NCBI RefSeq assembly: GCF_003967195.1
Contig: NZ_AP018725.1
Coordinates: forward strand, 62,001 to 126,000
Length of the DNA stretch: 64,000 bases
From: Sulfuriflexus mobilis
GTDB lineage: Bacteria; Pseudomonadota; Gammaproteobacteria; AKS1
Reading direction: 5' to 3'
In this document: piece after piece, positions 1-64,000 of the stretch
Position numbering within the stretch: position 1 is the stretch's first letter
Layout: the number at the start of each line of letters is the position of its first letter
The notes under the pieces: model-generated
The model's input: only the letters and a program-made list of their open reading frames with translations
Database searches by the model: none
What the model was told of the DNA's origin: nothing
Made by a program: the position numbers and the translations under genes

Positions 1-459
1 GACATTGCACAGGCTGATCTCGGTGCACAGCAGGATGCCGAGGGTATCAGGGTATCGCAACGACAGCTTGAGGCACTGATAGAAGCCGAAATAGCCGCGG
101 GTATTCCGGCTCACAGGATCATCCTGGCCGGGTTTTCGCAGGGCGGGGTGACCATCCTGCACACCGGTTTGCGCTACCCGGTACGCCTGGGCGGATTGAT
201 GGTGTTATCCGCTTATGTACCACTGGCAGAAACGCTGCAGACAGAGCGACATGCCGCCAATCAGGAGACGCCAGTATTTATGGCCCATGGCAGGAATGAT
301 GACATCATCCCCTTTGCCCTGGCTGAGCAATCACGCGAACAACTTATCAAGCTTGGCTATCAAGTAGAGTGGCATGGCTATACGATGCCGCATGGCGTCC
401 TGCCGGAAGAGATCGAAGATATCGCGAGTTGGCTGCGTAAGGTCCTGAAGCTGGACTGA
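1..459 (+). CDS. Carboxylesterase/phospholipase family hydrolase, 5'-truncated
   Basis: The reading frame is open from the first base and ends in TGA, giving the C-terminal 152 residues of an alpha/beta hydrolase; the N-terminus is outside the window. The nucleophile elbow GFSQGG (about residues 44-49 of the fragment) is the form typical of the phospholipase/carboxylesterase family (bacterial carboxylesterase II, acyl-protein thioesterase type). The acid and base of the triad are probably the Asp in HGRNDDIIP and the His in MPHGVLPEE. Family members hydrolyse short-chain carboxyl esters or lysophospholipids in the cytoplasm. The gene converges on the methyltransferase gene with no spacer. Family assignment is firm; the substrate is unknown. 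Confidence 0.88.
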   Translation, partial: DIAQADLGAQQDAEGIRVSQRQLEALIEAEIAAGIPAHRIILAGFSQGGVTILHTGLRYPVRLGGLMVLSAYVPLAETLQTERHAANQETPVFMAHGRNDDIIPFALAEQSREQLIKLGYQVEWHGYTMPHGVLPEEIEDIASWLRKVLKLD

Positions 460-1056
460 TCAGTCCCTTTGCCAGACCAGGATACGGTTGTTGGCCGGCA
501 TTTCATGGTCGTTGCGTAAAGAAAGCCCGATTTGCCGGGCGAGCGCATCAAGCGCTTCAAAATCACGGATGCCGCTTTGCGGGTCACGTTGTTTTAGCCA
601 GACATCAAAGCGGGCGTTACTCTCGCTGCTATAGTCTCCAGCGTAGTTAAACGGGCCATACAGGCAGAGTAAACCCTTTTCTTCCAGAATCTCGCCAATA
701 CCATTAAACATGGCCTCGACGGCAGGCCAGCCCATAATGTGTACGGCATTGGCGCTGAATACGCCGTCAAATTGCCTCTCGGGCCATGTATCGGCGAGGA
801 CATCGAGTTGCAGGGGTGGCGGGGTGTTAGCCAGGTTGGTCTCGTCCAGCCAGGTACGGATGCCGGCAAGGGTTTCTGCGCGGTCACTGCATTGCCAGAC
901 CAGGTGGGGGAGGTGTCGGGCAAAGAATACGGCGTGTTGCCCGGTACCACTGCCAACTTCAAGCACACGGCCTGTATGGGCAAATTCTTCACGCAGGATA
1001 TCGAGGATCACCTGCTTGTTCTGCTCGCAGGGCTCGGCAAAGGGTTTGTTGGGCAT
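460..1056 (-). CDS. DUF938 family SAM-dependent methyltransferase
   Basis: A 198-residue class I methyltransferase-like protein. The SAM-binding motif I is clear as VLEVGSGTGQH near residues 30-40, and the protein opens with MPNKPFAEPCEQNKQ, the conserved start of DUF938 proteins. The frame runs further upstream to 1101, but the internal ATG at 1056 matches the family start and is preferred. The C-terminal region (YGPFNYAGDYSSESN, then NNRILVWQR) is also family-like. The substrate is not known for this family. It ends against the esterase gene and is probably a single-gene unit. Confidence 0.88.
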   Translation of the reverse strand: MPNKPFAEPCEQNKQVILDILREEFAHTGRVLEVGSGTGQHAVFFARHLPHLVWQCSDRAETLAGIRTWLDETNLANTPPPLQLDVLADTWPERQFDGVFSANAVHIMGWPAVEAMFNGIGEILEEKGLLCLYGPFNYAGDYSSESNARFDVWLKQRDPQSGIRDFEALDALARQIGLSLRNDHEMPANNRILVWQRD

Positions 1057-1117
1057 GGCCTTAAGACAAAACAGCCGGTGCGAACACCGGCTGTGATGCA
1101 AGGATTGTCGTTATCGA

Positions 1118-1579
1118 TTAATTAATGACGCGCCAGGTACCGTTTTCGCGGCAGGCGGTACCGGTGGCCGTTTCACGGCGGCCGTCTATAACAACATCAG
1201 TCGTGTATTCACGGCAAGCATTACCGCTGGCCGAATTATAGGTTTTGGTGGGTGTAACGGTATAGGCATTGCCCGAATCCGGGTTACGCCAGCTACTGGC
1301 CTGGTTGGTCGGGTTGTTTTCGAGGGCGTTGTAGGCCTTCTGGCGGTCGACTTCATCCATGGTCTTGCCGATCTTGCCGCCGAAATAGGCGCCGGCCAGG
1401 GTTCCGGCAATGATCGCCGCGGTACGGCCCTTGCCCTTACCGACCTGGGAACCGAGTACGCCACCGAGCACGCCGCCCACGACTGTGCCGGTGCCTTCAC
1501 TGCTGGGGGTGGACTGGCAGCCAAGCAGCGACAAGGTCATGATGCTGGCAAACAGGGTGATTAGCGTTTTCTTTAACAT
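1118..1579 (-). CDS. Glycine-zipper 2TM lipoprotein (SlyB/Pcp-like)
   Basis: A 153-residue predicted outer-membrane lipoprotein. The N-terminus MLKKTLITLFASIMTLSLLG is a type II signal peptide with lipobox LLGC. It is followed by a short Ser/Thr linker and a glycine-zipper segment (GTVVGGVLGGVLGSQVGKGK, then IIAGTLAGAYFGGKIG) like the 17 kDa surface antigen and SlyB/Pcp families. The C-terminal part has two Cys residues and an RVIN tail. The ATG at 1579 has a strong AGAGGGA ribosome site eight bases upstream, so the longer frame to 1642 is not used. The role is probably envelope structure; the exact function is not known. Confidence 0.85.
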   Translation of the reverse strand: MLKKTLITLFASIMTLSLLGCQSTPSSEGTGTVVGGVLGGVLGSQVGKGKGRTAAIIAGTLAGAYFGGKIGKTMDEVDRQKAYNALENNPTNQASSWRNPDSGNAYTVTPTKTYNSASGNACREYTTDVVIDGRRETATGTACRENGTWRVIN

Positions 1580-1741
1580 GGTAATTCCCTCTGGGTGGTT
1601 CATTAAATAGTCAGTTATCGAGCTAACAAATTGGACCAGCAAGGCGGTCGCGGGTTCAAAAAGAAGATGGGTAAATTCTGTTACAATTTTTTTAATAGAA
1701 CAAGAGAAATAGTTGGCATAAATGGAGCTTATTGAAACTCT

Positions 1742-2689
1742 TTATAGGCAATCGTGGATACTCCCTACATCCTCGATGCGGAGCTGCAGGATACGGCGAA
1801 AGGCCTCGGGGTCTTTGATGTGCGTCAATTCGCCCTCTTTCGGAAAGTGCTTGTCCAAAAGGCGTGAAAGCCAGAAGCGTAGCGCCGCGGCACGTAACAT
1901 GACCGGCCAAGCGGATTTTTCTGCGTCATTGAGTGGCCGCTGCGAGGTATAGCTACCGAGCATGGCGGCCAGGCGTTTAGCATCCAGTGAACCGTCGCCG
2001 TTTGAGCACCAGTCATTTACCGTCACGGCCAGGTCGTAAATCAGCACATCGTTACAGGCATAATAAAAATCAATAATCCCGGTCAGTTCATCACCGACGA
2101 ACAGGGCATTGTCACGGAACAGGTCGGCATGGATCACGCCTGTCGGCAGCTCATCGTGGCGATGGCTGTCCTGAAAGGCCAGCTCGCTATCCAGGAGGTC
2201 GCGTTCACTACTGCTCAGGTGCCCATGCAGGGCCTTGGCCGTCTCATGCCACCAATGCGGACCGCGGACATTTTCACGTCGCCCCGTAAACTGATGGCCG
2301 ACGGCATGCAGGCGGCCGAGGGCGGCACCGAGGGCTCGACACTGCGCGACATTCGGTTGTTCGACCCCGGCACCGTTAAGGCGGTCGACGAGGGCGGCAG
2401 GCTTGTCCTTGAGCTGTCGCAGGTAATGCCCGTTTCGATCGGCTACGGGATGCGCACTGGGCACCTCGTGCTCGGCAAGGAATGCCATTAAATCAAGGAA
2501 GTAGGGGAGCTCATCGGCACTGAGTTGTTCAAAAATGGTCAGTACATAACGACCATTGCTGGTGGTAACAAAATAGTTGGTATTTTCAATGCCGGCAGTG
2601 ATGCCATGAAAGTCGGTAAGTGTTCCTACATTATAATTTTGCAGGAAGGCCTCAAGCTCGTCTTGCTCGATGAGTGTGTAAACAGACAT
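1742..2689 (-). CDS. thrB: Homoserine kinase, ThrB (aminoglycoside-phosphotransferase fold)
   Basis: A 315-residue kinase of the choline/aminoglycoside kinase fold, the non-GHMP type of homoserine kinase found in many proteobacteria. It phosphorylates homoserine to O-phosphohomoserine in threonine synthesis. The start MSVYTLIEQDELEAFLQNYN and the ITAGIENTNYFV segment match this ThrB type. The catalytic Brenner motif is H187-A-D189 to N194, and the metal-binding Asp is D207 in GIIDFYY. It is followed on the same strand by the lipoprotein gene, and upstream lie DUF2782 and the LOG gene. The thrB-DUF2782-polA arrangement recurs in beta- and gammaproteobacteria. Confidence 0.93.
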   Translation of the reverse strand: MSVYTLIEQDELEAFLQNYNVGTLTDFHGITAGIENTNYFVTTSNGRYVLTIFEQLSADELPYFLDLMAFLAEHEVPSAHPVADRNGHYLRQLKDKPAALVDRLNGAGVEQPNVAQCRALGAALGRLHAVGHQFTGRRENVRGPHWWHETAKALHGHLSSSERDLLDSELAFQDSHRHDELPTGVIHADLFRDNALFVGDELTGIIDFYYACNDVLIYDLAVTVNDWCSNGDGSLDAKRLAAMLGSYTSQRPLNDAEKSAWPVMLRAAALRFWLSRLLDKHFPKEGELTHIKDPEAFRRILQLRIEDVGSIHDCL

Positions 2690-2755
2690 AGTTGTAATGA
2701 ATAACTGATAGTGCCAAACGGCTTGCCTTTACAGCCCGGCCGTCTCGACACATGA

Positions 2756-3103
2756 TTATTTCCAGCTAAAGATTATCCACTGCGGGACTTGCATGCCGCG
2801 CTCGATATCATTGTTGCGGGTTTCCAGGTCACCATCACCATCGGTATCGATCAGGTAGTAGGCGGGACCGCTCTTGGGTGTGATCTTCACGGCATAGACA
2901 CGGCCATTGACGCTGTATTGCTCAATGCGCTCTTTGCCATTTTCGATAATGGTCACATCCGGCTCAATCGCCTCGCCACTTTGCACGCGCGGTGGTGGTG
3001 GTGGCACGATGGCATCTTCAGGGACCTTATTGTCCGCATGGGCGGACAGGCTGAGGCCGCTGGCAAGCAGCAGGCTGGCGAATGTCTTGATTCCGTATGG
3101 CAT
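2756..3103 (-). CDS. DUF2782 family periplasmic protein
   Basis: A 115-residue protein with an N-terminal signal peptide (MPYGIKTFASLLLASGLSLS, cleavage probably after AHA), a Pro-rich linker (PPPPPRVQSGE), and a compact domain with YLIDTDGDGDLETR ending in PQWIIFSWK. These are the hallmarks of DUF2782, a family without assigned function. The DGDGD stretch could bind a divalent cation, but this is only inferred. The ATG at 3103 has an AGGA box at good spacing (an alternative start is 3109). It sits between thrB and LOG, its usual neighbourhood. Confidence 0.85.
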   Translation of the reverse strand: MPYGIKTFASLLLASGLSLSAHADNKVPEDAIVPPPPPRVQSGEAIEPDVTIIENGKERIEQYSVNGRVYAVKITPKSGPAYYLIDTDGDGDLETRNNDIERGMQVPQWIIFSWK

Positions 3104-3140
3104 GATCATTTCCTGTTTCTTGGATAGGCCCATTATAACG

Positions 3141-3866
3141 CTACAATTCGAGCAGAATCTCCTGTTCTTCGGCAGAAGGCTCAAATCCGCGTGATCCATA
3201 ATGCTCAAAGATAGCATCCACGACCTCTTGCGGCTTGTCGAGTACCCTGAACAGTTTGAGGTCCTCCTGGCTAATTGTCCCTTCCTCGACCATGGTATTG
3301 GCAAACCAGTCGATCAAGCCGCTCCAGAAGGTGCTATCGACGAGGATCACCGGGATGCGGCGGGTCTTGCCAGTCTGCACCAGGGTCAGGATCTCGGCCA
3401 GCTCGTCGAGGGTGCCGAAGCCCCCGGGCAGGACGACGTAGGCCGAGGCATATTTAACAAACATGACCTTGCGCGAAAAAAAGTGTCTAAAATGCAGCGG
3501 AATGTCCTGATAAGCGTTGTCAGTCTGTTCATGCGGCAGGAGGATATTCAGGCCGATACTTGGCGATTTACCGGCATAGGCACCCTTGTTGGCGGCCTCC
3601 ATGATACCGGGGCCGCCGCCGCTGACCACGGAAAAGCCGGCATCCGACAGCAGGCGCGCGATCGCTTCGGCCTGCCGGTAGGAGGGGTGCCCGGGGGCCG
3701 TGCGGGCTGAGCCGAAAATGCTCACCGAGGGCTTGATACGCGCCAGTCGCTCAAAGCCTTCGACAAACTCGGCCATGATCTGGAAGATCTTCCAGGATTC
3801 GCGAGTCAGCTGCGCATCATTGATCGGCGACATGCCCGGGTGAGCGGATTTCGGTTTTTTTTCCAT
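3141..3866 (-). CDS. LOG family protein (TIGR00730-type nucleotide phosphoribohydrolase)
   Basis: A 241-residue Rossmann-like protein of the 'lysine decarboxylase-like' LOG family. Conserved motifs are VSGGGPGIMEAANKGA (about 81-96), SRKVMFVKYA (131-140) with the catalytic Arg, and PGGFGTLDELAE (147-158). Characterised members cleave cytokinin riboside monophosphate or other nucleoside 5'-monophosphates to base and ribose 5-phosphate; the bacterial housekeeping substrate is uncertain. The gene is divergent from polA across a short intergenic region. Confidence 0.92.
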   Translation of the reverse strand: MEKKPKSAHPGMSPINDAQLTRESWKIFQIMAEFVEGFERLARIKPSVSIFGSARTAPGHPSYRQAEAIARLLSDAGFSVVSGGGPGIMEAANKGAYAGKSPSIGLNILLPHEQTDNAYQDIPLHFRHFFSRKVMFVKYASAYVVLPGGFGTLDELAEILTLVQTGKTRRIPVILVDSTFWSGLIDWFANTMVEEGTISQEDLKLFRVLDKPQEVVDAIFEHYGSRGFEPSAEEQEILLEL

Positions 3867-3990
3867 ATACTGACGTCCTTATTTCTCTGCCTGCCGGCGT
3901 GTAATCATGCAGGCTTTCCGACATAATCAATCACTCGCGGCCAGGCGCCGTTCTCTATTTTTAATTAAAGCATTTCCACACCGAATACGC

Positions 3991-6705
3991 ATGACTAAAA
4001 CCACGAAAAAACCACTCATCCTCGTCGACGGCTCTTCGTATTTGTACCGCGCTTTCCACGCCATGCCTTCGCTGACCAATTCGCAAGGCCAGCCTACCGG
4101 GGCGATTTACGGGGTTATTAACATGTTACGCCGCCTGTTGCGCGAACATGAGCCGCAACACATCGCCGTGGTCTTTGATGCCAAGGGCAAGACCTTTCGC
4201 GATGCGATGTATAAGGAGTACAAGGCCCACCGACCGCCGATGCCGGATGAGCTGCGTGGTCAGATCCAGCCTATTCACGACATCATCAAGGCCATGGGGT
4301 TGCCGATCCTGGTCGTAGATGGCGTCGAGGCTGATGATGTGATCGGCACCCTGGCCGTTGAGGCGAGCAGACAGGGTATGCCGACACTGATATCCACTGG
4401 CGACAAGGATATGGCACAGTTGGTGGATGATTCGGTGACCCTGGTTAACACCATGACCGAACTCGTCTCCGACCCGGCGATGGTCGAGGAAAAGTTTGGC
4501 GTGCGCCCGGATCAGATCATCGATTACCTCACCCTCATCGGCGACAAGGTCGATAACGTGCCGGGTGTGCCCAAGGTCGGGCCGAAGACGGCGGTGAAGT
4601 GGCTGGCCGAATACGGCGATCTGGAAACCATCATGGCCAATGCCGATCAGATCAAGGGCAAGGTGGGTGAATACCTGCGCGACAGCCTCGAGCAGTTACC
4701 GCTGTCAAAGCAGCTCGTGACCATCAAGTGCGATGTCGAACTGGGTGATGGGCCGAACAGTTTGCAGCGCCAGCCGGTGGATAGCGAGGCCCTGCGTGAG
4801 CTGTACAGCCAGTTTGAATTCAAGACCTGGCTGGCCGAGTCGCTTGAGAGTGGCGATAAAAAGCATGGCAATCCCGCAGCGAATGCCACCAAGGCTGAGT
4901 ATGTAACGGTTTTAAAGAAAAAAGAGTTTAATGCCTGGTTGAAGCAGTTGCAGGCGGCAGGCCTGTTCGCCTTTGATACCGAGACCACCAGCCTGGATTA
5001 TATGCAGGCCGAGATCGTCGGGGTATCGTTTGCCATTGAAAGTGGCAAGGCGGCTTATGTGCCGGTTGCACACGATTATGAAGGCGCGCCTGTGCAGCTT
5101 GAGCGTGACTGGGTGCTCGAACAACTACGGCCATTACTGGAAAATCCAAAGCAGGCCAAGCTCGGTCAGAACCTCAAGTACGACATGAATGTGTTGGCAA
5201 ATTACGGTATTCGCCTGCAAGGTATCGCACACGACACCATGCTCGAGTCTTATGTGCTCGACAGTACCGCCACCCGTCATGATATGGATTCACTGGCGCT
5301 GAAATACCTGTCATACAAGGCCATTTCTTATGAAGACGTTGCCGGCAAGGGCAAGTCGCAGGTGACCTTTAATAAAGTCGACCTTGAAACCGCCGCACCG
5401 TATGCTGCTGAAGATGCCGACATCACCCTGCGCCTGCATGAAAGCCTGTGGCCAAGACTGAAAGGCGATGCCCCCTTGCAGTCCGTGTATCGTGATATGG
5501 AAATCCCCTTGGTGACGGTATTGGCAGACATAGAGCGTAACGGTGTGCTGGTTGATGCCAAGATGCTGGGTAAGCAAAGCGAGCTGCTGGCAACGCGCCT
5601 AATGGAGATCGAAGCCGCCGCCTATAATGAGGCCGGTGAAGAATTTAACCTGAGTTCACCTAAACAGATTCAAACCATTCTGTTTGAGAAACAGGGTTTG
5701 CCGGTGTTAAAGAAAACACCCAAGGGACAACCGTCAACCGCCGAGAATGTCTTGCAGGAACTTGCCGAGGATTACGATTTTGCGCTGCCGAAACTGATTC
5801 TTGAGCATCGAGGGTTGAGTAAACTCAAATCGACCTATACCGATAAACTGCCCTTGATGATCAATGCAAAAACGGGTCGCGTCCACACCTCTTATCATCA
5901 GGCCGTGGCGGCGACCGGGCGACTTTCGTCGAGTGACCCGAACTTGCAAAACATTCCGGTACGCAGCGAAGAGGGGCGGCGAATCCGCCAGGCCTTTATT
6001 GCACCGAAGGGCCACAAGATTGTTGCCGCTGACTATTCGCAGATTGAGTTACGTATCATGGCGCACCTGTCGGGCGATCAGGGCCTGTTAACCGCCTTTG
6101 CCGAGGGCGAGGATGTACATCGTGCCACCGCCGCCGAGGTGTTCGGGGTCGGTCGTGACGCCGTCACGTCCGGCCAACGACGCAGTGCCAAGGCGATCAA
6201 TTTCGGTTTGATCTATGGCATGTCGGCCTTTGGCCTGGCCAGACAACTCGATGTCAGTCGTGGTGAGGCGCAAAACTATATCGATCTGTATTTTGCCCGC
6301 TACCCCGGTGTTAAAAACTTTATGGAAGAAACCCGCGAGCGTGCACGTGAGCAAGGTTACGTTGAGACGGTGTTTGGCCGTCGCCTCTATGTACCGGACA
6401 TCAAGGCCTCGAACATGCAGCGCCGCCAGTATGCCGAGCGTACCGCGATCAATGCCCCCATGCAGGGGACCGCGGCGGATATTATCAAACATGCCATGAT
6501 CGCCTGCGCCAACTGGATTGGGCGTGATAACAGACAAGTACGTATGATCATGCAGGTTCACGATGAACTCGTGTTTGAAATCGCCGAGGCCGCTGCAGAT
6601 GAGGCGGTCGGCCAGATCACGGCTTGCATGAGCCAGGCCGCCGAACTGGCCGTGCCACTCGAGGTCTCGGTAGGCATGGGTAAGAACTGGGACGAGGCCC
6701 ATTAA
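3991..6705 (+). CDS. polA: DNA polymerase I
   Basis: A 904-residue full-length Pol I for Okazaki fragment processing and repair synthesis. Residues 1 to about 290 form the 5' nuclease domain (LVDGSSYLYRAFHAM, VEADDVIGTLA). The 3'-5' proofreading domain is intact: Exo I DTET at 329-332, Exo II NLKYDMN, and Exo III YAAEDAD. The polymerase domain carries motif A DYSQIELR (from D681), motif B RRSAKAINFGLIYG and motif C VHDE (about 856). The ATG at 3991 fits the family N-terminus, so the 28-codon upstream extension is not used. It is followed by a structured intergenic region and convergent engB, a conserved gammaproteobacterial order. Confidence 0.97.
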   Translation: MTKTTKKPLILVDGSSYLYRAFHAMPSLTNSQGQPTGAIYGVINMLRRLLREHEPQHIAVVFDAKGKTFRDAMYKEYKAHRPPMPDELRGQIQPIHDIIKAMGLPILVVDGVEADDVIGTLAVEASRQGMPTLISTGDKDMAQLVDDSVTLVNTMTELVSDPAMVEEKFGVRPDQIIDYLTLIGDKVDNVPGVPKVGPKTAVKWLAEYGDLETIMANADQIKGKVGEYLRDSLEQLPLSKQLVTIKCDVELGDGPNSLQRQPVDSEALRELYSQFEFKTWLAESLESGDKKHGNPAANATKAEYVTVLKKKEFNAWLKQLQAAGLFAFDTETTSLDYMQAEIVGVSFAIESGKAAYVPVAHDYEGAPVQLERDWVLEQLRPLLENPKQAKLGQNLKYDMNVLANYGIRLQGIAHDTMLESYVLDSTATRHDMDSLALKYLSYKAISYEDVAGKGKSQVTFNKVDLETAAPYAAEDADITLRLHESLWPRLKGDAPLQSVYRDMEIPLVTVLADIERNGVLVDAKMLGKQSELLATRLMEIEAAAYNEAGEEFNLSSPKQIQTILFEKQGLPVLKKTPKGQPSTAENVLQELAEDYDFALPKLILEHRGLSKLKSTYTDKLPLMINAKTGRVHTSYHQAVAATGRLSSSDPNLQNIPVRSEEGRRIRQAFIAPKGHKIVAADYSQIELRIMAHLSGDQGLLTAFAEGEDVHRATAAEVFGVGRDAVTSGQRRSAKAINFGLIYGMSAFGLARQLDVSRGEAQNYIDLYFARYPGVKNFMEETRERAREQGYVETVFGRRLYVPDIKASNMQRRQYAERTAINAPMQGTAADIIKHAMIACANWIGRDNRQVRMIMQVHDELVFEIAEAAADEAVGQITACMSQAAELAVPLEVSVGMGKNWDEAH

Positions 6706-6724
6706 AAATTTGCAGGTAGACGTG

Positions 6725-6752
6725 GGAACTTTTCTCCCCCTGGGGCATCTTA
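6725..6752 (+). promoter_or_regulatory. sigmaE/AlgU-type promoter
   Basis: GGAACTT at 6725-6731 is followed by exactly 16 bases and then TCTTA at 6748-6752. This matches the extracytoplasmic stress sigma factor consensus GAACTT-N16-TCnnA. It lies just after the polA stop codon and points into a structured noncoding stretch ending in a terminator, so transcription would begin near 6758-6760. Promoter use is inferred. Confidence 0.65.
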
Positions 6753-6758
6753 TTTGTA

Positions 6759-6870
6759 TACGCCATTTGGCGTCTTTCCGGCCCACTCCCTGGTCGGAAG
6801 GAAGGTTCGGCCCCCCTCATTGCCGAACTTTTATTTTGGCCCCGTTCACCCCCCTGAACGGGGCTTTTTT
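6759..6870 (+). ncRNA. Candidate small RNA in the polA-engB interval (Spot 42/ErsA position)
   Basis: About 112 nt predicted between the sigmaE-type promoter and a strong intrinsic terminator. Four hairpins can be drawn: ACGCC/GGCGT (6760-6773), TTCCGGCC/GGTCGGAA (6776-6799, one G-U pair), GTTCGGC/GCCGAAC (6805-6828) with a C-rich loop CCCCCTCATT, and the terminator (6839-6864). No credible ORF is present. Spot 42 (spf) in enterobacteria and the AlgU-dependent ErsA of Pseudomonas occupy this same interval. The C-rich loop could pair with Shine-Dalgarno sequences. I could not align it with either RNA, so homology is unproven. Confidence 0.65.
6839..6870 (+). terminator. Rho-independent terminator
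   Basis: A 10-bp perfect stem GCCCCGTTCA/TGAACGGGGC with a six-C loop is followed by six T residues. It ends the plus-strand transcript between polA and engB. Confidence 0.9.
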
Positions 6871-6881
6871 ATGCCGCTAAT

Positions 6882-7484
6882 TTATTTCGTTGGCGCACCC
6901 AACCAGTTTGCAATATGCTCGCGGGCCTCTTCAACCCCTTGTTTATTAAGGGAAGAAAACAACTGCACGGTACTATTAGGATAGTCCTTATTCAGTTGAT
7001 GACGAAGTTTTTGCAGTATCCCGCCGCCGGCACCGCGTGAGAGTTTGTCGGCCTTGGTGAGGAGGATATGCACGGGTAGCTTGGAGGATTGGCACCAATC
7101 GAGCAATTGGCGGTCATACTCTTTAAGTGGATGACGGATATCCATAAGCAGGATCAGGCCCCGTAAGGCCTGGCGCTTTTCGAGATAGAGGGTAAGTTCA
7201 CGCTGCCACTCCTGCTTGACCCGTTCAGGGACCTTGGCGAAACCATAGCCGGGCAGATCAACCAGCCGGCGTTCGTCATCAAGGGCAAAAAAATTGATTA
7301 ACTGGGTGCGTCCAGGTGTCTTACTGGTACGTGCGAGGCTGCGAACACCGCTAATGGTATTCAGTGCACTGGACTTGCCGGCGTTGGAACGTCCGGCAAA
7401 GGCCACTTCGGCACCACTGTCGGCGGGGCACTGATTGAAGCGTTGAGCGCTAACCAGGAAGTTGGCGCGTGAAAAATCGATCAT
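6882..7484 (-). CDS. engB: Ribosome biogenesis GTPase EngB (YihA/YsxC)
   Basis: A 200-residue small GTPase needed for assembly of the 50S subunit. The G-motifs are visible: G1 GRSNAGKS (31-38), G3 DLPGYG (76-81), G4 TKAD (143-146), plus a G2-type Thr in TSKTPGRTQ. The frame extends upstream to 7628, but the ATG at 7484 gives [14 protein letters not shown], the usual family start. It converges on the polA transcript, and its promoter region is shared with the divergent cytochrome c5 gene. Confidence 0.95.
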
Positions 7485-7741
7485 AGTCCGAACCGGGGCA
7501 TAATTGAATGAAGGGCGTAATTTACTGTAAATATTGGTAAAAATACAGAAAAACCGAATTGTACGGAGGGTTTTCAGGTTGACCGCGACAAGCCCCCTCT
7601 GGTATATATTCAGGCCATTTTTGCGCACCGTGAGCGGCGCGGGTCAGCGAAGCCGTTTCTGCACACAAAGGGGCAGGGCGGCGCGGCCCAGATGACAGAA
7701 TTTTTAGCTAACTAGAGCCCCTTGTGGGCAGGAGTAAAACG

Positions 7742-8059
7742 ATGAAAAAGACAGTATTGTTTGCAGCCCTGGCTGTTGTGAGTGTTTCTGCACAGGCTAC
7801 AGATATACAGGCCGGCAAGAAGACGTATGACACAGCCTGTTTTGCCTGTCATGCTACGGGCGCCGCGAATGCCCCGAAGGTGGGTGACAAGGCTGCATGG
7901 AAAGACCGCATCGCCCTGGGCGAAAAGATGATGAATGAGCATGCCATCAAGGGCTACCAGGGCAAGAAGGGTTTCATGCCTGCCAAGGGTGGTCGTTCTG
8001 ACCTGACCGATGAGGCCGTCAAGGATGCCGTTGCTTACATGATTTCACAAAGTAAATAA
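7742..8059 (+). CDS. Periplasmic monoheme cytochrome c5
   Basis: A 105-residue c-type cytochrome with a Sec signal peptide (MKKTVLFAALAVVSVSAQA). The heme motif is C33-FA-C36-H37, and the probable axial Met lies in KKGFMPAKGG. The length and these motifs fit cytochrome c5, a soluble electron carrier. The ATG at 7742 follows a purine-rich AGGAG box. It precedes cytochrome c4 and the ResB/CcsB maturation genes. A second, membrane-anchored paralogue is encoded at 36821-37306 and shares the GDKAAW and FQGKKGFMPAKGG/YQGKKGFMPAKGG segments. It could donate electrons to NirS or NorC, but that is inference. Confidence 0.92.
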   Translation: MKKTVLFAALAVVSVSAQATDIQAGKKTYDTACFACHATGAANAPKVGDKAAWKDRIALGEKMMNEHAIKGYQGKKGFMPAKGGRSDLTDEAVKDAVAYMISQSK

Positions 8060-8106
8060 GCGTTAATACCGGTGCTGCCGGTGAATATATTTAAGGTGTA
8101 CATCAC

Positions 8107-8709
8107 ATGATGAAGCGAATCGCAACAGTTGCCATGTTATTGGGTATGGTCAGCACAGCTTGGGCAGCCGGTGACCCTGTCATCGGTAAACAAAAGGCCG
8201 CCCTTTGTATTGGTTGTCACGGCGTTGACGGCAACAGCTCAAACCCGGATTGGCCAAACCTGGCCGGTCAGCATGCCGAGTATCTGGCCAAGCAGATCAA
8301 TGATTATAAATCCCAGGCACGTAAAGACCCTACCATGAATGCCATGGTGGCCAGTCTCAGTGCTGACGATACTGCAAACATTGCGGCGTTCTTTGCCAGT
8401 AACAAGGTAAATATCACGGGTGCGAACAAGGGCTCGATTGAGCTGGGCAAAAAAATCTACCGTGGCGGTATCGCCAAGCGTGGTATTGCCGCCTGTGCCA
8501 GTTGTCATGGCCCAAGCGGTGCCGGTAATCCGGCCGCCAAGTTCCCGGCCGTATCCGGTCAGCACGCCAAGTACACTGCCAAGGCCCTTAACGATTTTGC
8601 TTCGGGTGCCCGCAGTAATGACCCACAGAGCATGATGCGTGATGTCGCTGGCAAGTTGAAGGCAAACGAAATCAAGGCTGTGGCGGAATACATCGCTGGC
8701 CTGCATTAA
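8107..8709 (+). CDS. Diheme cytochrome c4
   Basis: A 200-residue two-domain cytochrome with a signal peptide ending in AWA (about residue 20). Heme 1 is C34-IG-C37-H38 and heme 2 is C130-AS-C133-H134. Each domain has a later Met that could be the axial ligand (DPTMNAM; SMMRD). Domain-repeat architecture and length match cytochrome c4, a membrane-associated electron carrier for terminal oxidases. It lies 47 bases after cytochrome c5 and ends before a strong terminator. The start could also be the adjacent ATG at 8110. Confidence 0.94.
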   Translation: MMKRIATVAMLLGMVSTAWAAGDPVIGKQKAALCIGCHGVDGNSSNPDWPNLAGQHAEYLAKQINDYKSQARKDPTMNAMVASLSADDTANIAAFFASNKVNITGANKGSIELGKKIYRGGIAKRGIAACASCHGPSGAGNPAAKFPAVSGQHAKYTAKALNDFASGARSNDPQSMMRDVAGKLKANEIKAVAEYIAGLH

Positions 8710-8729
8710 TCAATGGCATGATAGTTGTG

Positions 8730-8759
8730 AAAAAGGGTGGTCTCGTGCCACCCTTTTTT
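8730..8759 (+). terminator. Rho-independent terminator after cytochrome c4
   Basis: The stem AAAAAGGGTGG/CCACCCTTTTT with loop TCTCGTG is followed by a T run. It separates the abundant cytochrome transcript from resB. Confidence 0.85.
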
Positions 8760-8787
8760 GTTGAAGGCATAAAAAACCATAAATACC

Positions 8788-10800
8788 GTGACACAATTGA
8801 GTAAAGCAAAAAACAAAAAACCGACAGGCGCTATTCTGCTTGAGTTCCTGGGTTCCATGAACCTGGCCATTACCGTGCTGGTGACGATCGCGATCGCCTC
8901 GGTGATTGGAACGGTGTTGCAGCAAAACAAGCCCTACGAAGATTATATTATCAAGTTCGGCCCTTTCTGGCACGATACCTTCAAGACGATTGGATTGTAC
9001 GATGTGTACAGCGTCTGGTGGTTTTTGCTCTTACTCGGGTTTTTGCTTCTGTCGACGAGTGTTTGTGTCTATCGCAACGGTCCGACCATGTTGCGCGAGA
9101 TGAAGCAGTTCCGGCTCAATGCGGCGCGTAATTCCCTCAAGGCATTTCATCATCAGACCAGCTGGCAGTTAACGCAATCAGAGGATGAGAGTATCAGGCT
9201 GATCACCTCGCAGTTGGAAAACGAGGGTTTCAAGGTTCGTCGTAAACAACATGATGATCATGTCTTGTTGGCCGCCATGAAGGGAGGGGTTAACCGTCTT
9301 GGCTATCTATTCACACATATTGCAATCGTTGTGATCTGTGTTGGCGCGTTGGTCGATGGTAACCTGCCACTACGTCTGGCGATGCTGAGTCATGACATTG
9401 AAATTGAAACACGCAACATCCCCGCCTCGCAGGTACCGAAAAAAAGTGTTCTGGGTAACGATAACCCGGCCTTCCGCGGTGCGGTAAGTATCAACGAAGG
9501 CGAATCGGCGAATATTGTATTCATCAACATTCGCGATGGTTACCTTGTGCAAAAGCTGCCGTTTTCTGTCGAGCTGAAAGATTTTCGTATTGAGCACTAT
9601 GCAACCGGACAACCCAAGTCGTTTGAAAGTGATCTGGTTATTTATGATAAGGATCTGCAAGAACCGCTACAACAGACTATCGCCGTAAACCACCCGCTGA
9701 TCTATAAAGGCTATCGTATCTTTCAGGCCAGCTTCAGTGATGGGGGTTCCAAGCTGGTGATGAAGGCCTGGCCGCTGAGGGATAACGGCCTGGAGACACT
9801 GGAGTTGAAGGGCGATGTTTTCGGCAAGTTACCACTACAGGTCGGTGATGATGTCATGACGATTGAGTTGACCGAATTCCGCAAATTCAATATCAATCCG
9901 GTAACAGGCGAAGACGGCAAGACTGAGCAGAAGAACTTTGGCCCCAGTTTTGGCTATAAGCTGCGTGATCAGAGTGGTCAGGCCCGCGAGTTTATTAATT
10001 ATATGTCACCGATTCAGCAGCAAGGCCGCTGGTATTATTTGAGTGGTGTGCGTGAAAGTGTGGCTGATCCGTTCCGCTATCTGTATATCCCGACGGATAG
10101 TGATACCAGTATTAATCGTTTTATGAAATTCCGCGCCTTGCTACTCGATGCCGACCGTGTGCAAAAGGCTGCCGAGTTAACAGTGAAGGACTTATTGCTT
10201 GATGTTAAACAGGCCGAGGATCAGGTACAGCAGGGCATGGTCACTACGGCCAATCGCCTGGTTACGATGTATGCGGCGAATGGTCTGACAGCGGTAACGA
10301 AGTTTATCGATACCAATATCCCTGAAGGTCAGCGAGAAGTGGCCGCACAGGCCTATTTTAATATGCTGCGCACGGTGCTTGGTAACCTTTATGTAGAGAT
10401 ACTGGAAGAAGAGGGCGTAGACCTGCAGCAGGGACTCACTGAGAGCGATTCGATCTTCTTTGATGACGCCATTAGCGTTATGGGTAATCTTGAGGCCTAT
10501 GACACCCCCCTTTATCTGCAGCTGACGGATTTCGAACATATTCAGGCATCGGGCCTGCAGATTACCCGTGCACCGGGTAAGGATACCGTCTATCTGGGCT
10601 GTGTTATGCTGATTATGGGTATTTTTATGATGTTCTATATCCAGCACCGCCGGTGTTGGGCATGGGTCGGCAAGACCGACAATGGTACGGAAGTGATCTT
10701 TGCCGGTTCGAGTAACCGCAATGAACGTGATTTCGCCGAGGACTTTGCCCGTATCAGTGGGCGAGTCGCCGCACGGCTGGGGCTGAATAAACAGGAGTGA
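8788..10800 (+). CDS. resB: Cytochrome c biogenesis protein ResB (System II)
   Basis: A 670-residue membrane protein of the ResB family. With its CcsB/ResC partner it forms the System II heme handling and attachment complex in the periplasm. Hydrophobic segments occur near residues 25-45 and 70-95, then about 170-190, followed by a long periplasmic domain and a final membrane helix near 590-610 (GCVMLIMGIFMMFYI). The start codon is GTG at 8788. It lies just after the cytochrome c4 terminator and eight bases before ccsB. Length is in the range of proteobacterial ResB proteins. Confidence 0.93.
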   Translation: MTQLSKAKNKKPTGAILLEFLGSMNLAITVLVTIAIASVIGTVLQQNKPYEDYIIKFGPFWHDTFKTIGLYDVYSVWWFLLLLGFLLLSTSVCVYRNGPTMLREMKQFRLNAARNSLKAFHHQTSWQLTQSEDESIRLITSQLENEGFKVRRKQHDDHVLLAAMKGGVNRLGYLFTHIAIVVICVGALVDGNLPLRLAMLSHDIEIETRNIPASQVPKKSVLGNDNPAFRGAVSINEGESANIVFINIRDGYLVQKLPFSVELKDFRIEHYATGQPKSFESDLVIYDKDLQEPLQQTIAVNHPLIYKGYRIFQASFSDGGSKLVMKAWPLRDNGLETLELKGDVFGKLPLQVGDDVMTIELTEFRKFNINPVTGEDGKTEQKNFGPSFGYKLRDQSGQAREFINYMSPIQQQGRWYYLSGVRESVADPFRYLYIPTDSDTSINRFMKFRALLLDADRVQKAAELTVKDLLLDVKQAEDQVQQGMVTTANRLVTMYAANGLTAVTKFIDTNIPEGQREVAAQAYFNMLRTVLGNLYVEILEEEGVDLQQGLTESDSIFFDDAISVMGNLEAYDTPLYLQLTDFEHIQASGLQITRAPGKDTVYLGCVMLIMGIFMMFYIQHRRCWAWVGKTDNGTEVIFAGSSNRNERDFAEDFARISGRVAARLGLNKQE

Positions 10801-10808
10801 GGTGAGAC

Positions 10809-11978
10809 ATGTCTGTGACACATGATTCAATACAAAATGAATTCAAGCGCAAGGCCTTCATAAAAACACTGAGCGTGTACGACTGGTTGTTTGCGGTGGC
10901 CACCCTGTACGGGACGTATTTTGCCTGGGATGAATACAAAGCATTGATGGATGTCTATGAGGTTGGCATCCTGTTTGGTACGGGCCTGGCAATGATTGCC
11001 CTGGGCTGGTTATGGAAGCCCTCCCGCACCTTGATGCTGGTAGTGGCAGGTTTGAGTCTGTTTGGGGTGATGCAGTACGGCAGCGGTCTGGCACCGGCCG
11101 AGACCAATTTCTTCCTGCGTTTTCTGCTCTCCAGTCAATCGGCGATCATGTGGATGAGCGCCCTGTACGTATTGGCAACGGTTACCTACTTCATTGGTTT
11201 GTTCATGCAGTCTGAATTTACCAATAAGGTCGCCTCAGCCATGACCTGGTCGGCAACGACAATGGGACTAGTAGGGCTGATGGTGCGCTGGCGCGAGTCT
11301 TACCTGATCAGCCACGACGTCGGCCACATTCCGGTGAGTAACCTCTATGAAGTCTTTATCCTCTTTGCCATCATTACCGCCTTGCTCTATCTGTTTTATG
11401 AGGCCAAGTACAAGACTCGCGCCATGGGTGGTTTTGTATTGCTGATCATCAGTGCTGCCGTGGCCTTCCTGCTCTGGTACACCTTTGACAAAGGTGCCGA
11501 CGAGATCCAGCCACTGGTACCGGCACTGCAAAGTTACTGGATGAAAATTCACGTACCCGCCAACTTTATTGGTTACGGCTGTTTTGCCCTGTCGGCGATG
11601 GTTGGTGTGATCTTCCTCATCCGCGAACGTGCCGGCGAGGGCAGTTATGCCGCGCGTATTCTGCCGCATGGTGATTTGCTCGACGACGTTATGTACAAGT
11701 CGATTGCGCTGGGTTTTGCCTTCTTTACCATTGCGACGATACTCGGTGCGATGTGGGCCAACGAGGCTTGGGGGGGTTACTGGTCATGGGACCCGAAAGA
11801 GACCTGGGCGCTGATCGTCTGGCTGAACTATGCGGCCTGGTTGCATATGCGCCTGACCAAGGGCTGGCGCGGCGCAGGGATGGCCTGGTGGGCGGTCATT
11901 GGCCTGTTTGTGACCCTGTTCGCCTTCCTTGGTGTGAACATGTTTCTCTCCGGCCTGCATTCTTATGGTGAACTTTAA
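10809..11978 (+). CDS. ccsB: Cytochrome c biogenesis protein CcsB/CcsA (ResC-type, System II)
   Basis: A 389-residue multi-spanning protein with the tryptophan-rich WWD heme-handling motif WGGYWSWDPKETW near residue 320. It is the partner of ResB and presents heme to apocytochromes in the periplasm. His residues in periplasmic loops (for example VGHIPVSNLYE and KIHVPANF) are candidates for heme ligands. Names vary: PF01578 members are called CcsB, CcsA or ResC. Spacing from resB suggests one operon. Confidence 0.93.
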   Translation: MSVTHDSIQNEFKRKAFIKTLSVYDWLFAVATLYGTYFAWDEYKALMDVYEVGILFGTGLAMIALGWLWKPSRTLMLVVAGLSLFGVMQYGSGLAPAETNFFLRFLLSSQSAIMWMSALYVLATVTYFIGLFMQSEFTNKVASAMTWSATTMGLVGLMVRWRESYLISHDVGHIPVSNLYEVFILFAIITALLYLFYEAKYKTRAMGGFVLLIISAAVAFLLWYTFDKGADEIQPLVPALQSYWMKIHVPANFIGYGCFALSAMVGVIFLIRERAGEGSYAARILPHGDLLDDVMYKSIALGFAFFTIATILGAMWANEAWGGYWSWDPKETWALIVWLNYAAWLHMRLTKGWRGAGMAWWAVIGLFVTLFAFLGVNMFLSGLHSYGEL

Positions 11979-12028
11979 GGCTGGGTCTGTGGTCTTTTAG
12001 TCTGGAAGTGATTAAAGGAAGCTGAATA

Positions 12029-12682
12029 ATGAAAAGACGCCTGTTTATCCTGTTTGCCCTGCTCAGCCTGTCGCTGCCGCTGGCGGCCTATGACGAGGGT
12101 TTCGAATACAAACAGATCACGCCTGCACTACCGACCAGTAGCAAGGACAAGGTCGAGGTAGTGGAATTATTTTGGTATGGCTGCCCGCATTGTTATGACT
12201 TTGAGCCAAGCCTGGGCGAGTGGGCCGGGAAACTACCTGAAAATGTGGAGTTTATCCGTATCCCGGCAATCTTCCGCCAGGGCTGGCTGCCACATGCACG
12301 TGCCTATTACACGGCCGAGGCGCTGGGGGTATTGGACAAGACCCATGCCGCCTTCTTTGATGCCGTGCACAGGCAAAAGCGCGCCCTGCAAACCGAAAAG
12401 GACATTGCCGACTTCTATGCCCAGCATGGCGTGAAGCGAGAAGACTTCAAAAAGGCCTGGGATTCCTTTGTGGTGCAATCCAGGGTGCAGCGCGCGGTCA
12501 GTATGACCAAGCGTTACGGCATCACCGGAGTGCCGGCCATGGTCGTTAATGGCAAGTACCGTACCGGTGGCCCGGAGGCCAACATCAACAGCCCGGGCAA
12601 TACCAAGCAAGAGCAGCACGAAAATGTCCTCAAGCTGGTCGACTGGCTGGTCGCGCGCGAGGTGGCGGCTATCAAGCAATAA
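12029..12682 (+). CDS. dsbA: Thiol:disulfide interchange protein DsbA
   Basis: A 217-residue periplasmic thioredoxin-fold oxidase. It has a signal peptide (MKRRLFILFALLSLSLPLAA), active site C52-PH-C55 and a cis-Pro in GVPAM near residue 168. CPHC is the DsbA-type active site. It introduces disulfides into exported proteins. Placement after resB-ccsB is common in organisms with System II cytochrome assembly, where thiol redox state at CxxCH matters. The start has an AAAGGAAG ribosome site. Confidence 0.94.
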   Translation: MKRRLFILFALLSLSLPLAAYDEGFEYKQITPALPTSSKDKVEVVELFWYGCPHCYDFEPSLGEWAGKLPENVEFIRIPAIFRQGWLPHARAYYTAEALGVLDKTHAAFFDAVHRQKRALQTEKDIADFYAQHGVKREDFKKAWDSFVVQSRVQRAVSMTKRYGITGVPAMVVNGKYRTGGPEANINSPGNTKQEQHENVLKLVDWLVAREVAAIKQ

Positions 12683-12794
12683 GTCCTGCCACCATCCTGT
12701 GGCAACTCACTTGACAGAGTGGGGCGGCAGGACGGGCATCTTGTCCACGGGTAGGCTAGAATAATCCTTAGTTCATTTTCTGGCGTAGTAACCC

Positions 12795-14426
12795 ATGAAG
12801 GCTGCGGTTCTCTTTGTAAAATGCCTGGAACACGAGGGCGTCGAATACATTTTTGGTATCCCGGGTGAGGAAAACCTCGACCTTATGGATGCCCTGCTGG
12901 ATTCCAACATCCGCTTTATTACTACCCGTCACGAGCAGGGTGCGGCCTTTATGGCCGATGTCTATGGCCGCCTGAGCGGCCGCGCCGGTGTCTGCCTGGC
13001 AACACTCGGCCCGGGCGCCACGAATCTGGTGACGGGTGTCGCCGATGCGAATATGGACCATGCCCCGGTCGTGGCCATCGCCGGGCAGGCCGGCACGGAT
13101 CGCATGCACAAAGAGTCTCATCAGGTGCTGGACCTGGTCAGTATGTTTGCGCCGATCACAAAATATGCCTCGCGACTGCCGACGCCCGATATCATTCCCG
13201 AGGTGCTGCGCAAGGCCTTCAAACTGGCGCAGAGTGAAAAGACCGGTGCCTGCTTTGTCGAGTTTCCGGAAAATATTGCCAAGATGGAGACCGAGCATGA
13301 GGTCTTGCCGATCAAGGTGCCGAGTCGTTCCGAGCCCGCCGCTGATCGTGTGGCGTACGCCATTGAGCTGATTTCAAAGGCCAGACACCCGATGATCCTT
13401 GCCGGCAACGGCGTCGTCCGGGCAGGTGCCTGGCACGAACTGGCCGACTTTGCCGAACGGCTGAACATCCCGCTTGCCAATACCTTTATGGCCAAGGGCG
13501 TGATCCCCTTTGGCCACCCGATGGCCCTGGGCAGCGCCGGCCTGCAGTCGTATGACTACGTAAATTGTGGTTTTGATCGGGCAGACCTGATTATCTGCGT
13601 CGGTTATGACCTGGTCGAATACCACCCCTACTTATGGCACCCGACACGAGACCGCCAGATCATCCACATCGACACGACCTCTGCCGAGGTCGATGAGTCC
13701 TACCCAATTGAGTGTGGTGTGGTCGGGGATATCAAGCAAAGTCTCATACGGATTGCCGCAAAGGCCAAGCCGCATAAAGGCCACCTGATGCGACCCCTGC
13801 GTGAGGCGCTGATCAAGGAAATGAACCGTCATGCCGATGACACGGATTTTCCTATCAAGCCACAAAAGCTGATCTGGGAACTGCGTACCGCCATGGACAT
13901 GAACGATATTGCCATTTGTGACGTCGGTGCACACAAGATGTGGATGGCACGCATGTTTCGTTGTGAGCACCCCAATACCTGTATTATTTCCAACGGTTTT
14001 GCCAGTATGGGCATCGCCGTACCGGGTGCGGTCGCCGCCAAGCTGAGTTTTCCTGAACGGGCGGTGGTAGCGGTGACCGGTGATGCCGGCTTCCTCATGA
14101 ACTCACAGGAGATTGAAACCGCCATGCGCCTGCAGACGCCGATTGTGATCCTGATCTGGAATGATGGTGGCTATGGTCTAATCGAATGGAAGCAGATGGC
14201 CCAGTTTGGCCGCAAGTCACATGTTGACTTTACCAATCCGGACTTCGCCAAATACGCCGAGGCCTTTGGTGCCAAGGGTTACCGTGTGGAAAAAGCACAG
14301 GACTTGGCGGGTATATTAAAAACCGCACTGGCCGATAATACAGTAAGTATTATTGATTGCCCGGTCGACTACAGCGAGAACCTGAAGTTGACTGAGCAGC
14401 TGGGTGAGATGGTTTCACCCATATAA
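12795..14426 (+). CDS. Acetolactate synthase large-subunit-like TPP enzyme (AlsS type)
   Basis: A 543-residue thiamine diphosphate enzyme with the three-domain POX/AHAS architecture. The catalytic Glu is E47 in RHEQGAAFMADVYGR. The C-terminal TPP-Mg motif begins GDAGFLMNSQE near residue 428 and ends NDGGYG near 456. The sequence resembles catabolic acetolactate synthase (AlsS-like), which condenses two pyruvates to acetolactate without a small subunit. No ilvN-like gene is adjacent. Related TPP enzymes (oxalyl-CoA decarboxylase, sulfoacetaldehyde acetyltransferase) cannot be excluded without alignment. It is followed after three bases by the EEP hydrolase. Confidence 0.85.
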   Translation: MKAAVLFVKCLEHEGVEYIFGIPGEENLDLMDALLDSNIRFITTRHEQGAAFMADVYGRLSGRAGVCLATLGPGATNLVTGVADANMDHAPVVAIAGQAGTDRMHKESHQVLDLVSMFAPITKYASRLPTPDIIPEVLRKAFKLAQSEKTGACFVEFPENIAKMETEHEVLPIKVPSRSEPAADRVAYAIELISKARHPMILAGNGVVRAGAWHELADFAERLNIPLANTFMAKGVIPFGHPMALGSAGLQSYDYVNCGFDRADLIICVGYDLVEYHPYLWHPTRDRQIIHIDTTSAEVDESYPIECGVVGDIKQSLIRIAAKAKPHKGHLMRPLREALIKEMNRHADDTDFPIKPQKLIWELRTAMDMNDIAICDVGAHKMWMARMFRCEHPNTCIISNGFASMGIAVPGAVAAKLSFPERAVVAVTGDAGFLMNSQEIETAMRLQTPIVILIWNDGGYGLIEWKQMAQFGRKSHVDFTNPDFAKYAEAFGAKGYRVEKAQDLAGILKTALADNTVSIIDCPVDYSENLKLTEQLGEMVSPI

Positions 14427-14429
14427 TAT

Positions 14430-15194
14430 ATGCCAACAGAACATAAATTACGTCTGCTGAGTTACAACATCCAGGGAGGCATCGGTACAGCCGGTTACCA
14501 TCACTATGTTACCCAGAGCTGGAAGCACATCCTGCCTCACCGGAGTAAACACAGAAACCTTGATCGGGTCGCTCAGATTGCCAGTGATTACGACATAGTG
14601 GCCTTGCAGGAAACCGATGCAGGCAGCATACGGAGTAATTTTATTAATCAGGCCGAGTATATTGCCGAGGAGGCAGGTTTCCCTTTCTGGCATGATCAGA
14701 TCAACCGGAACATGGGAAAATTTGCCAAACACAGTAACAGCCTGCTGAGCAAGATGCGCCCCAGTGAAGTGGTAGACCACAAGTTACCGGGACTGATACC
14801 CGGGCGCGGTGCCTTGATGGTCCGGTTTGGAAACAAGAATGCTTCGCTGGTGATCTTTGTGGTGCACCTGGCACTGAGTCGTCGTACGCGCAAGAGCCAG
14901 CTGGCCTTTATCAGCGAGCAGGTTCAGGAACATAAACACGTAGTCATGATGGGTGACATGAATTGCGAAGTCGACAGCCATGAAATGAAGCTGTTATTCA
15001 GGCAGACACATTTAAAAGAACCTGAGTGCCGCCCACATACCTTCCCGAGCTGGCGACCACAGAGGCACATTGACCATATTCTGGTAAGTGATGAGGTGCA
15101 TGTTCTGGATGTACAGGCACTGAACCAGGGTGTGTCGGATCATTTGCCGATGGTGATGGAAATTGGTCTACCAGATACGATTAAACTTGTTTGA
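14430..15194 (+). CDS. Endonuclease/exonuclease/phosphatase (EEP) superfamily protein
   Basis: A 254-residue EEP-fold hydrolase. The characteristic residues are Asn in LLSYNIQGG, Glu in ALQETDAG, the GDMNCE metal and catalytic segment, DHIL, and the final SDHLPM His. The fold includes DNA repair nucleases, sphingomyelinases and inositol phosphatases; the substrate here is not predictable. No signal peptide is evident. It is tightly placed between the acetolactate synthase-like gene and a diguanylate cyclase gene, suggesting co-transcription. Confidence 0.87.
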   Translation: MPTEHKLRLLSYNIQGGIGTAGYHHYVTQSWKHILPHRSKHRNLDRVAQIASDYDIVALQETDAGSIRSNFINQAEYIAEEAGFPFWHDQINRNMGKFAKHSNSLLSKMRPSEVVDHKLPGLIPGRGALMVRFGNKNASLVIFVVHLALSRRTRKSQLAFISEQVQEHKHVVMMGDMNCEVDSHEMKLLFRQTHLKEPECRPHTFPSWRPQRHIDHILVSDEVHVLDVQALNQGVSDHLPMVMEIGLPDTIKLV

Positions 15195-15203
15195 GGATAA
15201 GTA

Positions 15204-17108
15204 ATGGCGGATTGGAAAGAAAAATATTTTGCCAGCCTTGAAAATCTCGAGGAAAAGGAAAAAGGATGGCATGAGACCGATCAGTTATTAAGACGCTGCC
15301 TGTCACGTATTACACTGTCCGCGGATGGCCAGGATAAAAAACTCGACGACTTGCTTGAGCGGTTACGTAATTCTGTACGCAATGAAAAAAACCTGTCACG
15401 CATCCAGAATACCGTCGATGCCATCATCGAAACTGCAGCGGAGATTGCAGATAGCAAGCCTAAAAAAATTACTGTGCCACAGGTGTTGCTGGAAATACTG
15501 AAAAAGATTGAATTCCCCAAGAAATTTGCCAATGATGTAAAGCGAGTTCGCAAGAAAATTGAATATGCGAACGAGAATCGTGATCCCGCTGAGCTGATAG
15601 ACAGCCTGGTAAGTCTGCTATCCGAAATAATTGAAGAGGCTGAAGATTCCGCAGGCGTGGAAAAAGAGAAAAAAGGTCTGTTTAGTGGTCTGTTTGGTAA
15701 AGGTGATAAAGCCCCTATAGAAGAGAAACAGCCGGATGTCGGCGTTGCTAAAAGTGAAGAAGTTAACAGCGAAGTTAACAGCGAAGTCAAACAAGCTAAG
15801 CAGGCAGATATAAAGCCGGGCACAAGCGATGTTGATGAAGCCTTAGTGCTGGTAAGGGATGTATTGACGGACTACCTGCGACAGATACAGGTGCTTGAAC
15901 CTGATGCAGCCAGCATGGGTAAGGTGCGATTACGCGTACAGAGTATTAGTGCCCGGGGTGAGTTAAAGCAACTTGTTGCTGATATGGCGAAGATAATAAA
16001 GCCGGCCAACCCGGAACACGGGCAAGAGGATAGTGCAGGAAATTCAGAAGAAAAACATGGCTTCGAGATAAATGAGATCCTGATCCAGTTACTGGAAAGA
16101 ATGGGCCTTCCAGTAGAACTGAATGAGCGCGTTGAAGCACTAAAGTTAAAATGGCAGGATGGTGTCAGCGAAGATCAAATTGTTGATGCGCTTGAAGATA
16201 TTGCCGAACTGGTAATAGAAATACGTACCCGGATAGAGCGGGAAAAGAACGAGATTCAGTTATTTCTACAACAGGTTACCGATCGACTTCTTGAGTTAGA
16301 CAAACATATTCAGGAAGATACTGCGCTGAGTGCAGGTATCTTTGAAGAAAACAAGAGCTTTGGTGAAGCCGTCGATGGTCAGGTAAAGAATATTCGTAGT
16401 GATGTACAGGATGCCACCGACCTTGCAAAACTGAAACTCAGTATTTATGAAAAACTCGAAATTATAAACGGACATGTTGAGGGTTTCAGAGGCAAGGAAG
16501 AGCAGCGTAAAGAGGCGATGCAGGCGCGTGTGGAGGCATTGACGAAGAAGGTCAGTGAACTTGAAGGTGAATCCAGCCAGCTACGAGAAAAGATCGTTGA
16601 AGAAAAGCAACAATCCATGCTCGATGCACTGACCCGGATACCCAACCGGCTGGCATGGAACGAAAGAATAACCTTGGAATACAATCGCTGGCGTCGCTAC
16701 AAGTCACCCCTGGTGATTGCGGTGTGGGATGTAGATGACTTCAAGAAGATCAATGATACCTACGGCCACAAGGCTGGTGATAAGGTGCTAATGACCATTT
16801 CCAACGTATTCAAGGATCAGGTTCGTGAAACAGACTTCCTGGCCCGTTTTGGTGGCGAGGAATTCGTCGTGTTGCTGACGGAAACAAGCCTGAATGACTC
16901 CGTTGCGGTGATGGAAAAGTTACGCAAGGCCATTGAAGGCTGTCAGTTCCATCATGGTGAAAAGGCGGTAAAGATCACGGTGTCAGGCGGCTTCACCGAG
17001 TTCAAGGGTGATGATACGGAGGAATCGGCCTTTGAACGCGCCGATCAATTTATGTACCAGGCCAAGCGTAGCGGCAAAAATCGCTGCATCAGTGATAATG
17101 ATAATTAA
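15204..17108 (+). CDS. Diguanylate cyclase with duplicated N-terminal helical module
   Basis: A 634-residue cytoplasmic protein with a C-terminal GGDEF domain. The active site is GGEEF at 550-554, and an inhibitory I-site RETD begins at 541, five residues before it. The domain start is DALTRIPNRLAWNE. It is predicted to make c-di-GMP from GTP. Residues about 20-145 and 215-335 look like two copies of a helical module (VLLEILKKIEFPKKF versus ILIQLLERMGLPVELN), separated by a charged linker; a coiled coil (about 430-470) precedes GGDEF. No membrane segment or known sensor domain is seen. It sits in a run with EEP and DUF368 genes. Confidence 0.93.
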   Translation: MADWKEKYFASLENLEEKEKGWHETDQLLRRCLSRITLSADGQDKKLDDLLERLRNSVRNEKNLSRIQNTVDAIIETAAEIADSKPKKITVPQVLLEILKKIEFPKKFANDVKRVRKKIEYANENRDPAELIDSLVSLLSEIIEEAEDSAGVEKEKKGLFSGLFGKGDKAPIEEKQPDVGVAKSEEVNSEVNSEVKQAKQADIKPGTSDVDEALVLVRDVLTDYLRQIQVLEPDAASMGKVRLRVQSISARGELKQLVADMAKIIKPANPEHGQEDSAGNSEEKHGFEINEILIQLLERMGLPVELNERVEALKLKWQDGVSEDQIVDALEDIAELVIEIRTRIEREKNEIQLFLQQVTDRLLELDKHIQEDTALSAGIFEENKSFGEAVDGQVKNIRSDVQDATDLAKLKLSIYEKLEIINGHVEGFRGKEEQRKEAMQARVEALTKKVSELEGESSQLREKIVEEKQQSMLDALTRIPNRLAWNERITLEYNRWRRYKSPLVIAVWDVDDFKKINDTYGHKAGDKVLMTISNVFKDQVRETDFLARFGGEEFVVLLTETSLNDSVAVMEKLRKAIEGCQFHHGEKAVKITVSGGFTEFKGDDTEESAFERADQFMYQAKRSGKNRCISDNDN

Positions 17109-17120
17109 AAGGCTCGCCTG

Positions 17121-18029
17121 TTGAAGTTAATGGATTCTGCCTGGCTGGTGGTGAAGGGCTTTTGCATGGGTATGGCCGATCTGGTGCCCGGGGTCAGTGG
17201 CGGTACCATGGCCTTTATCCTTGGCATCTATGAACGTCTGCTGGCCGCTATCCGTTCATTCGATAAGGCCTGGCTACTGGCGGTACTCCGCCTCGATATG
17301 CTGACGGCCCTCAGGCGCCCGCACTTTCACTTTATCCTGCCCTTGCTGGCGGGGATAGCGGCCGCGCTGATCTTTTTTACCCAGGTGGTGCCCTTGCCGG
17401 TATTGCTGCGCGAATCACCCGAACTGGTGTATGGTCTGTTCTTTGGACTTATCCTCGGTTCCATAATTGTCCTAATGGGCGAACTCAAGGGCTTTGGTCC
17501 GGGCGATGCGATCACCTTATTGATCGGCACGGTAGTGGGACTGTTGGTGGTTAACATGGTGCCTGTCGAGACGCCGGATGCCGGCTGGTTTATTTTTCTT
17601 GCCGGCGCGATTGCGATCTGCGCCATGATTCTGCCGGGTATATCCGGCTCCTTCCTGTTGTTGCTCATGCACAAGTACAGCACCATCATCACGGCCATAG
17701 GCGAACTGAATGTCTCCATCCTGCTGCCGTTTGCACTCGGTTGTATTGCCGGCCTGGCCAGTTTCTCGCGCCTGTTGGGCTGGTTGCTGGGGCATTTTTA
17801 CCAGCGGACCTTATTGGTCATAAAGGGGATTCTGCTTGCCTCGCTCTGGGTGATCTGGCCATTTCAGCTACGCGGTTATGAAATTGTTGCGGACAAGGAA
17901 CGCCTGGTCAGCAGCCTGCCGCAGTGGCCAGGTCGCCTCGATGAGACGGTCATCGCTTCGTTGGGACTGATGCTTCTAGGTCTTTTCGTCGTATTAGGCA
18001 TCCATGCCCTGAGCCGGCGTAAGTCTTGA
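17121..18029 (+). CDS. DUF368 family polyprenyl-phosphate transporter
   Basis: A 302-residue integral membrane protein with the family signature VKGFCMGMADLVPGVSGGTM near the N-terminus and a second internal copy LPGISGSF near residue 175. DUF368 proteins (PopT) have been shown to recycle undecaprenyl phosphate across the cytoplasmic membrane. About eight hydrophobic helices are visible. The proposed start is TTG at 17121 with an AAAAGG box at eight-base spacing; an ATG at 17130 is the alternative. It is only 12 bases after the cyclase gene and probably shares its transcript. Confidence 0.9.
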   Translation: MKLMDSAWLVVKGFCMGMADLVPGVSGGTMAFILGIYERLLAAIRSFDKAWLLAVLRLDMLTALRRPHFHFILPLLAGIAAALIFFTQVVPLPVLLRESPELVYGLFFGLILGSIIVLMGELKGFGPGDAITLLIGTVVGLLVVNMVPVETPDAGWFIFLAGAIAICAMILPGISGSFLLLLMHKYSTIITAIGELNVSILLPFALGCIAGLASFSRLLGWLLGHFYQRTLLVIKGILLASLWVIWPFQLRGYEIVADKERLVSSLPQWPGRLDETVIASLGLMLLGLFVVLGIHALSRRKS

Positions 18030-18175
18030 AATAACATGTCTGCGAGAGCAGGCGAGTGTGTTGAATCACTTGGAGGAGGCTGGGTAACGTTCTCCTATCA
18101 CATATATAGACGCTATTAGTGGTTTATTCCCGTTGCGTTACAGGTGTCACGCATACGCAACACATTTGTAATACG

Positions 18176-18442
18176 TCATATCTCTTTCCTAGCCATCCTC
18201 AAGTCAGCGATGATTCTTTCAGCAGTGTGCTTGTCAGGATGGCCAACAGCGATCACTGTTGTATCAACGATTAGTGCGGGAAAGGATTTCAGATTAAGTT
18301 GTTTGGCGAGGCCTTGTCCATTTTCATCTTCTAAAGAAATCACATCAAGTTCGATATGATATTTCAAACATTCCATGTTCCATATCTGCTGTGTATTTTC
18401 ACAGGAAGAATAGGGGCCAGCGAGTATCAATACTAATTTCAT
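18176..18442 (-). CDS. Small thioredoxin-fold protein divergent from dnr
   Basis: An 88-residue protein with a thioredoxin-like beta-alpha-beta start (MKLVLILAGPYSSCENTQQIW) and a cis-Pro-like segment NLKSFPALIVDT. Only one Cys lies at the usual active-site position (PYSSCENT); there is no CxxC. It is divergently transcribed from the Dnr-type regulator gene, with an FNR-type box between them. The fold is a tentative reading from local motifs. It might take part in redox or metal handling for denitrification, but no function is established. Confidence 0.6.
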   Translation of the reverse strand: MKLVLILAGPYSSCENTQQIWNMECLKYHIELDVISLEDENGQGLAKQLNLKSFPALIVDTTVIAVGHPDKHTAERIIADLRMARKEI

Positions 18443-18520
18443 ATATTATAAATATCTTATATACCTTGTGCGCTATTTTGGATAAAAATGTTACTATAAT
18501 TGCGGCACTGAAAATGATCC

Positions 18521-18534
18521 TTGATCAAGGTCAA
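18521..18534. promoter_or_regulatory. FNR/Dnr box upstream of dnr
   Basis: TTGATCAAGGTCAA matches the FNR/Dnr consensus TTGAT-N4-ATCAA with one mismatch. It lies 25 bases before the dnr ATG, so it may support autoregulation (or repression), or act on the divergent thioredoxin-like gene. Confidence 0.65.
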
Positions 18535-18559
18535 GTCATTAATTACATAGAATGAATTT

Positions 18560-19243
18560 ATGCAATACGACAAAACTATATTAGACGAGTTTCAACATAT
18601 TCCTCTATTCGAAGCATTGGATGATTCGCAGCTTGAGGAAATACTTGCAACGACGCTGAAAATTTCCTTGCCTGCCAAGACAACTTTATTTGAAAGGGGC
18701 GCGCGGGCAGAACACTTTTATATGGTACATAGCGGGCAGATAAAGCTATTTTGTCTATCACCCCAAGGCGATGAAAAGGTAATGGAAATCCTGTACCCAA
18801 AACAAACTTTTGCAGAAGCGGTAATGTTTATGCCTGGGCATGTTTACCCCGTCAGTGCCGAGGCCATCGCAAATAGTGAAGTTTTCCGCTTTGATATGAG
18901 CTTGTTCCACAGAATACTAAAAGAGTCACAAGAAAGTTGTTTTCGGTTATTAGGTATTATGAGCATGCACTTACATGCAAAGATTAGTGATATCAATAAT
19001 CTCACCTTACATAATGCGACATATCGCTTGATTGTCTATTTATTGGGGCAATTGCCGGCCGATGCGGCAACATTATCCGATATTCATTTAAGTACCCCTA
19101 AAAACATTATTGCTTCACGGCTATCAATTAAGCCAGAGACTTTTTCCCGCATCCTGCTGCAATTAAGCAAGCAGAACCTGATAAAAACCCACGATAATGA
19201 TATTACCTTACTGGATGTTGACGGCCTGCGAGCCTTGTTATAG
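18560..19243 (+). CDS. dnr: Crp/Fnr family regulator, Dnr/NnrR type
   Basis: A 227-residue protein with a cyclic-nucleotide-binding-like sensor domain (about 14-120), a dimer helix and a C-terminal winged helix. The recognition helix has E193-TF-S196-R197, the ExxSR pattern that reads TTGAT half-sites. The N-terminal Cys cluster used by Fnr for its Fe-S centre is absent, which favours a Dnr-type NO-responsive regulator. It stands at the head of the nor-nir cluster, where three matching boxes occur. The exact ligand (heme-NO in Dnr) is inferred. Confidence 0.88.
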   Translation: MQYDKTILDEFQHIPLFEALDDSQLEEILATTLKISLPAKTTLFERGARAEHFYMVHSGQIKLFCLSPQGDEKVMEILYPKQTFAEAVMFMPGHVYPVSAEAIANSEVFRFDMSLFHRILKESQESCFRLLGIMSMHLHAKISDINNLTLHNATYRLIVYLLGQLPADAATLSDIHLSTPKNIIASRLSIKPETFSRILLQLSKQNLIKTHDNDITLLDVDGLRALL

Positions 19244-19321
19244 CTGAATCCTTATATATCCGCCCCTGCAAGCCCAGAATTTAGCCATTTATCTGCATCC
19301 TCTCAGGTTTGGGTAAGGTAC

Positions 19322-19335
19322 TTGATATAGATCAA
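19322..19335. promoter_or_regulatory. FNR/Dnr box upstream of norC
   Basis: TTGATATAGATCAA is a perfect TTGAT-N4-ATCAA palindrome 90 bases before norC. Its position suits activation of a norCB promoter with its start about 19370. Confidence 0.82.
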
Positions 19336-19425
19336 GGCTGTTACCTTGCTACTATGAGTAAATCAGGCTATTAGATTTGGCTATAAACTTTACGTATATA
19401 GAGTCAGGGGATAAGGGAGTCAGTC

Positions 19426-21253
<1,828 letters not shown>

Positions 21254-21269
21254 ACATAACTGGATTAAC

Positions 21270-21294
21270 CCGGGGCCATTCTTTATGGCCCCGG
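21270..21294 (+). promoter_or_regulatory. Intercistronic hairpin norB-norQ
   Basis: The 10-bp perfect stem CCGGGGCCAT/ATGGCCCCGG with loop TCTTT has no following T run, so it is more likely an RNA-stabilising or partial attenuating structure than a full terminator. A smaller hairpin CAGGTG/CACCTG occurs at 21343-21361. Confidence 0.6.
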
Positions 21295-21452
21295 TGTTAG
21301 TAATCAATGCCCCAATCAGGTCCTAATCTCAAAAATATCTTCCAGGTGAATTTTCCACCTGAATAATTATTTTTGCAGAATTAACAGCCGGTTATTGTAG
21401 TGATTGAGTGTAATAATGTATCTATGGATAGGTATTTCATAGGGGAAGCCTG

Positions 21453-22274
21453 ATGGCAGATTCGGCAAAAGAGGTAACGGCAGTGTCTGAGACGCAGGCT
21501 GCGCCGTATTATTTATCAACTGGAAACGAAGAAGCCCTGTTCGAGCATGCCTGGCAACACCAATTACCCGTACTGATTAAAGGCCCTACAGGTTGTGGCA
21601 AGACCCGTTTTATTCGCTATATGGCAGAAAAATTGGGGCGTCCACTTTATACCGTTGCCTGTCATGATGATTTGACGGCCGCTGATTTAGTGGGTCGTCA
21701 TCTTATCGGCGAGGGCTCGACCTACTGGGTAGATGGCCCGTTGACCCGTGCAGTGCGTGAAGGGGGGATTTGTTATCTGGATGAAGTGGTTGAGGCTCGA
21801 AAGGATACCACCGTTGTGTTACATCCACTCTCAGATGACCGGCGAATATTACCGATAGAGCGTACCGGCGAAACCCTCGAGGCATCACCGGACTTTATGC
21901 TGGTGGTCTCGTATAACCCGGGATACCAGAACTTGCTCAAGGGAATGAAACCCAGTACCCGGCAGCGATTTGTTTCAATGCGGTTTTCCTACCCAGGGCC
22001 CAAAAAGGAACAGGCCATTATTCTGGCTGAAACCGGTATCACCGAGCATCGGGCCAAGCAGCTGGTGTCATTGGCGAATGCACTTAGGGCCTTAAAGGAT
22101 CATGACCTGGAGGAAAGTGCCAGTACCCGCTTATTGGTCTATACGGCAACCCTTATCAAAGGTGGGTTTGACCCGGTAGAGGCCTGCCGGGCGGCATTGG
22201 TTGAACCCCTGACCGATGATGAAGAAACTGTTAATGCCTTAATGGAAGTGGTCTATGCCACGTTTGGCCGCTGA
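21453..22274 (+). CDS. norQ: NorQ/CbbQ-type MoxR AAA+ ATPase
   Basis: A 273-residue AAA+ protein of the CbbQ/NirQ/NorQ group. Walker A is GPTGCGKT (44-51) and Walker B is CYLDE (107-111); a sensor region follows. With NorD it is needed to activate NO reductase, probably by helping insert or arrange the non-heme iron. An AGGGGA ribosome site precedes the ATG. It starts about 200 bases after norB and overlaps the next gene by 20 bases. Confidence 0.93.
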   Translation: MADSAKEVTAVSETQAAPYYLSTGNEEALFEHAWQHQLPVLIKGPTGCGKTRFIRYMAEKLGRPLYTVACHDDLTAADLVGRHLIGEGSTYWVDGPLTRAVREGGICYLDEVVEARKDTTVVLHPLSDDRRILPIERTGETLEASPDFMLVVSYNPGYQNLLKGMKPSTRQRFVSMRFSYPGPKKEQAIILAETGITEHRAKQLVSLANALRALKDHDLEESASTRLLVYTATLIKGGFDPVEACRAALVEPLTDDEETVNALMEVVYATFGR

Positions 22275-22677
22275 AAATAACAACCTGCCCCCATCAGATG
22301 AAAAACCGGGGCAGGGTTTGGCAACCGTTGCAGAACTATTGTATCTGTTTAACCTGCTATTGTTGCCAGGCATTGCTTTTATTATTCTGTTGCTTGTTTA
22401 TATGCGTTATCGCAACACCTCTCCACCATTGGCTGTCTGCCACCTGCGTCAAACAGTATCGGCCAGCATATGGGCTGGTGTAATGCTGGTGCTGGTCAAT
22501 GCATTAATCATCCTGCTCGGCGGCTATGATTCCCCCTCAACCTGGATAGTCGTAATCCTTTATTTCACAACCATTCATGCGACACTGATTTTGCTTGGCA
22601 GCCTCGGGTTGGCTAAGGCCATGGCAAATAAGCATTATCATTTTCCATTGATTGGGCGTAGTTGTTCGGGGGAGTAG
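22255..22677 (+). CDS. Small membrane protein of the nor cluster, unknown function
   Basis: A 140-residue protein with about three or four hydrophobic segments (AELLYLFNLLLLPGIAFIIL, SASIWAGVMLVLVNALIILL, WIVVILYFTTIHATLILLGS). The N-terminus is hydrophilic (MPRLAAENNNLPPSDEKPGQ) and no cofactor motif stands out. Its start lies inside the end of norQ (20-base overlap), and the polyferredoxin gene begins five bases after its stop, so translation of the three is probably coupled. It is in the place occupied by other small accessory genes (such as norE or norF) in other clusters, but I see no clear sequence identity to them. Confidence 0.8.
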   Translation: MPRLAAENNNLPPSDEKPGQGLATVAELLYLFNLLLLPGIAFIILLLVYMRYRNTSPPLAVCHLRQTVSASIWAGVMLVLVNALIILLGGYDSPSTWIVVILYFTTIHATLILLGSLGLAKAMANKHYHFPLIGRSCSGE

Positions 22678-22682
22678 GTATA

Positions 22683-23648
22683 ATGAACTCCTGTTCTTCA
22701 TGTGCATCGGCAACCACATCTGAATCAAAAGAGGCAATTGCTCCCCGTTTGCAGCTGAGACGACGTTTATTTCAGAGCAGTTTCTTCATCTTTTTCATCT
22801 TTGCGCCTGTACTCGACATATTCAGACTGGATTTGACACTGGGTCATTTTATCTTCTTTGGATATAACTGGACGCTGGGCCTGGATCCGCTGCTGGCAGG
22901 AGAAGCAAGCTCGCTCGAGGCGGTATCCAATATCATTGTACGTGGATTTTTACCCCTATTAGGGGTTGTGCTGGCTTTCGGCTGGACCTCATGGAAATAT
23001 GGCCGTCTTTACTGTGGCTGGTTATGCCCGCATTTTTCGGTAGTGGAAATGGTTAACGGCCTGATGCGGCGTGCCAGTGGGAAGCTCAGCATTTGGGACA
23101 GACAGAAACTATCAAGGCAACGCCCCGATGGGCAGATAGTCGAGACAAATAACCGATACTGGTGGCTGGTGTTTATCGCCGTTGTGGGGTTTGCTTTTTT
23201 ATGGGCTGTGGTCTTTCTGACGTATTTATTACCGCCAAAAGAGATTTATCATAATCTTCTGAATTTGAGTTTAACGCGTAATCAAATGCTGTTCATTAGC
23301 GTGGCAACGTTGTTACTCAGCATCGAGTTCATGTTTGCCCGTCACCTGTTTTGTCGCTTTGCCTGTGCTGTAGGGGTTTTTCAGAGCCTGGTATGGATGG
23401 CCAACAAACACGCGATGGTTGTCAGTTTTGAGCGCCAGAGTGCAGCGGACTGCCTGGGTTGTCATCATGCCTGTGAAGATGAATGCCCTATGCGCCTTAA
23501 ACCCCGATCTATTAAACGACGTATGTTCAACTGTACCGAGTGCGCACGATGTCTTGTTGCCTGTGAACAGGTGCAGTCAGAGAAAAGCAGGCCCTCATTG
23601 CTAAAGTGGCAAGATGGGCAATCTGCATTGCAGGAAAGTGACCGCTAA
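22683..23648 (+). CDS. Membrane polyferredoxin (CcoG/NapH-like) in the nor cluster
   Basis: A 321-residue membrane protein with several helices and Fe-S motifs. The membrane part has YCGWLCPH and FCRFACAVG, the two CxxxC(P) motifs typical of NapH/CcoG/NosR proteins. The C-terminal part has two ferredoxin-type clusters: CLGC-x3-C-x3-CP, and CTEC-x2-C-x3-C. It could pass electrons from the quinone pool or cytoplasm to a periplasmic target, or assist metal delivery. CcoG reduces Cu(II) in other systems. The function in nor clusters is not established. Translation overlaps norD at TAATG. Confidence 0.87.
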   Translation: MNSCSSCASATTSESKEAIAPRLQLRRRLFQSSFFIFFIFAPVLDIFRLDLTLGHFIFFGYNWTLGLDPLLAGEASSLEAVSNIIVRGFLPLLGVVLAFGWTSWKYGRLYCGWLCPHFSVVEMVNGLMRRASGKLSIWDRQKLSRQRPDGQIVETNNRYWWLVFIAVVGFAFLWAVVFLTYLLPPKEIYHNLLNLSLTRNQMLFISVATLLLSIEFMFARHLFCRFACAVGVFQSLVWMANKHAMVVSFERQSAADCLGCHHACEDECPMRLKPRSIKRRMFNCTECARCLVACEQVQSEKSRPSLLKWQDGQSALQESDR

Positions 23649-25555
23649 TGGCACTCAGGGCACCGAGGGCATTACAAGTTATACACCGCCTGGTAGAACT
23701 GGAAGAGCATGTTGGTACCTTATGGCATCGTTTGGTAACGCAAACAGCAACGCAACGTTATCCTGATGCGGCGGTATATCTGGAAGATGTGCGACGTAGT
23801 GTTGGTGTGCTGTTTCGAGCTATGGGTGGCGATGGTGGTCTCAAGATAGCATCGACACCGGCCACAGAATACGGTGCGCAACGTACCTGGTTGCAACGCA
23901 TTGCCGGTACGAATAAGCATGTGGAGCTGGCCTGGCGTAATGAATCATCATTAAATCTTCCGGCCTGTATTGATGTATTTGCCAAACAGGAACTAAACCA
24001 TGATCTGTATTTGTGGCTGGCTGCACTGGCATCGGCAGATGGTGGCATCAGGCAAGAGCAGAATGACTGGATTAATTATAACCAGTGGTTGAGTTGCAAG
24101 GTATTAAAACGCTTTCCGGGCCTGATAAACCGTTATCAACGTCTGGTCGAGGCGCAGTTGGCATTACGACCCGATGTGAGAAATTTAACTACTGATGCCG
24201 CCAAACTGGAACTCGCTATCCAGCATGCTTTAGAGCATCCGGGGCAGGCAAGAGCCTTACCCGATCTATCAAAGCCTCCACGTTATCTACCGCAGCCCGT
24301 TTTCCTGTGGCTGCATCCCTCACCGCCGCTGTCTGCAACGGCTTCAACCTTACCCCAGGATGATGAAGCTATGCCCGAGGCTAATGGAGAGGTTATTGAC
24401 CCACAGGAACAACGTCGCTATCGGGCGGAAAAAGTCGATATGCCTGATGGTAAAAACGGCCTGGTACTGGATCGATTTGAAAATATATTCAGCTGGGCCG
24501 AATACATCAAGGTTGATCGTAGCACGGACGAGGATGAAGACCTGGAATCAGCAGAAGATACGGCAAAAGACCTTGAACAGCTGAGCGTCGCACGTGACAG
24601 TAAAACCACGGCAAAACGCATACGGTTTGACCTTGATCTACCATCGGCTGAGAGTGATGACAGCCCCTTGGGGGAAGGTATCCTGTTACCAGAATGGGAT
24701 TACCGAAAAGGTGAATTAATCAAAGACTATTGCTGCCTGCAGCCAATGATTGCCGATACAGCGGAGGCAATAGAATTACCCACAGCATTGCGTAGCACAG
24801 CAAAGCGGCTTCGCAGTCAGTTTGAAGCACTGGTTCCATCACGGATCTGGTATCGCGGCCAGCAGGAAGGCAGTGAAATTGATCTCGATGCTTACCTTGA
24901 TTTTATTACTGAGCAAAAACAGACGCGGGCAATTGCCGAGCAGGGTATGTACCGTGAATTCCGTGGCGGGATACGTGACCTGGCCTGTTTATTACTTGCG
25001 GATCTGTCACTCTCAACCGACTCCTGGGTAAATAATCATGCAAGGGTTATTGATGTAGTACGTGATAGCCTGTTGTTATTTGCCGAGGCACTTTCGGCCA
25101 CGGGTGATCAATTTGCCATGTATGGATTTTCATCACGTTATCGGCAACATATTCGTTTTCATACCTTAAAGACATTTAACGAAGCGCATAACAATATTTC
25201 GCGTGGCCGTATTAATGCCATCAGGCCAGGTTTTTATACTCGCATGGGTGCGGCAATCCGGCAGGCAAGTGAGATACTAAGTAAGCAACCCGCCAGCCAG
25301 CAATTATTATTATTGCTCACTGATGGCAAGCCCAATGACCTGGATCAGTATGATGGGCGTTATGGTATTGAAGACACACGCATGGCGTTGATTGAGGCAC
25401 GTCGCCGAGGCCTGCAGCCATTTTGTGTGACCATTGACGAAAAGGCAGGCGATTATTTACCCTATATGTTTGGCGCGGATAATTATGTAGTGATACGTAA
25501 ACCCTCTGAACTGCCACGTGAATTACCTTTGTTGTATGCGCGACTCACGCATTAG
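23648..25555 (+). CDS. norD: NorD-like von Willebrand factor A protein
   Basis: A 635-residue protein with a C-terminal vWA domain. The MIDAS motif is DLSLS from D452, and a later LLLTDGKPND segment completes the domain. The N-terminal part is helical and lacks a clear family motif. NorD works with the NorQ AAA+ ATPase as a chaperone pair that activates NO reductase. The start overlaps the stop of the upstream polyferredoxin gene. An acidic stretch near 290-320 (DEDEDLESAED) is notable. Confidence 0.92.
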   Translation: MALRAPRALQVIHRLVELEEHVGTLWHRLVTQTATQRYPDAAVYLEDVRRSVGVLFRAMGGDGGLKIASTPATEYGAQRTWLQRIAGTNKHVELAWRNESSLNLPACIDVFAKQELNHDLYLWLAALASADGGIRQEQNDWINYNQWLSCKVLKRFPGLINRYQRLVEAQLALRPDVRNLTTDAAKLELAIQHALEHPGQARALPDLSKPPRYLPQPVFLWLHPSPPLSATASTLPQDDEAMPEANGEVIDPQEQRRYRAEKVDMPDGKNGLVLDRFENIFSWAEYIKVDRSTDEDEDLESAEDTAKDLEQLSVARDSKTTAKRIRFDLDLPSAESDDSPLGEGILLPEWDYRKGELIKDYCCLQPMIADTAEAIELPTALRSTAKRLRSQFEALVPSRIWYRGQQEGSEIDLDAYLDFITEQKQTRAIAEQGMYREFRGGIRDLACLLLADLSLSTDSWVNNHARVIDVVRDSLLLFAEALSATGDQFAMYGFSSRYRQHIRFHTLKTFNEAHNNISRGRINAIRPGFYTRMGAAIRQASEILSKQPASQQLLLLLTDGKPNDLDQYDGRYGIEDTRMALIEARRRGLQPFCVTIDEKAGDYLPYMFGADNYVVIRKPSELPRELPLLYARLTH

Positions 25556-25637
25556 TTAATTATGAATATTAAAGAATTACTCATGCTACGCACTGATGTC
25601 TAAAATTAAATGATCATTTTCATTGTATGGTGAAACA

Positions 25638-27134
25638 TTGAAAGAATATCTACACAAAGTCCGAAACCTGGCAATCATCTTTATATTACTGATTGTCAGC
25701 GGGCAGGTTGCTGCTGCGGGAATTCAGGATCATTTTCCATTAATCCAGAAATTCTTTCCAGAAGCTGATGGTGTTGGTGATCTTGAAGGCCAACCAGCAT
25801 CTGCTGCGGTACTTAAAGGCTCGAATGTCCTGGGTTATGTCTATTACACAGATGATGTTATAAAAATTCCCGCCTACTCAGGTAAACCAATACGAACCCT
25901 GGTTGGTTTTGATATAGAGGGCAAGATCGTGGGGTTGAAGATAGTACACCACGAGGAACCTATTCTTGTGGTGGGTATATCCGATGCGGATTTACAGGCG
26001 TTCATAGATCAGTATCTAAATAAATATGTTAATGACAAAATAAAAGTTGGTGGCAGGGATCGAGATGGATATAAATCGATTGATTCCATCAGCGGTGCAA
26101 CCATTACGGTTATGGTGCTTAATGCGACGATAAATCAATCAATGCGTAAAGTCGCAGAGGCACGTGGCCTGTTGAGTCTCGACGGTGAAATATTGGCCCA
26201 GACGAAAGCATTTGATGAAGAACCAATTTGGATTTATGTCTGGCGCGGCAAAGTGTTCCAGATTTCAGTTTTAATTCTTGGTCTGGCCGTATTGATGCTG
26301 ATTCTGGTTATGCAGGACTGGATTGCACAGCACCCAACTTTTTTAATCTATTTGCGTACTGGATTCCTCATCTACACGGTAGTCTTTATTGGCTGGTATT
26401 CGCTGGCACAACTTTCAATTGTCAATATCTTTACCTTTGTTAATTCTTTTATGCATGGTTTCAGCTGGGATAATTTTCTTATTGACCCGATGATGTTTCT
26501 TTTATGGGGCTTTGTTGCAGTCACGGTTCTATTGTGGGGCCGTGGCGTGTATTGCGGCTGGCTTTGCCCTTTTGGCGCCATGCAGGAATTGATTTTTCGT
26601 ATTACGGAGCGTTGTAAGTGCCCAACATTCGAATTCCCTGAAGTCGTGCATGAACGTTTATGGGCGATTAAATATATTATTTTGCTGGGATTATTTGCAG
26701 TATCGATGCAGTCATTGGTTATGGCGGAAAAACTGGCTGAAGTAGAACCTTTTAAAACCGCGGTAACATTACGCTTTGCCCGGGAATGGAGTTATGTGCT
26801 CTATGCTGCTGGATTGTTATTGATATCTGCATTTAATCGAAAATTTTATTGTCGCTATGTTTGCCCGCTTGGGGCGGCACTAACGTTCCCGTCTAAATTT
26901 CGAATTTTTGAGTGGCTACGACGCTACAAAGAATGTGGGCGACCCTGCCAGATCTGCAGAAATGAATGTGAAGTCCGCGCCATACGCTCAACTGGTGAGA
27001 TTAATGCCAATGAATGCCATTATTGTCTGGATTGCCAGGTCACCTACTGGAATGCCTATAAATGCCCACCGCTGGCAGAAAAACGTAAAAAAAGAGAACG
27101 TACCAGTAAATTGAGTGAGTCTATGCAGAAATAA
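25638..27134 (+). CDS. nirI: NirI/NosR family membrane flavoprotein, short form
   Basis: A 498-residue polytopic protein. A signal peptide (to about AAAG) is followed by a periplasmic FMN-binding domain with the flavinylation motif DSISGAT near 155, several membrane helices, then YCGWLCP and YCRYVCP, and a ferredoxin-like end (CGRPCQICRNEC and CHYCLDC). NosR and NirI are usually near 700 residues; here the periplasmic stretch between the FMN domain and the helices is much shorter. Because it directly precedes nirS and no nos genes occur here, NirI is favoured over NosR. The start is uncertain: TTG at 25638 has a GGTGA box, TTG at 25623 is the alternative. Confidence 0.85.
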   Translation: MKEYLHKVRNLAIIFILLIVSGQVAAAGIQDHFPLIQKFFPEADGVGDLEGQPASAAVLKGSNVLGYVYYTDDVIKIPAYSGKPIRTLVGFDIEGKIVGLKIVHHEEPILVVGISDADLQAFIDQYLNKYVNDKIKVGGRDRDGYKSIDSISGATITVMVLNATINQSMRKVAEARGLLSLDGEILAQTKAFDEEPIWIYVWRGKVFQISVLILGLAVLMLILVMQDWIAQHPTFLIYLRTGFLIYTVVFIGWYSLAQLSIVNIFTFVNSFMHGFSWDNFLIDPMMFLLWGFVAVTVLLWGRGVYCGWLCPFGAMQELIFRITERCKCPTFEFPEVVHERLWAIKYIILLGLFAVSMQSLVMAEKLAEVEPFKTAVTLRFAREWSYVLYAAGLLLISAFNRKFYCRYVCPLGAALTFPSKFRIFEWLRRYKECGRPCQICRNECEVRAIRSTGEINANECHYCLDCQVTYWNAYKCPPLAEKRKKRERTSKLSESMQK

Positions 27135-27208
27135 TATATTGATATATATAGTTATTTATATATGTAGGGATTTTTTTATTTTTTCCGCGCCTCCTCAGGT
27201 TTTCTCGC

Positions 27209-27222
27209 TTGACCTATATCAA
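27209..27222. promoter_or_regulatory. FNR/Dnr box upstream of nirS
   Basis: TTGACCTATATCAA matches TTGAT-N4-ATCAA with one mismatch, 84 bases before nirS. It follows an AT-rich hairpin and T-rich stretch after nirI, so nirS probably has its own Dnr-dependent promoter. Confidence 0.75.
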
Positions 27223-27284
27223 GGAACTTCTGAAATATAAGTAATAGTTTTCCAAACATAGGGGATTGATATTTCTAACCATAA

Positions 27285-29030
<1,746 letters not shown>

Positions 29031-29049
29031 ACGTAACTGAAGCTGGATT

Positions 29050-29073
29050 GGCGGGGGGATTACTCTCCCCGCC
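29050..29073 (+). terminator. Intercistronic hairpin/attenuator after nirS
   Basis: A 10-bp stem (GGCGGGGGGA/TCTCCCCGCC, one G-U pair) with loop TTAC is followed by TATTCTT. It may partly end the nirS transcript or protect its 3' end, giving more NirS than heme d1 enzymes. Confidence 0.55.
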
Positions 29074-29104
29074 TATTCTTAAGTCGCAGGCCAGAGGCAA
29101 TGTA

Positions 29105-29905
29105 ATGAATCAGTCAAAAAAAGTGTATCTGGTAGGAACCGGGCCTGGAGACCCTGAATTATTAACCGTTAAGGCTTTGCGTTTATTGCAAAATGCTGAT
29201 GTGGTTATTTATGACCGACTGGTATCCGAAGCCATCCTGGAGCAGATCCCAGCAGGCGTTAGCCGGATTTATGTTGGCAAGAAGTCAGGCAATCACACCT
29301 TGCCACAAGACGAAATTAATCAATTATTATTAAATCTGGCAGAAGGCCAGCGCAGTATAGTTCGCTTAAAAGGGGGCGACCCTTTTATCTTTGGACGGGG
29401 TAGTGAAGAAGCCTTGTCACTAGCAAAACATGGTATCGCATATGAAGTTGTACCCGGTATAACGGCCGCATCTGCCTGCACGACATATGCGGGTATCCCG
29501 CTTACACATCGCGGACTGGCACAGGGGGTGCAGATTGTTACGGGGCATAGTCAGGCAGGTCAAGCCCTTGAACTGGATTGGGCGGTCCTGGCCGACTCGA
29601 ATAAAACAATCGTTATTTATATGGGTCTGGCAAATATCGATTTAATTACCAGTAAGCTGATGGATGCAGGTCTGGATGCGAATATTCCTGCTGCAGCTAT
29701 CCAGAATGGTACTACAGCACGCCAGCAGCGGGTATTATCGACCTTGTCTTTGCTATCAGCCGATGTAAAAAAAGCAATGTTACAACCACCTGTTATTTTC
29801 GTCATTGGCAAGGTTGTTTCACTCGCCAGGGAACTAGACTGGTTTGAGACTGAAGACGCTATGAGCGATTATTTTGCAGACAGGAATCAAAGTCTGCATG
29901 GCTAG
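29105..29905 (+). CDS. nirE: Uroporphyrinogen-III C-methyltransferase, NirE
   Basis: A 266-residue SAM-dependent methyltransferase that turns uroporphyrinogen III into precorrin-2, the first step of the siroheme/heme d1 branch. Motifs are VGTGPGDPELL near the N-terminus, RLKGGDPFIFGRGSEE, and VVPGITAASA. It lacks the CysG-type dehydrogenase/chelatase part. Position directly after nirS and before the heme d1 genes supports NirE rather than a cobalamin or siroheme gene. The start is ATG at 29105, not the upstream frame start. Confidence 0.93.
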   Translation: MNQSKKVYLVGTGPGDPELLTVKALRLLQNADVVIYDRLVSEAILEQIPAGVSRIYVGKKSGNHTLPQDEINQLLLNLAEGQRSIVRLKGGDPFIFGRGSEEALSLAKHGIAYEVVPGITAASACTTYAGIPLTHRGLAQGVQIVTGHSQAGQALELDWAVLADSNKTIVIYMGLANIDLITSKLMDAGLDANIPAAAIQNGTTARQQRVLSTLSLLSADVKKAMLQPPVIFVIGKVVSLARELDWFETEDAMSDYFADRNQSLHG

Positions 29906-30263
29906 TCTAAATATGAAAATCTTAAGACTATGCCTTTCGATCATGATGACGTCACTGTTATGTAGCCCGGTTTATTCCGCAGACAGTCATACTAACGACT
30001 ATCAGTCATTATCCAAACAGAGGCGTGAAGAATTACACAACCTTCTTCTCCAGGACTGTGGTTCCTGCCATGGTATGACAATGAAGGGCGGCTTAGGTCC
30101 GGCATTGACACCGGATGCGCTCAGTAACAAATCTCGGCAGATGATTGAGGCGACGATATTATATGGGCGGCCGGGGACGCCAATGCCACCCTGGAATACA
30201 TTATTAACCAAAGAAGAAGTGCGATGGTTAGTTGATACATTATATTCGGGTATAGCGCCATGA
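29898..30263 (+). CDS. nirC: Monoheme cytochrome NirC (cytochrome c55X type)
   Basis: A 121-residue periplasmic cytochrome with a signal peptide ending near VYSA, and heme motif C54-GS-C57-H58. The Met in PGTPMPPWNTLL is a candidate axial ligand. NirC is a small cytochrome in nir operons that can donate electrons for heme d1 formation or to NirS. The ATG overlaps the nirE stop codon; AGGAA lies 11 bases upstream. The stop overlaps nirF start as ATGA. Confidence 0.88.
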   Translation: MASLNMKILRLCLSIMMTSLLCSPVYSADSHTNDYQSLSKQRREELHNLLLQDCGSCHGMTMKGGLGPALTPDALSNKSRQMIEATILYGRPGTPMPPWNTLLTKEEVRWLVDTLYSGIAP

Positions 30264-31429
30264 ATATTATGCCTAAAGTGTTTTTAGGTTGTTCGTTCAG
30301 CCTGTTGGCAGCCTGTACAAGTTTGCGCGGCACGGGTGACCTTGGTGTTGTTATTGAGCGCGGCAGCGGCAGTGTTCAGATCGTGGAAACAAGCAATATA
30401 ACAGCCTTGTCACAAATTGATGGATTAGGTGACCTGTCCCATGCTTCTGTCGTGTATTCGCGTGATGAACGTTACGCCTACATCTTTGGACGTGATGGCG
30501 GGCTTACCAAAATTGATATTCTTACAGCAAAAATAACCAAACGTATTATCCAGGCCGGCAACAGTATAGGCGGCGCAATCTCGCAAGACGGGAAGCTCGT
30601 GGCCGTGTCAAATTACAAGCCGGGGGGGGTGAAAGTCTTTGATTCCAATAGACTCGAACTGCTTGCAGATATCCCGGCCACTTATGCCGATGGCAAGCAG
30701 AAATCAAAAGTGGTGGGACTGGTTGATGCACCGGGTCAACGTTTTGTATTTTCACTCTATGACGCAGGCGAAATCTGGCTGGCAGACCTTAGTCATGGAA
30801 CACCGGAAATTACCCGGTTTAAAAATATCGGTAAGCAGCCTTATGATGGTTTGATTACACCGGATGGTCGTTACTATATCGCCGGCCTGTTTGGAGAGGA
30901 TGGTTTGGCTGTATTGGATCTATGGCATCCGGAACAGGGTGTGAAACGCATCCTGAATAATTATGGTCGTGGTAGTAAAAAAATGCCGGTTTATAAAATG
31001 CCTCACCTGGAAGGTTGGGCTATGACCGAGGACTATGCATTTCTGCCGGCAGTTGGTCGTAATGAGGTCCTGGTGGTGAATCGTCGCAACTGGAAGCAGG
31101 TTGCGTCAATTCCTGTGCATGGCCAGCCGGTATTTGTCATGGCGCGGCCGGATGGCAGGCAAGTATGGGTGAATTTTGCCCACCCACGCAATGATACAGT
31201 ACAGGTGATTGATACTGAGCGTCTGCAGGTCGAGAAAATACTTAAACCGGGTAAAGCCGTGCTGCATATGGAATTTACCCCTCGAGGCGAGCATGTCTGG
31301 ATATCGGCACGTGATGCCGGGAAGGTCACTGTTTATGATACAGAGAGCTTTAATGTCATTAAGACAGTACCGATGGCAAAGCCCAGTGGCATCTTCTTCA
31401 CAAACCGTGCGCACCGTACTGGATTATAA
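30260..31429 (+). CDS. nirF: NirF, heme d1 biosynthesis protein (lipoprotein)
   Basis: A 389-residue protein with an eight-bladed propeller like the d1 domain of NirS, but without a cytochrome domain. The N-terminus MNIMPKVFLGCSFSLLAAC has a lipobox (LAAC), so it should be a periplasmic lipoprotein, as described for NirF of Pseudomonas. NirF acts late in heme d1 synthesis, with proposed dehydrogenation of the precursor. The start overlaps the nirC stop (ATGA). It is followed by nirD after 17 bases. Confidence 0.92.
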   Translation: MNIMPKVFLGCSFSLLAACTSLRGTGDLGVVIERGSGSVQIVETSNITALSQIDGLGDLSHASVVYSRDERYAYIFGRDGGLTKIDILTAKITKRIIQAGNSIGGAISQDGKLVAVSNYKPGGVKVFDSNRLELLADIPATYADGKQKSKVVGLVDAPGQRFVFSLYDAGEIWLADLSHGTPEITRFKNIGKQPYDGLITPDGRYYIAGLFGEDGLAVLDLWHPEQGVKRILNNYGRGSKKMPVYKMPHLEGWAMTEDYAFLPAVGRNEVLVVNRRNWKQVASIPVHGQPVFVMARPDGRQVWVNFAHPRNDTVQVIDTERLQVEKILKPGKAVLHMEFTPRGEHVWISARDAGKVTVYDTESFNVIKTVPMAKPSGIFFTNRAHRTGL

Positions 31430-31446
31430 GTCAGCTGGAGTTTTTC

Positions 31447-31941
31447 ATGCATAGAGCGAATACTGACATTGAACAATTTGCTAAGTATCAGCCTGACAGT
31501 CTGGAGAAGCGCTTATTAAACGATTTTCAGCATAATTTTCCACTAATATCACGTCCATTTCAGAAAATTGCTGAGAAATTAAACACCAGTGAAGAAGTCA
31601 TTATTGACGCCTTGGCTCAGCTACAGGAGCAGGGGTTTATCAGCCGTGTGGGTGCGGTGTTCCGGGCTAACAGCGTTGGTGCCAGTACCCTGGCAGCGAT
31701 GGCCGTACCGGAGCATCGACTAGAAGAAATCGCAGCAATGGTCAGTGACTATAGCGAGGTCAACCATAACTACCAGCGTGAGCATCACTTTAATCTGTGG
31801 TTTGTGCTGACTGCCAGCGATGAACAGGTACTCAATGCGGTGCTTGATGATATTGAGCATCGTAGTGGCATTCCTGTGATGTACTTACCGATGCTGGAGG
31901 ATTATCACATCGACCTGGGATTTGACTTGAAATGGACATGA
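31447..31941 (+). CDS. nirD: Siroheme decarboxylase subunit NirD (Lrp/AsnC-like)
   Basis: A 164-residue Lrp/AsnC-type protein with an N-terminal helix-turn-helix and a C-terminal RAM-like domain. The motif EVNHNYQREHHFNLWFVL is typical of NirD/NirG/AhbA-type subunits. NirDLGH together decarboxylate siroheme to 12,18-didecarboxysiroheme, an intermediate of heme d1. It starts just after nirF and its stop overlaps the nirL start. Confidence 0.92.
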   Translation: MHRANTDIEQFAKYQPDSLEKRLLNDFQHNFPLISRPFQKIAEKLNTSEEVIIDALAQLQEQGFISRVGAVFRANSVGASTLAAMAVPEHRLEEIAAMVSDYSEVNHNYQREHHFNLWFVLTASDEQVLNAVLDDIEHRSGIPVMYLPMLEDYHIDLGFDLKWT

Positions 31942-32480
31942 AAGTCACACTTCGCCTGCCGGAATTGCCTGCGCAGGCCATACTGGATGAACAGGATCAG
32001 TCATTAATCACCTTGATCCAGACAGGCCTGCCTCTCAGCGCAACGCCTTATGCTGATCTGGGTAAGCAGCTTGGTATGGACGAATATGAGGTTATCGAGA
32101 GACTGAAACGATTAACCAGTGAAAATATTATCAAACGTTTCGGCGTAGTAGTACGCCATCATGAACTCGGGTACCACGCCAATGCCATGACGGTATGGAA
32201 TATCCCTGATGAGATTGTCAGTGAACTGGGTTCATGCATGGGGCAGTTTGAATTTGTGACCTTGTGTTATCGTCGTCCGCGTCGATTACCGGAATGGCCG
32301 TATAACCTGTTTACCATGATTCACGGGCAGGATCGGGATGATGTGTTGGCTAATATTCGATTATTGATAGAACGCTGCGGCCTGGATGCGATTGAGCATG
32401 ATGTGTTGTTCAGTACGCGCCGATTCAAGCAACGCGGCGCTATTTACCATAAGACGAATACTATACATGCGGCAAGCTAA
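31938..32480 (+). CDS. nirL: Siroheme decarboxylase subunit NirL (Lrp/AsnC-like)
   Basis: A 180-residue Lrp/AsnC-like subunit that pairs with NirD. The motif FVTLCYRRPRRLPEWPYNL is typical of the NirL/NirH/AhbB branch and differs from the NHNYQR pattern of NirD/G. The ATG at 31938 overlaps the nirD stop as ATGA; an ATG six bases earlier (31932) is possible. nirD and nirL are fused in some organisms; here they are separate. Confidence 0.91.
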   Translation: MKVTLRLPELPAQAILDEQDQSLITLIQTGLPLSATPYADLGKQLGMDEYEVIERLKRLTSENIIKRFGVVVRHHELGYHANAMTVWNIPDEIVSELGSCMGQFEFVTLCYRRPRRLPEWPYNLFTMIHGQDRDDVLANIRLLIERCGLDAIEHDVLFSTRRFKQRGAIYHKTNTIHAAS

Positions 32481-32482
32481 CC

Positions 32483-32926
32483 ATGGATGAAATTGACCGT
32501 AAAATCATTAACACATTGCAGACAGGCTTCCCCTTGAGTGAAGAGCCCTATGCAGAGGTTGCGGATCAGCTAGGCGTAAGTGAAAAAGACTTGTTAAATC
32601 GCCTGTCAGGCTTGCTTGAGAATAAAGTGTTAACCCGTTTTGGTCCGATGTACGACGCACAAAAGCTAGGCGGTGCATTCAGCCTGGTAGCCGTGCGTGT
32701 GCCTGAAGGGGATTTTCACAGGATTGCCGAGATAGTGAATAGCTATCCGGAGGTGGCGCATAATTACCAGCGTGATCATGACTTTAATATGTGGTACGTG
32801 CTGGCAACGGAAACGCCCGAGAAAATTAATGAAGTCAATTACGACATTGAGCAACGCACGGGCTTGAAAGTATTTAATATGCCCAAGCTGGATGAATATT
32901 ATATTGGTCTCCAATTACCGGTTTGA
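32483..32926 (+). CDS. nirG: Siroheme decarboxylase subunit NirG (Lrp/AsnC-like)
   Basis: A 147-residue Lrp/AsnC-type subunit with an N-terminal helix-turn-helix and the motif EVAHNYQRDHDFNMWYVL, the NirD/NirG pattern. Two bases separate it from nirL, and 147 residues is the usual NirG length. It probably forms a complex with NirH in siroheme decarboxylation. Confidence 0.91.
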   Translation: MDEIDRKIINTLQTGFPLSEEPYAEVADQLGVSEKDLLNRLSGLLENKVLTRFGPMYDAQKLGGAFSLVAVRVPEGDFHRIAEIVNSYPEVAHNYQRDHDFNMWYVLATETPEKINEVNYDIEQRTGLKVFNMPKLDEYYIGLQLPV

Positions 32927-32938
32927 TGTGAAGAAAAT

Positions 32939-33466
32939 ATGATGAATACCGTAGCTACAGCGCACAAGTCAGAATTGGAGCAGGGTGCCCTGCTGGACGA
33001 GATTGATCGAAAGATTATTCGTGCCACCCAGTCGGGTTTGCCGCTTGTTTCCCGCCCGTATGATGATGTCGCCAGTCGTGTAGGGATTAGTGCTGGCGAG
33101 GTCATTGCACGTATGCATACTATGCAGCAACGGGGCATCATTCGTCGCATTGCCGCCGTGCCGAATCATTACTCCCTGGGTTATAAAAGCAATGGTATGA
33201 CTGTATGGGATGTACCAGACGATCGCGTCAATGAGCTTGGCCGGCAGGTCGGGGTACTTGGGTTTGTCAGCCATTGTTATCATCGCCCACGTTATTTACC
33301 TGACTGGCCGTATAACCTGTTTGCCATGGTGCATGCGCATAATCGTGACGAAGCGATGTTGCTGGTATCCAGAATTGCCGATTTGCTGGGGGATGCCGAC
33401 CGGGGACATGATGTCCTGTTTAGTCAGCGTATCCTGAAAAAAACCGGCCTGCGACTGTCCACCTGA
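32939..33466 (+). CDS. nirH: Siroheme decarboxylase subunit NirH (Lrp/AsnC-like)
   Basis: A 175-residue Lrp/AsnC-like subunit with the motif FVSHCYHRPRYLPDWPYNL, the NirL/NirH pattern. The N-terminal helix-turn-helix begins around LLDEIDRKIIRATQSG. It lies 12 bases after nirG and 10 before nirJ. Together the four subunits occur in the Pseudomonas order D-L-G-H. Confidence 0.91.
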   Translation: MMNTVATAHKSELEQGALLDEIDRKIIRATQSGLPLVSRPYDDVASRVGISAGEVIARMHTMQQRGIIRRIAAVPNHYSLGYKSNGMTVWDVPDDRVNELGRQVGVLGFVSHCYHRPRYLPDWPYNLFAMVHAHNRDEAMLLVSRIADLLGDADRGHDVLFSQRILKKTGLRLST

Positions 33467-33476
33467 GAGATTAACT

Positions 33477-34673
33477 ATGTTTCGTATAAGCGAATACATG
33501 CGCGAGCTGAAAGCCCCGAGCCCGATTGGCAATAAACGCAATCCGCCGGGGCCAGTCGTTATCTGGAACCTGATACGGCGTTGTAACCTGACCTGTAAGC
33601 ACTGTTATTCGATTTCAGCTGACAAAGACTTCCCTGGCGAGCTCTCGACACAGGAAGTATTTGATGTAATGGACGATCTGAAAGCATTCAGGGTGCCGGT
33701 TTTGATTCTATCCGGCGGGGAGCCGTTATTGCGCCCCGATATCTTTGACATTTCCAAACGGGCTAAAGAGATGGGCTTTTACGTAGGCCTTTCTACCAAC
33801 GGAACCATGATCGATGAGTCCAATATCGATGCCATTGCCGGAATAGGCTATGACTATGTTGGCATCAGTATTGACGGTGTTCGTGAAACCCATGACAGGT
33901 TTCGTCGCAAGCAGGGCGCATTTGATGAATCTATGCGGGGTATACGCCTCTGTCATAAGGCGGGGATTAAAGTCGGCATGCGCTTTACCCTCACCATGGA
34001 TAACGCGCATGAGCTCCCCGAGCTATTAAGCATTATGGAGCAGGAACAGATTGACAAATTTTACCTCTCACATTTGAATTACGCAGGGCGCGGCAATAAA
34101 AATCGTAAAGATGATGTTATTCATCAGCTTACTCGAAATGCGATGGACTTGTTATTTGATACCTGCTGGCTTCATATTGAAGAAGGGCGCAGACGTGAAT
34201 TTGTCACGGGTAATAATGATGCAGACGGTGTTTACCTTTTATACTGGATAGAAAAACATTTCCCCGAAAAGCTGGAGCATATGCGGGCAAAACTGGCACA
34301 GTGGGGAGGTAATTCTTCCGGGGTTAATATTTCCAATATTGATAACCTGGGCAATGTTCATCCCGATACCTTCTGGTGGGATTATGATTTGGGCAATGTT
34401 AAGGATCGTCCCTTCTCTGAAATCTGGCCGGACCGTACAGACCCGCTAATGGATGGACTAAAGTCCAGCCCGCGCCCGTTAAAAGGCCGTTGTGGCCAAT
34501 GCACGTACCTGGATGTATGCGGCGGTAATACCCGCGTACGCGCCTACCAGTTAACCGGTGATTTCTGGGCAGAAGACCCCGCCTGTTACCTTGACGATGA
34601 AGAAATTGGCGTGGAGACGACTGAAGCGCGTTTACAGGTCACACCCTGGTCGCGAAAGAAAAAACTCGCATGA
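33477..34673 (+). CDS. nirJ: NirJ, radical SAM heme d1 biosynthesis protein
   Basis: A 398-residue radical SAM enzyme. The [4Fe-4S]-binding motif is C36-NLT-C40-KH-C43, the SAM segment is SGGEPLLRPD, and the C-terminal cysteines (CGQCTYLDVCGG, then DPACYL) would hold an auxiliary cluster of SPASM type. NirJ replaces the two propionates of didecarboxysiroheme to give keto groups in heme d1 synthesis. The stop overlaps the nirN start as ATGA. Confidence 0.94.
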   Translation: MFRISEYMRELKAPSPIGNKRNPPGPVVIWNLIRRCNLTCKHCYSISADKDFPGELSTQEVFDVMDDLKAFRVPVLILSGGEPLLRPDIFDISKRAKEMGFYVGLSTNGTMIDESNIDAIAGIGYDYVGISIDGVRETHDRFRRKQGAFDESMRGIRLCHKAGIKVGMRFTLTMDNAHELPELLSIMEQEQIDKFYLSHLNYAGRGNKNRKDDVIHQLTRNAMDLLFDTCWLHIEEGRRREFVTGNNDADGVYLLYWIEKHFPEKLEHMRAKLAQWGGNSSGVNISNIDNLGNVHPDTFWWDYDLGNVKDRPFSEIWPDRTDPLMDGLKSSPRPLKGRCGQCTYLDVCGGNTRVRAYQLTGDFWAEDPACYLDDEEIGVETTEARLQVTPWSRKKKLA

Positions 34674-36256
34674 CGACTCCCAGTATGAATAGATTCGTTG
34701 GCGCGATTTTTTTCAGTTATTTGTCGTTAATTTCTATCAGCAGTCATGCCGAAAAGGCTCACACAGAAATAAATGCAGCACAGGGGGTGTATCAGCAACA
34801 TTGTGCAAGTTGTCATGGTATCAGCCGCCTGGGCGGTATGGGGCCGGCACTGTTACCGGAAAACCTGAAACGGCTGCGAAAAGGTAAGGCGCTGGAGGTT
34901 ATTAAGAGCGGCCGTGCAGCAACCCAGATGCCTGCCTTTGGTGAAATTATAGCGCCCGAACAAATAGCGTTACTCGCAAAATACATCTATACGCCATTAC
35001 CCAGCATTCCGCACTGGGGGATGTCTGAAATAGAAAAATCCCATCTTATCCATTACAAAACAGGCAGTCTCGGTAATAAACCCGTGTTCAAGGCGGATAT
35101 GCTCAACCTGTTTATCGTGGTTGAGCTGGGTGATCACCATGCCACGTTACTGGATGGCGACAAGTTCGAGGCCATTCATCGCTTTAAAACGCGGTTTGCC
35201 TTGCATGGTGGCCCCAAATATTCACCCGATGGACGCTATGTCTATTTTGCCTCTCGTGATGGCTGGATCAGCAAGTTTGATATCTACAATCTGAAAATGG
35301 TCGCGGAGATAAGGGCCGGCATTAATACCCGTAACCTGGCCGTATCCGGTGACGGTCGTACCGTCATGGTAGGCAACTATTTGCCCCACACACTGGTCGT
35401 GCTGGATGCAGAAAACCTGAAGCCCATTGAGGTGATCCCGGTCAAAGACAAAACCGGCAAGACATCACGGGTCAGTGCTGTTTATGCGGCGGCGCCACGT
35501 AACAGTTTTATTGCAGCACTGAAAGATATTCCCGAGGTCTGGGAGGTTTATTACAACGATAAACATGAACCGGTTTATAACGGCCTGGTTCATGATTACC
35601 GGCAGGCTGAGGGTATTGAAGACAAGGGGGCATTCCCGATTCGGCGGATACCACTGGATGATTATCTTGATGATTTTCAATTTGACCAGTCATATACCCA
35701 TTTAATGGGGGCCGCACGTAATGCAAAAAATGGTCAGGTCATCAATCTGGATATCCGCCGCAAGGTCGCTGATTTGGAACTAACCGGTCTGCCGCACCTG
35801 GGTTCCGGTATCACCTGGCTGTACAAGGGTCACCCGGTGATGGCAACACCCAACCTGAAGAAGGCCGAAATCAGTATTATTGATATGACAACCTGGAAAA
35901 CCATTAAGCGTATCAAAACGCTGGGGCCGGGCTTCTTCATGCGTAGCCACGAAAACTCACCATATGCCTGGGCAGATGTGTTTTTTGGGCCAAATAAAGA
36001 AGCCGTACACGTGATCGATAAACAAAGTCTTGAAATCATAAAAACCCTCAGGCCTTCCCCGGGCAAGAATGCGGCGCATGTTGAGTTTGACCGTTATGGT
36101 AAACACGCCTTACTGAGTGTGTGGGATATTGACGGTGAATTGATTGTTTATAATGCAGATACGCTAGATGAAATTAAGCGCCTGCCTATGAAAAAACCAT
36201 CGGGTAAATATAATGTGTTTAACAAGATCAATCGTTCAGCGGGCACTAGTCACTGA
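34670..36256 (+). CDS. nirN: NirN, cytochrome cd1-like dihydro-heme d1 dehydrogenase
   Basis: A 528-residue paralogue of NirS: an N-terminal signal peptide (to about SSHA), a cytochrome c domain with C45-AS-C48-H49, and an eight-bladed propeller. NirN performs the last oxidation of dihydro-heme d1 and helps deliver heme d1 to NirS. The propeller lacks the NirS-type HDGG and HPGRG pattern, as expected for NirN. It is the last gene of the nir run. Confidence 0.92.
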   Translation: MTTPSMNRFVGAIFFSYLSLISISSHAEKAHTEINAAQGVYQQHCASCHGISRLGGMGPALLPENLKRLRKGKALEVIKSGRAATQMPAFGEIIAPEQIALLAKYIYTPLPSIPHWGMSEIEKSHLIHYKTGSLGNKPVFKADMLNLFIVVELGDHHATLLDGDKFEAIHRFKTRFALHGGPKYSPDGRYVYFASRDGWISKFDIYNLKMVAEIRAGINTRNLAVSGDGRTVMVGNYLPHTLVVLDAENLKPIEVIPVKDKTGKTSRVSAVYAAAPRNSFIAALKDIPEVWEVYYNDKHEPVYNGLVHDYRQAEGIEDKGAFPIRRIPLDDYLDDFQFDQSYTHLMGAARNAKNGQVINLDIRRKVADLELTGLPHLGSGITWLYKGHPVMATPNLKKAEISIIDMTTWKTIKRIKTLGPGFFMRSHENSPYAWADVFFGPNKEAVHVIDKQSLEIIKTLRPSPGKNAAHVEFDRYGKHALLSVWDIDGELIVYNADTLDEIKRLPMKKPSGKYNVFNKINRSAGTSH

Positions 36257-36384
36257 ATAGGATTGATGAAAGCCCGGTAGTGGTCACGGGTGGATGGGTA
36301 TCGAATTGCCTCTCAGTGCTGTGGGACGGCTGAATGCCCGCCTCACAGGCCCTGATAAGATTGTCGCTAACGTATTGATTTAAA

Positions 36385-36461
36385 TGGCGCGCTCGGCGGG
36401 AGTCGAACCCACGACCTTTGGCTTCGGAGGCCAACACTCTATCCAGCTGAGCTACGAGCGC
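36385..36461 (-). tRNA. tRNA-Arg(CCG)
   Basis: The minus strand folds as a 77-nt cloverleaf including an encoded CCA. The acceptor is GCGCTCG/CGAGCGC with discriminator G. The anticodon stem TTGGC/GCCAA carries loop CTCCGAA, giving anticodon CCG (reads CGG, Arg). The T-arm holds GGTTCGACTC. Its 3' end faces the nir cluster. Confidence 0.97.
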
Positions 36462-36820
36462 ATAATGTAGTTGCAAAGCGATGAGTCGCTTAAGGTGATT
36501 GGCCCCTGGTCGGCCAGCACCACACCGCTATGGCGGCCTATCGATCCCCGGCATCCGTGATGCTTGGGGGCCTGGAGATATCCATGCTGCATATATGGAT
36601 AAAAGGGAGCCACAGGTATCCCACAAATCCCGTAATAAACGCGGTCAGGCGGGGCTAGGATACCGTTGTGGCCGCGCGGCGTCTATCTTTGATGGGACTA
36701 TTACTTATTTTTCCGTAGTTTAGTGTTTTACCCATGCCCGTTTGTAGCTATACTTTGCCCCTGATTTTTAGTGGGCGGCCTGTTGTCGCCTCTCTGGCCA
36801 TATTTTCAAGGGGAAAGACC
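36462..36820. other. Intergenic region with inverted repeats, no convincing gene
   Basis: Three local hairpins can form: AAGCGA/TCGCTT (36476-36491), CCCCg-GCATC/GATGC-ttGGGG (36546-36569) and TATCCAT/ATGGATA (36579-36601). A 74-codon frame here has no recognisable features. The section should hold the promoter for the tRNA (minus) and for the cytochrome c5 gene (plus). The last part (36808-36814, AAGGGGA) is the ribosome site of the latter. Confidence 0.5.
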
Positions 36821-37306
36821 GTGGGACAGCAAGATAGCCATGTAATGAAGACCCTGACACAGTTCATTCTGGGTCTGGTAGCCTTTGCCGTAATTATTTT
36901 TGTCATTGCCCAAATCATGACGGGTGGTTTCTACAGTGGCGACAAGCCCGCCGCCAGTATGAACGATGATGCCGCGATCGCCGAGCGCATTGCGCCTGTA
37001 GCCAAGGTCATGGAGGCCGGTGCGGCACCCGTGGCGGCTGCTGCCCCTACTGAGCAGAGTGGCAAAGACGTATACAACAGTGCCTGTTTCGCCTGTCACG
37101 GTACCGGTGCCGCCGGTGCGCCAAAACTGGGTGACAAGGCCGCCTGGTCTGCACGTATTGCCCAGGGGCTGGATGTGCTGTCTGGACACGCCATTAACGG
37201 TTTCCAGGGCAAGAAAGGCTTCATGCCTGCCAAGGGTGGTAACCCGGCCCTGTCTGACGATGCCGTCAGCGCCGCAGTGAAGTACATGGTCGATGAAAGC
37301 AAGTAA
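36821..37306 (+). CDS. Membrane-anchored cytochrome c5
   Basis: A 161-residue c-type cytochrome with an uncleaved N-terminal helix (MKTLTQFILGLVAFAVIIFV), an Ala-rich linker, and a C-terminal domain with CFACH. The axial Met is probably in KKGFMPAKGG. The heme domain closely resembles the soluble cytochrome c5 of 7742-8059. The GTG at 36821 has a strong AAGGGGA box; ATG at 36845 is the alternative. It likely carries electrons between membrane and periplasmic partners; which ones is unknown. Confidence 0.9.
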   Translation: MGQQDSHVMKTLTQFILGLVAFAVIIFVIAQIMTGGFYSGDKPAASMNDDAAIAERIAPVAKVMEAGAAPVAAAAPTEQSGKDVYNSACFACHGTGAAGAPKLGDKAAWSARIAQGLDVLSGHAINGFQGKKGFMPAKGGNPALSDDAVSAAVKYMVDESK

Positions 37307-37309
37307 TGC

Positions 37310-37360
37310 CCTGAACCATCGTGGGTGGTTAGGGTTGCCTCGACCTCATTTTTGGGTGAG
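37310..37360 (+). repeat. Copy 1 of a duplicated 50-nt intergenic element
   Basis: A 51-nt segment, beginning CCTGAACCATCG, is repeated at 37429-37478 with one substitution and one missing T. It contains AACCA-TCGTGGG-TGGTT and ACCTCA-TTTTTGG-GTGAGGT hairpin potential. The copies are separated by hairpin GAAGCCT/AGGCTTC (37372-37388) and a small AACCC/GGGTT hairpin. Confidence 0.8.
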
Positions 37361-37428
37361 GTACTCATAATGAAGCCTGCAAGGCTTCTATGAGACAGCA
37401 TAATGAACCCGTAGGGTTTTATGCCCGA

Positions 37429-37478
37429 CCTGAACCATCGTGGGTGGTTAGGGTTGTCTCGACCCATTTTTGGGTGAG
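37429..37478 (+). repeat. Copy 2 of a duplicated 50-nt intergenic element
   Basis: Starts CCTGAACCATCG and ends TTTTTGGGTGAG, 119 bases downstream of copy 1. It lies just before the terminator of the cytochrome c5 gene, so both copies are in the 3' untranslated region of that mRNA. Confidence 0.8.
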
Positions 37479-37489
37479 CATCTTGATAT

Positions 37490-37519
37490 AAAAAAGGTCA
37501 GCCTCGGCTGGCCTTTTTT
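37490..37519 (+). terminator. Bidirectional terminator between cytochrome c5 and the hydrolase
   Basis: The stem GGTCAGCC/GGCTGGCC (37496-37513, one G-U pair, loop TC) has six A residues before and six T residues after it. It can stop transcription in both directions, serving the convergent gene ending at 37528. Confidence 0.88.
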
Positions 37520-37527
37520 ATTGCCCG

Positions 37528-38286
37528 CTAGAGATAGCGGGCGGACCAGGCGGTGATGATGTGAGCGAGATAGCTGGCGTCTTCGCGAACCTTAAGCAGA
37601 TGATCGGCGTGTTCCAGACTGAAAATCGAGGTAGGTTTACCGGCGTGTCGGTAAATACGTTCGGCGTGTGTAAAGTCAATTAATTCATCATCACGTGACT
37701 GACAGATTAACAAGGGTTTTTGAAAGGCACTCAGTGTCGAACCGTCTTCGGCATAGGCGAGGTCCTGAAAAAACTTTTCACCGATTTCAAAATGATTACC
37801 GCCCACAGTGATCATGGCCTTGCCGGTCTTGCTGACCTCCGGGCGTTTGCCGATAAAATGCCGCGCCACATGCCCGGGGTCGGCCGGGGCGGCAAGCGTC
37901 ACGGCGGCCGTGCAGCTGGGGATACGTGCGGCGGCATGCAGCATCGCCGTGCCGCCCATGGAGTGACCGATTAATAATTTTACCGGCGCATAATTAGCCG
38001 CCATGTATTCGGCAACGGCAACGATGTCATCGACATCGGTAGCAAAATTGGTTTGAGAAAAGCGTCCTTCACTGTCGCCAATGCCGGTAAAGTCAAAGCG
38101 CAATACGGCAATGCCCTGCCTGGCGAGTTCCTCGCAAATAACATGAAAGGATTTCAGGTTACGTGAACAGGTAAAGCAGTGACTGAACAAGGCATAGGCA
38201 CGTGGGGTGTGTGTATCAGGTAAGTCGAGTTCAGCACCGAGTACTGCACCGAGGCTGCCCGGTATCCGGAGTCGTTTTTTGAGCAT
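37528..38286 (-). CDS. Alpha/beta hydrolase (dienelactone hydrolase-like/serine aminopeptidase type)
   Basis: A 252-residue alpha/beta hydrolase with nucleophile elbow GHSMGG and a probable acid Asp in SRDDELIDF and catalytic His in LEHADHLL. The N-terminal part (HCFTCSRNLKSFHVICEEL) resembles hydrolases that are fused to OsmC-like domains in other species; here only the hydrolase part exists. The substrate is unknown. It ends at the shared bidirectional terminator. Confidence 0.87.
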   Translation of the reverse strand: MLKKRLRIPGSLGAVLGAELDLPDTHTPRAYALFSHCFTCSRNLKSFHVICEELARQGIAVLRFDFTGIGDSEGRFSQTNFATDVDDIVAVAEYMAANYAPVKLLIGHSMGGTAMLHAAARIPSCTAAVTLAAPADPGHVARHFIGKRPEVSKTGKAMITVGGNHFEIGEKFFQDLAYAEDGSTLSAFQKPLLICQSRDDELIDFTHAERIYRHAGKPTSIFSLEHADHLLKVREDASYLAHIITAWSARYL

Positions 38287-38346
38287 GGGTCAATCATTGG
38301 TGATGAGGTAGGGCAATAATAAAACAAAGCCGAGCAGAATGCAGGT

Positions 38347-39855
38347 TTAGTGACCGAGGGCCCGGTCAAGGCGACGCAGACCGATGGCCTCTTGCAGGTG
38401 TGCGGTACTGATCTGATCGGCCTGATCAAGGTCGGCAATGGTGCGGGCAAGTTTGAGGATACGATGCCAGGCACGTGCCGACAGGCCGAGTTTTTCAATG
38501 GCCTGTTCGAGCATTTGCGCATCAGAAGTATCGAGTTGGCAGTATTGTTCGATCTCACTATTACTGAGTAAGTGATTGGCCCGGCCGCTACGGGAAAGTT
38601 GTCGCTGCCGTGCCAGGGTGACACGTTGTCGAACACTGGCGCTGTCTTCACTCTGACACGGGCGATGTAATTGTGCCTGCTTCAGGCGCGGCACTTCGAT
38701 ATGCATATCAATACGGTCGAGTAGCGGGCCGGATATCCGCGAGCGATAACGCAGTACCTGTTCGCTGCTACAGTGACAACGTCCCCCCGGGTCACCGAGG
38801 TAGCCACAGGGGCAGGGGTTCATGGCGGCGATCAGCTGAAAGCGTGCAGGAAATTCCGCCTGGCGTGCCGCGCGCGAGATAGAGATCTGTCCACTCTCCA
38901 GGGGTTCACGCAAGACCTCGAGTACGCGGCGTTCAAATTCAGGTAACTCATCGAGAAACAGGATGCCGTGGTGGGCGAGCGAGACCTCGCCGGGCCGGGG
39001 CTGGCTGCCACCACCCACCAGGGCCACGGCCGAGGCGGTATGGTGTGGGGCACGAAAGGGGCGATGTCGCCATAGCGACTTATCGAAGCCCTGTGCACTG
39101 ATAGACAGTACCGCCGCCGATTCGAGCGCCTCAAGGTCTGACATCTCCGGCAGGATGCCCGGCAGGCGACGGGCCAGCATGGTCTTGCCGGTGCCGGGTG
39201 GGCCGATCATGAGCAGGCTATGGCCCCCTGCCGCGGCGATCTCGAGTGCCCGCCGGGCATGGTGCTGGGCGCGTACGTCGCTGAGGTCATCCTGCAAGAT
39301 ACGGCTATCCAGGTTCAGGGGCATGTCTGTGGTCGCCAGGGGTTCACTGCCGTTGAGGTGGGCGCAGACCTCAAGCAGGTGCCGGGCGGCGTGTTGCCGT
39401 ACATCCCGTATCAGCCCGGCCTCAGTGGCATTGTCTAGCGGCAGGATCAGGGTACGTGAGGCCTCGCGTGTGGCGAGGGCTATCGGTAGGGCACCGTGCA
39501 CAGGCCGCAACTCGCCGGTCAGGGCCAGTTCGCCGCAGAACTCGTAATCCCCAAGTTGGGGTGCCTCGAGCTGACCGGAGGCGATGAGGATACCGAGGGC
39601 GATCGCCAGGTCGAATCGTCCGCCCTGTTTGGGCAGGTCGGCCGGGGCGAGGTTAATGGTGATACGGCGTGCCGGGAACTCGTAGCGTGAGTTGAGGATG
39701 GCGCTACGCACGCGGTCCTTGCTCTCGCGGACCTCGGTCTCGGCAAGGCCGACGATGGAGAGCGAGGGTAGGCCATTGGAGATATGAACCTCAACCCGTA
39801 CCAGCGGGGCGGCGATCCCCGCCGCCGCACGGCTATAGACAATGGCGAGTGACAT
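38347..39855 (-). CDS. comM: ComM/YifB family Mg-chelatase-like AAA+ ATPase
   Basis: A 502-residue protein with an N-terminal Lon-S5-like domain and an AAA+ domain with Walker A GPPGTGKT (218-225) and Walker B-type LFLDELPEF. A Cys-rich insert (NPCPCGYLGDPGGRCHC) is typical of the family. ComM is a hexameric helicase aiding branch migration in natural transformation, but homologues are also common in bacteria not known to be competent. The ubiK gene is just upstream on the same strand. Confidence 0.95.
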   Translation of the reverse strand: MSLAIVYSRAAAGIAAPLVRVEVHISNGLPSLSIVGLAETEVRESKDRVRSAILNSRYEFPARRITINLAPADLPKQGGRFDLAIALGILIASGQLEAPQLGDYEFCGELALTGELRPVHGALPIALATREASRTLILPLDNATEAGLIRDVRQHAARHLLEVCAHLNGSEPLATTDMPLNLDSRILQDDLSDVRAQHHARRALEIAAAGGHSLLMIGPPGTGKTMLARRLPGILPEMSDLEALESAAVLSISAQGFDKSLWRHRPFRAPHHTASAVALVGGGSQPRPGEVSLAHHGILFLDELPEFERRVLEVLREPLESGQISISRAARQAEFPARFQLIAAMNPCPCGYLGDPGGRCHCSSEQVLRYRSRISGPLLDRIDMHIEVPRLKQAQLHRPCQSEDSASVRQRVTLARQRQLSRSGRANHLLSNSEIEQYCQLDTSDAQMLEQAIEKLGLSARAWHRILKLARTIADLDQADQISTAHLQEAIGLRRLDRALGH

Positions 39856-39915
39856 GGCAGACTTCCTTGTAGTGTCGTTTGGGCGTCCAGCCCGAATACA
39901 TTATATAGAGTAGCG

Positions 39916-40161
39916 TTACAGCTTATTTTCCATTTCCTGCAGCTGCGCGGTTAACTGCTCGAGTTTCTCGCGGGTGCGTGCCAGTACAGCAGCCTGGACA
40001 TCAAACTCCTCTCGTGTGACGAGGTCCATTTTCTGTACCGCGGCGGAGATGGCCGCGCGCAGGATGTCATCAAGGTCATCACGGGCGGTATTCAGGCTGC
40101 TGGGCAAGGTCTCGCGCAACTGCCGGGTCAAATCCTCAATAAAGCTTTGTGAACGGTTCAT
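39916..40161 (-). CDS. ubiK: UbiK family ubiquinone biosynthesis accessory factor (BMFP)
   Basis: An 81-residue protein, almost wholly helical, with a coiled-coil C-terminus (LARTREKLEQLTAQLQEMEN) and the family start MNRSQSFIEDLTRQL. UbiK binds UbiJ and assists the ubiquinone biosynthesis complex; the family is also known as YqiC or BMFP. The ATG at 40161 is selected; the upstream frame has no support. It is adjacent to comM, a frequent arrangement in gammaproteobacteria. Confidence 0.88.
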   Translation of the reverse strand: MNRSQSFIEDLTRQLRETLPSSLNTARDDLDDILRAAISAAVQKMDLVTREEFDVQAAVLARTREKLEQLTAQLQEMENKL

Positions 40162-40238
40162 AAAGGTTTCCTGTAATGGGCCTGCTAAGTGTATCGAAAA
40201 ATGACGGAGTTGGAATCCTGCATAAGCACCAAAACAGG

Positions 40239-40253
40239 GCACCATCTTTGTGC
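40239..40253. promoter_or_regulatory. NtrC-like binding site
   Basis: GCACCATCTTTGTGC fits the dyad GCAC-N7-GTGC of NtrC sites. It is 98 bases upstream of the sigma54 -24 element. A further half-site GGTGCA is at 40267-40272. Confidence 0.6.
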
Positions 40254-40336
40254 GTTGTTTCTTATTGGTGCATAGATAGCCTTAAAAAAATCCAGAAAAA
40301 TCTGTAACCTATTGTTTTTAAATTAAAACTAAAAGA

Positions 40337-40352
40337 TGGCATAGCTTGTGCA
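40337..40352 (+). promoter_or_regulatory. Sigma54 (RpoN) promoter
   Basis: TGGCATAGCTTGTGCA has GG and GC with exactly 10 bases between them, and one mismatch to TGGCAyr-N4-TTGCW. The transcript would start near 40363 and read into the torF-like gene, glnK and amtB. Confidence 0.72.
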
Positions 40353-40431
40353 AAACACGGGCAGGTCGCAGAGGGCGTCCGTCAGAATTCAATACATTTA
40401 CATATTTATTTAATATTAAGGGGTAACGACA

Positions 40432-41133
40432 ATGAACAAGACACTTACAAGCATCGCAGCGGCCGGCCTGCTGGCTGGCTCCGGTATGGCAATGGCTGAG
40501 GTCACATTTAGTGGCAATGTCGGTATTACATCAAATTACATTTTCCGTGGTGTTTCACAAACTGACAATGCGCCAGCCATCCAGGGTGGTTTTGATGTTG
40601 AGCATTCCAGTGGCCTGTACGCCGGTATCTGGGGCTCAAACGTGGACTCAGGTTTTTACTCTGGTGCCGAGGCAGAGTTTGACCTGTATGCGGGCTTTGG
40701 TGGCGAGTTTGCCGGTGGTATCGGTTATGACATTGGTTACCTGGCCTACCGTTACCCGGATACAACCTTTAATCCCAACGATACCGAAGAAGTCTATGGC
40801 TCACTGAGCTATGACTTTGGTCCTGCTGCGGTCACTGTCGGCCTGGCCTACTCAGACGACTGGTTTGGCACGGATGAAAGCCTGTATACGAGTCTGGATG
40901 TTGATATCCCCTTAGCCTATGACTTCTCCCTGGGTCTGCATTATGGCGTGGAAGATTTCGATCAGCTCGACGATTATGATGAGTGGAAGGTAAGTCTGGG
41001 CAAGTCATACGGTGGTTTTGACTTCGCTCTCGATTACACCGATACCAACATTGATGAGAACGATGCTCAGGCAGCGGCAACTGATGCGCTGGCAGACGAC
41101 AAGATCGTCTTCACCATTTCCAAGAGCCTCTAA
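40432..41133 (+). CDS. TorF family putative outer-membrane porin
   Basis: A 233-residue protein with a signal peptide (MNKTLTSIAAAGLLAGSGMA, cleavage after AMA) and a beta-rich body with many aromatic and acidic residues. It starts VTFSGNVGITSNYIFRGVSQ, the signature of TIGR02001/TorF proteins, and ends in DKIVFTISKSL, typical of an outer-membrane barrel. Its position behind a sigma54 promoter and ahead of glnK-amtB suggests a role in uptake under nitrogen limitation. The solute is unknown. Confidence 0.88.
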   Translation: MNKTLTSIAAAGLLAGSGMAMAEVTFSGNVGITSNYIFRGVSQTDNAPAIQGGFDVEHSSGLYAGIWGSNVDSGFYSGAEAEFDLYAGFGGEFAGGIGYDIGYLAYRYPDTTFNPNDTEEVYGSLSYDFGPAAVTVGLAYSDDWFGTDESLYTSLDVDIPLAYDFSLGLHYGVEDFDQLDDYDEWKVSLGKSYGGFDFALDYTDTNIDENDAQAAATDALADDKIVFTISKSL

Positions 41134-41149
41134 ATATATTCTAAAGTGG

Positions 41150-41177
41150 TTATGCCTGCCCTGTAGGGCAGGCATAA
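41150..41177 (+). promoter_or_regulatory. Intercistronic hairpin torF-glnK
   Basis: A perfect 12-bp stem TTATGCCTGCCC/GGGCAGGCATAA with loop TGTA but no T run after it. It lies just before the glnK ribosome site (GGGAGGAG at 41183-41190). It may stabilise the upstream mRNA or tune read-through. Confidence 0.65.
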
Positions 41178-41534
<357 letters not shown>

Positions 41535-41552
41535 TCAAGGGGAGCAAGAAAG

Positions 41553-42827
41553 ATGGAAAATAATATTTTTGAATTGCAGTATGCCATCGATACCTTTTAC
41601 TTCCTGGTATGTGGTGCACTGGTTATGTGGATGGCAGCAGGGTTCTCGATGCTTGAAGCCGGTCTGGTTCGGGCCAAGAATACGACCGAGATCCTGACCA
41701 AAAACGTGGTCTTGTTTGCGGTAGCCTGTACTGCCTATATGGTCGTGGGTTACGACCTCATGTATGACGGCGGTCTGTTCCTGGCAGGTATCGCCGGTGG
41801 TGAAACGCTGGCCGCTGATGCCCTGAAGGCCTCGGCCGAGAATGGTTTCGCTGGTGATTCAGTCTATTCATCCGCGTCAGACTTTTTCTTCCAGGTCGTG
41901 TTTGTTGCCACCGCGATGTCGATTGTCTCCGGTGCCGTGGCCGAACGCATGAAACTGTGGGCCTTTGTCCTGTTTGCCGCGGTTATGACCGCCTTCATCT
42001 ACCCGATGGAAGGTGCCTGGACCTGGGGCGGTAAGGCAGTATTCGGTATGTTCAGCCTGGGTGATGATTTCGGCTTCTCCGACTTTGCCGGTTCCGGCAT
42101 TGTGCATATGGCCGGTGCGGCCGCTGCCCTGGCGGGTGTACTGCTGCTTGGCGCACGTAAGGGCAAGTACGGTGCCAATGGCCAGGTTAACGCCATTCCG
42201 GGTGCCAACCTGCCATTGGCCACACTCGGTACCTTTATCCTCTGGATGGGCTGGTTCGGTTTCAATGGCGGTTCAGTACTGAAACTCGGTGATATCGCCA
42301 GTGCCAATTCCGTTGCCATGGTGTTCCTGAATACCAATGCGGCAGCTGCCGGTGGTGTCATCGCGGCACTCATCGTTGCCAAGCTGATGTTCGGCAAGGC
42401 TGACCTGACCATGATTTTGAACGGTGCCCTGGCCGGTCTGGTCGCGATCACCGCTGAGCCGTCAACACCCACGGCACTTGAGGCTACCTTGATCGGTGCC
42501 GCTGGTGGTGCCCTGGTCGTGTTCTCTATCATCGGCCTCGACAAGCTGAAGATCGATGACCCGGTCGGTGCCATCTCGGTTCACGGTACGGTGGGTATGT
42601 GGGGTCTGCTGGCCGTGCCGCTGACCAACACCGGTGCAACTTTTGTGGGTCAGTTAGTCGGTCTGTTGACTATCCTTGTTTGGGTATTTGCTGTCAGCTT
42701 TATTACCTGGATGGTGATTAAACTCATCATGGGTATCCGCGTCAGCGAGGAAGAAGAATACGAAGGTGTGGATTTGGCCGAATGTGGTATGGAGGCCTAT
42801 CCGGAGTTCACTGCCTCGAAGATATAA
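41553..42827 (+). CDS. amtB: Ammonium transporter AmtB
   Basis: A 424-residue integral membrane protein of the Amt/Mep/Rh family. Typical segments are WMAAGFSMLEAGLVRAKNT near the N-terminus, DFAGSGIVHMAGAAAAL with the first pore His, and VHGTVGMWGLLAVP with the second pore His. No long cleavable signal peptide is seen, unlike E. coli AmtB. It begins 18 bases after glnK and ends before a strong hairpin terminator. Confidence 0.96.
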   Translation: MENNIFELQYAIDTFYFLVCGALVMWMAAGFSMLEAGLVRAKNTTEILTKNVVLFAVACTAYMVVGYDLMYDGGLFLAGIAGGETLAADALKASAENGFAGDSVYSSASDFFFQVVFVATAMSIVSGAVAERMKLWAFVLFAAVMTAFIYPMEGAWTWGGKAVFGMFSLGDDFGFSDFAGSGIVHMAGAAAALAGVLLLGARKGKYGANGQVNAIPGANLPLATLGTFILWMGWFGFNGGSVLKLGDIASANSVAMVFLNTNAAAAGGVIAALIVAKLMFGKADLTMILNGALAGLVAITAEPSTPTALEATLIGAAGGALVVFSIIGLDKLKIDDPVGAISVHGTVGMWGLLAVPLTNTGATFVGQLVGLLTILVWVFAVSFITWMVIKLIMGIRVSEEEEYEGVDLAECGMEAYPEFTASKI

Positions 42828-42858
42828 ACCTTTCCTCTCAACCATGGTGGTTGATATT

Positions 42859-42885
42859 AGCGGGCGCCTCGGCGCCCGCTTTCTT
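42859..42885 (+). terminator. Terminator after amtB
   Basis: The stem AGCGGGCGCC/GGCGCCCGCT with loop TC is followed by TTCTT. It separates amtB from the convergent CDGSH gene. Confidence 0.8.
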
Positions 42886-42892
42886 ATGCGTA

Positions 42893-43132
42893 TCAGGGCA
42901 GGTTATTATGGCTGCCGTCGCAAAAGGGCTGGTCGGCGCTGTGTTTGCAGCCACAAAGCCAGAATTTGGCTTTTTCGGCCACGGTAAATTTAACCGGCTC
43001 AAAGTCCGTACCCTTATGTGAGCCATCACAAAACGGCTGGTTTGCCGAACGGCCACAAGAACACCACCAGTAGTCACCGGCCTCGAGTTCAATATTATAA
43101 GGTGTCTTCTGGGGGATCGTCGGTTCTGCCAT
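42893..43132 (-). CDS. CDGSH iron-sulfur domain protein
   Basis: A 79-residue protein with two CDGSH motifs: CSCGRSANQPFCDGSH and CGCKHSADQPFCDGSH. Each holds a [2Fe-2S] cluster with three Cys and one His ligand. Tandem-domain bacterial versions are soluble and probably mediate electron or cluster transfer. It is divergent from the fetAB genes with a short spacer. Confidence 0.93.
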   Translation of the reverse strand: MAEPTIPQKTPYNIELEAGDYWWCSCGRSANQPFCDGSHKGTDFEPVKFTVAEKAKFWLCGCKHSADQPFCDGSHNNLP

Positions 43133-43178
43133 AATGCTCTCCTGAGGTTTGCGAAGGCGCTATTCTAAAAAAGAAATC

Positions 43179-43781
43179 ATGAAACAATTACGTGCAGAAG
43201 GTGTGGCTACTGACCACTTGCCAGAAATGGACCTGACCCTGGAGGCGGGTGAGCGGCTATGCCTGAGTGGGCCGTCGGGTGTCGGTAAATCATTATTATT
43301 ACGCGCGCTGGCCGACCTGGACCCGCATCGCGGCAAGATCTGGCTCGATGATAGGGAACAGGTCGAGATACCGGCTGTGGCCTGGCGAAAACAAGTGGGT
43401 TTACTGCCGGCGGAGAGTGCCTGGTGGGCAGAGACAGTGGGCGAACACTTTAGCGAGCCGCCCGCGGAGGGCCTGCGACAATTGGGATTTGATGAGAGCA
43501 CCCTGGGCTGGTCGGTAGAACGGCTGTCGAGCGGTGAAAAGCAACGTCTGGCCTTATTACGCCTGCTGGCGAATATGCCCAGCGTCCTGTTACTCGATGA
43601 ACCAACGGCCAACCTGGACCGGGAGAGCACGGCCAAGGCCGAGGCCTTGATTAAGGACTACAGCCAGCGGCACCAGGCAGCAGTCTTGTGGGTGAGCCAT
43701 GACCCGGAGCAGATTAGGCGGGTTGCGACACGTCATGTGCGTCTCCAGGCAGGTAAACTCGGGGAGGTCGCACTTTCATGA
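43179..43781 (+). CDS. fetA: ABC transporter ATP-binding protein FetA (YbbL)
   Basis: A 200-residue ATPase with Walker A GPSGVGKS (31-38), signature LSSGEKQRLALLRLL, and Walker B LLLDEPTANLD. Adjacent fetB identifies it as the ATPase of the FetAB (YbbLM) transporter, linked to iron export and oxidative stress tolerance in E. coli. The ATG at 43179 is preferred over the upstream frame start. The stop overlaps the fetB start as ATGA. Confidence 0.88.
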   Translation: MKQLRAEGVATDHLPEMDLTLEAGERLCLSGPSGVGKSLLLRALADLDPHRGKIWLDDREQVEIPAVAWRKQVGLLPAESAWWAETVGEHFSEPPAEGLRQLGFDESTLGWSVERLSSGEKQRLALLRLLANMPSVLLLDEPTANLDRESTAKAEALIKDYSQRHQAAVLWVSHDPEQIRRVATRHVRLQAGKLGEVALS

Positions 43782-44569
43782 GTATTATCAGTCTGTCGAC
43801 ACTGGACCTGTCACTGGCGGCGCTGTTGGTCGTGTTACTGGCGGCTCTGAGTTTATGGTTACAATTGGGCATTGCCCGCCAGTTACTGGTAGCCGCACTC
43901 AGGACCACCGTGCAGTTGATGTTGATTGGTGTGGTCCTGAAAGTCTTGTTTGATAGCGTTAATCTGCTCTATATGACACTGGTGGCAACGGCGATGTTGC
44001 TGCTGGCCGGGCGCGAGGTCATGGCGCGACAGACGCACCGCTTCAGGGGCATCTGGGGATTTGCGATGGGCACCGTGTCGATGTTTTTCTCGACCTTTGT
44101 CGTCACCCTGCTGGCCCTGACCATCATTATCAATACCGACCCCTGGTATACCCCGCAGTATGCCATCCCCTTGTTGGGCATGATGCTGGGAAACACCATG
44201 ACGGGTATCGCGCTGGGCCTGGAGCGCCTGACCCAGGCGGCACGTGAGCAGCGCCGGCAAATCGAGGCACGCCTCGTGCTTGGGCACAGTTCGGCACAGG
44301 CGATCAGCGGCTTGAGAAAAAACGCCATGCGCCTGGGCATGATACCGATAATTAACGCTATGGCGGCGGCGGGCATTGTCAGTCTGCCGGGCATGATGAC
44401 CGGTCAGATCCTCGCCGGCACGGCACCGCTGGAGGCAGTGAAGTACCAGATACTGATCATGTTTCTCATTACGGCCGGTACAGGTTTCGGCACGGTGGCC
44501 GCCGTGATGCTGGCAGGTCGTCGCCTGTTTGATGGCCGGGCTCGCCTTCGTCTGGACCGCCTGAGTTAA
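43778..44569 (+). CDS. fetB: ABC transporter permease FetB (YbbM, UPF0014)
   Basis: A 263-residue membrane protein of the UPF0014 family with seven or so hydrophobic segments. Family segments include TTVQLMLIGVVL, PLLGMMLGNTMTGIALGLERL and SLPGMMTGQILAG. It is the permease half of FetAB, co-translated with fetA through an ATGA overlap. A proximal CDGSH gene may point to iron homeostasis, but this is inference. Confidence 0.92.
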   Translation: MSIISLSTLDLSLAALLVVLLAALSLWLQLGIARQLLVAALRTTVQLMLIGVVLKVLFDSVNLLYMTLVATAMLLLAGREVMARQTHRFRGIWGFAMGTVSMFFSTFVVTLLALTIIINTDPWYTPQYAIPLLGMMLGNTMTGIALGLERLTQAAREQRRQIEARLVLGHSSAQAISGLRKNAMRLGMIPIINAMAAAGIVSLPGMMTGQILAGTAPLEAVKYQILIMFLITAGTGFGTVAAVMLAGRRLFDGRARLRLDRLS

Positions 44570-44638
44570 ACAGCCGCCCTTGCTGCGGCTATCATGCTAA
44601 AGTTATTACGACATACTAGGTGTAAAAAAGGCGAGAGG

Positions 44639-45610
44639 ATGGATAAACACACATTACAGGGGGCCGTAGTCAGGGGCATTATCAAAGATGAACAGGTTGA
44701 ACCCCTGCTGGTCTTTCTTAATGAAGATGAACAACAGACGGCAGATACGGGTACAGGTGAGGAACAGCTGCGATTTGTCAGGAGCTTTGGCGATATCTTT
44801 ATTACCCTGGGTATTCTATTCGTTGCTGTCTCGCTAAGTCGTTTTGAGTTACAGGCCTATGCCAACCTGATCCCGGTGGCCGCATTTGCCCTGACGGCCG
44901 AGTGGCTGGTTCGTGTGCGGCGTCTGGCCTTGCCAGGTATCGCAATTTTGCTTTCAATGTTGTATTTCACCAGCCAGGTCGGTGATTTTCAGACGCAGCA
45001 ACATGGCCTGTTTACGGCTGGCCTGATGACAGCCGTGGCAGCGGCTTTTTACCTGCGGCACAAGATGCCCTTTAGTCTGTTACCCATTGCTGCAGGGATC
45101 ATAGGTATTGTTACCTTCTTGCTGCGTATCGATCTTGGCGAATTATCGATAGTCCTGGCTGGATATGGCCTGGCAATCTTTGCTGTGGCAATGTGGTTTG
45201 ATATACAGGACACCGCGCGGCAGACACGTCTGAGCGACTGCGCCTTCTGGTTACACTTGTTGGCGGCACCGCTAATTGTGCACGGTGTCATGGTCAGCCT
45301 GTTGAGTCCGGCCGGGATAGAGGCGCCGTATAGGGAAATCCTGACGATCCTGTTCTTTATTGGCTTCTTCCTGCTGGCATTGTATGTCGATCGCAGGGCG
45401 CTGTTAGTCTCGAGTATTTCCTACGCCATTTACGCTGTCATTCAGTTGGCTGAGGGCCACGTGATCCGGCTTGAAAATATCACCCTGTTTGTTTTTTTAC
45501 TGTTTGGGGTGTTTATTGTCTTTTTTGGCACCTACTGGTATAGGGCGCGCAGTTTGATCTTTGCACCCATCGCCAAAAAGTCAATTTCAGCTTACGTGCC
45601 ACGTATATAA
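44639..45610 (+). CDS. Polytopic membrane protein, DUF2157/DUF4401-like
   Basis: A 323-residue protein with a hydrophilic N-terminal part (MDKHTLQGAVVRGIIKDEQV) and about ten hydrophobic segments from residue 60 onward. It begins like DUF2157-type proteins, but a clear domain cannot be assigned. The ATG at 44639 has a GAGAGG box. No enzyme motif is visible. It lies 70 bases after fetB and may be read through from it. Confidence 0.72.
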   Translation: MDKHTLQGAVVRGIIKDEQVEPLLVFLNEDEQQTADTGTGEEQLRFVRSFGDIFITLGILFVAVSLSRFELQAYANLIPVAAFALTAEWLVRVRRLALPGIAILLSMLYFTSQVGDFQTQQHGLFTAGLMTAVAAAFYLRHKMPFSLLPIAAGIIGIVTFLLRIDLGELSIVLAGYGLAIFAVAMWFDIQDTARQTRLSDCAFWLHLLAAPLIVHGVMVSLLSPAGIEAPYREILTILFFIGFFLLALYVDRRALLVSSISYAIYAVIQLAEGHVIRLENITLFVFLLFGVFIVFFGTYWYRARSLIFAPIAKKSISAYVPRI

Positions 45611-45651
45611 AGGTTGTGTGAAGACGGTCACGGCCATGGAGGCGCAGCTCA

Positions 45652-46104
45652 GTGAAATTAATTAAGTTCTTAATGTGGCTAGGCCTTGTCGCGATGACAG
45701 CATTTGTTCAGGCTGGCGTTTACAAGTGGGTCGATGCAGACGGTCGTGTGCACTATGGTGACAAGCCCACCTCAAATCAGGCCGACGAGATAAAGATAAA
45801 AAAACAGCCGGCGAGCGGCCAGACAGATCAGTCGGCCAAGCGTAAGGACTTGCGTGAGCGTTTCTTGCGTGCCCGTGAAGAAGAGCGAGCAGAAAAACAA
45901 AAGGCTCGCGCGGAGGAAAAACAAAAAAAGGCCGAAGCGAAACGAAATTGCGCACAGGCAAAAAAGGAATATGATAAATACCGTCATGCCTCGAGTCTTT
46001 ATATAAAAGGTAAGGATGGCGAGCGCCAACATCTGTCTTTCAAGGAAAGGGATGAATATGAAAAGTCACTCGCCGCCAAGGTCAAAAAATGGTGCGGTAA
46101 ATAG
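45652..46104 (+). CDS. DUF4124 domain-containing envelope protein
   Basis: A 150-residue protein with a signal peptide (KFLMWLGLVAMTAFVQA) and the DUF4124 motif VYKWVDADGRVHYGDKP. The central part is highly charged and helical (ERAEKQKARAEEKQKKAEAK), and the end is Cys-containing. DUF4124 proteins are secreted or periplasmic, of unknown function. The start is GTG at 45652. Confidence 0.82.
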   Translation: MKLIKFLMWLGLVAMTAFVQAGVYKWVDADGRVHYGDKPTSNQADEIKIKKQPASGQTDQSAKRKDLRERFLRAREEERAEKQKARAEEKQKKAEAKRNCAQAKKEYDKYRHASSLYIKGKDGERQHLSFKERDEYEKSLAAKVKKWCGK

Positions 46105-46132
46105 TCAGGGTAGTGGGCCGGTGCCGGCCACG

Positions 46133-47017
46133 ATGAAGGCCTCGGTGATCGGCCTGGGTGCCATGGGTGCGCCCATGGCAAAGAATCTACACAAGGCCGG
46201 CTTATTGCAAACGGCCTGGAATCGCAGTCCGCAACGGGCAAAAGCCTTTCAACAGGAAACCGGTATTTCAACGGCCGAGACACTGCAGGCCGTCGCTGAG
46301 CAAAGCCAGTGCATTATCATCAGCGTCTCTGCCGATAATGACCTGCGAGAAGTGATTCATGCACTCTTACCACATTTAAATACCGGCACCTTAATCATTG
46401 ATACCTCGACCGTGGCCGTGGATACGGTGCGCGAGCTGAGTACTGTGCTCACCGACAAAGGTTGCTTTCTGCTGGATGCACCGGTGTCCGGTGGTGTGGA
46501 AGGTGCCCGGGATGGAAAGCTGGTCATGATGGTTGGTGGTGAAGAGGCCGTGCTGGAAAAGGCCCGCCCGTTATTAATGGCGATCAGCAGCAAGCAGGCA
46601 TGGATGGGGCCCACAGGCAGCGGCCAGGCGACCAAGGCCGTCAACCAAGTCATGGCGGCCGGCATCAACCAGGCCGTGAGCGAGGCGCTGGCCTTCGCCG
46701 AGGCGATGGGCCTACCGCTGGATCAGGTCATTGATGTGATCGGTGGTGGCGCGGCCGGAAACTGGTTTCTCAGCAAGCGCGGCAAGAGCATGGCCAAGGG
46801 ACTCTTTGCCCCGGGTTTCCGTGTCGCCCTGCATAAAAAAGACCTCGAATTATGCCGGCAGATGGCCGAGGCGGTCAGCGCCGATGATATGCGCCTGCCT
46901 CTGGTTGAAATGACCTGTCTGCACTATGCCCGGTTGATGGAACAAGGTTATGCCGATGAGGATATTTCGGCGCTGTATCGCCTTAAGCAGGCTTTATTTA
47001 CTGGAAAAAAGGCCTAA
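46133..47017 (+). CDS. NAD(P)-dependent beta-hydroxyacid dehydrogenase (HIBADH family)
   Basis: A 294-residue Rossmann protein with GLGAMGAPMAKNL near the N-terminus, the substrate segment DAPVSGGVEGARDGKL, and the catalytic Lys in GSGQATKAVNQ. It belongs to the 3-hydroxyisobutyrate/tartronate semialdehyde reductase family; the substrate is unclear. The start is uncertain: ATG at 46133 gives a usual length, while ATG at 46058 has a better AAGGAAAGGG box but would add 25 residues and overlap the DUF4124 gene by 47 bases. Confidence 0.87.
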   Translation: MKASVIGLGAMGAPMAKNLHKAGLLQTAWNRSPQRAKAFQQETGISTAETLQAVAEQSQCIIISVSADNDLREVIHALLPHLNTGTLIIDTSTVAVDTVRELSTVLTDKGCFLLDAPVSGGVEGARDGKLVMMVGGEEAVLEKARPLLMAISSKQAWMGPTGSGQATKAVNQVMAAGINQAVSEALAFAEAMGLPLDQVIDVIGGGAAGNWFLSKRGKSMAKGLFAPGFRVALHKKDLELCRQMAEAVSADDMRLPLVEMTCLHYARLMEQGYADEDISALYRLKQALFTGKKA

Positions 47018-47046
47018 CTTCAGGAAAAACCTAAAGAAAAAAGTAT

Positions 47047-47074
47047 TAAAGTATGGGCTGGTATGGGCCGATAA
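47047..47074 (+). promoter_or_regulatory. Sigma28 (FliA) promoter upstream of the chemoreceptor gene
   Basis: TAAAGTAT (47047-47054) and GCCGATAA (47067-47074) are separated by 12 bases. The -10 element matches the FliA consensus GCCGATAA exactly and the -35 TAAAGTTT with one mismatch; usual spacing is 11. This places the chemoreceptor gene in the flagellar regulon. Confidence 0.75.
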
Positions 47075-47125
47075 ATAACAATAATTCTCGTTAGGTTATT
47101 TTCGCGTTCCTAAGCAGGTGTCTCC

Positions 47126-48304
47126 ATGAAGCCCAGTATTCTCCGTAATCTGTTTGTCTCCTTTACCGGGTTTGGCCTGCTCATGGGCATCGTCTTCCCC
47201 TTCTATGCGCAGTTTTTTGTTGAATGGAAACCCGGCATGCACCTCTGGTTTGCCGTGGGCTGTCTGGTAGCGGGCATCTCAATCGGGCTCATCAATTACC
47301 TGCTGGTGAAGATGGTCCTGCTGAAAAAAATGGACAGGCTGTCAGATATCGCCAATGCCATTAGCGGCAATGATTTTTCTCAAACTTGTTCAATACGAAG
47401 CAATGATGTCATTGGCAGAATTGTTGATAGTGTAAATCGTATGGTGGCCAACCTGCAGACAATGGCAAGTTCAATGGGTCAGTCATCACAACGTCTGGAT
47501 ACGTCGGTTACGCATATTGGTGAACTGGTTGACAACACCAATGAGGCCGTCGCAAATCAACAAAGAGAAACCGGGCTCGTTGCCAGCGCAATACAAGAAA
47601 TGAGCCAGGCCAGCGAGGATGTGGCGAGCCATGCAATGAATGCAAGTATGGCTGCTGAGCAGGCGAGTGCCGATGCGGTTCACGTACGTGAAACCATGAA
47701 GAGCAATGTGGAATCAATAGCCGTGCTGGCAAGTAATGTTGCTGAAGCCTCATCAGTGATTGAAGTATTACAAACGGACAGTGCTGAGATAAACAAGGTA
47801 CTTGATGTCATTATCTCTATCGCGGAAAACACTAACCTGTTGGCCCTGAATGCAGCGATAGAAGCGGCCCGTGCCGGCGAGCAAGGACGGGGCTTTGCCG
47901 TAGTGGCCGACGAAGTGCGAGTATTGGCGACACGTACACAAGAGTCTTCACAAGAGATTCGAGATATCATCGAACGTCTTCATACAGGCATCAAGCAGGT
48001 GGTTGATGTCATGGCAAAAGGCAGCCAACAGGCGGATACATCGGTAAAAGGTGCAGAACAGGCTGATAGTGATATCGCAAAAATGCTTGAGGCATTCACC
48101 AGTATTACGGCAATGAACAAACAGATTGCTGAGAGTACGCAGACTCAGCACAGTCGTGCAGGTACAGTAAATAACAGTGTGCGTAGTGTGGATGAGGCCG
48201 TGCTGGTCACCAGTCAGGTAGCAAATGAACTTTCAGCTATGAGTGCAGAGCTTGGCCAGGTAAGCCAAGAACTCAATGGGATGGTCAGGAAGTTTAGTTT
48301 TTAG
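47126..48304 (+). CDS. Methyl-accepting chemotaxis protein without large sensor domain
   Basis: A 392-residue receptor with two N-terminal membrane helices (about 8-30 and 42-66), a HAMP region, and the conserved signalling hairpin tip [20 protein letters not shown] near 235-254. The periplasmic loop between helices is only about 12-15 residues, too small for a ligand-binding domain. It probably senses an intracellular or membrane signal, or works together with other receptors. The FliA-type promoter lies 52 bases before the start codon. Confidence 0.93.
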
Positions 48305-48314
48305 CGCGGTCGTC

Positions 48315-48890
48315 TCAGGTTTTCAGTTTTAATAACAACACATCAATATTGTTTTGCTTCAAACGACTACGGGTGCGATTCAGGGCATCGAGATTAGTGT
48401 ACGGGCCGATACGCACACGATGCCAGCTTTCTTTATTATTGATCGTCACCGACTCGATGTTGGCCTCGACTCCGAGCAGGGCAAGGCTGGCCTTCATGCG
48501 GTCGGCCTGCTCGAGGGTCTTGAAGGAGCCCGCCTGCAGGATATAGGTACCCGGTTTGGTCAGGGGTTTGGCCGCTGTACCGGGGCGTTTATCCAGCTCA
48601 TCCTCGGGGATGGCGATTTCCATCTCCGGCAGTATGGTATAGAAATCGAAACGGGTTTTTTCTTTCGTCGGCGCGGTTAACGAGGCCTGTTTACGTACGG
48701 CACGGGCATCACTACTGGAGGAGGACGGTTTATTGTCCTTTAGCGTCAGGCCGGGATAGTTGTCCTTGATATGGACCAGGAAGGCGATGAACAGGCCGAT
48801 CATCAGACCGGTGCTCAGCCAGACCCAGCCGGGCAGGGGCGTTGAGTTATTCGGTTTTCTTTTTTTCTTTGCCATAGATTTTTCTGACAT
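48315..48890 (-). CDS. SPOR domain protein (FtsN-like)
   Basis: A 191-residue protein with a short basic cytoplasmic tail, one membrane helix (VWLSTGLMIGLFIAFLVHI) and a C-terminal SPOR domain (YILQAGSFKTLEQADRMKAS to VRIGPYTNL). SPOR domains bind denuded glycan strands at the septum. The place after argS matches the FtsN-like gene of other gammaproteobacteria. The start may be 48890 or the ATG five codons later. Confidence 0.9.
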   Translation of the reverse strand: MSEKSMAKKKRKPNNSTPLPGWVWLSTGLMIGLFIAFLVHIKDNYPGLTLKDNKPSSSSSDARAVRKQASLTAPTKEKTRFDFYTILPEMEIAIPEDELDKRPGTAAKPLTKPGTYILQAGSFKTLEQADRMKASLALLGVEANIESVTINNKESWHRVRIGPYTNLDALNRTRSRLKQNNIDVLLLKLKT

Positions 48891-48892
48891 GG

Positions 48893-50662
48893 CTACATGG
48901 TATCCGGTGCGCTGACACCAAGCAATTGCAGGCCATTCTTCAGGACCTGTTGTGTCGCCGCAATCAGCGCCAGACGTGCATCACGCAGGGCCGCATCCTC
49001 GACAATGAACTGGTGGGCGTTGTAATAGGTATGGAAGGCCGTCGCCAGCTCACGTACATAGTAGGCGATCTGGTGTGGCTCATGGTTGCGCGCAGAGGCC
49101 TCAATGAGTTCCGGGTAGCGGGCCAGTGCGGTCATCAGGTCGGTTTCATGTGTCTCACCGAGTTTGTCGAGATTCGCCAGACCGTTGGCCTTGTCCCACT
49201 CGACAGCCTTTTCCGCCAACTGACGGTAAACACTGCAGATACGCGCATGTGCGTATTGTACGTAGTAAACGGGATTATCATTACTCTGCGACTTGGCCAG
49301 ATCCAGGTCGAAGTCCATGTGTTGTTCACACTTGCGCATGGCATAGAAGAAGCGCGCGGCATCATTACCGACCTCATGACGCAGTTCACGCAGGGTCACG
49401 AACTGGCCGCTACGCGTCGACATCGGTACTTTCTTGCCACTACGATAGAGCACGGCAAACTGCACCAGTAGCACGTCGAGCTTGGAGGGGTCGTCGCCGA
49501 TCGCGGCCAGTGCCGCCTTGACGCGTGGCACGTAGCCGTGGTGGTCGGCGCCCCAGATATCAATAACACGATCAAAACCGCGTTCGAGTTTTTCCATGTG
49601 GTAGGCGATGTCCGCGGCGAAATAGGTCTTGACGCCGTTGTCACGGACCACGACACGATCCTTTTCATCACCATAGTCGGTGGAGCGAAACCAGAGTGCG
49701 CCAGCTTGTTCATAGACGTGGCCGGAGTTTTGTAAACGCTCGATGCACTCGTCGATGCGGCCACTGCTGTGCAACGTACGTTCGGAGTACCACTCGTCGT
49801 AGTCAACACCGAACTCGCCGAGGTCCTGGCGGATGTCGTCAGTAATGCGGTTCAGGCCGGCATCGAAGATCAACAGGTAGTCGTCCTCACCGAGCAGTGT
49901 GCGGGCACGTTCGATGAGGCCATCGATGTGGCGTTCCTTGTCGCCGTCCGGCTGGCCTTCATCGGGCGGCAGGTCGGCAAACACGGCATCGATGTTATGT
50001 TCAAAGCGATCAGAATATTCATTTCGTAACGCAGTGCTGATGTCGCGCACGTAATCGCCCTGGTAGCCATTGGCCGGGAAGCGCTCTTCAAAATCGGCAT
50101 TGCCGAGTTCGAGGTAACGCAACCAGACACTGGCGGCGAGGATGTTCATCTGCCGGCCGGCATCATTGACATAGTATTCGTTGTGAACCTCGTAGCCGGC
50201 GGCGCGTAGCAGGTTGGCAAGCGAGGCGCCGTAGGCTGCGCCGCGGCCATGACCGACGTGCAGTGGCCCCGTCGGGTTGGCCGAGACGAATTCGATCTGG
50301 ATGCGCTGGCCTGCGCCGAGCTTGACGCGGCCATAGGCCTCAGCCTGTTCCAGCACCGTCTGCACCACGGTACTCTGGGCATCCTCGGCGAGGGCAAAAT
50401 TGATAAAGCCGGGACCGGCGATCTCGACCCTGGCGACGGCAGGGTCGGCGGGCAGGGCCTTGACGATCATCTCGGCCAGCTGACGCGGGTTCATGCCGGC
50501 GGGCTTCGCTAGCACCAGGGCAATGTTGCTGGCAAAATCGCCGTGGCTCTTGTCGCGGACACGGTCGACATTGATCTGGTCGGGGATCTCACATTTGATC
50601 GCCTCGTTGCTGGCAAGGCCGGCAAGCGCGGTATGGAGAAGGTGTTGTATGGCCTGTTTCAT
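48893..50662 (-). CDS. argS: Arginyl-tRNA synthetase
   Basis: A 589-residue class I synthetase that charges tRNA-Arg. The HIGH motif is HVGH (135-138) in [12 protein letters not shown]; the KMSKS-like region is [11 protein letters not shown], degenerate as usual in ArgRS. The C-terminal anticodon-binding DALR domain ends [12 protein letters not shown]. It lies between priA and the SPOR gene on one strand. Confidence 0.97.
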
Positions 50663-50775
50663 GGCAGTGAACGATACCGGAAGCTGTCGATGGGTACAAA
50701 GTAAAGGCGGCTATTATCCTTGCCTGCTGCGGGCTTGCAAGTTCTGTTAGCGCGGTTTTGCGAAGGGGTCGCTTT

Positions 50776-52989
50776 CTAGAGCGTATCGATGGGGTCGACA
50801 TCGATCGACCAGCGGACCTTGCGTGCCTCGCTCAGGGCATCCAGTTGTGGTAGCAGGGCACTGAGCAGCTGTTGCAGGGGGCCGCGTTGCGGGGCCTGTA
50901 ACAGCAGCTGGGCGCGAAAGCGCCCGGCACGCCTTTCCATGGGTGCCGGCAGCGGGCCGAGCAACTCAACCTGTTCGATGCCCAGGGCATGGGCCAGTTC
51001 GTAGGCGCGACGCAGAAAATGCTGTGGGCTGTCGCGGTCAGCGGCCTCGGCCCGCAGTAGCGCCATGGCGGAATAAGGCGGTAGCTCGGCCTCGCGGCGC
51101 TCGTGCAGGGCCTTGTTGGCAAAGGCGGCATAGCCCTCGGTGAGCAGGCTACGTAAGAGCGGGTGATCCGGATGGTAAGTCTGCAGCAGGACCTGGCCAG
51201 GTTTGTCGGCGCGCCCGGCGCGGCCAGCGACCTGGATAATCAGCTGTGCCATGCGTTCACTGGCACGGAAATCGGCCCCGAACAGGCCCTGGTCGGCATC
51301 GAGGATCCCGACCAGGGTCACGTCGGGGAAGTGGTGACCCTTGGCGAGCATCTGCGTGCCAACAAGCAGCTGGTTTTCGCCGCTGTGAATGCTGTCGAGA
51401 ATGGCCTGCATGGCACCCTTGCGTCGCGTGCTGTCCCGATCAATGCGGACAATGCCGGTATCCGGGAACAGCTCCGCCAGGGTCTCCTCGATGCGCTCGG
51501 TGCCCTGGCCGAGGGCGCGCAGGGCGGTGCTGCCGCAGTCCGGGCAACTCGGCATGAGGCGCTGTTCGGTGCCACAGTGGTGACAGCGCAGGCGCTGGCT
51601 GCCGGCATGGAAGGTCAGGCGCGCATCGCAACGCGGACAGTCGGCCAGCCAGCCACAATCGTGACAACACAAGGTCGGTGCGTAGCCGCGGCGGTTGATA
51701 AACAGCAGGGCCTGTTCGCCCCGGTCGAGGTGTGCGTGCAGAGTATCGATGAGTGTTTTCGACAAACCCTGGTTGAGCGGCTGACGACGCAGGTCGATGG
51801 TCTGGATCGGGGGTAACTCGGCACCGGTGGCACGGGTCGGGAGCTTGAGTGACCGGTAACGGCCCTGTTCGACATTGACCAGGCTTTCCAGCGAAGGGGT
51901 TGCTGAGCCGAGCACGATCGGGCGCTGCAGGCGCTGGGCGCGGAGGATGGCCAGGTCACGGGCGTGGTAGCGGACACCATCTTGCTGTCGGAACGAGGCG
52001 TCGTGTTCCTCATCGATAATGATGACGCCGGGTCGGGCGAGGGGCGTAAACAGCGCCGAGCGTGTGCCGATGATGATCCCGGCCTCGCCTTTGCCGGCGG
52101 CCAGCCAGGCATCGAGGCGTTCGCGGTCGCTCAGGCCCGAGTGCAGCACGGCGATTGGGCAGGCAAAGCGCCGTCGAAAGCGTTCAACCGTTTGCGGGGT
52201 GAGGCTGATCTCGGGGACCAGCACCAGTGCCTGTTGGTCCCGATCGAGCACCTGTTGAATAATGCCAAGATAGACCTCGGTCTTGCCACTGCCGGTCACC
52301 CCATCGAGCAAGTGACAGGAAAAGACCTCAGGCTTGGCCGTGACGGCATCAATGGCGGCCTTTTGCCCGGCATTCACCGGCAAGGCGGCCTCGATGGTGC
52401 CGGTCTGTTCACTCAAACCATAGAAAAGCACTTCCTCGACCCAGCCACGCTCGAGCAGGGCGCGAAGGGGGGCACGCCAATGGCTATGTTGGGCGGCAAA
52501 GTCGGAGGCCGAGAGGGGCGCTGGCCGCGCCGCATGCAATTGGGCCAGTAAGGCGGCCTGTTTGGGTGCCCGTTTCAGCACATCCTGGTCGACGTCCCCG
52601 CCCGAGGAGGTCAACTGCCAGCGGACCTCGGCCCGTGCCTGGGCGGGCTCGCCCTTGCGCAGCAGCGCGGGCAGGGCATGGGCCATGACCTCGCCAATCG
52701 GCTGGTGGTAGTAGTCACTGGCCCAGCGTAGCAGGCCGAGTAGTTCCTCGGGCAGGATCGGCGCGTCATCGAGGAGCGCGGCGGCGCGGCGCAGGCGCTC
52801 ACTATCGATATCGGTTTTTCCACTGACCTCCAGTAAGACGCCGACTTGTTCGCGGCGACCGAAGGGGATGCGTAGCCGTTGTCCGGCCCGTAGCAGGGCG
52901 GGGTCGACCTTGGCCGGGGGCAGGTAGTCAAAGCTGCGTCGCAGGGGAGAGGGGACGGCAATACGTAAATAGACCGGTGCGGATGACAT
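50776..52989 (-). CDS. priA: Primosomal protein N', PriA helicase
   Basis: A 737-residue superfamily 2 helicase for replication restart. Walker A is GVTGSGKTEVY and the DEEH box is IIIDEEHDASF. A zinc-binding region holds four CxxC-type pairs (CHDCGW, CPRC, CHHC, CPDC). The ATG at 52989 gives the family start MSSAPVYLRIAVPSPLRRSF; the upstream frame start adds a basic tail with no match. Upstream lies a DnaA-box cluster. Confidence 0.96.
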   Translation of the reverse strand: MSSAPVYLRIAVPSPLRRSFDYLPPAKVDPALLRAGQRLRIPFGRREQVGVLLEVSGKTDIDSERLRRAAALLDDAPILPEELLGLLRWASDYYHQPIGEVMAHALPALLRKGEPAQARAEVRWQLTSSGGDVDQDVLKRAPKQAALLAQLHAARPAPLSASDFAAQHSHWRAPLRALLERGWVEEVLFYGLSEQTGTIEAALPVNAGQKAAIDAVTAKPEVFSCHLLDGVTGSGKTEVYLGIIQQVLDRDQQALVLVPEISLTPQTVERFRRRFACPIAVLHSGLSDRERLDAWLAAGKGEAGIIIGTRSALFTPLARPGVIIIDEEHDASFRQQDGVRYHARDLAILRAQRLQRPIVLGSATPSLESLVNVEQGRYRSLKLPTRATGAELPPIQTIDLRRQPLNQGLSKTLIDTLHAHLDRGEQALLFINRRGYAPTLCCHDCGWLADCPRCDARLTFHAGSQRLRCHHCGTEQRLMPSCPDCGSTALRALGQGTERIEETLAELFPDTGIVRIDRDSTRRKGAMQAILDSIHSGENQLLVGTQMLAKGHHFPDVTLVGILDADQGLFGADFRASERMAQLIIQVAGRAGRADKPGQVLLQTYHPDHPLLRSLLTEGYAAFANKALHERREAELPPYSAMALLRAEAADRDSPQHFLRRAYELAHALGIEQVELLGPLPAPMERRAGRFRAQLLLQAPQRGPLQQLLSALLPQLDALSEARKVRWSIDVDPIDTL

Positions 52990-53495
52990 GGGGCGCACTC
53001 TAGCATGCCGCCGGGGCCAGGTACGAGTAAGAACCGGCCTTGCGCGGCTAGATTGATGTGCAGAGGCAGGTAACATCGCTAAGTGATTGAGCGGCCATCA
53101 AGAATCAATCTTATGCACAAAATCTGTGGATAACTTTGTGGATGAAGTGAAAAAAATCGCTGTTTTTCCGGTTCATGATAAGCATTTTGTTGGATTGCTC
53201 AGAAAACCGCCAATCAAGAAAAAGATAATTAAATCAATATGTTTAACTATATCCATAGGTTTTTTTACAGTTCCGTGACGGCCCCGATGGGGCTAATTAC
53301 TTGATTGTAAAGTGACTGTGTATAAAGTCGTTTGATGAAATGTGTGACCAGTGGGTATAGAGGGAAGTGAAATAGGGTTACGGGCTTGTGGTTTCTGGTC
53401 TTGGGCGACGCCGGGCGGGGCCATGCGGTATTAATGCTTCGGGCTCAGGTGTCGATATATTACATGGGTCTATTAATAAAGCTGGAACAGATTTT
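52990..53495. other. Long intergenic region priA-HDOD
   Basis: Contains the divergent promoters of priA and the HDOD gene, three DnaA-type boxes (53111-53145), an AT-rich section (53218-53256) and a small GC hairpin GCCCC-GAT-GGGGC (53281-53293). A 63-codon plus-strand frame within it has no family features. Confidence 0.6.
53111..53145. promoter_or_regulatory. Cluster of three DnaA boxes
   Basis: TTATGCACA (53111-53119, plus) and TGTGGATAA (53125-53133, TTATCCACA on minus) match the TTATNCACA consensus perfectly. TGTGGATGA (53137-53145) matches with one mismatch. All lie within 35 bases, upstream of priA. Confidence 0.7.
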
Positions 53496-55175
53496 ATGGT
53501 TGGACGTGGCGCGCATAGCAGTACAGAAGCCGTAAAGCTCAAAGACACCTTCAGGGAGATCGACAAGCGCATGGAGCAACTTGGCGATTTGCCGATTTTC
53601 AGCGCTACCGTGAATCGCGTCAATCACGTTAGCAGCGACCAGGATAGTGACGCCATGGCCCTGGCGGTAGAGGTCATGCGGGATGCCAACCTGACCACAA
53701 AGCTGTTGCGGCTCGCCAACTCGCCATACTACAACCGTGGACTGGGCAAGATCTCGGCGGTCTCACGTGCCGTGGTGCTGCTCGGCTTCGAGACGGTGAG
53801 TAACCTGTGCCTGACCCTGAAGCTCATAGACAGCTTTCATAGTGAAAACCCTGATATCGATATGAATGCGATGCTGGTGAATGCCTTTCTCACCGGCGGC
53901 CTGATGCGGGAGGTCGCGGCCAAGGCTGGTGTCGAGGATATTGAACAGAGTTATATCTGCGGACTGTTGCACGGCCTGGGTGAGATTATCGTTGCGTACG
54001 CACTGCCGGAAAAATACATACAGATGCAGCGTCTGCGTGAAAAGGGCGATGACAGCTGGGTAGATATTCAGAAGTCTATGCTTGGTGGCCCATTTTCTGA
54101 AGTCGGTCAACGCCTGGCGAAGAGCTGGGAGTTTCCACATACCGTGGTCAATACCATGGAGCCGGTAGCGCTGAGCCATGCGATTACCAAGCGTGACAGG
54201 AAAGAGATTAATCGCTCCATGGCGACTCTCGCGCAGATCAGTCTCGATATGGTATACGGACGTGCAGATATAAGCAGTGAAACCTTAGGCGAAGTGCTGC
54301 ATGACATGGGTGAACTGGCCGGTGTTTCGCGCGCAGAGATAGAAAAATCTCTGACCAAGACCTTCCATACCTGTTGTGAACTGGCCAGTGACTATGGGTT
54401 GGATACCCGGACACTCATGCCACCGGTAGAGGAAACGGATGACCCCTTGCTGAACAGGACGGCACGCCAGTTTGCCTATTACGCGGGAACAATGCTTGGT
54501 AATAGTGAGCCGAAAACTGCCGAGTCGTCTTCGCCACCAGGGGGTAATGGGAAGGCGCCTGACTCTACTGTCACGGTGACAGCTAAGGAAAAGGCTGCCC
54601 TGGCGCAGGCACCAGCCGTGGTTGAAACCTTACAGAAAAAATCTGCCAGTCACGGCAGCCCACAGGTCCAGCTCGAAATCCTGCAACAGATTACCGGTCT
54701 GATGGCTTCACAGGCCGGTGTTCATCACGTGTTTTCTAAAACAGTGGAGGCGATCCAGCGTGGTGTAGGATTTGATCGGGCAATCCTTTGCCTGCTGAAT
54801 GCAGACCATTCACAGTTAATCGGGCGCATCAGCTATGGTGATGGGGTCGAGGTGCTGAAGGATTACTTCACTTTACCGGTACGTGATCAACGTAACCTGT
54901 TTATACGTATATTGCGCGACGGTAACGAGGTCTTTGTGCCGAATCTCACGGAAGATACCTGGAAAAAAACGGTTCCTGAAACATATCAGACAAAAGTGGC
55001 TGCACCCGGTTTTGTGATAGGTGCCCTGCGTGCGGGAAAACGCCCGGTAGGATTGTTCTATGCCGATAATGGCATGTCACGACGTCCTATCAATGATGCT
55101 GAATACCAGGGTTTTCTGCAATTCGTCAATCAGGCGAGGCTTGCATTACAGGTGGCAGAGCTGAGTCGTAACTAG
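53496..55175 (+). CDS. HDOD domain protein with C-terminal GAF-like domain
   Basis: A 559-residue cytoplasmic signalling protein. The HDOD domain occupies about residues 20-230 (LPIFSATVNRVNHVSSDQDS, ANSPYYNRGLGKISAVSRAV). A variable linker is followed by a GAF-like C-terminal part (LQQITGLMASQAGVHHVFSK to the end). HDOD proteins lack catalytic residues and regulate c-di-GMP or motility pathways. The ATG at 53496 is chosen; the frame continues to a GTG at 53388 with a less plausible N-terminus. It converges on the REC-GGDEF gene. Confidence 0.87.
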   Translation: MVGRGAHSSTEAVKLKDTFREIDKRMEQLGDLPIFSATVNRVNHVSSDQDSDAMALAVEVMRDANLTTKLLRLANSPYYNRGLGKISAVSRAVVLLGFETVSNLCLTLKLIDSFHSENPDIDMNAMLVNAFLTGGLMREVAAKAGVEDIEQSYICGLLHGLGEIIVAYALPEKYIQMQRLREKGDDSWVDIQKSMLGGPFSEVGQRLAKSWEFPHTVVNTMEPVALSHAITKRDRKEINRSMATLAQISLDMVYGRADISSETLGEVLHDMGELAGVSRAEIEKSLTKTFHTCCELASDYGLDTRTLMPPVEETDDPLLNRTARQFAYYAGTMLGNSEPKTAESSSPPGGNGKAPDSTVTVTAKEKAALAQAPAVVETLQKKSASHGSPQVQLEILQQITGLMASQAGVHHVFSKTVEAIQRGVGFDRAILCLLNADHSQLIGRISYGDGVEVLKDYFTLPVRDQRNLFIRILRDGNEVFVPNLTEDTWKKTVPETYQTKVAAPGFVIGALRAGKRPVGLFYADNGMSRRPINDAEYQGFLQFVNQARLALQVAELSRN

Positions 55176-55178
55176 AGG

Positions 55179-56378
55179 CTAGTCACGCCGGCGAACATGC
55201 TGGCGAATCTTTTCGAGGGCCTCATCGATGCCCAGTTGTAAGTGCCGGTTACAATAATCAAGCAGCGGTAACAGTCTTTCCAGCAAGGCGGAGAGGTGGG
55301 GTTGCAGGGTGGCGCTGTCATCCGAGTTTGCCAGCGCTGTCGCCGTTTCCAGGTCGGGCGCCTCGGTAATGGTAACTGCTGACGCATCGGTACTCGTTGT
55401 GCCAACCGGCGCCGCCTCTTCCATGGGACTGTCAGAGGCCTCTTTAAAAACTACGCAATTAGTGCGTTCGAGCGCAGTGCGTAGATATTCTTTTGCGACG
55501 TCCATGATCTCATTAAGGCTGGTATCACGCTGTATAGCCACCGCGGCAATGCCCGCACTGATCGTCGTTGGCAGGGTAGTGTTGTCATAGACAATATTGA
55601 GTTCTTCGATTTGCTTGCGAATACGTTCGGCCAGTTGGCGTGCACCAATCCGGTTAATGGATGGCATGAGAAAGGCAAGCTGGGCAACACCGATGCGTGC
55701 CACGGTGTCTTCATGGCGAACATTTTCGAGCATGATGTGACCGACTTCCTTCAATACATGGCTGGCCGCATCCTTGCCGAAAGAGGTGAAAAGCTTGTTG
55801 AAGTTGTCAACCTGGATCAGGAGTATCGATAACTCGCCATGGTGTCGTTTGGCAAAGGCCAATTCCTTGTTGGCGTGTTGCTGAAAATAATTTTTGTTGG
55901 CCAGACCGGTGAGTTCATCGCGGCTGGTTTGTTCTTCCAGCTGGTTGGCGGTTTCATTAAGTTGCCGATGGGTACTGTCAAGTCGCAAGTGAGTAGTGGT
56001 ACGCGTGCGTAATTGAATAGACTCAAAAGGCTTGCTGATAAAGTCTGAGGCACCCCTGGCGAGGGCACGCTGTTTGGTCTCCTCATCATCTTCGGCACCG
56101 GTGATGATAATGACCGGGACATTTTGTATCCGCGGGATATCACTGTTACGAATGCGTTCGAGCAGACCATAGCCATCGAGGTTTGGCATGGACAGGTCGG
56201 AAAAGATGATTTGTATATCTTCCTGTTCCTGTAATATCTTCCAGCCCTCTTCGCCGTCACTGGCCTCGGTGAGTCGATACTCCTTGCCCAGGATCTTGGT
56301 AATGGCGCGTCGCATCAGGCGCGAATCATCGACGACTAATATATGCGGTCGTTTATCGGCAGTGACTTCATTGATCAT
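55179..56378 (-). CDS. Response regulator with degenerate GGDEF domain
   Basis: A 399-residue protein. The N-terminal receiver domain has the phospho-acceptor Asp in IIFSDLSMPNLDGYG, with a DD pair and conserved Thr/Lys (IITGAEDD, SKPFE). The second domain starts RDELTGLANKNYF as GGDEF domains do, but the active-site position reads RIGVAQLAFLMP rather than GG[DE]EF. It should not make c-di-GMP, and may act by binding or protein interaction. A C-terminal tail (LLPLLDYCNRHLQLGIDEAL) is of unknown type. Start uncertain: ATG 56378 or 56429. Confidence 0.88.
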   Translation of the reverse strand: MINEVTADKRPHILVVDDSRLMRRAITKILGKEYRLTEASDGEEGWKILQEQEDIQIIFSDLSMPNLDGYGLLERIRNSDIPRIQNVPVIIITGAEDDEETKQRALARGASDFISKPFESIQLRTRTTTHLRLDSTHRQLNETANQLEEQTSRDELTGLANKNYFQQHANKELAFAKRHHGELSILLIQVDNFNKLFTSFGKDAASHVLKEVGHIMLENVRHEDTVARIGVAQLAFLMPSINRIGARQLAERIRKQIEELNIVYDNTTLPTTISAGIAAVAIQRDTSLNEIMDVAKEYLRTALERTNCVVFKEASDSPMEEAAPVGTTSTDASAVTITEAPDLETATALANSDDSATLQPHLSALLERLLPLLDYCNRHLQLGIDEALEKIRQHVRRRD

Positions 56379-56780
56379 ACATTTGGTATTTTTATGGAAA
56401 AAACCTTTATAAAGCATAGAGCTTAGCACAGACTCTTCAAGTAAAATTTTTATACAAATAGTAATGGATTTGTCATCGTTTTGGCGTGTCGAGTCGGCTT
56501 AGTGACATATAACCATTTTAAATTAATGGTTATATGGAATAAGTCTATGATTCGCCACTTCGTCTGGCTGGCATGGGCATTGCATCATCCAGTTCAAGGT
56601 GCCGGCCGGACCACTGGCGGGCATCGACAGTGTTTATGTGTTTCTCCTTCTCGTAACATATTTGGGGTGCCGGTCAGGCACCCCATTTTTTTTGCCCTTT
56701 TACTTGATTATTTTGCGTAAAAGAGAGTAGCGTATTGGCAGCGTAAAACCCGTAAGAGCACCGCACAGATGGAGTAGAGC
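56379..56780. other. Intergenic region with orphan terminator and a palindrome
   Basis: No supported protein gene. A 12-bp inverted repeat CATATAACCATT/AATGGTTATATG lies at 56506-56535, and a strong plus-strand terminator at 56663-56693. Upstream of it nothing on the plus strand is coding, so a short untranslated RNA is possible. Confidence 0.55.
56663..56693 (+). terminator. Orphan Rho-independent terminator
   Basis: The stem TGGGGTGCC/GGCACCCCA with loop GGTCA is followed by eight T residues. It is oriented plus and has no coding gene directly upstream. Confidence 0.85.
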
Positions 56781-57377
56781 ATGATCGGTTTATCGCAACA
56801 GGTACTACGTACAGATGCCTCGGGTATGCCCCTGGAGTGGGTGGATTATCAGGCCGCCGTACGGCTTTATCACCTTGGCCAGGTTGCCTATAGTTGTGGC
56901 AGCCTGCTTTACCGTGTGCATGGTGGTATCAATGCCCGGACCGGTCTGCGCAGCCGAATCGAGGTGAACTCGATCATTGCCACCTATGGCAATAGTCGCG
57001 CGCTCAAGCGGGTGCGCGCCCACTACACCCCACCATTAAATAACCCGGCCCTGTTCAAGCGTGACGCCCATTTATGCATGTACTGTGGTGAGCACTTCCC
57101 CCGCGCTGAATTATCCCGCGACCACGTCACCCCGATTAGCCTGAAAGGTCAGGATATATGGAGTAACGTGGTCACGGCCTGTAAACGCTGTAACAACCAC
57201 AAGGCGGGGCGCACCCCGGAACAGGCCGGGATGGAGTTACTGGCGGTACCGTTTATGCCCACTCACGCCGAATATGTTTATCTGCAGGGCAAGCGCGTCC
57301 TCGCGGACCAGATGGAATTTTTGCTCGCCCACTTTCCCCGCAAGAGCCCCCTGCATGCCCGCCTGAGCCTGCGCTAG
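56781..57377 (+). CDS. HNH endonuclease family protein
   Basis: A 198-residue protein with a C-terminal HNH domain: CMYCGEHF, then LSRDHVTPIS and TACKRCNNHKAG. The CxxC pairs would bind zinc and the DH/NN residues form the catalytic core. The N-terminal part (LEWVDYQAAVRLYHLGQVAY) is typical of a broad family of free-standing HNH proteins found outside mobile elements. A role in DNA processing or repair is possible. It is followed by a fructosamine kinase gene. Confidence 0.9.
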   Translation: MIGLSQQVLRTDASGMPLEWVDYQAAVRLYHLGQVAYSCGSLLYRVHGGINARTGLRSRIEVNSIIATYGNSRALKRVRAHYTPPLNNPALFKRDAHLCMYCGEHFPRAELSRDHVTPISLKGQDIWSNVVTACKRCNNHKAGRTPEQAGMELLAVPFMPTHAEYVYLQGKRVLADQMEFLLAHFPRKSPLHARLSLR

Positions 57378-57394
57378 TCGTCCGGAGAATAGTC

Positions 57395-58282
57395 ATGTCA
57401 GTCACCGACGCCATTTGCGCCGAGATCAGTGCGACCACCGGACAGGCCTTCAGCCTTGATGCTGAGACTCAGGTCGGCGGAGGCTGTATCAATGCCAGTG
57501 CCCGTTTCAGGGGACGCTGTGGACGGGAGTTTTTTGTGAAACGCAATGCCGCAGACAAACTGGACATGTTTGAGGCGGAGGCCGAGGGCTTACAGGCCCT
57601 GGCCGGGGCGCGTGCCATCCGTGTGCCCGCGGTCGTCTGTGTGGGTAAGGTCGGGACTGAGGCCTTTATTGTCATGGAGCATATCGAGTTTGGCCGAGGT
57701 GATGCGGGTTCTCAACAACGCCTGGGCAAGGAACTGGCGGCCCTGCATCGACACACGGCGAGCCGATACGGTTGGCACCGCGACAATACGATTGGTGCTA
57801 CCCCGCAGATAAATACCCAGACAAGTGGCTGGGTCGAATTTCTGCGTGACCAGCGTCTGGGTTATCAGTTGCAACGTGCTGAGACGAAGGGCGCCAAGGC
57901 GGGTCTATTAAAAAAGGGCCGACGTCTGCTCGATGGTCTGGACTATTATTTTGAGGCCTACAGGCCAGAGGCCTCGTTGCTGCACGGTGACCTGTGGTCA
58001 GGAAATTACGCCTTTGATAGTGAAAATGCGCCAATCATCTTTGATCCTGCGGTGTATTTCGGCGATCGTGAGTTTGATATGGCAATGACAGAGCTGTTTG
58101 GTGGTTTTCAGCCCAGCTTCTATATGGCGTATGAACGGGCCTGGCCGCTAGACTCGGGTTATGTACGACGCAAGGGGCTATACAAACTTTACCATATCCT
58201 CAATCATTTTAATCTGTTCGGCGGTGCTTATGCCGACCAGGCAGAATCCATGTTAGATGAATTACTGCACTGTTTGCCTTGA
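57395..58282 (+). CDS. Fructosamine/ketosamine-3-kinase family protein
   Basis: A 295-residue kinase of the FN3K family. The catalytic loop is H197-GD199-LWSGN204, and a metal-binding Asp is in IIFDPAVYFGDREFD. The N-terminal Gly-rich GGGCINASARF and FFVKRN Lys complete the nucleotide site. These enzymes phosphorylate ketoamine adducts on sugars bound to proteins, allowing their removal. The sequence shows no targeting signal. It begins 17 bases after the HNH gene. Confidence 0.92.
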   Translation: MSVTDAICAEISATTGQAFSLDAETQVGGGCINASARFRGRCGREFFVKRNAADKLDMFEAEAEGLQALAGARAIRVPAVVCVGKVGTEAFIVMEHIEFGRGDAGSQQRLGKELAALHRHTASRYGWHRDNTIGATPQINTQTSGWVEFLRDQRLGYQLQRAETKGAKAGLLKKGRRLLDGLDYYFEAYRPEASLLHGDLWSGNYAFDSENAPIIFDPAVYFGDREFDMAMTELFGGFQPSFYMAYERAWPLDSGYVRRKGLYKLYHILNHFNLFGGAYADQAESMLDELLHCLP

Positions 58283-58411
58283 GAATCCGCCAATTCCAGA
58301 CTATATCTAGTAATACTATCTAAACATCTGTAATTCAAAAAAAAGATGCCAGTGGATAGAGGCGCCGAGAAGGCCTGGGCGTATGTTATGTAAGGTGGGG
58401 ATGGAAATTAT

Positions 58412-59425
58412 ATGAAGAAGATCATCGCAATCTCGATACTGTTGTTCGCTGCCGTGGTGGAGGCTGACACCAGTGACTATATTTGGAACCAGCAATTTGA
58501 GAAAAAACTCGCCCTCGCTCAGCAAGGCGATATGAAGGCGCAGTATGATATTGGCAACATGTACCTGAAAGGCCAGGGCACGGCGCGTGATGCAAAAGAG
58601 GCCTTCAACTGGTTTGGCAAGGCCGCGGAACAGGGGTATTCGAGGGCCGAATACAAACTCGGCTATCTTTACCAACGGGGAAATGGCGTCACCAAGGACC
58701 AGGACAAGGCCTATCACTGGCTGCGTAAATCTGCCGACAAGGGTTATACCCCGGCGATGTTCTACCTGGGCAAGCTGTATGTCAGTCGTGGTGATTATGA
58801 AAAGGCCCTGATCTGGTATACGCGCGCCGATGAAAATGCCTATCACCCGGCGAAAGATGAGATCCCCAAGGTCAAGGCCAAGATTGCCAAGTTGCAGGCA
58901 CAACGTAGCCCGGTAAGCGTAGTAAAGCCACCGCCCGCGGCAAAGCCGGTGCCAGTAGCAAAGCCGGCGCCTGCTGCTGTGGTGAAACAGGCCCCCGCCC
59001 CGGCAGCAGCAGCTAAAACAGCCAGTAAGCAGGCGCGCTATGCCAGGGCGATGGTCAGTACCGGTAGCTGGAAGCTGGGTGGAAAACCGGCCGATGTATT
59101 GCCCTCGGATAGTAATGTTTGCCAAAGTCAGGGCAACAAAATTGTCTGCCAGAGCGATGAGCTGGAGGTCGAGGAGAAATACGGCGTCGTCTCCTACAAG
59201 CTGAATACCGAGATCACTGATTTTAATAACGAGGGTGAGTTTAATATCGAGTACCAGAAGAATGTAACCCTGATCTTTCCGAGTGACCCGGATAATCCCG
59301 ATCTCGTGATCCCCATCAATTATGGCCTGCAGGCCAAACAGCTGATGCGTTGCAAGGTCATCAAGAATGACATTACCTGCTATCGTGGCAAGACTCGGGA
59401 GCGAGTGACCTATATCCGTAGCTAG
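58412..59425 (+). CDS. Sel1-repeat (TPR-like) secreted protein
   Basis: A 337-residue protein with a signal peptide (KKIIAISILLFAAVVEA) and three Sel1-like repeats (YDIGNMYLKGQGTARDAKEA, YKLGYLYQRGNGVTKDQDKA, FYLGKLYVSRGDYEKA). A Pro/Ala-rich linker (residues about 170-205) leads to a Cys-containing C-terminal domain without known match. It probably acts in the periplasm or envelope as a scaffold. A bidirectional terminator follows. Confidence 0.88.
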   Translation: MKKIIAISILLFAAVVEADTSDYIWNQQFEKKLALAQQGDMKAQYDIGNMYLKGQGTARDAKEAFNWFGKAAEQGYSRAEYKLGYLYQRGNGVTKDQDKAYHWLRKSADKGYTPAMFYLGKLYVSRGDYEKALIWYTRADENAYHPAKDEIPKVKAKIAKLQAQRSPVSVVKPPPAAKPVPVAKPAPAAVVKQAPAPAAAAKTASKQARYARAMVSTGSWKLGGKPADVLPSDSNVCQSQGNKIVCQSDELEVEEKYGVVSYKLNTEITDFNNEGEFNIEYQKNVTLIFPSDPDNPDLVIPINYGLQAKQLMRCKVIKNDITCYRGKTRERVTYIRS

Positions 59426-59448
59426 ATATTGGCTTGGAAAAGGGTAAA

Positions 59449-59478
59449 AAAACAGGTTGCTTTCGCAACCTGTTTTTT
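59449..59478 (+). terminator. Bidirectional terminator
   Basis: The stem AAACAGGTTGC/GCAACCTGTTT with loop TTTC, preceded by seven A residues and followed by a T run. It serves the Sel1 gene and the convergent GGDEF-EAL gene. Confidence 0.9.
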
Positions 59479-59566
59479 TTGTGAAAAATTCACGTTTTAA
59501 CCGTGGCGAGACCCATCAAAAGAAAACAGCGCAGACTACGCCTGTGATGAGGGCAAAGGCAACAAA

Positions 59567-62080
59567 CTAGGCGGCATGACAGTTAATGAGTTCCTGGAAT
59601 TGATCGGCAGGGATGGGCCTGCCAAGGTGAAAGCCTTGTGCAATATCACAACCAAGTCTCTCAAGAGTGTCGAGGGTCGCCTGACTCTCTACACCCTCGG
59701 CGACGACATTCATGCCAAGATTATGGGCAAGGTCGATGGCTGAACGTACAATAGAAGCTTTACCTTCATCAGTATGCATTTCAATGACGAAGGATTTGTC
59801 AATCTTGAGTTCGCTTAGCGGTAACTGTTTAAGGTATGCAAGTGACGAGTAACCGGTACCAAAATCATCCAATGAGATATTAATACCCAGTGTGGCCAGT
59901 GCAGTCAGGATGATCCTGGCCCGTTCCGGGTCAGTCATGAGGGCATTTTCAGTGATTTCGAGTCGCAGGTTACCCGGGTATACCTGGTACTTATCAAGAA
60001 TTGCCTTGATATGTTTTTCAAGGCTTTGATCCTGGAGACTGGAGGGGGACAGGTTGATTGAAAGGCTAAAAGGGGTTCCACCTTTATCCCAGAGTGCATA
60101 TTGCTGAAGTGCCGCATCAATTACCCATAAGGTCAGCGGCCTGATAAGACCGGTCTGTTCGGCAAGAGAAATAGTTTCCATTGCCGATGCAGGAGTCTGG
60201 GCCGGATGAGGCCAGCGTAGTAGTGCCTCTGCCCCAATCAGTTTACCCGTATGGACTGAAAATTTCGGCTGGTAATGAAGTTCGAGCCGATCATACTGAA
60301 GGGCATGACGAAAATTGTTTATGCGTGTCAGACGGTCAAGGCTATGTTGATCCTGCTGAGTATTGTAGAAGCTATAATGTTTATTGGCCGCCTTGGAAAT
60401 ATACATGGCAACATCCGCATGTTGAATGAGGCTGTTGGAATTATCGCCATGTTCAGGGAATACAGCGATACCCAGGCTGGCGCGGGCATAGAGCTTGTGA
60501 CTATCTACAGTGAAGGGTGCTTCGAGCTCCTGAATAATTTTTTCGGCTACCAGTTGTGCATGTGCGGCATCAGTATTAGGCAGCAGGATCGCAAATTCAT
60601 CGCCACCAAGACGGGCAATGGTATCTTCCTCGCGCAAGGCGTTTGTCAGGCGTAGACCAACCTGCTGCAGGATAGCATCACCAAAATGATGACCAAGGGT
60701 GTCGTTAATTTCCTTGAATCGATCAAGGTCCATGATCATCAGGGCACAGGTGGAGTTATCACGAATACCCCTGGCGATGGTTTGCTGCAAACGGTCCTGA
60801 AGAAGAACACGGTTCGGCAGGCCAGTCAGGGAATCATGCAGGGCCTGATATTCAAGCGCCTCCTGACGGGTCTGCACCTGATCACGCATATCCAGAAAGG
60901 CAGAAATAAGCTGGCGTGTCTCTATGGTATTAAATTGCGGTAGAGGATTTTCAGTATCCTTTAGTGATTCGCTGCGCAGGGCCGTGGTAATCCGCGAAAG
61001 TGGTGAAAGGATGTTTCTGGACAGGAAATAATAACCAATAATGATCGAGGAGAGTGTAAAGATGATGACAAACCAGAAGGTATTCAAGACACTTGATGAA
61101 ACCTTACTGAGTACACCGAGGTCTTCTTTGTTTGAGAGTTCTATTGCGATATCCAGTCTGACCAAACGTTGCTGAATACTATTTTGTATTGGAAATATTT
61201 TCTGGTGCATATAGGGGGCGTCTGCACGCCATTTAGAAGTGCCGTAAATTTCCCTGACATGCTTATATGCCTGATACCAGGTCTGGGCGGCAGTGTGCAT
61301 CTGCATTAGTGATTCTATGGTCTGAAAACCAAGTTCATTCCGGTCAAGTGCCTGCAGCTCATGAAGGACGTCCATCACCTGTACATAAAGAAGTTCTATA
61401 TTTTTTTCCTGTTGCAGGATATCCGGATTATCGGGGCCAAAGGTACCGGTAAGCAGGGCAACATAACCCCGAAAGGTAATAATCATATTGGCCCAATGTT
61501 GCCTGGCCGCAGAGATTTTTTGATAAATGGGGTCGTCGATCGGATTGAATAGCTCACTGGCCAGGTCATCGTGCGCGAGGCTGGCAGCCGTATTAAAAGA
61601 TACATTATTCGGCGTTAACACATCACGCAATAAGGTCATGGCAGGAAACAGGCTTTCAGTATTATCGCGTAGTTGCATGAGTGCAATGCCATGCTCACGC
61701 AGTGAGCCCAGATCGGCAATGAGCAGTTTGATGTCTTCCGCCTGTTCGCTAATGTAGTGCCAGTTCTGAATGGAGAGTTCTTGTGAGGCCTGAATGGAAT
61801 CGCCAATACGGGTCTTAAAAACCTGGCGCATACTTTCATTCGGTGAAAGCACATAGGCATTCAGGGCATTTACTGCATCATGCACGGCATAGCGGATAGC
61901 GCGATTAATCGGCAGGATATGGTTGCGCTGGCTGAGATTATGATGGCCGCTGTGACTGGCGCTGTTGACATAGATCTCAGTCAGCCAGGCGCTGATAAGC
62001 ATGAGAAAGGCAAGTGATAGGGTGGCCAACAGATAACGGCCGCGAAGGCTATGTAGGGGGTTGGATATAAAGCGAGTCAT
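59567..62080 (-). CDS. GGDEF-EAL c-di-GMP turnover protein with sensor domain
   Basis: An 837-residue membrane protein. A first helix (about 12-33) and a second (about 330-352) enclose a periplasmic helical domain of about 300 residues. A HAMP-like segment follows (RNILSPLSRITTALRS), then GGDEF (492-496, intact LGGDEFAIL) and EAL (E618-A-L-L). The EAL domain keeps typical residues (DDFGTGYSSLAYL, EGVESQATLDTL). Both catalytic sites look intact, so the direction of c-di-GMP change cannot be predicted. Confidence 0.94.
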   Translation of the reverse strand: MTRFISNPLHSLRGRYLLATLSLAFLMLISAWLTEIYVNSASHSGHHNLSQRNHILPINRAIRYAVHDAVNALNAYVLSPNESMRQVFKTRIGDSIQASQELSIQNWHYISEQAEDIKLLIADLGSLREHGIALMQLRDNTESLFPAMTLLRDVLTPNNVSFNTAASLAHDDLASELFNPIDDPIYQKISAARQHWANMIITFRGYVALLTGTFGPDNPDILQQEKNIELLYVQVMDVLHELQALDRNELGFQTIESLMQMHTAAQTWYQAYKHVREIYGTSKWRADAPYMHQKIFPIQNSIQQRLVRLDIAIELSNKEDLGVLSKVSSSVLNTFWFVIIFTLSSIIIGYYFLSRNILSPLSRITTALRSESLKDTENPLPQFNTIETRQLISAFLDMRDQVQTRQEALEYQALHDSLTGLPNRVLLQDRLQQTIARGIRDNSTCALMIMDLDRFKEINDTLGHHFGDAILQQVGLRLTNALREEDTIARLGGDEFAILLPNTDAAHAQLVAEKIIQELEAPFTVDSHKLYARASLGIAVFPEHGDNSNSLIQHADVAMYISKAANKHYSFYNTQQDQHSLDRLTRINNFRHALQYDRLELHYQPKFSVHTGKLIGAEALLRWPHPAQTPASAMETISLAEQTGLIRPLTLWVIDAALQQYALWDKGGTPFSLSINLSPSSLQDQSLEKHIKAILDKYQVYPGNLRLEITENALMTDPERARIILTALATLGINISLDDFGTGYSSLAYLKQLPLSELKIDKSFVIEMHTDEGKASIVRSAIDLAHNLGMNVVAEGVESQATLDTLERLGCDIAQGFHLGRPIPADQFQELINCHAA

Positions 62081-62235
62081 ATCGTTCTACTACCCTGCAG
62101 TCGTTGGCCCAATAAGGCGTATTGACAAGGAGCTAGCCGATAGTTTTCTTTTCGCCCCCCGGCTAAGTATTAAGCATAGCAGCCCGCTCCATGGCTGCCA
62201 GTTAACAGCAAAGATTGTAAGTATTTAGTGAAGGG

Positions 62236-63300
62236 TTATTTGTGTAGAGGGCGGCTCAATTCGTGTACTGCATCCACCAATACCTTTACATTATCAGGGT
62301 TAACGTGCTGATGAATACCGTGACCGAGGTTAAAGACGTGGCCACTGCCCGGGCCAAAGTCATCCAGGATGGTCTGCACTTCCTGGCGGATGCGCTCGGG
62401 CGAAGCATACAGGATAGACGGGTCCATATTGCCCTGCAGGGCGATCTTGTCACCCACAGACTTGCGCGCCGCACCGATCTCGGTGGTCCAGTCGAGGCCG
62501 GCGGCATCAGTACCGGTAGCGGCGATATCCTCCAGCCAGCAGCCACCACCCTTGGTGAACAGCACGACAGGTACGCGGCGACCATCGTGTTCACGGATCA
62601 GGCCATCGATGATGCGCTGCATATAGCGCAGTGAAAATTCGCGGTAGTCACGTGGCGTCAGAACCCCGCCCCAGGTATCAAAGATCATGGCAGTCTGTGC
62701 ACCGGCCTTGATCTGCGCATTCAGGTATTCGGTGACCGTATCGGCGAGCAGGTCCAGCAGTTTGTGCAACAGTGCGGGCTGATCAAACAGCATGCCCTTG
62801 CTCTTGGCAAAATCCTTACTGCCCGAACCTTCGATCATGTAGGTAGCGAGTGTCCACGGGCTACCGGAGAAACCGATTAGCGGCACGCTGCCATCGAGCT
62901 CACGGCGTATGGTGCGTACGGCATCCATGACATAGCCGAGGTCGTCTTCCATATCCGGCATGCCGAGCTTGTCGATATCGGCAGCGGTGCGGACGGGGCG
63001 GGAAAATTGTGGGCCTTCACCGGTAGTAAACGTCAGGCCGAGGCCCATAGCATCCGGGATGGTCAGGATATCGGAGAACAGGATCGCCGCATCAAGGTCA
63101 AACCGCTCCAGCGGTTGCAGGGTGACCTCGCAGGCCAGATCGGGTGTCTGACACAGGGTCATGAAGTCGCCGGCCTTTTCGCGCGTCGCACGGTACTCAG
63201 GCAGGTAGCGTCCGGCCTGGCGCATGATCCAGACAGGGGTTTGGTCTACAGGTTCGCGCAGCAGGGCACGCAGGAAACGATCGTTTTTTAATTTTGACAT
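62236..63300 (-). CDS. hemE: Uroporphyrinogen decarboxylase
   Basis: A 354-residue enzyme that converts uroporphyrinogen III to coproporphyrinogen III in heme synthesis. The signature [12 protein letters not shown] is near the N-terminus; catalytic Asp is in [14 protein letters not shown]. Length equals the E. coli protein. The ATG at 63300 gives [17 protein letters not shown]; the longer frame start at 63342 is unlikely. gltD lies just upstream on the same strand, a common arrangement. Substrate uroporphyrinogen III is also used by NirE in this window. Confidence 0.97.
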
Positions 63301-63412
63301 ATGGAAATCCAACGCTAAGGTGCAAAAGCGCAGAATGCGCAAACTGTCTTAACGATTTTGTTATTAATTATTGTTTCTTCCTTGGCGACCTTAGCATCTC
63401 TGCGGTGGGTGT

Positions 63413-64000
<588 letters not shown>

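Follow-up and report, generated by a model that had tools for sequence, protein, structure and literature searches.

Does the interval between polA and engB of Sulfuriflexus mobilis contain a small RNA (sRNA) gene, and if so, how is that RNA related to the RNAs known from the same place in other bacteria? In the window, which is the whole 64,000-nucleotide stretch of DNA that was analyzed, polA ends at position 6705 on the plus strand and the convergent engB, on the minus strand, ends at position 6882, leaving an interval of 176 bp. The original prediction placed an ErsA-like or analogous RNA under envelope-stress control in this interval, with GGAACTT-N16-TCTTA right after polA. The letters and coordinates of that element were correct to the base. 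The features of the locus are as follows.

3907 to 6705, plus strand: polA, the upstream neighbor (ORF call; Pfam DNA_pol_A, 546 bits)
6725 to 6731, plus strand: -35 element GGAACTT of a sigma-E-type promoter (sequence; kept in 24 of 65 polA-engB intervals and in 4 of 4 genus members)
6732 to 6747, plus strand: spacer N16 (sequence)
6748 to 6752, plus strand: -10 element TCTTA (sequence; spacer of 16 in 23 of 24 interval matches)
6757 to 6870, plus strand: predicted sRNA (start inferred 5 to 7 nucleotides after the -10 element, end in the T run; fold and held-out model R2)
6760 to 6773, plus strand: small 5' hairpin (fold)
6774 to 6801, plus strand: SL1, with loop 6784 to 6791, CACUCCCU (fold; helix covariation; CTCCC kept in all genus members)
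6802 to 6831, plus strand: SL2, with loop 6812 to 6821, CCCCCUCAUU (fold; helix covariation; CCCCCT-AT kept in genus members)
6828 to 6837, plus strand: U-rich stretch CUUUUAUUUU before the terminator, a possible Hfq site (sequence)
6838 to 6870, plus strand: intrinsic terminator with a C-rich loop and a T run (fold and terminator call; helix 3 paired in 97% of cells)
6882 to 7628, minus strand: engB, the downstream converging neighbor (ORF call; Pfam MMR_HSR1)

The RNA from 6755 to 6872 folded with an energy of -55.9 kcal/mol (z = -6.87), a value equaled by 0 of 200 shuffles, and its minimum free energy and centroid structures were identical. The compact hairpins and the intrinsic terminator of the original prediction were thus recovered by folding as the 5' hairpin, SL1, SL2 and the terminator; counting the 5' hairpin, there are three hairpins besides the terminator, of which two are strong. 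SL1 abuts SL2 with no gap between them, and the terminator stem (6838 to 6865) consists of 11 pairs followed by the T run. The U-rich stretch at 6828 to 6837 could serve Hfq, and hfq is present in the genome. As had also been predicted, the plus strand of the interval has no ATG-started open reading frame of at least 20 amino acids; it holds only two TTG frames, one of which runs into engB antisense. A small-protein reading of the interval was dropped, since there was no credible reading frame. A sigma-70 scan of the interval found no promoter.

The sigma-E-type promoter was analyzed in downstream-of-polA stretches from 159 distinct gammaproteobacterial loci, 65 of which have a converging engB. 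The promoter pattern was fixed beforehand from the window, with spacers of 15 to 17 allowed. In the 65 polA-engB intervals, the motif was found on the plus strand in 24 and on the minus strand in 1, while first-order shuffles gave a chance expectation of 0.23 on average and 3 at most. The spacer was 16 nucleotides long in all but one of the 24 intervals. Binomial figures for the motif are tiny but naive, as they ignore the shared ancestry of the sampled genomes, which are related to one another. The aligned sites extend to a wider consensus, GAACTTTT-N13/14-GTCNNA, which we take to be a sigma-E-type promoter from the known RpoE/AlgU consensus sequences. The -35 region reads identically in four genus members, whose spacers and stems have diverged. 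GAACTT-N16-TCNNA has a single site in the window, the one between polA and engB. Since the bare pattern is not enriched genome-wide (17 sites versus 32 for the reversed pattern), the weight of the promoter rests on its conservation.

The genome also encodes the corresponding sigma factor: an RpoE equivalog scored 326 bits (cut-off, 236) and is followed by an rseA-like gene. The rpoE gene is preceded by GAACTA-N16-TCTAT at -76, and GGAACTTTCCCCCGTATTGGCACTCAGA, one of the 17 pattern sites in the genome, precedes rpoH, a well-established target of sigma-E, by 91 nucleotides. The putative rpoH and rpoE promoters of this genome look alike. A separate site on the minus strand (L253, C1:887383), GAACTTTT-N14-TCCTA, lies 137 nucleotides upstream of the gene for a small Cys-rich HvfA/bufferin-like protein.

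Because DNA-level BLAST of the interval against relatives returned only terminator fragments, structure models were needed to follow the RNA itself. At the gathering level, Rfam gave no sRNA match in the window and none in 20 related loci. Permissive scores of the window were all below gathering: ar14, 41.6 bits (cut-off, 58.8); anti-hemB, 36.0 (49.5); sX13, 34.1 (50); ar7, 28.4 (60); Spot 42, 19.7 (80); and ErsA, 15.5 (50). The covariance search with the Spot 42 and ErsA models, proposed as a check on the original prediction, was therefore negative for both. The anti-hemB model, an independent one made from Burkholderia, had exactly one match at E ≤ 0.01 in the window's genome, and this was the polA-engB locus (36 bits, E = 1.2e-6). 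When the same model was searched over 274 genomes of the class, 54 of the 150 matches listed lay at most 2 kb downstream of polA, 51 of them on polA's strand, and the best match per genome was downstream of polA in 50 of 91 (among the matches listed). Other anti-hemB matches adjoin engB where polA is elsewhere, and one RNA from a polA interval (L121) passes the anti-hemB cut-off with 58.4 bits. Of the 11 sub-threshold matches of the ErsA model in the class genomes, 6 were directly downstream of polA.

We also used two models of our own. Model R1, built from nine sequences of gammaproteobacterial polA RNAs and run over 497 kb, gave 60 matches, which were downstream of polA among the matches listed. 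For model R2 we aligned 61 hits, leaving out the window, its genus and sX13. Its top match in the whole genome was the window locus at 6775 to 6872 (57 bits; E = 1.7e-9, R2 E-values being rough), and the next match scored 30 bits. The best R2 places in the congeners (G001, 49.6 bits; G003, 46.7 bits; G002, 33.9 bits) are all flanked by polA and engB. Compensatory changes on both sides were found in 17 of 18 pairs, and 92.8% of cells were paired, compared with 75.7% after shuffling and 54 to 58% when slid by one column, although these pair counts lean towards structure because the alignment was fitted to it. The SL1 stem varies within the genus (four members) by compensated changes, while CTCCC in loop 1 and CCCCCT-AT in loop 2 are constant. 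The C-rich loops are conserved in relatives: among 75 model hits, loop 1 has CUCCC/CCUCC in 59, loop 2 has CCCC in 56 and the terminator loop is C-rich in 54, counts that are descriptive since the selecting model knows those letters. Promoter and stem conservation in related genomes, the lack of which had been set beforehand as evidence against the prediction, was thus present.

Over the phylum (299 genomes), R2 had matches at E ≤ 1e-4 in 18, every one of them a genome of the class, which in the taxonomy used appears to include the betaproteobacteria. Several of these matches adjoin engB and some have a hemB motif nearby; a GAACTT-type promoter is present in at least 5. R1 and R2 both match true sX13 loci. 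At three beta-type loci (L365, L367 and L369), the RNA adjoins engB and/or lies near the hemB motif; two of them (L365 and L367) have a GAACTTTT-type promoter, and the Burkholderia anti-hemB RNA may therefore also be sigma-E-driven. Tandem copies, two to four per interval, were seen at L031, L036, L058, L071, L102, L128, L175, G173:C33 and G264:C3. Elsewhere in the genome of S. mobilis (L272, C1:392038-392142), a second C-rich RNA candidate with CCUACCUCCUCC, CCUCCUCCACCUCCC and a strong terminator lies upstream of rplM-rpsI-like genes and scores 30 bits with R2.

The promoter lies 14 to 38 nucleotides upstream of SL1 in 32 of the 75 model hits, and about 10 further hits deviate slightly from the pattern, usually at the final base of the -10 element. 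Since about half of the related RNAs, including those of two true sX13 loci (L131 and L132), have no recognizable sigma-E-type motif, sigma-E control is not constant across the group. The existence of relatives with no motif would suit a reading in which a genuine RNA arises from the polA 3' untranslated region or from another promoter, GAACTT...TCTTA not being the working one, and with only about 50 bp from polA to the RNA, part of the transcription of polA should run on as far as the same terminator. However, the motif has a strand bias, a fixed spacer and a limited distance to SL1 in many genomes, and it is invariant in the four congeners despite their diverged spacers and stems. We consider an origin from polA or from another promoter improbable. 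The sigma-E/AlgU-type promoter of the original prediction holds up in position, sequence and spacing, and in the presence of a sigma-E gene in the genome.

We think it likely that the window RNA is an RpoE-transcribed, terminator-ended, trans-acting sRNA whose C-rich loops pair with G-rich ribosome-binding regions, and that it is a member of a widespread beta- and gammaproteobacterial engB/polA group. Under envelope stress, RpoE would transcribe the RNA from GGAACTT-N16-TCTTA, and the intrinsic terminator would end a trans-acting transcript of about 113 nucleotides. Its rigid stem-loops would present the C-rich CACUCCCU, CCCCCUCAUU and terminator loops for pairing with the G-rich ribosome-binding regions of mRNAs; in most cases this pairing would prevent translation, in the manner of sX13 in Xanthomonas. 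We infer transcription, sigma-E control, the pairing of loops with mRNAs and the direction of regulation from the anatomy of the gene and the analogies with sX13, ErsA and GsrN.

The original prediction further suggested that in a denitrifier the RNA may tie envelope stress to respiration or carbon use. The premise itself is sound, as judged from sequences: the window carries a denitrification cluster at 19874 to 36256 with NorB/NorQ/NorD-like, NosR-like and cytochrome-cd1-like proteins and heme d1 genes, and a NosZ-type propeller protein is encoded elsewhere in the genome. The proposed tie, however, gained no support. Loop-to-target pairing was predicted by a crude scan of 1.66 Mb with 1366 genes (53% of the genome), in which mRNA structure was ignored, and no significant or conserved target was found among these genes. 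Duplex energies at the start regions were no better than those inside the 1366 genes (-10.45 versus -10.68). Perfect loop complements of at least 8 nucleotides occurred at the starts of 15 genes, versus 9 for reversed loops, and 8 of 60 shuffles reached 15. The best candidates were flagellar, flgC/flgD; their sites are lost in G002, and target claims were dropped.

The near-equal frequency of G-rich start sites for reversed loops, which gives no sign of chosen targets, and the C-richness of the loops in the majority of the family (59, 56 and 54 of 75) would fit a general anti-Shine-Dalgarno mimic, an RNA with CUCC/CCCC loops similar to the 16S 3' end that would lower translation in general during stress rather than act on selected mRNAs. 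Such a mimic is unlikely in our view, given that the scan was crude, covered 53% of the genome and ignored mRNA structure, and that sX13, of like anatomy, uses its C-rich loops to repress mRNAs that carry G-rich motifs close to the start, acting on distinct targets through individual loops (PMC3771888). That the locus is just the polA terminator with chance hairpins and no functional RNA is barely credible: a terminator is expected after polA anyway, but SL1 and SL2 carry compensatory changes, the loop letters are constant while the stems change, and the held-out model scores the locus. Judged from the fold and the comparative tests, the polA-engB interval holds an sRNA gene and not a chance structure, in agreement with the original prediction. 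What the computations establish is the anatomy of the gene, the presence of RpoE, and a promoter, stems, loops and genomic position that are all conserved.

By covariance models and gene order, the sRNA is an instance of an RNA found again and again at polA/engB in many gamma- and betaproteobacteria, where it has gone under several separate names. The group of engB/polA-linked C-rich-loop sRNAs, as defined here, includes anti-hemB and sX13 and perhaps ErsA; the window RNA belongs to it by its R2 match and by its promoter 14 to 38 nucleotides upstream of SL1. Common descent is plausible for anti-hemB, sX13 and the gammaproteobacterial RNAs, which share place, structure and often the promoter; it is less certain for ErsA and unproven for Spot 42, and convergence of GC-rich hairpins with C-rich loops is possible. 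The wider idea, namely a single ancient beta/gamma engB/polA sRNA gene, ancestrally under sigma-E and acting through C-rich loops on ribosome-binding sites, from which anti-hemB, sX13 and ErsA would descend, and perhaps also Spot 42 after a switch to CRP control, is tentative, and we are slightly more inclined to doubt it than to accept it. In the literature searched, with most subscription journals outside its scope, we found no described polA-engB sRNA family outside Pseudomonas, Xanthomonas, enterics or vibrios. The authors of the sX13 study asked whether polA loci of other bacteria encode comparable RNAs (PMC3771888), and for many gamma- and betaproteobacteria the answer is largely yes. 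The results connect families that Rfam keeps apart and among which a stress-sigma promoter recurs. They also provide a ready set of loci for studying how one sRNA gene may have been rewired between envelope stress, as with ErsA, carbon control, as with Spot 42, and other uses, as with sX13, and a first candidate envelope-stress RNA for this denitrifying gammaproteobacterium.

Among the known RNAs, Spot 42 (RF00021), which is under CRP, matches the window in its polA-spf-yihA(engB) order, and the Spot 42 model leaves the window far below its cut-off. When R2 was run on ten enteric and related loci, the spf place was the only match; these matches were rejected as evidence of common descent because they are weak (16 to 21 bits) and carried by the terminator. 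The alphaproteobacterial ar14 and ar7 (RF02344 and RF02342) have C-rich loops like those of the window RNA, and ar14 gave the best Rfam score, still below its cut-off, as was that of ar7. GsrN is a stress-sigma-dependent RNA whose C-rich loop pairs with an mRNA leader (PMC5869019); unlike the RNA proposed here, it requires a different sigma factor and is an activator of katG.

ErsA (Pseudomon-1, RF01719) lies at the polA-engB locus under the control of sigma-22 (AlgU) (PMC8575079, PMC5819304). The window RNA shares with ErsA the polA-engB place, a promoter that by sequence and conservation is of the sigma-22/sigma-E type, and a C-rich terminator loop. However, its ErsA score falls far short, and the 34-nucleotide U-rich unstructured domain between the hairpins of ErsA is absent. 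The description "ErsA-like" therefore stands for place and promoter class only, and by score the RNA is nearer to ar14, anti-hemB and sX13. The sX13 RNA of Xanthomonas (RF02232), whose repression of mRNAs does not require Hfq, is, like the window RNA, polA-adjacent, with three stable stem-loops and C-rich loops, and its model aligns the window at full length, although below the cut-off; the two true sX13 loci analyzed have no sigma-E-type motif, whereas the window has one. The anti-hemB RNA of Burkholderia (ncS04, RF02837), to which PMC5688073 and PMC3521395 assign no function, resembles the window RNA in an SL1 with a CCUCCCUG loop, a second hairpin and a terminator; its score too is below the cut-off, and the window RNA has polA as its neighbor instead of hemB. 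The window RNA is thus outside the ErsA, sX13, anti-hemB and Spot 42 families as defined by Rfam, and combines the place and promoter class of ErsA with an anatomy of the sX13/anti-hemB type.
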